A DNA stretch of 39,629 nucleotides from Marinitoga litoralis (GCF_016908145.1 NZ_JAFBDI010000021.1:1-39629), one strand, 5' to 3'. Positions 1 to 39,629 are shown, counted from the stretch's first letter. Numbers and translations are program-made. The notes: generated from the letters alone by a model not told the origin.

Positions 1-2
1 TC

Positions 3-923
3 TCTTTTTATATGAGAAGAGTCTACCATATTTTTCTGCCTAGTGGACCATTTTTCAACTTTATTTCTTGTCCTATATTAGTATACACTATACAAGCTAG
101 TGCTCATTCGTTAGCAGGAGGAGCAGTTGCAGAAAGAAAACATGTTCCAATGTTAACTTCTTCTTCAACAAATCCATTAGTTACAAATAGAAAAAAATAT
201 GTCTCTCGTGTATGTTTTATAGATCCTTACCAAGGAGCAGCAGCAGCTTTATTTGCATTTAATAATTTAAATGCTAGAAAGGCAGCGGTATTTATAGATG
301 TTGAACAAGATTATAGTGTTGGTTTAGCTAATTTCTTTAAAAAGAAATTCCAAGAATTAGGTGGAGAATACTTTATCGAATTCTTTAAAACAGGTGACCA
401 AGAATTTAGTGCTCAAATTACTGATGCTTTAAATAAAAACCCTGACGTATTATACATTGCTGGATATTATCCTGAGATATCATTATTTGCAAGACAAGCA
501 AGAATGTTAGGATATAAAGGAGATATTTTAGCAGGTGATGGTGCAGAAGCTCCTGAATTAATAAAAATTGGTGGAGATGCTGTAGAAGGATTATATTATA
601 CAACACACTTCCATCCAAAAGGTGCAGCAACAAATATGACAAAAGTATTTGTTGAAAAATATAAAGAAAAATTTGGAGAAGAACCAGGTGCTTTACATGC
701 TTTAGGTTTTGATGCATATTTAGTATTAAGAAAAGCTATAGAAATGGCTGGAAAAGCTGATCCGGAAGCTATTGCAAAATCTTTGAGACAAGTAAAGAAT
801 TTTGAAGGTGCAACTGGGGTTATAACAATTAATAAAGATGGAGATGCAGAAAAATCTGTTGTTATTGATATGGTTAAAAATGGAGAATTTACATACGTAA
901 CAACTGTAAATCCTGCAGAATAA
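3..923 (+). CDS. livJ: Branched-chain amino acid ABC transporter substrate-binding protein, 5' partial
   Basis: This is the extracytoplasmic binding protein of a LIV-type ABC transporter. It captures leucine, isoleucine, valine or related ligands for the LivHM/LivGF complex encoded just downstream. From about residue 40 of the ORF the sequence is a typical type I periplasmic-binding fold (VPMLTSSSTNP, SRVCFIDPYQG, then the second lobe to the C-terminus). The reading frame is open to the window edge, and the signal peptide plus roughly 70-90 residues are missing, so the gene is 5'-truncated here. The ATG at position 12 has no ribosome binding site. The first 30 or so residues do not resemble the family, which suggests a contig-edge artefact or a lesion. 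Family assignment is firm; the exact amino acid specificity is inferred from the operon. Confidence 0.88.
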   Translation, partial: SFYMRRVYHIFLPSGPFFNFISCPILVYTIQASAHSLAGGAVAERKHVPMLTSSSTNPLVTNRKKYVSRVCFIDPYQGAAAALFAFNNLNARKAAVFIDVEQDYSVGLANFFKKKFQELGGEYFIEFFKTGDQEFSAQITDALNKNPDVLYIAGYYPEISLFARQARMLGYKGDILAGDGAEAPELIKIGGDAVEGLYYTTHFHPKGAATNMTKVFVEKYKEKFGEEPGALHALGFDAYLVLRKAIEMAGKADPEAIAKSLRQVKNFEGATGVITINKDGDAEKSVVIDMVKNGEFTYVTTVNPAE

Positions 924-933
924 TAGAATTATT

Positions 934-958
934 CCCCGGTTTATCCGGGGGTTTTTTT
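934..958 (+). terminator. Intrinsic terminator between livJ and livH
   Basis: CCCCGG (934-939) pairs with CCGGGG (945-950) around a short TTTAT loop, followed by GTTTTTTT. It lies 11 bases after the livJ stop and only about 20 bases before livH. Inference: partial termination here would make the binding protein more abundant than the membrane components. Confidence 0.85.
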
Positions 959-979
959 AAGAAATTGGAGGTGTCGGCA

Positions 980-1888
980 TTGAGTGGAGCTACATTTTTG
1001 CAAAATCTATTTAATGGGCTTATGTTTGGAGGATTATATGCCCTATTAGCAGTTGGATATACAATGGTATATGGTATATTAAGATTAATTAATTTCGCTC
1101 ATGGAGATATTATGATGATGGGCGTATATTTTGCTTTTTATGCCTCTTTAATGGGTTCCCCATTATGGTTATCTATTATTATTGGAGTTTCTGGTGCTGC
1201 TGTATTAGGATTCTTAATTGATAGAATAGCCTATAAACCATTAAGAAATGCACCAAGAATTTCTGCGTTAATAACAGCTATTGGTATGAGTTTCTTTTTA
1301 GAAAGTATAGCAGTTGTTCTTTTTGGTGCAGTTCCAAAATCTTTTACAGCTGTGTTTAATGAAAATAATAAATGGATAATGGACAAAACATGGAATGTAT
1401 TAGGTGCAAGAATTCCTGTAATGACATTTTTAATTTTCTTTGTAACAGCGATTATATTTTTTATTTTATTCTGGATTGTTTATAAAACGAAAATTGGTAT
1501 GGCTATGAGAGCTATATCATCAGATATACCAACCACTTCTTTGATGGGAATTAATGTAGATATGGTTATAGGTTTTACATTTGCTCTTGGTTCTGCAATG
1601 GCTGCAGCTGGTGGAATAATGTGGGCTATGAGATATCCAAATGTACAACCTTATATGGGATTTATGCCTGGCTTAAAAGCTTTTATTGCAGCAGTTTTAG
1701 GAGGAATAGGATCGATACCAGGTGCTGTACTAGGAGGTTTTATTTTAGGGTTACTTGAAATATTCCTTGTTGCCTTAATGCCAGGAGCAGCTGGTTATAG
1801 AGATGCTTTTGCATTTATCATTCTTATAGTAATATTATTAATAAAACCAGACGGATTATTGGGTAAAAAATCCGTAGTAAAGGTGTGA
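980..1888 (+). CDS. livH: Branched-chain amino acid ABC transporter permease LivH
   Basis: Inner-membrane permease of the LIV transporter, partner of LivM. The protein is about 302 residues and very hydrophobic, with the family opening segment (GGLYALLAVGYTMVYG, then LRLINFAHGD) and the C-terminal AFIAAVLGGIGSIPGA motif that contacts the ATPases. I chose the TTG start at 980 because GGAGGTG at 968-974 lies 5 bases upstream. The in-frame TTG at 965 would precede the ribosome binding site. LivM starts 4 bases after the stop, so the two are co-translated. Confidence 0.95.
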   Translation: MSGATFLQNLFNGLMFGGLYALLAVGYTMVYGILRLINFAHGDIMMMGVYFAFYASLMGSPLWLSIIIGVSGAAVLGFLIDRIAYKPLRNAPRISALITAIGMSFFLESIAVVLFGAVPKSFTAVFNENNKWIMDKTWNVLGARIPVMTFLIFFVTAIIFFILFWIVYKTKIGMAMRAISSDIPTTSLMGINVDMVIGFTFALGSAMAAAGGIMWAMRYPNVQPYMGFMPGLKAFIAAVLGGIGSIPGAVLGGFILGLLEIFLVALMPGAAGYRDAFAFIILIVILLIKPDGLLGKKSVVKV

Positions 1889-1892
1889 GAGC

Positions 1893-2981
1893 ATGAAGAA
1901 AATAAATTTGATTTTAACTCTTTCAACAATTGTATTATTTACCTTGTTTTTGTCTTATGCACAAGGGAATTTAGATGATTACACTTTGAGAATAATAACA
2001 TTAATTCCTATATATGGAATTATGGCTGTAAGTTTAAATTTGATAAATGGAATTACAGGGATTTTTTCATTAGGTCATGCAGGATTTGTATTATTGGGAG
2101 CATACACATCAGCATTATTAACTCTTGAACCATTTCAAAAAGAATTATCATATATAATAGTCCCTATACAACCTTGGTTATTAAATTTACATTCTAATTT
2201 CTTAGTTGCTACATTAGCTGGTGGAGTTATAGCTTCAATCTTTGCATTTTTAATAGGTTGGCCTACATTAAAATTGTCTGGAGATTATTTGGCAATTGCG
2301 AGTTTGGGATTTGCCGAGATTGCTAGAGTATTAGCAAATAATCTTATAAGTGTAACCAATGGTCCTTTAGGATTAAAAGGGTTGCCTAATTATACAAATT
2401 TATATTGGTCTTGGGGTTGGTTATTAGTTACATTGATTGCTATTATTAGTTTGGTAAAAAGTTCATATGGGCGTGCATTAATTGCTATCAGAGAAGACTC
2501 AATAGCCGCAGAATCTATGGGTATAAATGTATTTAAGCACGAATTAATGGCTTTTGTATTTGGTGCATTTTTTGCTGGAGTTTCAGGAGCATTATATGCT
2601 CACTGGTTAACAACAATAGATCCTAGAATTACTACATTTGGGCCATTATTAACTTTCTATGTATTAATCATGGTTGTTCTTGGTGGTTTAGGTAGTATAA
2701 CGGGTTCTTTAATAGGAGCAGGCGTATTTGCATTAATGTTTGAATATTTAAGATCTCTTGAAGAGCCTTTTGATTTATTTGGACTTCATGTACCAGGTAT
2801 TCCTGGAATGAGAATGTTAGTTATTTCAGCATTATTCATATTTATTATGATTTTCTGGCAAAAAGGTATTATGGGAAGAGCAGAATTCTCTTGGGAAAAA
2901 TTCTTAAAATTATTTGGTATAAAAGTAAAAAAACAATCATTAGCTGAGATATACCTAGGTAAAGAAGGTGAATCTAAATGA
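1893..2981 (+). CDS. livM: Branched-chain amino acid ABC transporter permease LivM
   Basis: Second membrane permease of the LIV system, 362 residues. It has an N-terminal membrane segment, the family motif around NLINGITGIFSLGHAGF, and a C-terminal MVVLGGLGSITGSLIGA coupling segment. An AAAGGTGTGAG ribosome binding site overlaps the end of livH. The last four bases overlap the livG start (ATGA), which indicates translational coupling. Length and motifs are normal for the family. Confidence 0.95.
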   Translation: MKKINLILTLSTIVLFTLFLSYAQGNLDDYTLRIITLIPIYGIMAVSLNLINGITGIFSLGHAGFVLLGAYTSALLTLEPFQKELSYIIVPIQPWLLNLHSNFLVATLAGGVIASIFAFLIGWPTLKLSGDYLAIASLGFAEIARVLANNLISVTNGPLGLKGLPNYTNLYWSWGWLLVTLIAIISLVKSSYGRALIAIREDSIAAESMGINVFKHELMAFVFGAFFAGVSGALYAHWLTTIDPRITTFGPLLTFYVLIMVVLGGLGSITGSLIGAGVFALMFEYLRSLEEPFDLFGLHVPGIPGMRMLVISALFIFIMIFWQKGIMGRAEFSWEKFLKLFGIKVKKQSLAEIYLGKEGESK

Positions 2982-3820
2982 AAAAAATACTTGAGATGAA
3001 CCACATTACAATGCAATTTGGAGGTTTGATTGCAGTAAATGATTTTAATAATCAACTATATGAAGGAGAATTATTAGGATTAATTGGACCTAATGGCGCT
3101 GGTAAAACAACAGCATTTAATGTAATTACAGGTATATATATTCCTACTAAAGGAAAGGTAATATATGATGGGATTGATATTACACCTTATAAGCCTCATG
3201 AAATAACTCATTTAGGTATATCAAGAACATTTCAAAATATTAGATTATTCCAAGACATGACTGTATTAGAAAATGTTATTGTTGCTCAGCATCATATGTT
3301 ATCTAATTCCGATGTAGATAAAATTTTAAAGAAAAATGGGAAAAAACCAAAAGGTAGTTCGCTATTATGGTTTTTAAAAGCTTTAACGAAAATTGGATAC
3401 TTTGGAAAAGAAAAAGAAATGATTAAAGAAGGCTTGCTATTATTAGAAAAAGTTGGGTTATTACATTTAGCCGAAGAAAAAGCTTCAGCTTTACCTTATG
3501 GTCTTCAAAGAAAACTGGAAATAGCTAGGGCATTGGCGACACACCCTAAAGTACTATTATTAGATGAGCCAGCAGCAGGTATGAATCCGCAAGAATCAGA
3601 AGAACTTATGCATTTTATTAGACAAATAAGGGATGATTTTAATTTATCTATATTATTAATTGAACATGATATGAAAGTGGTTATGGGGGTATGTGAAAGA
3701 ATTTTAGTATTAGATTATGGCGCTATAATTGCAGAAGGAAAGCCAGAAGAAATACAAAAAAATCCAAGAGTTATAGAAGCATACCTCGGAGAGGAGTGGA
3801 AAGATGCAAAAGCGGAATGA
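2978..3820 (+). CDS. livG: Branched-chain amino acid ABC transporter ATP-binding protein LivG
   Basis: Cytoplasmic ATPase of the LIV transporter, 280 residues. Visible motifs are Walker A GPNGAGKT near residue 37, the LivG-style signature LPYGLQRKLEIARAL, Walker B VLLLDEPAAGM and the switch region LLIEHDM. An insert of about 25 residues after the Q-loop region (around SNSDVDKILKKNGKKPKG) is typical of LivG rather than LivF. The start overlaps livM by 4 bases and the 3' end overlaps livF by 17 bases. Confidence 0.95.
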   Translation: MKKILEMNHITMQFGGLIAVNDFNNQLYEGELLGLIGPNGAGKTTAFNVITGIYIPTKGKVIYDGIDITPYKPHEITHLGISRTFQNIRLFQDMTVLENVIVAQHHMLSNSDVDKILKKNGKKPKGSSLLWFLKALTKIGYFGKEKEMIKEGLLLLEKVGLLHLAEEKASALPYGLQRKLEIARALATHPKVLLLDEPAAGMNPQESEELMHFIRQIRDDFNLSILLIEHDMKVVMGVCERILVLDYGAIIAEGKPEEIQKNPRVIEAYLGEEWKDAKAE

Positions 3821-4532
3821 TATTGTTTTAGAAGTTAAAGATTTAAATATATTTTATGGAGCCATACATGCTGTTAAAGGTATTAATATAAAAGTTCCAA
3901 AAGGAAAGATTGTTACTTTAATTGGTGCAAATGGTGCTGGGAAAACTTCCACTCTTTCAGCTATTGCTGGTTTGGTAAAACCTAAAAGCGGAGAAATACT
4001 ATATAAAAACAAAAATATAGCGGGAAAACCTTCTCATGAAATAAATAGACTTGGTATAGCTTTAGTTCCAGAAGGAAGGAGAATATTTCCTAACTTAACA
4101 GTTTATGAAAATTTAATGATGGGTGCTTATAACAGAAATGATAAAGAAGAAATAGAAAGAGATTTAAACTGGGTATTTAATCTTTTTCCAAGGTTAAAAG
4201 AAAGAATAAAACAACTTGGAGGTACATTGTCTGGTGGAGAACAACAAATGTTAGCTATTAGTAGAGCATTAATGGGAAAACCAGATTTGATAATGATGGA
4301 CGAACCGTCTTTAGGGTTAGCTCCTGTTCTTGTTTCTGAAGTTTTTGATATAATAAAAGTTATTAACGAAAATGGAGGAACAATCCTTCTTATAGAACAA
4401 AATGCAGCGCAAGCATTAAAAATATCTCATTATGGTTATGTTTTAGAAACAGGAAAAATTATTCTTGAAAACGAATCTGACTTATTATTAAAAGATGAAA
4501 ATGTACAAAAAGCATACCTAGGAATGGCATAA
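3804..4532 (+). CDS. livF: Branched-chain amino acid ABC transporter ATP-binding protein LivF
   Basis: Second ATPase of the LIV transporter, 242 residues, heterodimer partner of LivG. Motifs are Walker A GANGAGKT near residue 37, signature LSGGEQQMLAISRAL, Walker B LIMMDEPSLGLAP and switch LLIEQNA. The ATG at 3804 lies inside the end of livG and is preceded by GGAGAGGAG, so the start is well supported. It is the last gene of the operon and is followed by a strong stem-loop. Confidence 0.95.
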   Translation: MQKRNDIVLEVKDLNIFYGAIHAVKGINIKVPKGKIVTLIGANGAGKTSTLSAIAGLVKPKSGEILYKNKNIAGKPSHEINRLGIALVPEGRRIFPNLTVYENLMMGAYNRNDKEEIERDLNWVFNLFPRLKERIKQLGGTLSGGEQQMLAISRALMGKPDLIMMDEPSLGLAPVLVSEVFDIIKVINENGGTILLIEQNAAQALKISHYGYVLETGKIILENESDLLLKDENVQKAYLGMA

Positions 4533-4559
4533 TACGCCGTCACACTCCATTTTTATAAA

Positions 4560-4587
4560 GCAAAAGCTCCCGGATGAGAGCTTTTGC
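4560..4587. terminator. Bidirectional terminator between livF and queT
   Basis: A perfect 10-bp stem GCAAAAGCTC/GAGCTTTTGC with an 8-base loop lies between the convergent livF and queT genes. T-rich tracts flank it on both strands, so it can end both transcripts. Confidence 0.85.
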
Positions 4588-4589
4588 CA

Positions 4590-5054
4590 TTATTTTTCTT
4601 TAGAAAAAATACCTCTTTTTTCTAAGAAAATTAATAAAGGTAAACCTAATACATAACAAGCAATGAGTTCTCCTATTCCAATCCAAAATACGGTTGGCCA
4701 GTAAGGAACATTTGCTAAAGGTGCAACATATGCAGAAACACCAAAAGCATTTACAATTACTGGTGGTAATGGAGCTAAATATTTATTAGGCATTTTGTAA
4801 GTTAAAAATGCAGCTAATAAAGTTAAAGCACTCCCAAGGAAAATATCTATAGCTCCAAATCCTCCAAAAATATTTGCCAACATTGCACCAATATATAGTG
4901 CGGGAATAAAAATAGGATTAAAAAAAGGTAATACAGTTAATGCTTCAGATACTCTTACTTGTAATGGCCCATAACTTATGGGAGCTAATACAACTGTTAA
5001 TGCAACATATAATGCTGCAACTACACCTGCCAACACTAAGTTTTTAGTTTTCAA
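4590..5054 (-). CDS. queT: QueT-type queuosine precursor transporter (ECF S component)
   Basis: Small integral membrane protein of about 154 residues. It matches the QueT family: LAPISYGPLQVRVSEALTVLP near the N-terminus, IGAMLANIFGG and a LGSALTLLAAFLTYK segment. These proteins are substrate-binding components of energy-coupling-factor transporters that import a queuosine precursor such as preQ1 for tRNA modification. I chose the TTG at 5054: GGAGG (5067-5063) lies 8 bases upstream, whereas the longer GTG at 5063 is part of that ribosome binding site. A preQ1-I riboswitch immediately upstream independently supports the assignment. The ECF energising subunits are not in this window. Confidence 0.93.
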   Translation of the reverse strand: MKTKNLVLAGVVAALYVALTVVLAPISYGPLQVRVSEALTVLPFFNPIFIPALYIGAMLANIFGGFGAIDIFLGSALTLLAAFLTYKMPNKYLAPLPPVIVNAFGVSAYVAPLANVPYWPTVFWIGIGELIACYVLGLPLLIFLEKRGIFSKEK

Positions 5055-5063
5055 AGAAAACAC

Positions 5064-5098
5064 CTCCTTGTTTTGTTAAGGCGGGTGCCGCGACCGCC
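5064..5098 (-). ncRNA. preQ1-I (class I) riboswitch controlling queT
   Basis: Read on the minus strand, GGCGG (5098-5094) pairs with CCGCC (5084-5080) around a loop beginning TCGCGGCA. The A-rich tail TTAACAAAACAAGG follows. This tail is the same as in the structurally characterised Thermoanaerobacter tengcongensis (Tte) preQ1 aptamer, as I recall it. The last bases of the pseudoknot are the AAGGAGG ribosome binding site of queT. Inference: ligand binding hides the ribosome binding site and represses translation, as in Tte. Confidence 0.92.
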
Positions 5099-5105
5099 GG
5101 ACTAT

Positions 5106-5134
5106 ATTATATATAATATTTATTATTTTTGAAA
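5106..5134 (-). promoter_or_regulatory. Putative promoter of queT
   Basis: Minus strand -10 TATAAT (5111-5106) lies 17 bases from a weak -35 TTTCAA (5134-5129). The expected start site near 5099 coincides with the first base pair of the riboswitch stem, which supports it. The -35 is a poor match. Confidence 0.5.
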
Positions 5135-5144
5135 TAAAAGTATG

Positions 5145-5336
5145 TTAAAATAATGAAGTAATAAAAAATAAAATTATTCCTATTAATAAATATATTAATG
5201 CTTTCTTATCGCTTTTTTTTATTTTTTCTCCATCTTTCATATATCCTTTTCTTGTTTCTTTCACAGATGTATTAAATACATAAATTCCATTTAAGACGAA
5301 GAATACTCCAGCAAAGAAAAAAATATTAGCTAGCAT
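5145..5336 (-). CDS. Small membrane protein, unknown function
   Basis: A 63-residue protein with two predicted membrane segments (MLANIFFFAGVFFVLNGIYV and ALIYLLIGIILFFITSLF) joined by a short, strongly basic and charged loop. I do not recognise the family. GGAGGTAA lies about 7 bases before the ATG at 5336, and an extended -10 lies upstream, so it is probably a real gene. It is divergent from dnaB and upstream of queT. No terminator is evident between it and the queT riboswitch, so some read-through into queT is possible. Confidence 0.65.
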   Translation of the reverse strand: MLANIFFFAGVFFVLNGIYVFNTSVKETRKGYMKDGEKIKKSDKKALIYLLIGIILFFITSLF

Positions 5337-5355
5337 AGAATTACCTCCAAGACAT

Positions 5356-5390
5356 TTGATTTTTTACAATAAAGTATTATAATTATACCA
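5356..5390. promoter_or_regulatory. Overlapping divergent promoters for dnaB and the small membrane protein
   Basis: Plus strand: -35 TTGATT (5356-5361), 16-base spacer, -10 TATAAT (5378-5383), serving dnaB. Minus strand: extended -10 TGGTATAAT (5390-5382), serving the gene ending at 5145. The two -10 elements overlap by two bases, so simultaneous initiation should be mutually exclusive. Confidence 0.6.
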
Positions 5391-5415
5391 TATAGGATAA
5401 AAGGAGGTATTAAAT

Positions 5416-6813
5416 TTGAATAAAGAAATTGTACCACCACATAGTACAGAGGCCGAAGAAGCTTTATTAGGAAGTATATTTTTAGACCCTCAAATTTTGC
5501 CTGATATTTTAGAAGAAGTAAGATCTAATGATTTTTATAATCAACAATATCAAATAATTTTTAGAACAATAGAGGATTTATTTGATAGAGGATTACCAGT
5601 GGATGCTATTACAGTTATGGAAAATTTAAGAAATGCAAATTTATTAGAAAAAGCTGGTGGAGAGGATAAATTAATATATTTAGCAGAAGTAGTGCCAACC
5701 CCGGCAAATGCATTATATTATGCTAAGATAGTAAAAGATAAATCTTTATTGAGGAGTTTAGTTTCAGCAAGTTCTGAAATAGTAGAAGCTACAAAAATTA
5801 TGGGCGAAGCTGAAGAGATACTGGATTTTGCTGAAAAGAAAATATTTGAAATTGCTGAATCAAGAGCTACAAGAACATATGATTCTGTTCCTAATATTGT
5901 TCATGATGTTTTTGAGAAATTAGATGAATTAAAAAAGAGAGCATCTGTTGAACCCAATGCACTTGTTACAGGTCTACCTACAGGGTTTATATCTTTAGAT
6001 AGATTAACTTCAGGGTTTCATAAGTCTGATTTAATTATTATAGCTGCAAGGCCATCAATGGGTAAAACAGCATTTGCTTTAAATGTAGCGAGCAATTTAG
6101 CATTAAAATATAACATTCCAATAGCGATGTTTAATCTTGAAATGTCTAAAGAACAATTAGTTCAAAGAATTTTATGTGCAGAAGCTCAGGTGGATTTGCA
6201 AAAAGTTAGAACCGGAATGTTAAATAATGAAGATTGGAATAAATTAGTTACTGCTGCCCATAAATTATCTCAATCAAAAATTGTCGTTGATGATGAACCA
6301 GGTCTGGATCCTAGAACTTTAAGAGCAAAAGCTAGAAGAATGAAAAGAGAATATGGTATTGAAGCCATTTTTATTGATTATTTACAATTGATGTCTACTA
6401 AAGGTAGAGGTTCTGAAAGTAGGCAACAAGAAATTTCTGAAATATCTAGATCTTTAAAACTTTTAGCTAGGGAATTAAATGTTGTTATAGTTGCTTTATC
6501 ACAATTATCTCGTGCTGTTGAGCAAAGAGAAGATAAAAGGCCAAGGCTGAGTGATTTAAGAGAATCTGGAGCAATTGAACAAGATGCTGATATGGTAATG
6601 TTCTTATACAGAGATGCGTATTATAAAAGGAAAAAAGAAAGTGAAAATAATAAGGATAAGAATAATGAAAATTTAATATTAAATCATCCTCACGAATCTG
6701 AATTAATAATCGGAAAACAAAGAAACGGTCCGGTTGGAACTATTAAATTGATGTTTGATCCAAAGGTTACATTATTCTTTGAAAAAGATAGTATTCATAG
6801 TGAAACATATTAG
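5416..6813 (+). CDS. dnaB: Replicative DNA helicase DnaB
   Basis: Hexameric helicase that unwinds DNA at the replication fork, 465 residues, normal length. The N-terminal DnaB domain (HSTEAEEALLGSIFLDPQ) is followed by the RecA-like domain with Walker A ARPSMGKTAFALN near residue 215, Walker B AIFIDYLQLM, and the conserved LSQLSRAVEQREDKRPRLSD and ESGAIEQDADMVMFLYRD segments. No intein is present. The TTG start at 5416 has GGAGG 8 bases upstream. rnr follows after 10 bases. Confidence 0.96.
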   Translation: MNKEIVPPHSTEAEEALLGSIFLDPQILPDILEEVRSNDFYNQQYQIIFRTIEDLFDRGLPVDAITVMENLRNANLLEKAGGEDKLIYLAEVVPTPANALYYAKIVKDKSLLRSLVSASSEIVEATKIMGEAEEILDFAEKKIFEIAESRATRTYDSVPNIVHDVFEKLDELKKRASVEPNALVTGLPTGFISLDRLTSGFHKSDLIIIAARPSMGKTAFALNVASNLALKYNIPIAMFNLEMSKEQLVQRILCAEAQVDLQKVRTGMLNNEDWNKLVTAAHKLSQSKIVVDDEPGLDPRTLRAKARRMKREYGIEAIFIDYLQLMSTKGRGSESRQQEISEISRSLKLLARELNVVIVALSQLSRAVEQREDKRPRLSDLRESGAIEQDADMVMFLYRDAYYKRKKESENNKDKNNENLILNHPHESELIIGKQRNGPVGTIKLMFDPKVTLFFEKDSIHSETY

Positions 6814-6823
6814 GAGGGAAAAA

Positions 6824-9019
6824 ATGGAAAAAAGTATAAAAGAAATAATTATAAAAATAATTAAAGAAAAACCATTGTTACAAAAGGAAATATATGACAA
6901 GTTAAAATTAAAAACCAAAGAAGAAAAAAGAAAGATAAGAAATATTTTAAATGAATTATTAGATGATGGAGAATTGTATAAAAACTCTAAAAATAAGTAT
7001 TGTATTCCTGGTAAAAATATGAAAATTGGAATTATTGAATTTACTAGAAGAGGTAGTATGGCATTTGTTACTACAAAAAATGGTGATGAAATAGCAATAA
7101 CATTGGAAAATGTGAAGGATGCTATGCATAAAGATTTAGTTTTAGTTGAAATAATAGGTAATTGGAGAGATTTACCAAAAGGAAAAGTTTTAAGAGTGTT
7201 AAAAAGAGGATTAAATAAGGTTGTTGGGATTTTTGAACAAAAAAAGCTTTTTGGTTTTGTATTACCAATTGATCAAAAAATAAATACAGATTTTTATGTA
7301 TCTCCTGAAAATTTCAACAAAGCCAAACCTGGCCAAATTGTAGAAGCTGAAATAATAAAATATACACACAAAAATCCTGAAGTAAAAATAACAAAAATAA
7401 TAGGGGATGTTAATGAACCTAAAGTGGATTTACCAATTGTAATTATTAAACACGATTTGCCAGAGCCTGGTATATTTCCTGAAAATGTAATGAAAGAAGC
7501 ATTGAAAATACCAAAAACTATACAAGAAAAGGATTTAAAAGGAAGGAAAGATTTTAGAGATGAAGTAATTGTTACAATTGATGGAGACACTGCGAAAGAC
7601 TTCGATGATGCAGTACAAGTAAAGAAATTGGAAAATGGCAATTATTTATTAGGTGTTCATATTGCTGATGTATCTCATTATGTTAAAGAAAATTCTAAAT
7701 TAGATAAGGAAGCATTTAAAAGAGGAACTAGTGTTTATTTGATTGATACAGTAATACCAATGTTACCTCATGAATTATCTGATTGGATATGTTCTTTAGT
7801 AGAAAATGAAGATAGATTAACTATGTCTCTTATTATGGAAATAGATAAACATGGTGATGTGGTAAATTATGATGTATATAATGGAGTAATTAGAAGTAAG
7901 AAGAGATTAACATATAATAAGGTAAATAAATTGTTAAACAATGAAGCAGATGAGGAGTTGGAAAAGGAAATAGGTTGGCTTAGACCTGATTTGGAATTAA
8001 TGAAAGAATTAATGGAAATAATTAGAGAAAATAGAAAAAGAAGAGGAGCTATATTAGATATAGAAGGTGGAGAAGTTAAATTTATATTTGATGAAAAAGG
8101 AAATGTTGAAGATATAATTCCTGTGGAAAGAGGTATTTCGGAAGTTATCATTGAAGAATTTATGATAAAAGCTAATGAAACTATAGCTTCAATTTTCGAT
8201 TCACAAGGTTTACCATTTATATATAGAATTCACGAAGAACCAGATCCAGATATGTTATTACAATTAAAAAACTATTTGGAGATAATGGGTTTGAAATATC
8301 GATTTCCTAAAAATATTCATCCAAAATTATTACAAGATATGTTGGAACATTTAAAAGATCATCCTTTGAAAAAAAGTATTCAAAAACTTCTAGTTAGATC
8401 TTTAAAAAGAGCTGTGTATTCAGATTTAAATGTTGGACATTTTGGATTAGCTTCTGAAAATTATACCCATTTCACATCACCTATAAGAAGATATCCTGAT
8501 CTAATAGTACATAGATTATTGAAAAAATATCTAAAAAATAACGGAACTTTAAGTAATAGTGAAATTGAAAAATATACAAAATTATTACCAGAAATTGCAG
8601 CGTATTCATCTAAGAGGGAAAGAGTTGCCAATGAAGCTGAATGGGATTTAGCTGATATGAAAAAAGTTGAATATATTATGAGCCACATGGATGAAATATT
8701 CGAAGTATTTATTACAAATATAACAAAATTTGGTATGTTTGCCGAAATCCCAGATAAATTTATTCAAGGTTTGATTCATGTTTCTACAATGGATGATTAT
8801 TATGTATATAATGAGAAACAGAATGTATTAATAGGTGAAAGAACAAAGAAGGTATATAGACTTGGAGATAAAGTAAAAGTTAGAGTGAAAAATGCAAATA
8901 AGTTAACAGCTGAAATAGACTTTGAAATAGTGAAAAAAGATGATGATAAACTAGAAAAAGAATTGAAAAAAATGTATCCAAATGCAAAAGTAAAGATTAA
9001 GAAAAAAAGAAAGAAATAA
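6824..9019 (+). CDS. rnr: Ribonuclease R
   Basis: Processive 3'-5' exoribonuclease of the RNase II/RNB family, which degrades structured RNA, about 731 residues. Order of domains: N-terminal winged helix (residues 1-60), cold-shock-type OB domains (about 65-210), the RNB catalytic domain with the metal-binding DGDTAKDFDDA cluster near residue 255 and GVHIADVSHYV, a C-terminal S1 domain (EVFITNITKFGMFAEIP) and a lysine-rich tail. I chose ATG 6824 because TAGGAGGG directly precedes it; the open frame upstream overlaps dnaB and lacks a ribosome binding site. It is probably co-transcribed with dnaB. Confidence 0.95.
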   Translation: MEKSIKEIIIKIIKEKPLLQKEIYDKLKLKTKEEKRKIRNILNELLDDGELYKNSKNKYCIPGKNMKIGIIEFTRRGSMAFVTTKNGDEIAITLENVKDAMHKDLVLVEIIGNWRDLPKGKVLRVLKRGLNKVVGIFEQKKLFGFVLPIDQKINTDFYVSPENFNKAKPGQIVEAEIIKYTHKNPEVKITKIIGDVNEPKVDLPIVIIKHDLPEPGIFPENVMKEALKIPKTIQEKDLKGRKDFRDEVIVTIDGDTAKDFDDAVQVKKLENGNYLLGVHIADVSHYVKENSKLDKEAFKRGTSVYLIDTVIPMLPHELSDWICSLVENEDRLTMSLIMEIDKHGDVVNYDVYNGVIRSKKRLTYNKVNKLLNNEADEELEKEIGWLRPDLELMKELMEIIRENRKRRGAILDIEGGEVKFIFDEKGNVEDIIPVERGISEVIIEEFMIKANETIASIFDSQGLPFIYRIHEEPDPDMLLQLKNYLEIMGLKYRFPKNIHPKLLQDMLEHLKDHPLKKSIQKLLVRSLKRAVYSDLNVGHFGLASENYTHFTSPIRRYPDLIVHRLLKKYLKNNGTLSNSEIEKYTKLLPEIAAYSSKRERVANEAEWDLADMKKVEYIMSHMDEIFEVFITNITKFGMFAEIPDKFIQGLIHVSTMDDYYVYNEKQNVLIGERTKKVYRLGDKVKVRVKNANKLTAEIDFEIVKKDDDKLEKELKKMYPNAKVKIKKKRKK

Positions 9020-9089
9020 AAAAAAGAAGAGCCGCACGGCATTCGCAACCGATGCGGCGGCCCCTATACCCCCCTAGGTATTTTTTTCA
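9018..9089 (-). ncRNA. Candidate small RNA, antisense to the rnr 3' end
   Basis: A GC-rich island in very AT-rich DNA. Read on the minus strand, an extended -10 (TGGTATAAT, 9104-9096) predicts initiation near 9089. The transcript would contain a small hairpin (ATACC/GGTAT), a G-rich stretch, and then a strong hairpin. In that hairpin GCCGCA (9058-9053) and CGG (9051-9049) pair with their complements at 9039-9031, with one bulged base. It is followed by TCTTC and eight Ts, a good intrinsic terminator. No convincing ORF fits; only an eight-codon one is present. The nearest minus-strand gene, perR, has its own terminator, so this hairpin is not explained as the end of perR. I do not recognise an RNA family. 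Confidence 0.45.
9066..9087 (+). terminator. Possible rnr terminator
   Basis: Plus strand: ATACC (9066-9070) pairs with GGTAT (9077-9081) over a CCCCTA loop, followed by seven Ts. The stem is short, but the stronger GC hairpin at 9031-9058 lies just upstream. Together they could end the dnaB-rnr transcript. Confidence 0.5.
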
Positions 9090-9095
9090 TTACAT

Positions 9096-9104
9096 ATTAT
9101 ACCA
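9096..9104 (-). promoter_or_regulatory. Extended -10 promoter for the candidate small RNA
   Basis: Minus strand TGG directly before TATAAT. No good -35 is seen (TTACTT at 16 bases is the best), which is tolerable for extended -10 promoters. The same TGGTATAAT motif precedes other genes in this window. Confidence 0.45.
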
Positions 9105-9157
9105 TAAAAATACAAAAAAGTAACAGTAAATCGCACATGTTCAAAAAAATGTAACAA

Positions 9158-9182
9158 AAAAACACCCTTATTGGGTGTTTTT
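9158..9182 (-). terminator. Terminator of perR
   Basis: AAAAACACCC (9158-9167) pairs with GGGTGTTTTT (9173-9182) across a TTATT loop. On the minus strand it is followed by a run of Ts. It overlaps the perR stop codon. Confidence 0.8.
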
Positions 9183-9612
9183 AAATTTCTTCATTTTCTA
9201 AGCATTCTTTACAAAAACCTTTTATATAGAACTGCTCATCAATTATTTTATTTTCTTTTTCTATTTTAGGATCTATTTTTATGCTTTCTACGTCAAAATC
9301 AAAAATTTTATTACAATTAATACATTTAAAATGTCCATGTATATGTGTGTTAATATCAAATCTTGCTTCATTTTCGTCTATAGTCAAAACGGAAACTAAC
9401 CCCTTTGATTGAAAAAGCTTCAATGTATTATATACAGTAGTTTTTGATAAAGTGGGGATAATATGAACCAAATCTTTATAAATTGTATCAACATTAGGGT
9501 GAGTGTGATTTTCTAATAAATATTTATACACTTGAATTCTTTGTAAAGAAGGAGAAATTCCATTTTCCCTTAATATCTCGCTAATATTGCTAATTTGATT
9601 TTTATCATTCAT
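9181..9612 (-). CDS. perR: PerR-type Fur family metal-dependent repressor
   Basis: DNA-binding metalloregulator of 143 residues. The winged helix covers about 8-80, and the dimerisation domain has two CxxC pairs (C97/C100 and C134/C137) for structural zinc. Aligned by eye with Bacillus PerR, all five regulatory metal ligands are present: H38, D86, H92, H94 and D105. The aspartate in KIFDF is typical of PerR rather than Fur, so a peroxide-sensing role is likely. I chose ATG 9612 because AAAGGG lies 9 bases upstream. A Per-box-like palindrome sits at its own start site, suggesting autorepression. No peroxide-defence gene is adjacent. Confidence 0.85.
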   Translation of the reverse strand: MNDKNQISNISEILRENGISPSLQRIQVYKYLLENHTHPNVDTIYKDLVHIIPTLSKTTVYNTLKLFQSKGLVSVLTIDENEARFDINTHIHGHFKCINCNKIFDFDVESIKIDPKIEKENKIIDEQFYIKGFCKECLENEEI

Positions 9613-9630
9613 ATAATCACACCCTTTCAA

Positions 9631-9649
9631 AATTAAAATCATTTTAATT
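9631..9649. promoter_or_regulatory. Per-box-like operator of perR
   Basis: A perfect 9-1-9 palindrome, AATTAAAATCATTTTAATT. Its core TTAAAATCATTTTAA differs from the Bacillus Per box (TTATAATNATTATAA) by one symmetric change per half. It lies just downstream of the perR -10, over the expected transcription start, a repressing position. Confidence 0.7.
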
Positions 9650-9657
9650 ATATATTT

Positions 9658-9686
9658 ATTATATACCTTTTTATTTAAAAATCCAA
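9658..9686 (-). promoter_or_regulatory. Promoter of perR
   Basis: Minus strand -35 TTGGAT (9686-9681), exactly 17 bases, -10 TATAAT (9663-9658). Start site expected near 9651, overlapping the palindrome. Confidence 0.75.
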
Positions 9687-9705
9687 ATTAATTTATTAAT
9701 ATTTA

Positions 9706-9714
9706 TGATATAAT
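9706..9714 (+). promoter_or_regulatory. Extended -10 promoter of the TPR protein gene
   Basis: TGATATAAT, an extended -10, lies about 35 bases before the GGAGGGG ribosome binding site of the gene at 9751. The -35 is weak (TTAATT). It is divergent from the perR promoter, whose -35 starts about 20 bases away, so PerR could influence both. Confidence 0.5.
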
Positions 9715-9750
9715 ATGTATATAATATGTTATAAATAAAGGAGGGGTAGA

Positions 9751-10461
9751 ATGAAGAGGCGAATTATTATATTATTTTTAGTATTAGCTTTTAGTTTTGT
9801 TTATGCAGAAGGTTTTACAAAATTATACGAAGAATTTAAGGTTATTAATAGTTATCATAATGTTGAGGGTATGAAAAGTTTATTAGGTAAATTAGAAAAA
9901 TATACTGACGATTCATCAATATTAGCATTATATTGTAATGCTCTAACAGAATATGCAAATTGGGGAGTTAAGGATGAAGAAAAAGAGAGTATTTATAGTA
10001 AAGCTGTAGAAATAGGCGAAAAAGCTGTATCTTTAGATCCTAATAATGGTTATGCTCACTATTCTTTAGGAGCAGCTATAGGTAGATTAGCACAATATAA
10101 AGGTATAGTTTCTAGTTTGTTTATGCTTGGAGATTTTGACGAACACATAAAAAAAGCAATTGAATTGGATCCAAGTTTATATACAGCATATATTGCAATG
10201 GGTATGAGATATAGAGATGTTCCGTGGCCAATGAATAATTATAAAAAATCCGAGGAATACTTTTTTAAAGCTGCTGAAATAGAGCCTGAATATGTAAATA
10301 CATACTATGAATTAGGGGTTTTATATAAAGTTTGGAAAAAATATGATAAAGCCAAAGATATGTTCGAAAAAGTAATAAAGATGCCGTTACATCCAGATTG
10401 GATCGAACAAGGGAAAGAAGCCAAAGAAAATTCAAAAAAAGAATTAAATGATTTAAAATAA
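9751..10461 (+). CDS. Secreted TPR-repeat protein
   Basis: A 236-residue protein with an N-terminal signal peptide (MKRRIIILFLVLAFSFVYA) and no lipobox cysteine, so probably periplasmic. The rest is alpha-helical with tetratricopeptide repeats: AVSLDPNNGYAHYSLGAA, AIELDPSLYTAYIAMG, and AAEIEPEYVNTYYELGVLYK followed by YDKAKDMFEKVIKM. Such repeats bind partner proteins; nothing shows which. GGAGGGG precedes ATG 9751 by 6 bases. The gene stands alone between divergent perR and a strong terminator. Confidence 0.8.
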   Translation: MKRRIIILFLVLAFSFVYAEGFTKLYEEFKVINSYHNVEGMKSLLGKLEKYTDDSSILALYCNALTEYANWGVKDEEKESIYSKAVEIGEKAVSLDPNNGYAHYSLGAAIGRLAQYKGIVSSLFMLGDFDEHIKKAIELDPSLYTAYIAMGMRYRDVPWPMNNYKKSEEYFFKAAEIEPEYVNTYYELGVLYKVWKKYDKAKDMFEKVIKMPLHPDWIEQGKEAKENSKKELNDLK

Positions 10462-10465
10462 TTAA

Positions 10466-10495
10466 AATGACTAGCAGCTAGCTAGTCATTTTTTT
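10466..10495. terminator. Bidirectional terminator
   Basis: Perfect 10-bp stem AATGACTAGC (10466-10475)/GCTAGTCATT (10481-10490) with a 5-base loop, then Ts on the plus strand. It overlaps the last codons of the convergent diguanylate cyclase gene, so the stem encodes part of that protein's C-terminus. Confidence 0.85.
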
Positions 10496-11929
10496 ATTCG
10501 AATGTTTCATGTTATATAAATTTTTATCAGCTAATTCATAATAATTCTTTTCATTAAAAGATGAAATACCGTAAGAAAAATCAAATCCAGTTTTTTCATT
10601 ATATATTTTTCTAATTCTTTCAATAATTTTTTTAATATTTTCTGAATCTGTAATTATAGCAAATTCATCTCCACCTAATCTAATAATATAATCGGTATTT
10701 CTTAAATTATTTTTTGCAATATCGACGAAATTTTTAAGTATTTCATCACCTTTTGAATGACCAAATTTATCATTTATCTTTTTTAAATCATCAATATCAA
10801 TTATTGCAAAATAGCCTTTGAATTTGTTATTCTCGAAAACATTTCTATTATATGCTCCAGTAAGTGGATCAATTAAAGCTTTATCTATTAGTATTTTATT
10901 TTTTTCTACTACATATTTATATTCTAATACAAGTGAAAAACCAAACCCTAAAGTTGCAGCTAAAACTCCATATCCAAAAATCAAAGGTTCATTTAATTTC
11001 AATAATAAAATTAATATAGAATGAATAGAAGTAATAGTTAAGAACGTTACAGGAAATAACAAATAAATATTTTTTGATTTAAAAATCCAATATGTAACAA
11101 TCATTAAGTTTGCCATTGCTATTAAGTTCAAATAATTAGTAAATAATTTTAGATAATAAAAGTTTGGCGATAAAAGAACTAAGAATATCGAAATCAAAGT
11201 AAAATAAACCATTATTTTCGATTTAATTCTATTAAAGAAATAATATTCAATTCCAATAAGAATTAATATACTACTTATAAAAAATGAAATCAAAAATATT
11301 TTTCTAAGAATAAATGCAAGCAAAAAACCTCCGTTATATAATCTACTAATAATGTCAAAAATATATATTCCTGCAAATAAAGAAGATAATCCAATGTATT
11401 TAAAATATTTTAAATTGTTATATCCTGAGATAATTAGTAATATTACCCCCAATACTATAGCTGCTCCTAAGGATATTAGATATATATTTTCATTAAGAAA
11501 ATTTAAAAAATAAACTTTTTTTATTGCAGTCATTCTATCTGTTAAAAATATTTTTTTATGAATTCCAATATCATATAATCCTTTTAATTTAATTTTTAGT
11601 TTGTTTTTTTCTTTTAATAAGTTCTTATCAAAAACTACATAAAAAGCCTTATTCCACAAACTTGAATATTTATAACCATTTTCATATATTAATACATCAT
11701 TTAAATAAACAGATATTTCATTATAGGATAATCTTGGAAATATAATTGAATCATAATCTGTTTTATCAAAAACTACTTCGAACTCTTTTTCTACAGGAGA
11801 TTTTGTAATTTCATAAAAAATAGGAAAATCCAAAAGATAACCTTTTGGAGAATAGGAATATTTAATTATATATAAAATAAACAAAAAAGATAAAATAGCT
11901 AATGAAACAATTAAAAATCTTTTTTTCAA
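10478..11929 (-). CDS. Membrane diguanylate cyclase, 7TM sensor plus GGDEF
   Basis: This protein probably makes cyclic di-GMP in response to an extracytoplasmic signal. After an N-terminal membrane anchor comes an external beta-rich region of about 125 residues, then about seven membrane helices (roughly residues 145-345), then a GGDEF domain. The layout resembles 7TMR-DISM receptors. The catalytic motif is intact (RLGGDEFAII), and an RNTD inhibitory I-site lies five residues upstream, so an active, feedback-inhibited enzyme is expected. The end reads YGIS, as in the family. I prefer TTG 11929, which has GGTGG 5 bases upstream; ATG 11941 overlaps murB and has no ribosome binding site. It is the last gene of the recN operon. 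Confidence 0.87.
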   Translation of the reverse strand: MKKRFLIVSLAILSFLFILYIIKYSYSPKGYLLDFPIFYEITKSPVEKEFEVVFDKTDYDSIIFPRLSYNEISVYLNDVLIYENGYKYSSLWNKAFYVVFDKNLLKEKNKLKIKLKGLYDIGIHKKIFLTDRMTAIKKVYFLNFLNENIYLISLGAAIVLGVILLIISGYNNLKYFKYIGLSSLFAGIYIFDIISRLYNGGFLLAFILRKIFLISFFISSILILIGIEYYFFNRIKSKIMVYFTLISIFLVLLSPNFYYLKLFTNYLNLIAMANLMIVTYWIFKSKNIYLLFPVTFLTITSIHSILILLLKLNEPLIFGYGVLAATLGFGFSLVLEYKYVVEKNKILIDKALIDPLTGAYNRNVFENNKFKGYFAIIDIDDLKKINDKFGHSKGDEILKNFVDIAKNNLRNTDYIIRLGGDEFAIITDSENIKKIIERIRKIYNEKTGFDFSYGISSFNEKNYYELADKNLYNMKHSNKKMTS

Positions 11930-11931
11930 AT

Positions 11932-12843
11932 TTACCACCATATTTCTGGTTCTATTTCTAAATCTTCACCATACTTTTCTTTAACCACTTTTTTAATTTT
12001 TTCAGCTAGATTAATAATATCTTCAAACTTAGCATTCCCTTTATTAATAATAAATCCAGCATGCTTATTAGAAACTTCAGCATCTCCAATAGAAAAACCT
12101 TTTAACCCTAATTTTTCAATTGTAGTACCAACATAAAAATCGGGTTTAGGTCTTTTAAAGAAACTGCCTGCACTAGGGAATTCTAAAGGTTGTTTTTCCC
12201 ATCTTTTTTCTGATAATTCTTTCATTTTATTTTTTATATTAGTTATATCTTTTTTATATAAATTTATTTTTGCGCTTAATGAGATATATCTTCTTTCTTG
12301 GAAAATGCTTTTTCTGTAATTGAAATTTAGTAATTCCTTCTTTAATATAATTGTTTTTCTTTCAATTATATCATAAGCTTCAACCTCAGTTACAATATCT
12401 GACATTTGCCCTCCATATGCTCCAGCGTTCATAAATAACGCTCCACCCAATGATCCAGGTATTCCTACAGCGAATTCTAATCCGGATAATGAATTCTCCA
12501 TTGCTATGTATGATAATCTTGAAATCGGAATTCCAACCTCGCTAATTAAGATATTTTCGTTTAAGGAATATCCTGTAAGATATTCAGTACTTAGAACAAC
12601 AAAATTCAAAGTATCATCGTTAATTAATAAATTGGCGCCACCGCCAATGATTTTAAAATTTATTTTATTTTCAATTATATAATCTAAAGTATTAATAAAA
12701 ATTTGTTTTGTTTTTGGAATTATATAATAAGGAGTAATACCACCAACTTTAATTGTGGTATGCATTTTTAAAGGTTCATTGATTAAAATAGTATTTCCCA
12801 GTGAATATAAATATTTCAAATCAATATTCACTTTAACATCCAC
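11932..12843 (-). CDS. murB: UDP-N-acetylenolpyruvoylglucosamine reductase MurB
   Basis: FAD enzyme that reduces UDP-GlcNAc-enolpyruvate to UDP-MurNAc in peptidoglycan synthesis, 303 residues. Visible motifs: TIKVGG near the N-terminus, the FAD-binding IIGGGANLLI, AVGIPGSLGGALFMNAGAYGG, the catalytic-serine PSAGSFFKRP, and the C-terminal HAGFIINKGNA. The size and lack of the extra loop fit the shorter type II MurB class. The start overlaps the HEAT gene end by 16 bases, with GGAG close upstream; a GTG at 12831 is an alternative. Confidence 0.94.
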   Translation of the reverse strand: MDVKVNIDLKYLYSLGNTILINEPLKMHTTIKVGGITPYYIIPKTKQIFINTLDYIIENKINFKIIGGGANLLINDDTLNFVVLSTEYLTGYSLNENILISEVGIPISRLSYIAMENSLSGLEFAVGIPGSLGGALFMNAGAYGGQMSDIVTEVEAYDIIERKTIILKKELLNFNYRKSIFQERRYISLSAKINLYKKDITNIKNKMKELSEKRWEKQPLEFPSAGSFFKRPKPDFYVGTTIEKLGLKGFSIGDAEVSNKHAGFIINKGNAKFEDIINLAEKIKKVVKEKYGEDLEIEPEIWW

Positions 12844-13442
12844 TCCAACATTTCAGAAATTTCTTCTCCAGCTGGATGTTTTTTCACATCATTTATTAAG
12901 TCTCTTTTTTTAAATAATATTTTTTGAATAGAATCTAAAATTAAAGCTTTTTCTGATTTTGAAATATTAGTTATATATTTATCCAAAAGATATTTTAGTC
13001 CTTTTTGAGTAGGTAATTCAGATATTGCCATGATTGCTAACTCTTGTAAGTCTCCGGTGTCATCTAAAAATGTAGCAAGTATATCTATATATTTTTCATC
13101 TTTTGTTAGTCTTAATAAAGCTTCTAAAATCAAAGGGAATGCTCTTTCATCAGAATACATATTTAGCATTCGTTCTAAATATGGAATTAATTCCTTACAT
13201 TCTAAGTTAGATAAGACATCAATTAAATAGAGCATTACAACATCATCAAAAGAATTTTTTTCAAATCTTTTCATAAATTCATTGAAAAGATATTTTTTTG
13301 CATCTGATCCTAAAATATCAATTATATCTGTTATTATTTCATAAGTTTCTGTATCTGCGTCTTCCATCATATCTATTAAAATCGGAATTGCATTAACTCC
13401 TTTTTCTTCAAGTATCCTTTGGATAACATCTTCTCTTTTCAT
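12828..13442 (-). CDS. HEAT-repeat protein, unknown function
   Basis: A 204-residue, acidic, all-helical protein with repeated amphipathic pairs of HEAT type (for example GVNAIPILIDMMEDADTE, CKELIPYLERMLNM, YIDILATFLDDTGDLQELA). No signal peptide or membrane segment is present, so it is cytoplasmic. I do not recognise a specific family. Its ATG overlaps the recN stop (TAATG), with GAGGTGG upstream, and its end overlaps murB, so it is translationally coupled to both. A scaffold role is likely but unproven. Confidence 0.8.
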   Translation of the reverse strand: MKREDVIQRILEEKGVNAIPILIDMMEDADTETYEIITDIIDILGSDAKKYLFNEFMKRFEKNSFDDVVMLYLIDVLSNLECKELIPYLERMLNMYSDERAFPLILEALLRLTKDEKYIDILATFLDDTGDLQELAIMAISELPTQKGLKYLLDKYITNISKSEKALILDSIQKILFKKRDLINDVKKHPAGEEISEMLEWMLK

Positions 13443-15049
13443 TATTCCACCTCGCCAAATACAATTTCACCATACATTTCCTTTATTTCAATTAATCTTT
13501 CTTCTTCATTTAATTCTTTAATTACTGAGTAGATTTCATTATCTTTTTCTTCTTTAAATATTTTATAATGTTTATCTGCATAATTAGCAACCTGAGGCAT
13601 ATGTGTTATAACTATTAATTGTTTTAAATTTGAAAAATCCTTTAATTTTTTACCAATTACATCAGCAAGTCTTTGTCCAACACCAGAATCGATTTCGTCA
13701 AATAACATAGTTTCAACAAGATGTATTTCTCCAAGAGATTTTTCAATGGCTAATATAATTCTGGATAATTCCCCTCCAGATGCAATTTTTTCTAATGGTA
13801 AATAGTTCGATTGAGGATTTGTTTTTGCTAATATTCTGATACTATATGTTCCAAATTTACTAGGTTCTTTTAATTTATCGAATGAAAAAACAATTTCCGC
13901 ATTTTCCATATTTAATGAATTTAATTCATTTTTGATTTTTATTTCTAATTCTTTTAAAACTTTTTCCCCTTTTTGTTTAATTTTTTCTCCTAATTTAAAT
14001 AATTCATTTCTCTTTTTCTCGATTAAAGGATTAATCTCGTTTATAATCTTTTCCAAATCATTTAATTCATTTAATTCTGATTTGAAATTGTCTAAATTAT
14101 CAAAAACATCTTCTAAAGTAGGTCCATATTTTCTCTTTAAATTCATAATATCATTAAGTCTATTAGAAACTTCATTTAATCTTTCTGGATCTAAATCTAA
14201 ATCGTACAATTTTGATTCTAAATTGCTATATAATTCGTTTATCATATCTTGTATTGAAACAGCAAAATCTAATTCTTTTTCAAAACCGTAATCTGAAATG
14301 TGTGATATATCTTCTATTATTTCTCCTATTAGTACATCAACATTTTCATCATTATCCTTTAAAATTGCTAATGATTTTTCTAATTTATTTTTAATTTCTT
14401 CAACATTACTTAATTTTTTATATTCCATCTTTAGTTCTTCATCTTCATTTTCTTTTGGAGATATACGTTCTATTTCTTCTATTTGAAAATTTAATATATC
14501 AATTTTTCTATATATTTCAGAAGGGTCAGAAGGGATATTATTTAATTTTTCTTTTAAATTCAAATATTCTAAATATTTTTTATTATATTCAATTATTAAA
14601 TCTTCAAAATTTTCTTTGAATATATTAAAAGCTATAGTATTATGATATTTAGGATTCCTTAATAATACTTGAGAATCTTGAGTATGAACTTCCATTATAT
14701 ATGAACCTATTTTAGCTAAAACATTTTTGGGTACAATTTCACCATTAACTCTAAATACTGATCTTTTTTCGTTAAAGTTTACATTTATAATAATTTCATT
14801 ATTTTCAATATATAAGTAATCTTTTAATTCTTTTTTTATTTCATCAGAAATAGTAATATATGCAGAAATAGCCCCATTTTCATTTCTCAAATTTTTTGGT
14901 ATGTTTCCGCTTAAAATAGAAATTAAAGCCTTTATCAACATTGATTTTCCTGCACCAGATTCTCCTGTTATAACATTTAATCCTTCTGAAAAATCTATGT
15001 TTACTTCTTTGAATAATCCAAAATTTTTTACAGCCAATGAATGTATCAT
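13442..15049 (-). CDS. recN: DNA repair protein RecN
   Basis: SMC-like ATPase in double-strand-break repair, 535 residues, about normal length. Walker A GESGAGKS is at residues 29-36. A long coiled-coil middle (about 155-370) is followed by the ABC signature ASGGELSRIILAIE, Walker B MLFDEIDSGVG and the IVITHMPQVA switch. GGAGGTG lies just before ATG 15049. It is the first gene of the minus-strand operon recN, HEAT gene, murB, diguanylate cyclase. Confidence 0.95.
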   Translation of the reverse strand: MIHSLAVKNFGLFKEVNIDFSEGLNVITGESGAGKSMLIKALISILSGNIPKNLRNENGAISAYITISDEIKKELKDYLYIENNEIIINVNFNEKRSVFRVNGEIVPKNVLAKIGSYIMEVHTQDSQVLLRNPKYHNTIAFNIFKENFEDLIIEYNKKYLEYLNLKEKLNNIPSDPSEIYRKIDILNFQIEEIERISPKENEDEELKMEYKKLSNVEEIKNKLEKSLAILKDNDENVDVLIGEIIEDISHISDYGFEKELDFAVSIQDMINELYSNLESKLYDLDLDPERLNEVSNRLNDIMNLKRKYGPTLEDVFDNLDNFKSELNELNDLEKIINEINPLIEKKRNELFKLGEKIKQKGEKVLKELEIKIKNELNSLNMENAEIVFSFDKLKEPSKFGTYSIRILAKTNPQSNYLPLEKIASGGELSRIILAIEKSLGEIHLVETMLFDEIDSGVGQRLADVIGKKLKDFSNLKQLIVITHMPQVANYADKHYKIFKEEKDNEIYSVIKELNEEERLIEIKEMYGEIVFGEVE

Positions 15050-15186
15050 ATGGCACCTCCAGATTTTTTATCTATATATATATTTTACCTTATTTTCGTT
15101 AAAAATAAAAATTTTTGTTTATTATAATAATAATCAAATATAACTAATTAAACAAAATAAAACATATATTTCTAAATAATGTAAAT

Positions 15187-15215
15187 TTGACGAATTGTAA
15201 TGTTTATGTTATAAT
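15187..15215 (+). promoter_or_regulatory. Strong promoter of the pit operon
   Basis: -35 TTGACG (15187-15192), 17-base spacer, -10 TATAAT (15210-15215) preceded by TGT, an extended -10. This is one of the best sigma-70-type promoters in the window, and lies 30 bases before the pit start. No pho-box-like repeat is evident. Confidence 0.85.
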
Positions 15216-15245
15216 ATTGAATCAAAAGAAATATGAGGTGATAAT

Positions 15246-16184
15246 ATGTGGCTATACTTAATTCCAGCAATGTTTTTTGGGTGGTCTTTAGGGGCAAATG
15301 ATGCTGCTAATATATTTGGAACAGCAGTTTCCAATAAAATTGTAAAATATAGAACTGCTACTATTATTTCTGCAATATTTATATTATTAGGAGCTATACT
15401 AGGTGGGGCAAAAGGTATTGAAACAATTAGTAGCGTTACTTCCCAAAGTTTGCTTTCTGGTTCTATTTCCGTTTTATCAGCAGCTATTACAATGACTATA
15501 ATGACTTATATTGGAGTGCCTGTTTCTTCGTCTCAAGCAATTGTTGGTTCGATTATGGCTGTTGGATTAATGGAAGGCGGGGTGAATTGGGCAGTCATAT
15601 TAAAATTAGTTTTGGCTTGGGTTGGTACTCCAATTGGAGGAATGATTTTTGGATTCATATCATTTAAAATTTTATCTATACCTTTTAATATGATAAAATC
15701 TATATATGTAAAAGAAAGAGTAGTTCAAATTGCAACTTTAATAATTGGTGCATATGGAGCTTATTCTTTGGGGGCAAACAATGTAGCAAACATCACTGGT
15801 GTTTTTGCGGATACTATAGGTATTCAAATGGCAGCATTAATAGGTGGTTTAGCGATTTCTTTTGGTGTTTTAACTTATAGTTATAAGGTTATGATGACTG
15901 TTGGAACTCAAATAATAGAATTAGATTATTTTTCTGCTGCAATAGCAGTTTTAGGTGAATCTATAACAGTTTGGATTTATGCATTATTAGGAATTCCCGT
16001 GTCTACATCACAAGCAATCGTTGGTGCTGTAATTGGAGCAGGGTATGCTAGAGGTTCTAGGCTTACAAATAAAAAAGTATTATTAAAAATTTTAAGTGCA
16101 TGGATTAATACACCGGTTTCTGCTGGAATAATTACAGCATTGATATATTTTATATTAAAATCAGTTTTTAAAATAACAATATAA
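15246..16184 (+). CDS. pit: Pit family inorganic phosphate transporter
   Basis: Low-affinity phosphate (or metal-phosphate) carrier of the inner membrane, 312 residues and about ten membrane segments. The two inverted halves each carry the family signature: GANDAANIFGTAVS near residue 15 and GANNVANITG near residue 178. Each half also has a VPVSSSQAIVGS-type motif. GAGGTG lies before ATG 15246. The DUF47 gene follows after about 20 bases, the usual pairing for this family. Confidence 0.93.
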   Translation: MWLYLIPAMFFGWSLGANDAANIFGTAVSNKIVKYRTATIISAIFILLGAILGGAKGIETISSVTSQSLLSGSISVLSAAITMTIMTYIGVPVSSSQAIVGSIMAVGLMEGGVNWAVILKLVLAWVGTPIGGMIFGFISFKILSIPFNMIKSIYVKERVVQIATLIIGAYGAYSLGANNVANITGVFADTIGIQMAALIGGLAISFGVLTYSYKVMMTVGTQIIELDYFSAAIAVLGESITVWIYALLGIPVSTSQAIVGAVIGAGYARGSRLTNKKVLLKILSAWINTPVSAGIITALIYFILKSVFKITI

Positions 16185-16203
16185 GATTTTAGGAGGTGTC
16201 AAT

Positions 16204-16848
16204 ATGGGATTGTTTTTTGGAAAAAAAGAAAAAAATATTATTGATTTATTTAATAAACATCTTGAAGCTGTAGATTATACTATACAAGCGCTTGTAGATT
16301 TAATAAAAAATTTGGACGAAGATATGTCTCGCATTAGAGAATTAGCTGAACAAGTTAGAAATGCAGAAACTGAAGCTGACCATATTAGGAGGCAAGCAGA
16401 ATCAGAAATGTATTCTGGAGCATTTTTGCCTAATTTTAGAGGTGATTTGTTAGGGACAATTGAGGCAATGGATAGAATTGCTAATAAAGCTGAATCAGTT
16501 GCTGATGAAATAGAATTGCAGTCAATTAGAGTACCTAAAGAAATATTGGAAGACTTAATTGAATTAATACTAAAATCTCAAGTTACATATAGAGCTGTAA
16601 AGGAAGCAGCTAAAGAAATGTTTGAGGATTTTGAAAAAGCAAATGAAATGATATTAAAAACAGAAAATTATGAGCATGAAACCGACATTATAGAAAGAAA
16701 TACAATAAGAAAAATATTTTCTTTAGATATTTCTCTTCCAGAAAAAATGCAATTAAAAAAATTAGTTCATAGAATAGCGGATATTTCAGATACTTCTGAA
16801 GATGTTTCAGATAGAATTCAGATTATAATATATAAAAGAAAAGTATAG
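16204..16848 (+). CDS. DUF47 (PhoU-like) protein, Pit partner
   Basis: A 214-residue helical protein of the DUF47/TIGR00153 family, structurally related to PhoU. It begins MGLFFGKKEKNIIDLF and contains AETEADHIRRQAESE and the metal-binding-like EHETDIIERNTIRKIF segment. Family members are encoded next to Pit transporters and are thought to regulate them. AGGAGGTG lies 6 bases before the ATG. A strong terminator overlaps the 3' end. Confidence 0.9.
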   Translation: MGLFFGKKEKNIIDLFNKHLEAVDYTIQALVDLIKNLDEDMSRIRELAEQVRNAETEADHIRRQAESEMYSGAFLPNFRGDLLGTIEAMDRIANKAESVADEIELQSIRVPKEILEDLIELILKSQVTYRAVKEAAKEMFEDFEKANEMILKTENYEHETDIIERNTIRKIFSLDISLPEKMQLKKLVHRIADISDTSEDVSDRIQIIIYKRKV

Positions 16849-16871
16849 CCTGAGGCTATACTTTTCTTTTT
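16838..16871. terminator. Bidirectional terminator after the pit operon
   Basis: A 13-bp stem GAAAAGTATAGCC (16838-16850)/GGCTATACTTTTC (16854-16866) with a TGA loop, then TTTTT. It also ends the convergent lipoprotein cluster from the minus strand, whose last stop is at 16874. Confidence 0.9.
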
Positions 16872-16873
16872 GA

Positions 16874-19516
16874 TTATTGTATTTCAATAATAATATGGTA
16901 TTCAAATGAAGTATTTTCTGACCAGTAATATATAACTAATTCAATAAGGTATAAGCCTGGAGTATCAAAAAAGCTTGCAGGAATTAAATATGAGTTATCA
17001 TACATATCAAAATTTGAATTATCATAATCATCAGCAACTCTAATTCTATTTTCCCAATCAAAATCTCCAGTAAAATCATCAAATTTAAATATATTAATTT
17101 CAGCTCCTTCATAATAAGGTAATGTGTTATTAGGTATATACCATGTTAGTTGAATATTATCTCCTAAATTAAAAAAGTCATTATTTAGAGGACTGTTTAT
17201 TTCAAAAGTGTCAACAGGATACAATGTACCTAAATATAATGCGGCAGAATCAACAAGGGTATTAGAATAATCATAAACTTCCAGAGTATAATCACTATTT
17301 TCAAGATAAAAAGTATCTGCTATATCAAAATATTCTTCATTATAAAAATAATCTTCTTCTACCCAGTTTAAATCTGTTATATAATCATTATCCCTCCATA
17401 TCTCAGCATAATAGACGTTTTCAGGATTTGAAATATGAGAATCAAATCTTAGAGCAATTTCTGGATATACATCACCATATTCATCGGGTATTGGTATTCT
17501 TGTAATTCCCTCCATTTTGAAATCGATAATATGAGCATTTGTAGAAGGTAATTCGGGAGGTTGAAAAATGTCAGGATTCTCTATTATTATAGGATTTTGA
17601 ATTCCACTAACTAGATCTCCAAAATAGGGATCTGGAAGATCAAATGTTATTTTACTTATTTCAGGAGTATCACTATTAAGAGTTCCTTCCAGGGTTATAT
17701 CTGGTAAATAATTCCTTAGATCTTCGAAATTTGCAGAACTTTCAAAGAACACAGCAGGATATATCATTATAGGCCCGCCAAGGCTAACAGGAGTATTAAT
17801 ATCTGTCATAAATAATTTTGTAATTTTACTACCTGATAATTCCCATAATTCCATTAAATCTATAGGACCAGATGTAGGATCATGTGGGATATATAAATAA
17901 TCAGTAATAGAATCATCTATAGCATATTTTATTGGAATGTCTAATGTAATAAATGAATTTTGTATAGAAGCAACTCGGGTTTCAAAATCGTTTTCTGCAG
18001 TTAACATATTTCCAAAAATATTTCCAATTAATTCTTTTTGAGTAATAATATTATCATCTTTTGCCATATTTAATAATAATTCAGTAATAGATGCATCAAG
18101 TGAATAATTTTCAAGTATATCTATAACTGTTGCTGTAGGAGTAAGATTATATAAGAAAAGCATATTTCCATACCCGTATATATATTTTAAGATGAAATCT
18201 AACATAGAAACAAATCCCTCATCAATTAATAAATAATCATTTTCGTCGAATACAGATGCATATCCGTTTGTTACTGTACCATCATCACTTAATTGCTCTA
18301 CTAAATCCCAATCTAAAATAGCATCACCAGGAGTATCGGAGTCAATACCAATGAATTCAATATTTTCTATATTAGACATATCACCTAATATTAAATCGGA
18401 GTATACTCCTAAACTTTCTTTTTGTACAGTATTATCCATATAAGTTACTGTGGCTTCTATATGTAGTTCGGCGTTATTTGTTATTATTCCATCATTATTC
18501 CAATCAAAATCGTTTATCATCCATTTTATATTTTCATATAGATAATCGTTCAGTTGCAATTTTTCTGCGTAATCACCCAATTTTTCTAAAAGAGTTAATA
18601 TATCATTTTTAAAATCTGTAGGTATATTTATTAGGCTTAATAACACTCCATTAAGATCTTCACTGTTTAATGCCTCTAAAATAGAAAAGATATAAGCTTC
18701 ATGAGTTGAAAAAGTATTAGATAAATTATGTATAAAGTTAGGAATATCAGTTAAGAAATATGCTATATTACTATACGTTGGTGTTGAAATTGAATTTGGT
18801 ATAGTAGAAGAATTTATAGTTATAGTGCCAAGAGGTGTTTCGAAATTTATATTTTTACCATAATTAGCTGTAAATATTGAAAAATCTATAATATTAACAT
18901 TCCAATCTTCTAATTTATAATCATAAATATCAGACCATATTCCTTTTTGAGAAATATTTAATGCAGGGCCAATATCAAATCTTGAAAATTCTTCAGAGAC
19001 ATCATAAATCCACGGTTCCATACCATAATAATATACAAAAGAAGCAAAATCTGTTAAACCAACTTCTCCATCTAAATTAAAATCTCCTAGAAGTCCTCCC
19101 CATTTCCAATTATATGGGTTAATATCATAATATTCTTTTGTAATGGAATTTCTTGAATAATAATCTATTTTTTCAATATTAAAAGAATTAGAATAGATTT
19201 TTAATAAAACATCGCCTGGTTTTACACTATCTGCAGTAGAAATTGCTACTATTGGGTTTCCATCTTTGTTTTTTGTTATACTCATAAATTTATTTGGAAT
19301 TTCAATATTTTCTGCGTCAACGTTGCTCAAAAGAAATTCAAAAGAATCACCCTCAACCTTAGAAATTATTAAAGAATTGTTGTTTTCCTTAATTATATCA
19401 ATAATATTTTTTATTTCTGTGTTTGTTTTAGTTTCATGTGTCTTTGTTTGTAGACAGCCAACTAATATAATTGATATTATCAATATACTTAAAATTATTT
19501 TTATATATTTTCTCAT
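16874..19516 (-). CDS. Large lipoprotein with dockerin-like repeats and C-terminal Ig/Fn3-like domains
   Basis: An 880-residue surface lipoprotein: lipobox ILVGC with cysteine 21, then a small domain (about 57-110, SFEFLLSNVD to PGDVLLKI). Next is a dockerin-like region with a good first calcium loop (GDFNLDGEVGLTDF, 145-158), a conserved DIGPA, and a degenerate second loop (about 200-220, DWNVNIIDF). A region of about 400 residues that I do not recognise follows, with anchors NDYLLIDEG, PHDPTSG, LPDI and FDLPDPYFG. The C-terminal third holds beta-sandwich repeats (SPLNNDFFNLGDNIQLTWY). It is a paralogue of the N-terminal half of the gene at 19530-24152, and AGGGGGGTGA precedes its ATG. It lacks a cohesin-like end. 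Function unknown; a surface assembly role is inferred. Confidence 0.82.
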   Translation of the reverse strand: MRKYIKIILSILIISIILVGCLQTKTHETKTNTEIKNIIDIIKENNNSLIISKVEGDSFEFLLSNVDAENIEIPNKFMSITKNKDGNPIVAISTADSVKPGDVLLKIYSNSFNIEKIDYYSRNSITKEYYDINPYNWKWGGLLGDFNLDGEVGLTDFASFVYYYGMEPWIYDVSEEFSRFDIGPALNISQKGIWSDIYDYKLEDWNVNIIDFSIFTANYGKNINFETPLGTITINSSTIPNSISTPTYSNIAYFLTDIPNFIHNLSNTFSTHEAYIFSILEALNSEDLNGVLLSLINIPTDFKNDILTLLEKLGDYAEKLQLNDYLYENIKWMINDFDWNNDGIITNNAELHIEATVTYMDNTVQKESLGVYSDLILGDMSNIENIEFIGIDSDTPGDAILDWDLVEQLSDDGTVTNGYASVFDENDYLLIDEGFVSMLDFILKYIYGYGNMLFLYNLTPTATVIDILENYSLDASITELLLNMAKDDNIITQKELIGNIFGNMLTAENDFETRVASIQNSFITLDIPIKYAIDDSITDYLYIPHDPTSGPIDLMELWELSGSKITKLFMTDINTPVSLGGPIMIYPAVFFESSANFEDLRNYLPDITLEGTLNSDTPEISKITFDLPDPYFGDLVSGIQNPIIIENPDIFQPPELPSTNAHIIDFKMEGITRIPIPDEYGDVYPEIALRFDSHISNPENVYYAEIWRDNDYITDLNWVEEDYFYNEEYFDIADTFYLENSDYTLEVYDYSNTLVDSAALYLGTLYPVDTFEINSPLNNDFFNLGDNIQLTWYIPNNTLPYYEGAEINIFKFDDFTGDFDWENRIRVADDYDNSNFDMYDNSYLIPASFFDTPGLYLIELVIYYWSENTSFEYHIIIEIQ

Positions 19517-19529
19517 ATCCTCACCCCCC

Positions 19530-21821
19530 TCACTCTGAAGTTACATTGAGAATATTTTCTATTTCAAGTATTACAGGCGCAATATTGTCTTCAAAAGTTA
19601 CATAAGCATCAATAATGTTTATATTAGTGTTTATATTGGTATATGTGGAGTTTATTGTAAATTTAGCTATATCGGTATTTGATAAATCTAAATTGTTATT
19701 AGAATAAAGTGAGATAATAACTTCTAAGTAATCTTCATTATACCAATCATCATATCTCATAAAAGATTTGATAAAACCATTATCTGAGTTAAGTAGTATA
19801 GAACTAGAATCAATACTTATAGTTTCAGGATCTATTCTTAAATGTATTTCTAAACCTTTAACATTATTGATGTCAGGACCTCTGGTTCTTATAATAAAAG
19901 TCGATTCTTCAGATAAATTTATTTTTTCTTTATCAAAAAATACAAAATTTCCATATAAAGTATTGTCATAATAGAATGATTTAACAGGAGATATTATTTT
20001 GTTTTCTCCATCATCGGCAATTATTGCATAATAGTAAATATCATCAAAATATTTATCATTAAATAATTCCCACATTTCTAATTCTACAAGAGAACCTGAA
20101 GGATAAATTAAGTCATTTTCAAAAGGATTTGGTAATACAAATATTTCTCCCCAAGAACTCATTAATAATATATTATATCTTATATCTGAATTACTTAAAC
20201 TTGTAGCTACAAAAGAAATAGTATCAAGTGGAGTAACTCTTTCTTTATCTGTTGGACCAGTAACATCTAATTCAATATTTTGATTATTTAATATATTGAA
20301 GCTCCTTATAGGTGATTGATAATCTATATTATTTTCATAATCATAAGTATGGATTCTCCATAAATAAATCCCGTTTTTTAATTCAAGTGAGTAAAAATTG
20401 TTTGGGGTATAATCTATTTCTTCTATATATCCTTGTGCTGAATCTAAAAACATATTTGCTGGAACAAAATTAAATGAATAACCATCGATGTTTTCTACAT
20501 TACTCCATGAGAAATCAATTTTTGTATAAATATTATTTGACAAAATAACTTCACCATTTAAAGGAGCATATATACTTATTTCATTTTCTTCAGGAGGAGA
20601 CCACCAATCTTTTATTTCAAAATTGAATGTTGCACTAACAATTTCATTACTAGAATTTTTTAAATACCAATAATAAACTCCAGGATTTTCAAAGGTTACA
20701 GAAGTCCAATTATCACTATTAGTTATTTCGGAATATATAATATTATCATTTTCATCTTTTACTTCAAAAATCAGATCATCCAAGTATTCTGTTTTAAATG
20801 AGTTAGTATGCCAACCGAATGAAATAGTGTAATAATCAAATGTGGACATTGGTTCAGGGTAATCTAATAATACATCAAAAGGTGTTGAGTTAACAAATAA
20901 CCATCTATGTTCTGTTTCTTCATAATTATAACTATTTTCGTCTTGAGAAGTAATAATCCACCATTTATAAATGTTATCTGGCAAGGTTAATGAATAATTA
21001 AATGTCATTTCTCCAGTAATAGGATCTGTATCTGTAGAATAATCAGTTGGAGTAATTAAAGTATCATATGTCTCTTCCCATGTATCAATAGGTCGAATAT
21101 GTAATTCAAAATCACCTGCGTAATCTGGATCATATCCCCATATGAATTTTATGTTGTTAGTGGTTGTGGATTCACCATCTAAAGGATGAATTAAGTGTAA
21201 TTCTATGAATTGAATTTCTTCACCAATATAAAAGTTCCATATTGGACTTTCAGTATAATTAACATCATCTAAATAAGCACGTACTTTCCATTCATAAGAT
21301 TTATTAGGGGCAAATCCTAGAATAAGAGCTTCCGCTTCATAATTTCCAAATTCATCCATCCAATACACATCAATATTGGTTGTTGATTGCCACGTCTCTG
21401 TTCCTTCTTCTCTGTAATACAATTCAAAAATATCATTTGAGGCTTTTTCAGTATGTAAATTATTAACTCCCCATGAGAAATATATATCAGCTGATTGAGT
21501 TCCTGGAAGCACTGGAATGTAACCAAATGGTTCTAAAGGATAGAAATAAGAAAATTCGGAAACTTCTCCAACTTTAAATTCATTATAATTACTATTAATT
21601 TCAATCGTTTCAAATGTTTCTGGATCTGTATAATATCCATTAACCCACCAACCATATTTACCATTATCTAAAGATATTGATGTTGATTCATCCGAAAGGA
21701 TATATTCATAGTAATTCCATGGTTCAGTTAGTTGCTCAATATATAATATATAATAATCAGCATTTATACGATTTTCAATACCATTATTGTGGAAGAATGT
21801 TTCCCATTCAAAGGTTACTGT
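19530..21821 (-). pseudogene. C-terminal half of a split giant lipoprotein: Fn3-like repeats plus cohesin-like domain
   Basis: This frame is the direct continuation of the gene at 21822-24152 past one in-frame TAA. Translation continues without interruption (TVTFEWETFFHNNGIEN onward) to 19530. No ATG or TTG with a ribosome binding site follows the TAA; the first possible start is a bare GTG at 21512, so independent translation is unlikely. The about 760 residues contain five or more Fn3/Ig-like repeats (LIHPLDGESTTTNNIKFIWG, SIYAPLNGEVILSNN, TGPTDKERVTPLDTISF). The last about 135 residues resemble a cohesin (NVKGLEIHLRIDPETI, LSNTDIAKFTINST). There is no signal peptide of its own. Either a nonsense mutation, a sequencing error or stop-codon read-through applies. 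Confidence 0.75.
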
Positions 21822-24152
21822 TTAAGGAACATCTTCGTAAAAATCGCCATTTATTGGTGTAATAAGATTTATATAATAGAAAGTATCTTCTAAAAATACA
21901 CTAAACCAATATGGGTTTTCTGGATATATTTTTTCAATCTTTCCATTACCAAAATCAGCATATCCTATAACTGCCCAGAAGTAATCACCTTCATCTAATT
22001 CCAGAGTTATTTGAGTGTTTGAAGTTTTGGAAAAAATAAGCAAATCTTGGGAAGATATATTACCTTCTATATAATTCCATACATTTTCTTCGTTTCTATC
22101 AACTATTAATTCATATGTTATAGTTGCATTTAAATCTGTAGAAGGGTACCATTTAAATGTGACTGAAGTTCCAATAATAGTAACATCTTCTTGATAAATA
22201 AAATACTCTTCTTTTCCAAAATCTTCTAGGTTTACAGTGAATGTTGAATCGAGTCCGGAAATTAATCCATTAAAAGTTGGATCAGGTAATTCTATTAAAA
22301 GATTAGTAGAATCATATGTAGAAATGAGAGAAATATCAGGGAGAAAAATGTTTAGATCTGAAAAATCTTCTGGATTGTTGAAAAATACACTTGGATGTAA
22401 TGTAAAATATTTATTATATTCAATTGAAATATCAAAGCCATCAGATGGGTTATTTATTAAATTAGCCATTTTTTCTGTTTCGTGTAATAAATTCATTGAC
22501 ATTTCAAAATCATTTTTGAGAATAGGAGGTTTTTCTCCAGAGGTAGGATCATGTGGTTGAAAAATATAATCCATAATCTTATCTTCGAATAAAATTTTAA
22601 TTAAATCATGTAAAGAGGAGAGGTCGTTTTTTATGTGATTAATTAACTCAATAGATTTTGCGTTATCTTTAAACTTTAGCATATTTCCAAAGATTGATGT
22701 TTGTAGTTCGCTGCCTAATATTTTTTGAGAATCTGAAGGTGGAGGATTTTGTAATAAAGTCATTAAAAGCTCAGTTATATATTGTGTTAAATCTTCATTG
22801 TTATTAATAGCATTTTTTATATTAATTGAAGGATCATTTAAATCATAAATGAATAAGGCTTTCCCAATAATTCCAATAATTTTTGTTAATATGCTCATTC
22901 CAGCAGCGCTGCCTTCATCAATTAATAAATAGTCATTTCCATCAAATTCAGGAGTATAATTTCCATCGATATTATCAAAAGACATTTCATAATCAAATAT
23001 AGCATCGCCTCCAGTTTGATCAATTTCAATTGACTTAGGAGGGTCATCTAAGGTAAAAATATCATAGAAAGGAATTGAGATATTTGAACCATCATAAGTT
23101 ATAACTTTAAATTTTAAAGGAGAAGTATTTTCATTATTGCCATCTAAATCCCAATCAAAATTATTGATTTCATATTTCAAATCATAATATAAATATCCAT
23201 CTTTAACATTTCCTATAAGATCTGAAAAGTTATTTATATCTTCTATAATATTTAAAATAGCTGTTTCTGTGGCATCAGATATATTGATTAAATATTTTAG
23301 TAGTGCTGATGGTGAAGAGTTTTCTGTCGTTAAAAGATTTATTAAATCGCCGTTTTGAGAAATAAAATTTGAAAATTCCGTATAAATATCATATATTCTC
23401 ATGAGTCCACTGATAACATTCATTTCTGTCTCATCAGATATTGTTGATGGATCAGTATTACTGTTTACAACAATAGTTGATTGTGGAGAGGAAACATCAA
23501 TACTATAATTAGCTGCAAAAATAGAAAAATCAGCTAACCCAATTTCTCCATCTGGTTGTGCTAAATCAAAAATATTGTTCCAAATACCTTTATGAGAATA
23601 ATTAATAGCGGGGCCAATATCAACTAAATCAAAATCTTTTAAATTTCCATAAAAATCATTTCTTTTTAAACCGTAGAAATATGTAAATGAAGAAAAATCA
23701 GTAATATCAACTTTTCCATTAAAATTAAAGTCACCAAGTAATCCATACGCTAATCCTTTATCATAATAATCAATATATTTTTTTACTGCATTTCGATTAT
23801 ATGTATTAATATCAATAATTTTAAAGTTTGTTTTTTTAATTTTTAGAAGTGTATCGCCTTTATTTATAATAGTAGGAGAAGAAATAGCAATTTTCAAATT
23901 TTTATTGTTTTTAATAATTTTCAGAAATTTTGGATTTATATCTATTTCATTTTCATTTACATTTTCCAAAATAAATTCAAAAGAATCAGCTTCAATGTTT
24001 GATTTTATTATTGTTTCATTTTGAAGTTTCTCTATAGCTATTGAATTTAAATTTTGTTCTGTAGCTATATTATTTGATTTATTAAAATTAAAACAAGAAG
24101 TAAAAATAAATATGATTAAGATAATAATTATAAACAAATAATATTTTCTCAT
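21822..24152 (-). CDS. Dockerin-like giant lipoprotein, N-terminal half, ended by an in-frame TAA
   Basis: A 776-residue ORF with lipobox IFTSC (cysteine 20), the SFEFILENV to KGDTLLKI domain (about 57-105), and a complete pair of dockerin-like calcium loops: GDFNFNGKVDITDF (140-153) and AQPDGEIGLADF (198-209), with DIGPA between them. It shares with the 16874-19516 protein the unrecognised middle region (NDYLLIDEG, FGNML, PHDPTSG, LPDISL, ELPDPTF). It ends inside a beta-sandwich repeat (TPINGDFYEDVP, then stop). The full gene would be 24152 to 19530, about 1540 residues. AAGGGGGTGA lies before the ATG, 13 bases after the preceding cohesin-like gene. Confidence 0.8.
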   Translation of the reverse strand: MRKYYLFIIIILIIFIFTSCFNFNKSNNIATEQNLNSIAIEKLQNETIIKSNIEADSFEFILENVNENEIDINPKFLKIIKNNKNLKIAISSPTIINKGDTLLKIKKTNFKIIDINTYNRNAVKKYIDYYDKGLAYGLLGDFNFNGKVDITDFSSFTYFYGLKRNDFYGNLKDFDLVDIGPAINYSHKGIWNNIFDLAQPDGEIGLADFSIFAANYSIDVSSPQSTIVVNSNTDPSTISDETEMNVISGLMRIYDIYTEFSNFISQNGDLINLLTTENSSPSALLKYLINISDATETAILNIIEDINNFSDLIGNVKDGYLYYDLKYEINNFDWDLDGNNENTSPLKFKVITYDGSNISIPFYDIFTLDDPPKSIEIDQTGGDAIFDYEMSFDNIDGNYTPEFDGNDYLLIDEGSAAGMSILTKIIGIIGKALFIYDLNDPSINIKNAINNNEDLTQYITELLMTLLQNPPPSDSQKILGSELQTSIFGNMLKFKDNAKSIELINHIKNDLSSLHDLIKILFEDKIMDYIFQPHDPTSGEKPPILKNDFEMSMNLLHETEKMANLINNPSDGFDISIEYNKYFTLHPSVFFNNPEDFSDLNIFLPDISLISTYDSTNLLIELPDPTFNGLISGLDSTFTVNLEDFGKEEYFIYQEDVTIIGTSVTFKWYPSTDLNATITYELIVDRNEENVWNYIEGNISSQDLLIFSKTSNTQITLELDEGDYFWAVIGYADFGNGKIEKIYPENPYWFSVFLEDTFYYINLITPINGDFYEDVP

Positions 24153-24165
24153 ACATTCACCCCCT

Positions 24166-26156
24166 TTATTCTGAGATGGTAACTGCTATTGAGTCACCAA
24201 CTGAGAATAATATTTCAGTTTCATTTTCTCCAAACATATATGTAGATTTTTCAAATTTAATTTTTGTTTCTCCAATATTAATAGTTGAGAACTTTATATC
24301 TATAATATCTTCTGGCAAAATAAAATTATTACCTTTTGATATTGCACTAAAAATAAATTCATTATGATCGTTATATTCATTAATTTTTTTGATTATATGG
24401 AAATCGTTATTATTAAATTTATCATCAGGGATACAATCATTTATATTTATATTAATAAATTGAGGATTATAGGAAAATCTTATATCGAAGCCATAAATAT
24501 TTGTATTAAGAGAAGTTTTAATTTTAAATTGGTAATCAGAATTTGGTGTTGCAATAAGATTTTCTGGTTCAAAATATAAATCAGGTAGAGTACCTTCTTC
24601 TTTTTTTATAAATTCAAAACTCCAAATTGGTCCTAAAACTTCATACATATTATCTTTAGCAACTATTCTCCAGTAATATGTAGATGAATAATCTAATTCA
24701 ATATTTTCTAAGTATTTGTTACTTAAATTAAACTTGGTATATTTATTTTGAACAAGATTTTCTACATCCGATTTAACATCAGAAATATAGAAGTTGAAGT
24801 TTAAAGGAGTACCTTCTGGATCATAAGCTTTCCATTCAAAAGATACAGTAGTTCCAACAACAGTAGGGATATCAGGTTTATGATAATCATCTATAACTGG
24901 AGGTTTGTTTTCTGAAATGATTGTAATTTTTCTCAGTTCACTTTTTATAGGAGGATTAACCTTATCAGATACTGTAACATTCCAATAAAAATCTCCAGGT
25001 TCAGAGAATTTGTAGTTATAAGATAATACTTTACTTTGATTATCATCAAGATTTAAAACTTCATTTAAAGTTGTTTCTGATTTCCCAATATTAAGAATAT
25101 AATTTAAGGTTGAATTATCCGTATCAGTAGCTATCCAACTAAACGTTATATTGTTTGTAGTAAAAGTTTTATTATTTTCAGGTGAAATTAATGAAATGGT
25201 AGGGAGATTATTTTTTGGAGGTATATAAGCAAATGAAGCTATTTTTGATTCAGATATTTCTTTTGAATCATTTGCAAGAACTTTCCAATAATATGTTCCA
25301 GTAGAAGATAATGAATATTTAATAGAATAGCTAGTATAATTTGAAATAATATTTGAAAGTGAATTTGGAGATTTGCCAATAAAGACATCAAAAGTTAGTG
25401 GTCTTTATCTATATCCGAGGCTTCCCAAGATAATGTTACTAAGGATTTATCAATTATTGTATTAATAGGATAAATTAATGAAATAGTAGGCTTATGATTA
25501 ATTGTAGAGTCATATGTTGGATCATAATAAAATCTTGGAGCTTCTAAAACCATAATTTTATGATCAATATTGGGTTCATCCCATAATTCTATTTTCCATT
25601 GATATTGTCCTTTTATTTCAGGTTCGTATGTATAAGTGTTTTGGGTTATTGGTGATGAATTTAATTTAAAAAATTCATTTCCGACATACTTTAAATAAAT
25701 ATTATAAAAAATAGTGTCTTTTTCAATGTCATTTGCGCTCCATCTAAAAATAACATCTTTTTCTTTAACAATCTCATTATCAACAGGAGAAACGTAATTC
25801 AAAAAGGTTGGAGGATTATTTTCTGCTTTATCTAATAGAATGTTTATTTTTCTTTCTTCATTTGCATATACTTTTGTACTTCCAGTTTTTGGTAAATAAT
25901 TTAATTTAGATACTTCATAATTGTATTCACCTTCATTTCCAATAAACTTGTATTGACCATTTTCATCCGTAGATGCAGTAACTTTTAACTGTCCATTCTG
26001 TGTAATTTTTATTTGTGCCCCTATTATTGGTTCTTCTGTGACACTATCTTTTACAATAAAAATTAAAGTTCCTTCTGTAGCATCTTGCAGTCTTTCGCAC
26101 GAAAAAAGAAAAATAATAATTAATATAGAAAAAAATAGAAATATTTTTTTACCCAT
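24166..26156 (-). pseudogene. Fn3-repeat lipoprotein with C-terminal cohesin-like domain, split by a one-base frameshift
   Basis: First gene of the cluster. ATG 26156 follows AAAGGGGTGA and starts a lipoprotein (lipobox FLFSC, cysteine 20). A carboxypeptidase-regulatory-like beta domain comes next (GTLIFIVKDSVTEEPIIGAQ, then DENGQYKF), then four Fn3-like repeats ending in YQWKI, YYWKV, FYWNV and YYWRI. The last about 140 residues are cohesin-like (NIYGFDIRFSYNPQFI, DIIDIKFSTINIGETKI). The frame stops at 25395 within repeat two. Adding one C near 25400 turns the DKDH stop into DKDPLTFDVF and restores an open frame to 24166, giving about 663 residues. I translated most of 24780-25395 by eye and saw no further stop. 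It may be a real frameshift or a GG/GGG sequencing error. Confidence 0.8.
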
Positions 26157-26245
26157 TTTATCACCCCTTTCATTTAATAAAATAATAATTTTTTATTAAT
26201 ATATTATTATAATTCAAACGTATATTTAGACCATTTAAAATTAGA

Positions 26246-26268
26246 AAAGTTCATTAATTTTGAACTTT
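26246..26268. repeat. Inverted repeat between the lipoprotein cluster and flagellin
   Basis: AAAGTTCA (26246-26253) and TGAACTTT (26261-26268) are separated by 7 bases. There is no adjacent T-run, so it is not an obvious terminator. It could be an operator in the divergent region. I saw no convincing flagellar sigma-28 promoter in 26157-26322. Confidence 0.35.
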
Positions 26269-26322
26269 ATTATTAAAATGGAGTCTTAACAAGTAGGATT
26301 TTATTTTAAGGGAGGGACCCCT

Positions 26323-27132
26323 ATGAGAATTGGAAATAATTATTTAAATCAGACAAATAGTTTGTCAAATCTTTCTAATTTATTATTACAAAGGTCTCAG
26401 CAATTAGCGAGTGGAAACAGACTAATTAATGCTTCTATTAATCCTGCAGGATTTACTATTGCTCAAAGATTAAATACTGAATTTAGATCTGCTTATCAAG
26501 CAGTAAGAAATATATATGATGGTATAGGTGCTTTGAATGTAGCTGATCAAGGTGTTTCATCTATACAAGATACTATTAGTAGAATGAGGGAACTTGCTAT
26601 TAGAGCTTCTAATGATACTTTAACAGAAGAAGGCAGGAGTGCTATTCAAGAAGAATTTAATCAATTAAGTCAAGGAATTAGGGATGTAGTAAGAGACTCT
26701 CAATATAACAATCAACAATTATTAAACGGTGAATTTAGTGCAAGATTACCTCTTGATGTTAATGGGAATAAGTTAGAAGTGGAAATTAGAGATTTTAGAC
26801 CTGAAGCTTTAAATTTGGATAATATTGATCTTACAACACAAGAAGGAGCAGAAAATGCTTTAGAGGTATTAGATAATGCTTTACAAGAGACAAACAGTAC
26901 AAGAACACAACTAGGTTCTTATATAAATAGATTAGGAGTAGCTGCTGAAAATTTATTAAATCAGACAGAAAATACTCAATCGGCTGAAGATAGAATTACC
27001 GGTACGGACATGGCTAGAACAATGGCAGAATATTTAAGGAATCAAAATCTTATGCAAACAACCTCCTTAATTTTAGGGCAAACAGGGCAACTAAATGCAA
27101 CATCAGTTTTGAATATTTTACAATCTCCTTAA
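26323..27132 (+). CDS. Flagellin, short D0-D1 type
   Basis: Structural subunit of the flagellar filament, 269 residues. It has a classical N-terminal domain (QLASGNRLINASINPAGFTIAQRL, LNVADQGVSSIQDTISRMRELAIRASND) and C-terminal domain (TRTQLGSYINRLGVAAENL, ARTMAEYLRNQNLMQTTSLILGQTGQ). The two are joined by only about 40 residues, so the variable outer D2/D3 domains are missing. GGGAGGG precedes ATG 26323. It is a single-gene unit ended by a perfect terminator; no other flagellar genes are in the window. Confidence 0.95.
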   Translation: MRIGNNYLNQTNSLSNLSNLLLQRSQQLASGNRLINASINPAGFTIAQRLNTEFRSAYQAVRNIYDGIGALNVADQGVSSIQDTISRMRELAIRASNDTLTEEGRSAIQEEFNQLSQGIRDVVRDSQYNNQQLLNGEFSARLPLDVNGNKLEVEIRDFRPEALNLDNIDLTTQEGAENALEVLDNALQETNSTRTQLGSYINRLGVAAENLLNQTENTQSAEDRITGTDMARTMAEYLRNQNLMQTTSLILGQTGQLNATSVLNILQSP

Positions 27133-27166
27133 TAAAAACAGGAGCCGACAGGCTCCTGTTTTTATT
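27131..27166. terminator. Bidirectional terminator between flagellin and the PEPCK-like gene
   Basis: A perfect 16-bp stem (27131-27146 with 27151-27166) around a GACA loop, core ACAGGAGCC/GGCTCCTGT, with A and T tracts as flanks. It overlaps the stop codon of the minus-strand gene. Confidence 0.92.
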
Positions 27167-28931
27167 ATTGTTCATTTATTAATTTTAATAAAGCTTTTGC
27201 AGCTAAAATTGGTCCATCTTCTTCGAATCCTTGAATTCCTAATTGTGTCTTTATTTCTCCAACTTTTACATTAGTTTTTATCATTTGTTCTAAGAATTTA
27301 TTTGCAATAATTTCATGTTTTTCTTTTCTTTGAACTGCACCAAAAGGATTTGCAAAATAACTATAAGTAAGTCCTACTTCAGCAGTAGTACCCTTTGCCA
27401 TCCTAGCGCCTTTAGCAAATATTTCATATGCTGTTTTACAATTATCATAAAAAGTCAAATAATCATCATTTTCAACTTTTGTATAATTATTAGCATATAA
27501 GAAATAATCAATTTTAGTTGGTTTAATTATTTCCTTATAATTTGAATATGGAACAATAACTCTAGCATTATTTTCATTTGGATTCATAAATATACTTCTA
27601 TCTATTGCAGAATAAGCATATCCTGGTTGTAAATCATCTAATCTTACAAATGCTCCAGTTTCTGTACCAAAAGCTACAACGTTACCATTTGAGTCTATTT
27701 CTAAAGAACCCATATCATCTATTAAAATATTCACTTCAGAAACTTCTTTTGAAAGTCTGTTTAAAGCGTCTAGGGTTTCAGATTTTCCAGCTCCACTATC
27801 TCCCATTAACATTACATTTGCTTTTTTCCCATTTCTTAAGATGATTTCTGCTAACGCTCCGTGAATTGGAAGATTTCCTTCATCAATTACTTTTAAATTA
27901 TGATTTGTTAATATCATTTTTTTCATATACCCAAAATAATCTAGTTCATCATCTCTTCCTAAAAGACTTATATAGGTTCCATCTTTTTCTTTGTATATAA
28001 CCCCACTTTTATATTCAGGGTTCTCAAAAAATTTATCTTCAAGTCCAAAGAAATAAATTCCATCTGGTTTCTTTTTTTGAACAACACCAAATCCTGTTAA
28101 TTCGAATAAATTGGTTAGACCAGCTGCCATAGCTAAATATTCCTTATATACATATACTAATAGATAATTTTTTCCAACATGGATTGGGAAAGCAAACCAA
28201 TCATTAGGATTTTCTAACTCTATTTTTTCTAAAATAGGGGAATCAATTACTTTAAATATTCCCTTTCTTTTGTTTGATTTGGTATAAAAAATAACTGGAG
28301 GTTCAAAAACTACTCCCCAAACAAATGGAACTTTGTATAAACTGTCTGCCCCATTTAATATATTCTCTTCAAATTTAGGGTAATCAATAGAAAATGCAAC
28401 TTGTGCTGCACTTGGTAATTGCCTTAACACTTTAAGTCTATCATCAGAAATATTTATTAATATTTGCCTATAAAAATTAGTAATTAAACTTTTTAAATCT
28501 GTATTATTTTTTATTAAAATCATCTCTTTGTATATCTTTTTTATTCCATTAGCTACAAAATCATTTCTTTGAATCATAAATCTATGCTTATTTCTCCATA
28601 AATTATAAATACTTTCAACAAATTTTGTGATTTGATCCTTTTTATCACTTAATTTTGGGAAACTGTAAAAAGGCGATGCATCTATTTCATCTATTTTTTC
28701 AGCAGACAAAGCAAATAACATTTTTATTATTTGATCAATATCATATCTATCTTCAACCTCGACAGCATCTTCATTTTTTAAAAAGTTAGAAAAAAATGTA
28801 ATTAAACTTTCTTTTCTTTCTTCTAAATCAGTTAAATATTCTATTATTAAATTTCTTAATATATTACTATGAATAATTTGAGCATTTGATAAATATGAAA
28901 CATTACCGTTAATTAAAACTGTTCTAGACAT
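27165..28931 (-). CDS. P-loop protein of the PEPCK/HPr-kinase-like superfamily, unknown substrate
   Basis: A 588-residue soluble protein. Its C-terminal half carries a P-loop (MLMGDSGAGKSETLDAL, about residues 368-384) followed by an acidic motif (ILIDDMGSLEID), a combination seen in HPr kinase and ATP-dependent PEP carboxykinase folds. The N-terminal 350 residues are not recognisable as classical PckA, and the overall length and order differ from canonical PEPCK. Proteins of this kind are often annotated as PEP carboxykinase; I would leave the substrate open. AAGGGGTGA precedes ATG 28931 and an extended -10 lies upstream. It is monocistronic. Confidence 0.65.
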   Translation of the reverse strand: MSRTVLINGNVSYLSNAQIIHSNILRNLIIEYLTDLEERKESLITFFSNFLKNEDAVEVEDRYDIDQIIKMLFALSAEKIDEIDASPFYSFPKLSDKKDQITKFVESIYNLWRNKHRFMIQRNDFVANGIKKIYKEMILIKNNTDLKSLITNFYRQILINISDDRLKVLRQLPSAAQVAFSIDYPKFEENILNGADSLYKVPFVWGVVFEPPVIFYTKSNKRKGIFKVIDSPILEKIELENPNDWFAFPIHVGKNYLLVYVYKEYLAMAAGLTNLFELTGFGVVQKKKPDGIYFFGLEDKFFENPEYKSGVIYKEKDGTYISLLGRDDELDYFGYMKKMILTNHNLKVIDEGNLPIHGALAEIILRNGKKANVMLMGDSGAGKSETLDALNRLSKEVSEVNILIDDMGSLEIDSNGNVVAFGTETGAFVRLDDLQPGYAYSAIDRSIFMNPNENNARVIVPYSNYKEIIKPTKIDYFLYANNYTKVENDDYLTFYDNCKTAYEIFAKGARMAKGTTAEVGLTYSYFANPFGAVQRKEKHEIIANKFLEQMIKTNVKVGEIKTQLGIQGFEEDGPILAAKALLKLINEQ

Positions 28932-28963
28932 AAAATCACCCCTTATCTTGTATTTCTATTTTG

Positions 28964-28972
28964 ATTATACCA
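28964..28972 (-). promoter_or_regulatory. Extended -10 promoter of the PEPCK-like gene
   Basis: Minus strand TGGTATAAT (28972-28964), about 20 bases before the AAGGGGTGA ribosome binding site. No good -35 is seen. Confidence 0.55.
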
Positions 28973-29091
28973 CAAAATAACGGGATAGAGAAAATATTAA
29001 TTTACTATAAAAATATTACATTATTTTAAATTAAAAATACAAAATTAAATGGTAAAATATTATGATAAATAATTATTAGGAGGTAATCAAT

Positions 29092-29469
29092 ATGTTTAGA
29101 ATATTATTAAAGGGGAAAATTCATAGAGCTTCTGTTACAGAAAAAAATATTCATTATGAGGGTAGTGTAACTATTGATGAAGAGTTAATGGAATTAGCAG
29201 ATATTGAAGAAAATGAGTTAGTTCAAATAGTTGATATAAATAATGGAGCTAGATTTGAAACATATGTAATTAAAGGACCAAGAGGTTCGAGAATTATAGG
29301 GTTAAATGGAGCTGCTGCTAGAATGGTTGAATTAGGAGATAAAGTAATTATTATGGCATATGGATTGTTTTCAAAAGAAGAAAAAAGTAATCCAAAAATA
29401 GTAGTGGTTGATGATAATAATAATCCAAAAATGATAAAAAATCATGAAGAACCTAGAACGGAGTGTTGA
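29092..29469 (+). CDS. panD: Aspartate 1-decarboxylase PanD
   Basis: Makes beta-alanine from aspartate for pantothenate and coenzyme A synthesis, 125 residues. The self-cleavage site that forms the pyruvoyl cofactor is visible: G24-S25 in YEGSVTID. K9, H11 and Y22 are also as in the family, and [12 protein letters not shown] is conserved. AGGAGGTAA lies before the ATG. Two bases after its stop begins tmcAL. The other pantothenate genes are not here. Confidence 0.95.
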
Positions 29470-29471
29470 GA

Positions 29472-30761
29472 TTGAAAGTCCTAGGGGTAATAGTAGAGTA
29501 TAATCCTTTTCATAATGGACATTATTACCATCTTCAAAAAGCTAAGGAATTAATAAATCCAGATTATACTGTAGCTGTTATGAGTGGTAATTTTGTCCAA
29601 AGAGGAGAGCCTGCAATAATTGATAAATTTTCTAGAACAGAAATAGCTTTAAAAAAAGGTATAGATATTGTTTTTGAATTGCCTTTTTTATACTCAATAC
29701 AAGATGCTAATGGTTTTGCATTAGGTTCTATAGGAGTATTGGATAGAACAAATGTTGTGACGGATTTAGTATTTGGAAGTGAATCATCTGATATAAAAAC
29801 ATTGGATTTAATATCAGAAGTAATATTTAATCAACCAGAAGAATATAAAAATTTGCTTAAAAAATTTTTGAAAGAAGGGCATTCTTTTCCAAATGCTAGG
29901 AAATATGCCCTTCTTGATTATTTTGAAAATAAAATTGACAAGGAAAAAATTTTAATAATAGAAAAATCCAATGATATTTTAGGTTTAGAATATTTAAAAG
30001 CATTAAAAAGTTATAATTCAAAAATAATTCCGCATACCATAAAACGTCAAGGCGCAAATTATAATGATGAAGATTTCAAGGGTATTTTTTCTAGTGCTAC
30101 AGCCATTAGAAAATTATGGAAAGAGAAAAAATATGAATTAATTAAACAATCTGTTCCCAAAGAAACATATGAAATAATTATGAGAGAAGAAAAATTAGGA
30201 AAAGCTCCAATATTTTTAAAGGATTTTGAGATTTCGTTATTATCTTATTTAAGGACATTAGATAGAGATAATATTAAAGGAATATTTGGGGTTAATGAAG
30301 GAATAGAGCAAAGGATAATCGAAGCTGCTAAAGAAACTGCTTCGATTGAAGAGTTTTATTCTTTGGTTAAGGCGAAACGATTTACATATACAAGAATTAA
30401 AAGAACATTATTAAATATTTATTTTAAAATAGAAAGTGATCTTATCAATCAAATGAATAAAAATGGTCCACAATATTTAAGGGTTTTAGGTTTTAATGAA
30501 AAAGGACAAGAGTTGTTATCGATTATGAAAAAGAAAGTTAATTATCCTATAATAACAACTCCTTCAAATTATATTTCAATAATAAAAAATATAGAAAAGG
30601 ATGTAAAAAATAAAAGAAAAGAATGGAAGCTTAATAAAGAATTATATTTTAAAAGTATAGAATATGATTTTAAAGCAACAAATGTATATTCATTATATTA
30701 TAAAAACAAAGAATATTCTAAATACGAATTAGATAAAAAAATTCAGATTATTAGAGGGTGA
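29472..30761 (+). CDS. tmcAL: tRNA(Met) cytidine acetate ligase TmcAL
   Basis: Nucleotidyltransferase-fold enzyme (formerly YlbM/DUF795) that activates acetate and acetylates the wobble cytidine of elongator tRNA-Met, about 429 residues. Motifs are VEYNPFHNGHYYHL with the HNGH nucleotide-binding site, VAVMSGNFVQRGEPAI, and the C-terminal AKRFTYTRIKRTLL. I chose TTG 29472: GGAG lies 8 bases upstream, and the resulting start (LKVLGVIVEYNPF) matches the family N-terminus. The longer GTG at 29463 is inside that ribosome binding site. Confidence 0.93.
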   Translation: MKVLGVIVEYNPFHNGHYYHLQKAKELINPDYTVAVMSGNFVQRGEPAIIDKFSRTEIALKKGIDIVFELPFLYSIQDANGFALGSIGVLDRTNVVTDLVFGSESSDIKTLDLISEVIFNQPEEYKNLLKKFLKEGHSFPNARKYALLDYFENKIDKEKILIIEKSNDILGLEYLKALKSYNSKIIPHTIKRQGANYNDEDFKGIFSSATAIRKLWKEKKYELIKQSVPKETYEIIMREEKLGKAPIFLKDFEISLLSYLRTLDRDNIKGIFGVNEGIEQRIIEAAKETASIEEFYSLVKAKRFTYTRIKRTLLNIYFKIESDLINQMNKNGPQYLRVLGFNEKGQELLSIMKKKVNYPIITTPSNYISIIKNIEKDVKNKRKEWKLNKELYFKSIEYDFKATNVYSLYYKNKEYSKYELDKKIQIIRG

Positions 30762-30765
30762 GAGT

Positions 30766-32736
30766 ATGAAAAAATTATTAATAATATTATTTATTTTATT
30801 ATCTATTTATTCTTTTTCTAGGAATATTACAATATATTATACTCATGATGCGAGTTCAGTGATTTTAATTGGAGATTTTGGTGAATTTGAAATGGAAAAA
30901 AGTAATACTGGTATATGGAAAAAAGAATTAGATCTAAATGAAGGTGAATATAAGTATTTATTTTTAGTTGATGGTAGAGAAGAAATTGATTATAAGAATT
31001 TAAATACAGTATATTCTAATGGGAAAATATATTCATTATTGATTATAAAAGACGAAACATTTATTCCGGAAAAAGGTGATGGTAATGTCGATGTAATATT
31101 TGATATAGAAAGAAGATATATTAATCCAGTAAAACCTGGAGAAATATATTTATCTATAGAATTAAATAAAAATGATGCGGAAGATGTATTTTTTGTTGGT
31201 AACGGAGAAGTTTTAAAAAAAGAAATTATAGAATATGAAAAAACTATACTATATAGATTTCACGTAATTACTCCTGTAAATATATTAAATTATAAATTTG
31301 TTATTAAAGATGGTATTAATATAGAGTTTCCTGAAAATTATTATTTAAATTTTAATTTTGATAACCCTATTGTTAACTATTTAAATGTTCCTGAATGGTC
31401 AAAAGGGGTAATATATTATCAAATTTTCCCAGAAAGATTTAGAAATGGAAATAAAGAAAATGATCCAAAATATACTAATAATTGGTATGGCCCATATGAT
31501 ACAGCATCATTAGGATCAAATGGTTTTTTTGGTGGGGATTTAGAAGGAGTTATTCAATCAATAGATTACTTAAATGAATTAGGTATTGAAGCTATATATT
31601 TTAATCCTATTTTTGAATCAGTATCAAGTCATAAATATGACACAAAAGATTATATGAAGATAGATCCTCATTTTGGTGATGAAAAGGTATTTGAAGAAAT
31701 AGTAAACAAATTAAAAGAAAATAATATTAAAGTAATATTAGATGGTGTTTTTAATCATTCAGGTGATGAATTTTTTGCAATGCAAGATATTTTTAAGAAT
31801 CAACAAAAGTCTAAATATTTAGATTGGTATTATATAAAGAAATTTCCGGTAAGAAAATCCTCAGATAGCTATGAATCATGGTGGGGATATGCAGATTTAC
31901 CAAAATTAAATTTAGATAATTTTCAAGTAAGGTCTTATATTATTCAAGTATTAGGGAAGTGGATGAGTTATGGAATTGATGGTTGGAGATTAGATGCAGT
32001 TGATCAAGTTAAAGACTCATTTTGGGAATTATTTTATTATCCAATTGTAAAAGAAATTAATCCAAATACAATAATTAGTGGAGAGTATTGGAAAGATTCA
32101 ACACATTATTTTAATTATCCAGCTTTTGATGTAGTAATGAATTATTTATTTAGAGATGCAGTTTTAGGTTACGCTAAAGGAGGAAGTGCTTCTAATTTTG
32201 TTAAAAATACAGATTATTTAAAAGAGTATCCTCCACAAATTATTCATAGATTATGGAATATGTTAGATAGTCATGATACAGCAAGGGTTATAACAGAATT
32301 AAATGGGGATATTAATAAACTTAAAATAGCTGTAGGAATTCAAATGACATTTGTAGGAGCTCCAGTTATATATTATGGTGATGAAATAGGATTAGATGGT
32401 GGAAAAGATCCATGGTGTAGAAAGCCGTTCCCTTGGGATGAAGAATTTTGGAATATGGATGTATTTGAATATTATAAATCCTTGATAAAATTAAGAAAAG
32501 AACATGAAGCAGTAAGATATGGTGAATATGAAGTGATAAAAAAGAAACTTGGAGCATTAGTATATAGAAGATTTACTGAAAATGATGAAATTATAGTTAT
32601 TACAAATTCAAGGAAAACTCCTGTAAAATTAAATATTGATTTAAAAAATAACTATTATGATTATTTCACAGGAGAAAAAATAACCAATATAACAGAAATA
32701 GATGGAGTTAGCATAAAAATATTAATAAGGCAGTGA
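30766..32736 (+). CDS. Secreted alpha-amylase family GH13 glycoside hydrolase
   Basis: Probably an alpha-glucan hydrolase (neopullulanase, cyclomaltodextrinase or amylase type), 656 residues. It has an N-terminal signal peptide (MKKLLIILFILLSIYSFS), a CBM48-like carbohydrate module (VILIGDFGEFEM to GEYKYLFLVDG, about 30-75), a second beta domain, then the GH13 barrel starting at KGVIYYQIFPERF. The four conserved regions are intact: DGVFNHSG near 326, GWRLDAVD with nucleophile D410, SGEYW with acid E440, and LDSHD with D504. A short C-terminal beta domain follows. No lipobox, so released or periplasmic. The start follows tmcAL by 4 bases. Confidence 0.92.
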   Translation: MKKLLIILFILLSIYSFSRNITIYYTHDASSVILIGDFGEFEMEKSNTGIWKKELDLNEGEYKYLFLVDGREEIDYKNLNTVYSNGKIYSLLIIKDETFIPEKGDGNVDVIFDIERRYINPVKPGEIYLSIELNKNDAEDVFFVGNGEVLKKEIIEYEKTILYRFHVITPVNILNYKFVIKDGINIEFPENYYLNFNFDNPIVNYLNVPEWSKGVIYYQIFPERFRNGNKENDPKYTNNWYGPYDTASLGSNGFFGGDLEGVIQSIDYLNELGIEAIYFNPIFESVSSHKYDTKDYMKIDPHFGDEKVFEEIVNKLKENNIKVILDGVFNHSGDEFFAMQDIFKNQQKSKYLDWYYIKKFPVRKSSDSYESWWGYADLPKLNLDNFQVRSYIIQVLGKWMSYGIDGWRLDAVDQVKDSFWELFYYPIVKEINPNTIISGEYWKDSTHYFNYPAFDVVMNYLFRDAVLGYAKGGSASNFVKNTDYLKEYPPQIIHRLWNMLDSHDTARVITELNGDINKLKIAVGIQMTFVGAPVIYYGDEIGLDGGKDPWCRKPFPWDEEFWNMDVFEYYKSLIKLRKEHEAVRYGEYEVIKKKLGALVYRRFTENDEIIVITNSRKTPVKLNIDLKNNYYDYFTGEKITNITEIDGVSIKILIRQ

Positions 32737-32740
32737 TTAT

Positions 32741-35014
32741 ATGTATTATTATGAAACAGCAGTTTTTGGAACATATACTTATACTACATTTACATATTCA
32801 TATGATGAAAAATTAAGAATTGGACAAAGGGTATTAGTTGATTTTAGAAATCAGCAAAAATTAGGTGTTATTTTATCAGAAACTACAAAAAAAGAATATG
32901 AGGTAAAGGATATTGAATTAATAATTGATAATGAACCATTAATAAATGAAAAACATATAGAGATTATTAAAAAAGCATCAAAAAAATTTCTTATGCCTAT
33001 TAGCGAAATTGCTAAATTAGTATTTCCACCAAACTCATCTGATAGAATAAGGATAAAAATAATTCCAAAGTCACCGATTTTTGAGAAAGAAATATTTTTA
33101 GATGAATATTATAGGAATTTTAAAACGAAAAGAGAAGCTAATAAAAAATTAAAGGAATTAATAAAAAATAATATTGTGGAACTAAAAGTACATTTTAAAA
33201 AAGTTATAGAAAAAAAGGATAATTATATTATATTGAAAAAGGAAATTACAGATATATTGAATGATAAATTATCATCATCAGCTATGAAAGTAATTAATTA
33301 TATTATTGCAAATAATAATAGAATAAAAGAAGATGAATTATATGATAATAAAATTATTTCGAAATCATCAACTGTTTTAAAAACATTATTGAAAAAAGAA
33401 ATAATAGAAATAAAAGAAGAAGAAGAAAAAGAAGAATTTTTTGTTGAATTAACCGATAAGCAAAATGAAATTAAAAATGAGATCTTAAAAAGTAATAACA
33501 GTATAGATTTATTATATGGAGTAACAGGCAGCGGAAAAACAGAGATTTTTTTTGAAGTTATGGAGGAATATCTAAAAAAGAATAAAAAGATATTGATAAT
33601 AATACCAGAAATTTCTTTAACTCCACAATTTGTTTTTAGAGTAAAAAGAAGATTTAATAATAAAAATGTTGGTATATATCATTCAAATATAAACAGTTCT
33701 GAAAGAACAAATACATGGTATAAGGCTATAAATGGTGAAATAGATATTTTAATAGGTACTAGAAGTGCTATATGGATTCCTATAAATAATTTAGGAACTA
33801 TAATAATTGACGAGGAACATGATCAATCATTATATCAATTTGATCAAATTTCGTATGATGCAGTAGAAGTAGGAGTTTTAAGATCAAAAATAGAAAATGT
33901 TAAGTTAATATTGTCTTCTGCTACACCAACATTAAGGGAAATGAAAAAATCTTTTGATAAAGAAATAAATTTTCTTGAACTGAAAGAAAGAGTTTTCACA
34001 GAGATGCCAGAAATAGAAGTTCTTGATATGAAAAAAGAGGAAAAATTAAGCTGGATATTTGCAAAAAGAACCTTGGAAGAAATAAATAATGTTTTGAAAA
34101 ATAATGAAAAAGCATTAATTTTTTCACCTACAAAAGGATATGCAAATTATTTGATATGTACTAATTGTGGTAATGTTTTAAAGTGTGAAAATTGCGATGT
34201 GTCTTATACATATCATAGATATGAGAATAAATTAAAATGCCATTATTGTGGAGATGAAAAAAGAGTTCCAAATGCATGTCCGGTATGTGGGAATCCGGAA
34301 CTACAACTTAGAGGATATGGAACTGAAAGAGTTGTGAATGAATTATTGAAATTTTTTCCAAATAGGAAAATAATAAGAATGGATAGAGAAATAATTAAAT
34401 CATATGAAGATTTAAATTTATCTATGGAAGAACTTAGAAAAGAAGGTCCATGTATAATTGTAGGTACAAAAATAATAACAAAAGGATTAGATGTGCAAGA
34501 TATTAAATTAGTTGTAGTTTTAGATAGCGATAGATATTTAAATTTTCCTGAATATACATCACATGAACATACAGCTTCATTATTAATTCAAGTTGCAGGA
34601 AGATCTGGTAGAAAAGAACAAGGAAAAGTTATTATTCAAACATTTAAGTCAGAATCTGAATTTTTTAAATTTGTTAAGGAACATGATTATGATAATATAA
34701 TTGAAATGGAACTAAATAATAGGAAAAAATATAATTATCCGCCATATTCTGATTTAATAATTTTTATTTTTTCAAATGCAAAGGAAGAAATCGCTTTAAA
34801 AAATTCTACGGATTTTTATGATTTGTTAGAAAATGAAAGTTTGAATGCTGAAATTCTTGAACCTACAGAACCATTAATACCTAAATTAAGAGGAGAGTAT
34901 AGGTATCAAGTAATAGTTAAAGGAAATGTTGATAAGGAAAAATTCTATAATATTATCTCTAGATACTCAAAAAAAATGTATGTTTATGTAAATCCCCCGA
35001 CTACATTATTGTAA
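32741..35014 (+). CDS. priA: Primosomal replication restart helicase PriA
   Basis: 3'-5' helicase that reloads the replisome at stalled forks, 757 residues. It has an N-terminal DNA-binding domain, Walker A GVTGSGKTE near residue 260, the DEEH box (IIIDEEHDQS), and four CxxC pairs binding zinc (CTNC, CENC, CHYC, CPVC, starting near residue 473). The C-terminal helicase lobe includes GTKIITKGLDVQDIKLV and QVAGRSGRKEQGKV. The ribosome binding site is weak; the ATG lies 4 bases after the GH13 stop, suggesting coupling. It ends the panD, tmcAL, GH13, priA run. Confidence 0.95.
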   Translation: MYYYETAVFGTYTYTTFTYSYDEKLRIGQRVLVDFRNQQKLGVILSETTKKEYEVKDIELIIDNEPLINEKHIEIIKKASKKFLMPISEIAKLVFPPNSSDRIRIKIIPKSPIFEKEIFLDEYYRNFKTKREANKKLKELIKNNIVELKVHFKKVIEKKDNYIILKKEITDILNDKLSSSAMKVINYIIANNNRIKEDELYDNKIISKSSTVLKTLLKKEIIEIKEEEEKEEFFVELTDKQNEIKNEILKSNNSIDLLYGVTGSGKTEIFFEVMEEYLKKNKKILIIIPEISLTPQFVFRVKRRFNNKNVGIYHSNINSSERTNTWYKAINGEIDILIGTRSAIWIPINNLGTIIIDEEHDQSLYQFDQISYDAVEVGVLRSKIENVKLILSSATPTLREMKKSFDKEINFLELKERVFTEMPEIEVLDMKKEEKLSWIFAKRTLEEINNVLKNNEKALIFSPTKGYANYLICTNCGNVLKCENCDVSYTYHRYENKLKCHYCGDEKRVPNACPVCGNPELQLRGYGTERVVNELLKFFPNRKIIRMDREIIKSYEDLNLSMEELRKEGPCIIVGTKIITKGLDVQDIKLVVVLDSDRYLNFPEYTSHEHTASLLIQVAGRSGRKEQGKVIIQTFKSESEFFKFVKEHDYDNIIEMELNNRKKYNYPPYSDLIIFIFSNAKEEIALKNSTDFYDLLENESLNAEILEPTEPLIPKLRGEYRYQVIVKGNVDKEKFYNIISRYSKKMYVYVNPPTTLL

Positions 35015-35016
35015 AC

Positions 35017-35053
35017 AAATATTGGAATAAAGCATTGCTTTATTCCAATATTT
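35017..35053. terminator. Bidirectional terminator between priA and the nuclease lipoprotein gene
   Basis: A perfect 16-bp stem, AAATATTGGAATAAAG (35017-35032) with its complement (35038-35053), loop CATTG. It overlaps the end of the minus-strand nuclease gene. Confidence 0.88.
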
Positions 35054-35861
35054 TAATTTCAAACTCTGCCCTTGCTAATATTTCATATTTTCCATTTTCT
35101 TTCCAAATTTCTCCATATATCATAATTTCTTTTCCTTTTAAGTCAAATAAATTCAAATTATTAAAGAATGCATTATATTCATCTCTTCTAATACTAATAT
35201 AAAATCTATCACTATCAGAATAAATTTTATAAAAAGAACCAGAACTAATTACGTTAGCAACTTTAAATTTTACATTTCTAATTTTTCCTATATCTTCATC
35301 TGTTAAATTAATATCTTCTATAATTCTACTACTATCATCAAAATATTTAAAAATACCTTTTCTATCCTGAAAAGCTTTTTTATAAGCTTCTATAAAATCA
35401 TCTTTATGCTTAGATGTATCAGAATAAAAAAGTGGTCTAGCATATCCGTTTTCCATAATCTCTTTATTTAGAAAATGCATTTTCCCATCTTTTCCTTTAT
35501 AATATACATAAGCCAATAATCTATCATAGTTTCCGTATTTTTCATTATCAAAATCTAAATAAACATAAGACTTTTTTGCATTTTCTGTATATATTTTATT
35601 TCTTGTAAACCAATAAGCTTTATCGCCTAATTCACCTAAAGGTTTATCTCCGCTGTGAGTTTCAGGAGTGTCAATTCCTATAAGTCTTACAGATATTTCT
35701 TCACCGTTATCATATATTTTTATAGTATCTCCATCAACAACTCTACTTACATAATATGATTTATCAAAAGTTAGTGAATTATTTATCTGTTGTTTCGAAC
35801 AAGAACTGATTAATAGTAATGAGAGTAAAATAAATAAGATTAGAATACTTTTTTTATACAT
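35040..35861 (-). CDS. Staphylococcal-nuclease-like lipoprotein
   Basis: A surface-anchored thermonuclease-type protein of 273 residues that probably cuts extracellular DNA or RNA. It has a lipobox ending LLISSC, then an SNase domain with the active-site pattern VDGDTIKI, VRLIGIDTPET, a later YGRYDR-like YGNYDRLLAYVY, and NGYARPL. The C-terminal about 80 residues (KIRNVKFKVANVISSG onward) look like an OB-fold. I chose ATG 35861; the longer ATG at 35882 overlaps the GAGGAGGTG ribosome binding site, which lies about 10 bases upstream of 35861. The -10 promoter lies at 35922-35927. Confidence 0.9.
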   Translation of the reverse strand: MYKKSILILFILLSLLLISSCSKQQINNSLTFDKSYYVSRVVDGDTIKIYDNGEEISVRLIGIDTPETHSGDKPLGELGDKAYWFTRNKIYTENAKKSYVYLDFDNEKYGNYDRLLAYVYYKGKDGKMHFLNKEIMENGYARPLFYSDTSKHKDDFIEAYKKAFQDRKGIFKYFDDSSRIIEDINLTDEDIGKIRNVKFKVANVISSGSFYKIYSDSDRFYISIRRDEYNAFFNNLNLFDLKGKEIMIYGEIWKENGKYEILARAEFEIKILE

Positions 35862-35921
35862 TGTTACAATACACCTCCTCATTTTTTATGTTATAATGTT
35901 ATGTTAAAGTCATAGCAACAT

Positions 35922-35950
35922 ATTATATCATAAAATTTTTTAGATTTAAA
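35922..35950 (-). promoter_or_regulatory. Promoter of the nuclease lipoprotein gene
   Basis: Minus strand -35 TTTAAA (35950-35945), 17-base spacer, -10 TATAAT (35927-35922) with TGA before it. On the plus strand TGTTATAAT near 35889-35897 may serve the divergent barrel gene, but its -35 is poor. Confidence 0.55.
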
Positions 35951-35965
35951 TAGGAGGGGTGTTTT

Positions 35966-37111
35966 ATGAAAAAAGTCGCTTTTTTATTTTTGTTTTTACT
36001 TGTCATTGTTATGACATTTGCTGCATTTTCAGGTACTAAGTTTTCAGTTTTGGGTATCTATACAGTTAATTTGGACGATCCAGGTAGCTACGTTGATGTT
36101 TTTCCAATAACATATTTTGATATTGGATTAACTGACAACTTATCGCTAAGATTTAATGATTATATAACTTTAGATTCTTCAGTATTAACATATGATATTG
36201 GAAATAAAACTTATGAGTTTAAATTACCTAGATATTATTATTTGCAATATAAAATAGGATATGATATTTTACTTATGTTTGGTAAATTTAAATTTAGAGA
36301 TTATCCATATGATTTAAGATCTGATTTTTCATTTAGAGTTGGTGGATTTAGAGATGATTTAGGAGATAAAGATTATACTTTGAATCCTATGAATATGGCA
36401 ATAGGCGGTTATATAAAACCTTTTGGAGAAATAAAATTTGGTGGAGCATATGATTTAGAAAATAAATCTATTTATGCTTATGCTGGTTTGGATGCAAGAT
36501 ATACAAAGTATATGTTCTATTTATCTCAAGATAATAGATTTGATAAATTATCCGCATCATTTGCAGGGTATAATTCAATAAAATGGAGCAGAAAACTTAT
36601 TACTCAATTATATTATGGTATAGGATATGCTATACCTTCAACCATTGATTCTATTTCTGAAATAACAAATAATATTTCAGATTTAGTTAAAATATTACCA
36701 TTACCTAAAATTGCTTTAGGTGGAAAGATAAACTATTATCCACTTTATTTAAAAGGATTGATTTATTATAATATGGATGAAAATAATGAAAATATATATT
36801 ATTTAGATGTAGATGCAGCAACTAATGATCCATCTAATAAAAAATGGTTGTATGAGGCAAGGTTTGGATATTATTTACCAAAGCCTTGGACTTTAGAATT
36901 ATTCTTCCAAGGTAATTCTTTAGATGATGGAATATTAACTGATTACATTACAAATTATGGAATTAAATTAATGGGTGAAGATTTTGATTTGACTTTTGCA
37001 ATGAAAGATATTAATGGTAGAGCAGATGGGGAACAAAAATTTGTAATGAGCTTTACAACATGGACAGATTTTGTTATAACTGAAAGATCATTAACAAGAA
37101 TATTATTTTAA
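35966..37111 (+). CDS. Putative outer-membrane (toga) beta-barrel protein
   Basis: A 381-residue exported protein: signal peptide MKKVAFLFLFLLVIVMTFAAF, then an aromatic-rich sequence of alternating polar and hydrophobic beta strands (YYYLQYKIGYDILLMFGKFKF, YAYAGLDARYTKYMFYLS, TWTLELF-like stretches). It ends in phenylalanine (SLTRILF), a common feature of barrel proteins. No periplasmic coiled-coil or S-layer domain is seen. I do not recognise a specific family. AGGAGGGGTG lies before ATG 35966. Channel function is inferred only from the barrel pattern. Confidence 0.65.
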   Translation: MKKVAFLFLFLLVIVMTFAAFSGTKFSVLGIYTVNLDDPGSYVDVFPITYFDIGLTDNLSLRFNDYITLDSSVLTYDIGNKTYEFKLPRYYYLQYKIGYDILLMFGKFKFRDYPYDLRSDFSFRVGGFRDDLGDKDYTLNPMNMAIGGYIKPFGEIKFGGAYDLENKSIYAYAGLDARYTKYMFYLSQDNRFDKLSASFAGYNSIKWSRKLITQLYYGIGYAIPSTIDSISEITNNISDLVKILPLPKIALGGKINYYPLYLKGLIYYNMDENNENIYYLDVDAATNDPSNKKWLYEARFGYYLPKPWTLELFFQGNSLDDGILTDYITNYGIKLMGEDFDLTFAMKDINGRADGEQKFVMSFTTWTDFVITERSLTRILF

Positions 37112-37142
37112 AATTTATCATATTAATTAGGGGGTGTTTAAG

Positions 37143-38540
37143 TTGAAAAAAAGCATTATTTATTTATTAGTTATTTTGATGGGGGTATTCTTATTAAGTG
37201 GATGTTTAACGAAAGAAAAAATGGGTGAAGAAAATAATGTGTTAAGTTTATTGGAATTAAGAAATAAAATATTAGAAAATAAAGATGTATGGAATAATTA
37301 CGATTCTCATACAACAGTATACGAAACAGAAGGTATAATAGCATATCAGTATGTTTCAAATTCTGATCCAACAAAAAATTATATATATATAGTAGATGAA
37401 AATGGTAATGGGTTAAAACTAACATATTTGAAAGCTGAAAATCATGATGGTAAATATAATATAGGAGATAAAATTAAAGTAAAAGGAGTTCCTTATTATA
37501 AAACATGGGATTATCCAAATATTTATGAGCTAAGAATGGATGTTGATAATCTTGGAGAAATAGAGGTATTAGAAACAAATTTTGGAGTTCCTTTAGATAA
37601 AGCTAAACAATTAAATTCTGAATTATCAGGTAATGATTTTGGCAATCTTGTTAAATTTACTGGAAAATATACAAGTGATGACAATTATAATAACAAAAAG
37701 TTTGAAGTGAATAATTTTGAAGTTATTGTAGATTCTCATTCTACTTTACCAGATATGACACCAAATTCAACTTATACAATAAAAGGTATTGTAGGGCAAA
37801 ATTATGGTTATAGAGTGTTTGTTTCTGATTCTTCGTGGGCTACTGTGGTTGAGTTATCTCAAGAACAGTCACAACCAACAATCGAAGCTTCAACGATAGC
37901 TCAAATTAAGCAGGAAATAAAAGAAAATTATGATTTAAAAACGGATGGTTGGAATTCAGGAGATACATCAAAAGTTCCTTTAAGAAAAATTGAAAATGCT
38001 GTAGTAGCTTATGATGGTTCAAATTATGGTTATGTTTATGCAGTAAGTTCTGATGGAACAGGAATTTATATAAAAATGGATTCTAATATAAGTGTAAATT
38101 TAGGTGATACAATTGAAACTATAGGAAGGCCTTATTATACAGAAAGAGATTCTCAAAATGGCTATTTTGAATATAGATTTAATACAACCCGTTCTGGTGA
38201 ATCGTTTTCTGTATTAGGAAATGGAAGTATTCCTTGGGATAAAGCAGATCATTTAACAATGAATAATCTACCTGGAATGGATAATATTGGAAACTTAGTA
38301 ATATTTGAAGGAAAATATTTAGGGAAAAATGATTATAATCACTATAAGTTTGATTTAAATGATGATGGTATAGGGGACATATTTATTCAAAAATATTCTT
38401 TAATGCCAGCTCTAATAGAAAATAATATATATGAAATTAAAGGAGTAGTTAGTTATTATACAGATTATGTTAACAATGAAAAAGTTGATGAAGGATTTAG
38501 AATATATGTTGGAGATTCTGCTTTTGTAACTGCAAAATAA
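37143..38540 (+). CDS. Lipoprotein with two tandem OB-fold-like repeats
   Basis: About 465 residues; signal peptide and lipobox LLSGC. The rest is an internal duplication. Repeat one runs from LLELRNKILENKDVWNNY through YIYIVDENGNGLKL, IGDKIKVKGVPYY and FGNLVKFTGKY. Repeat two runs from IAQIKQEIKENYDLKTDGW through YVYAVSSDGTGIYI, LGDTIETIGRPYY and IGNLVIFEGKY. The GDxIxxxGxPYY and GNLVxFxGKY motifs recur at matching places and resemble OB-fold modules found in secreted nucleases (YhcR-like); this is a tentative match. I chose TTG 37143, preceded by AGGGGGTG; the GTG at 37134 lies inside that ribosome binding site. A strong terminator follows. Confidence 0.78.
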   Translation: MKKSIIYLLVILMGVFLLSGCLTKEKMGEENNVLSLLELRNKILENKDVWNNYDSHTTVYETEGIIAYQYVSNSDPTKNYIYIVDENGNGLKLTYLKAENHDGKYNIGDKIKVKGVPYYKTWDYPNIYELRMDVDNLGEIEVLETNFGVPLDKAKQLNSELSGNDFGNLVKFTGKYTSDDNYNNKKFEVNNFEVIVDSHSTLPDMTPNSTYTIKGIVGQNYGYRVFVSDSSWATVVELSQEQSQPTIEASTIAQIKQEIKENYDLKTDGWNSGDTSKVPLRKIENAVVAYDGSNYGYVYAVSSDGTGIYIKMDSNISVNLGDTIETIGRPYYTERDSQNGYFEYRFNTTRSGESFSVLGNGSIPWDKADHLTMNNLPGMDNIGNLVIFEGKYLGKNDYNHYKFDLNDDGIGDIFIQKYSLMPALIENNIYEIKGVVSYYTDYVNNEKVDEGFRIYVGDSAFVTAK

Positions 38541-38545
38541 AATTT

Positions 38546-38571
38546 GAAAGCCCGATTGGGCTTTCTTTTTT
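38546..38571 (+). terminator. Terminator after the OB-fold-like lipoprotein gene
   Basis: GAAAGCCC (38546-38553), loop GATT, GGGCTTTC (38558-38565), then six Ts. It sits 16 bases before the next gene's start, so expression of that gene needs read-through or a promoter overlapping this site. Confidence 0.88.
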
Positions 38572-38587
38572 GAAAATGGAGGTAAAT

Positions 38588-39457
38588 ATGAAATTTAAAT
38601 ATTTTATAGTAATTATAATTTTGATAATATTTTTAATATTATCAAGTTGTATAACACAAAATAAAAATCTTACATATGAACTATCAAATAAAAAAATTTT
38701 ATTTGACAATGCGCATTCGCAAACAGCTGGTAACGCTGATTGGACTATACGTGGTGGTTTTTCAGATTTTGCTGATGATTTAGAAAATCTTGGAGCTCAA
38801 GTAGAAGAATGGGGAAACGATGAAACAGGTAGTAATCAAAGGGATGACGATAATCCTATTACATATGATGTTTTGAAAAACTATGATGTATATATAATAC
38901 CTGAACCAAATGTTGTATTCACAAAAGATGAGCAAAAATCAATAATTAAATATATTGATGATGGAGGAAGTGTATTTTTTATTGCAGATCATATAGGTGC
39001 AGATAGAAATAATGATGGTTGGGATTCTGTTGAAATTTTTAATGGATTTTTAAAAGGGACTCATCAAATAGAAAGCAAAAATATATATGAAGACGATTTT
39101 GTTGGAAAGTTAGGTTTTAGATTTAAAGAAAAACAATATTCTGAAGATCCGATAACTAAAATGGAAAAACATCCAATAACAGAAGGAGTGAAAAAAACAG
39201 GAGCATGGGCTGGGACATCAGAATATATAATTAATACAGAAAAAATAGCGGGTATAGTATATTATAATAAAGAATACTGGGGGCCATATGTTATAGCTGG
39301 TAAATATGGCAAAGGAAAATTTGTTGCTATAGGTGATTCTTCACCCATTGATGATGGAACAGGAACACCAGGAGATAAATTATATGATGGATATAAATAT
39401 GGGGATAATAGAAAATTAATGATAAATATAGTAAAATGGTTAGCCTTGAATAATTAA
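38588..39457 (+). CDS. Lipoprotein with a GATase-like (DUF4350-like) domain
   Basis: About 289 residues; signal peptide and lipobox LILSSC. The mature part begins KKILFDNAHSQTAGNADWTI and continues FADDLENLGAQVEEWGND, DVYIIPEPNVVF, YIDDGGSVFFIADHIG, and ends GKYGKGKFVAIGDSSPIDDGTG. This is a Rossmann-like class I glutamine-amidotransferase-type fold of uncertain activity, as in DUF4350-type proteins. It probably lacks a canonical GATase catalytic triad, since no nucleophile-elbow cysteine is visible. I chose ATG 38588 with GGAGGTAAAT directly upstream; the ATG at 38570 has none. Its neighbours are surface proteins, so a role in extracellular substrate processing is possible but unproven. Confidence 0.75.
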   Translation: MKFKYFIVIIILIIFLILSSCITQNKNLTYELSNKKILFDNAHSQTAGNADWTIRGGFSDFADDLENLGAQVEEWGNDETGSNQRDDDNPITYDVLKNYDVYIIPEPNVVFTKDEQKSIIKYIDDGGSVFFIADHIGADRNNDGWDSVEIFNGFLKGTHQIESKNIYEDDFVGKLGFRFKEKQYSEDPITKMEKHPITEGVKKTGAWAGTSEYIINTEKIAGIVYYNKEYWGPYVIAGKYGKGKFVAIGDSSPIDDGTGTPGDKLYDGYKYGDNRKLMINIVKWLALNN

Positions 39458-39522
39458 AAAAAAGGATTTAAAGGGCTAATGATAAATTCACGATAGATTA
39501 ACATATTTTACAAAGATGTAAG

Positions 39523-39551
39523 TTGACAAAAGAGAAAAATGGTGGTAATAT
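39523..39551 (+). promoter_or_regulatory. Strong promoter, probably of an rRNA operon
   Basis: A perfect -35 TTGACA (39523-39528), 17-base spacer, -10 TAATAT (39546-39551) with TGG before it, and AT-rich upstream DNA. It is the best promoter in the window. No ORF follows; instead a GC-richer RNA-like stretch begins. The 65 bases from 39458 to 39522 hold nothing else that I recognise. Confidence 0.85.
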
Positions 39552-39558
39552 ATATACT

Positions 39559-39629
39559 CGGACGCGGGAGAAAGCGTCGGAATGAAGAAGCTCCTTGACA
39601 AGTGAACAGAGACACCCAGCGGAAGTAAA
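39559..39629 (+). ncRNA. Probable rRNA operon leader with boxB/boxA-like antitermination elements
   Basis: Just after the promoter a hairpin GACGC (39561-39565)/GCGTC (39574-39578) resembles boxB. It is followed by GCTCCTTGACAA (39590-39601), close to the rrn boxA core GCTCTTTAACAA, and the stretch is GC-richer than its surroundings. The hairpin-then-boxA order matches bacterial rrn leaders. The 16S gene itself is not within the window, so this is an inference from the leader alone; another stable RNA is possible. Confidence 0.6.

Follow-up and report, generated by a model that had tools for sequence, protein, structure and literature searches.

Cohesins bind dockerins in cellulosomes. In the clostridial and ruminococcal systems, adaptor scaffoldins such as Ruminococcus flavefaciens ScaC and Acetivibrio cellulolyticus ScaB carry both a dockerin and a cohesin, and link an anchoring protein to further subunits. 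The cohesin-dockerin modules of Clostridium perfringens link secreted glycoside hydrolases. Non-cellulosomal cohesin-dockerin proteins occur in archaea (Archaeoglobus fulgidus, ANME) and in bacteria (PMC9012536). In Thermotoga, the toga protein OmpA1 (Omp-alpha), a coiled coil with an SLH domain, serves as an envelope spacer, and a rod protein bridges a distance of about 50 nm from the cell body to the toga (PMC3387000).

Here we analyzed a 39,629-nucleotide stretch of DNA (the window) from Marinitoga litoralis, a heat-loving bacterium of the Petrotogales; it forms contig C21 in a draft genome (G000) of 2.29 Mb and 87 contigs. A preliminary description, made from the DNA sequence, had reported an operon for three giant lipoproteins with cohesin- and dockerin-like modules. 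Our favored reading, which we judge somewhat probable, is that these proteins belong to a non-cellulosomal system built only of lipoproteins, in which a calcium-dependent daisy chain of three proteins would run, most likely laterally, on one membrane face.

As in the adaptor scaffoldins, a protein with a dockerin and a cohesin would link an anchoring protein to a further subunit; unlike them, the locus has no enzymes or cellulose-binding module, all its proteins are diderm lipoproteins, and the dockerin is N-terminal and lipid-proximal. The archaeal proteins are likewise without cellulases and have dockerins on transport-binding proteins, as in a related genome (G004), but here the set is bacterial and made of lipoproteins, would form a three-step chain, and combines a conserved operon with a middle domain of an unnamed family. 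OmpA1 may share a compartment with the window proteins (PMC3387000), although its coiled coil and SLH domain differ from their cohesins and dockerins. A cellulosome can be ruled out, as neither the three proteins nor the scanned homologues contain a glycoside hydrolase or a cellulose-binding module. There is also no multi-cohesin primary scaffoldin, as each cohesin-bearing protein of the operon has one cohesin. Our literature search, which did not extend to a 2009 survey of non-cellulosomal modules, found no paper joining Marinitoga with cohesins and dockerins. Within the same scope we found no conserved three-lipoprotein chain in Thermotogota, in keeping with the earlier statement that no system of this layout was known to have been described in this group.

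Layout and conservation of the operon

Three consecutive genes on the minus strand encode proteins that we call anchor (24166-26156), extender (19530-24152) and cap (16874-19516). Their frames, strong ribosome-binding sites and short intergenic gaps (about 10-15 bp) bear out the gene arrangement as it was originally drawn. The features are as follows:

25398-26156, minus strand: first part of the anchor, with signal peptide and lipobox FLFSC (26097-26156) and the first Fn3/Ig-like repeats; stops at the frameshift
25833-26054, minus strand: carboxypeptidase-regulatory-like domain of the anchor (PF13620, 40.5 bits, cut-off 32.3)
25398-25404, minus strand: frameshift lesion in the anchor gene; frame open in relatives G022, G023 and G026
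24598-25401, minus strand: second part of the anchor, with the rest of the Fn3/Ig-like repeats in another reading frame (Big_7, 26.5 bits, cut-off 24.1)
24169-24588, minus strand: C-terminal cohesin of the anchor, by homology (PF00963, 19.4-19.8 bits, below the cut-off of 24.1)
24093-24152, minus strand: extender signal peptide with lipobox FTSC
23790-24047, minus strand: N-terminal beta domain of the extender, X-module-like in position (homologous to cap residues 37-122)
23502-23744, minus strand: predicted extender dockerin, loop 1 DFNFNGKVDITD, loop 2 DLAQPDGEIGLAD (alignment, PDB profile matches, hhalign P 1.2e-5)
22233-23480, minus strand: extender middle domain, Asp-rich, about 415 aa, unnamed family
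19977-22205, minus strand: Fn3-like repeats of the extender, broken by the stop below (BLAST to anchor repeats, E ~1e-8)
21822-21824, minus strand: in-frame TAA stop in the extender; a single open frame of 1542-1544 aa in G022, G023 and G026
19533-19973, minus strand: predicted C-terminal cohesin of the extender (AlphaFold2 pLDDT 82.5, pTM 0.81; Foldseek)
19454-19516, minus strand: cap signal peptide with lipobox LVGC
19151-19408, minus strand: N-terminal beta domain of the cap, X-module-like in position (homology to the extender domain)
18857-19096, minus strand: predicted cap dockerin, loop 1 DFNLDGEVGLTD, loop 2 DYKLEDWNVNIID (alignment, Pfam score, PDB profile matches, hhalign)
17573-18835, minus strand: cap middle domain, of the same family as in the extender
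16877-17542, minus strand: Fn3-like C-terminal tail of the cap, without a cohesin; the sole part kept in relative G027

The same gene order, a search for which had been proposed, is intact in G022, G023 and G026, where the anchor has 664-667 aa, the extender 1542-1544 aa and the cap 872-882 aa. It is also present in G024, with assembly-type breaks. In the relatives the operon is flanked by a phosphate-transporter/DUF47 pair on one side and a flagellin gene on the other. Because the layout recurs in these four genomes between the same flanking genes, it is not due to chance. A signal peptide with a lipobox is found in anchor, extender and cap, and in every orthologue that includes the N-terminus, and Pfam and BLAST both support Fn3/Ig-like repeats, so that these two elements of the preliminary description stand. 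The repeats in the second part of the anchor match the Fn3 repeats of a protein encoded elsewhere in this genome (contig C35) at E 4e-19 by BLAST, and that protein scores 99.7 bits for fn3.

Searches of Pfam and NCBIfam recognized no catalytic domain in the three proteins, again as first described and unlike the enzyme-linking modules of C. perfringens; homologous dockerin lipoproteins elsewhere in the phylum do carry peptidase, solute-binding or propeller cargo. The Asp-rich middle domain common to extender and cap can also stand by itself, as in a Mesotoga-like lipoprotein, and no relative of it was found in Pfam, NCBIfam or the PDB. The N-terminal beta domain of extender and cap occupies a position like that of the X module found ahead of some dockerins. 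In a low-confidence model of the full cap (overall pLDDT 39), this region has a pLDDT of mostly 57-84; the best Foldseek matches of the model, at E 6e-3, are cohesin-like modules, with the matched part of the cap unspecified.

Cohesin and dockerin modules

The C-terminal domain of the extender is confidently predicted to be a cohesin fold. The AlphaFold2 model was built from a shallow alignment of four rows, and all 28 PDB matches to it at E<=0.001 by Foldseek are cohesins, with the C. perfringens modules 2vo8 and 2jh2 as the best and the A. fulgidus cohesin 2xdh among them. The C-terminal domain of the anchor, which is about 20-24% identical to that of the extender, is assigned as a cohesin by homology. 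The window's own sequences miss the gathering score of PF00963 (24.1), as the extender C-terminus gives no match in the Pfam scan and the anchor stays at 19.4-19.8 bits; the anchor orthologue in G024 reaches 23.6 bits. Above the cut-off, at 29.5 bits, is the C-terminal cohesin of the paralogue at the C35 locus of G000, a 1638-aa lipoprotein. Thus, the cohesin-like ends of the preliminary description hold by fold in the extender and by homology in the anchor, but not by Pfam gathering scores.

A stretch of 80 residues common to extender and cap contains two calcium loops, the first canonical and the second 13 residues long, as well as an inserted DIGPA motif. The 12-residue first loop with its predicted helix, D-x-N/D-x-D/N/S-G-x-V-x-x-x-D, is kept at the sequence level in all nine extender and cap rows of the alignment. 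Loop 2 deviates from type I dockerins in having 13 rather than 12 residues, and the loops are spaced by 54-55 residues instead of about 32; the invariant D196, D201 and D208 are retained in the loop 2 region. The window dockerins score 12.3-13.6 bits for PF00404 (cut-off 22.9), whereas homologues score 23.1 and 22.9, the former being related to the window dockerins at E ~1e-10. When a profile of 14 dockerin-like regions was compared with the PDB, at least 11 of the 13 matched sequences were dockerins (best E 0.009). Aligned by hhalign to five cellulosomal dockerins, three of which were checked letter for letter against their PDB entries over the parts used, the profile matched with both loops in register (P 1.2e-5) and a score of 31, compared to a top score of 15.8 among 40 column-shuffled controls. 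From these profile comparisons, we conclude that the calcium-loop pairs of extender and cap are related to cellulosomal dockerins. The dockerin-like pair reported earlier is therefore upheld by loop 1 and the profile match, but the Pfam scores in the window are below the cut-off and loop 2 and the spacing are atypical.

Paired genes across Thermotogota and interrupted genes in this genome

Of 38 Petrotogales genomes, 16 match the dockerin profile and 12 the cohesin profile, and each genome with a cohesin match also has a dockerin match; the 12 genomes are related, and hence do not represent as many independent events. In the loci that we examined, every cohesin-ended lipoprotein gene with a visible neighbor adjoins a dockerin lipoprotein gene. 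Such pairs occur in Marinitoga, in Kosmotoga- and Mesotoga-like genomes and in two further families: they comprise operons of the window type, the C35 type, and loci in G027 (C3), G024 (C9), G004, G006 and G010, and, outside Petrotogales, in G043, G044 and G048. The C35-type pair is in tandem in five Marinitoga genomes and convergent in G000; the G026 copy lies at a contig end, with its neighbor out of view. C-terminal cohesins and dockerins are present at about 1:1 per Marinitoga genome. Cargo differs among the dockerin proteins, with a family 5 solute-binding protein and leucine-rich repeats in G004, a caspase-like peptidase in G043, and PQQ and LVIVD propellers. Dockerin profile matches extend to 35 of 103 Thermotogota genomes, including proteins of about 900 aa in other families, whose C-terminal dockerin-profile match has no recognized cohesin neighbor. 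That cohesin-ended genes lie beside dockerin lipoprotein genes across Thermotogota supports the notion of co-encoded partners.

The genes had been treated as open, which does not hold for two of them: the anchor is frameshifted near 25398-25404 and the extender has the TAA at 21822-21824. As sequenced, neither cohesin shares a polypeptide with a signal peptide. A programmed frameshift or stop read-through is ruled out, as the frames of G022, G023 and G026 are open without either. With two genes interrupted, the chain is probably not made in this genome, unless the assembly is wrong at the lesions. By the flanking gene at 27165-28931, the nearest relative is G027 (92.5% identity), which groups with G000 in the tree. 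All that G027 retains at the operon site is a lipoprotein of 277 aa, made of a lipobox fused to the C-terminal tail of the cap. Anchor, extender and cap dockerin are absent together, as would be expected if these parts work together, and the functional end that was kept seems to be the cap tail. Together with the pair of lesions in G000, this suggests that the chain is being lost from this sub-clade.

In this organism, the operon could thus be a decaying remnant without current function, to which we would give slightly less than an even chance, and which is compatible with our favored reading for the other species. Lesions in two of three genes, whereas the flanking genes are open, and the near-complete loss in the sister genome are what decay would leave. 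However, dN/dS against the relatives is 0.19-0.37 across the interrupted genes and stays low, at about 0.22-0.37, for codons after the lesions, so the lesions are either recent or assembly errors; in a draft of 87 contigs, sequencing error is possible.

Proposed arrangement of the proteins at the membrane

Collectively, fold, profile and gene pairs support a partner order of anchor to extender to cap. The distal C-terminal cohesin of the anchor would bind the extender dockerin, and the distal cohesin of the extender would bind the cap dockerin. The cohesin begins about 500 residues from the lipid in the anchor and about 1,400 in the extender, whereas the dockerins of extender and cap lie about 120 residues from the lipid end. 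Each long Fn3 arm would then arch to the base of the next protein, and the chain would run laterally along a single membrane face, either beneath the toga or within it. A lateral run is most likely since all three proteins would be lipidated at the N-terminus, with the dockerins placed near the lipid. The cap tail and the two middle domains would be the working cargo, probably structural or ligand-binding.

The proteins were originally proposed to make up a surface chain of anchor, extender and cap; in an outward chain of this kind, only the anchor would be membrane-bound and the other two would be stacked outward. Gene order and domain order fit this proposal and its partner order survives, but its geometry is weakened: good lipoboxes are present in all orthologues of extender and cap, their dockerins are close to the lipid ends, and an outward chain would need no three lipid anchors, making it highly improbable. 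The modules might instead be structural only, as calcium-stabilized stalk segments and beta-sandwich adhesin ends that do not bind each other. Such a role would suit the sub-threshold Pfam scores in the window and the atypical loop 2 and loop spacing, but we consider it improbable given the conserved gene pairing, the near 1:1 counts across genera and the joint loss in G027.

A distal cohesin and a lipid-proximal dockerin would also fit a tether: from its place in the cytoplasmic membrane, the anchor would extend its arm across the periplasm, and its cohesin would catch the dockerin of an extender or cap that resides in the outer membrane (toga). All five anchors carry D or E immediately after the lipid cysteine, where extenders and caps have a hydrophobic residue, and an acidic residue at this position resembles the inner-membrane retention rule of E. 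coli. Yet cohesin-ended proteins at other loci lack this residue, and LolA was searched for in this genome and not found, which leaves no known lipoprotein route to the outer membrane, such that the sorting rule of E. coli may not hold here. The Thermotoga rod protein, which reaches about 50 nm from the cell body to the toga (PMC3387000), provides a precedent for such a bridge. On balance we find the tether rather unlikely. The broader proposal that a reversible, modular, calcium-dependent lipoprotein tether joins the cytoplasmic membrane to the toga outer membrane in Thermotogota, as an alternative to a coiled-coil spacer, is distinctly unlikely.

For a long time, the cohesins and dockerins found outside cellulosomes have been catalogued with no function attached to them. 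The conserved gene pairs described here, from a phylum whose outer envelope is unusual, provide defined candidate partners, a putative three-step chain and natural loss variants, which makes pairing, topology and role directly testable. They also widen the range of cargo that cohesin-dockerin modules may join to a peptidase, a solute-binding protein and propellers.

The operon site and middle domain in relatives

In the closest relative (G027), we find a 277-aa mini-lipoprotein in place of the entire operon (contig C28, L141:1509-2339), in which a lipobox is joined to the C-terminal tail of the cap. The unnamed Asp-rich middle domain common to extender and cap is present alone in Mesotoga-like lipoproteins (L036:393-2210, L037:3732-5552).

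A second cohesin/dockerin pair in M. litoralis

The pair on contig C35, outside the window (L032:1273-9587), is convergent; it is tandem in other Marinitoga genomes. This convergent layout points to an inversion or a misassembly.

Dockerin-like regions and cargo in other Thermotogota

Dockerin-like regions lie C-terminally in ~900-aa proteins without a lipobox in other Thermotogota families (L133:2787-5531, L134:5510-8290), with no recognised cohesin adjoining them. Cohesin-dockerin lipoproteins of genome G004 (contig C1, L033:961-4335 and 4367-13150) have a family 5 solute-binding domain at the C-terminus, and one of them, of 2928 aa, carries leucine-rich repeats. A dockerin lipoprotein of genome G043 (contig C17, L130:6052-10803) bears a caspase-like peptidase C14 domain, and upstream of its gene lies one for a short cohesin lipoprotein.
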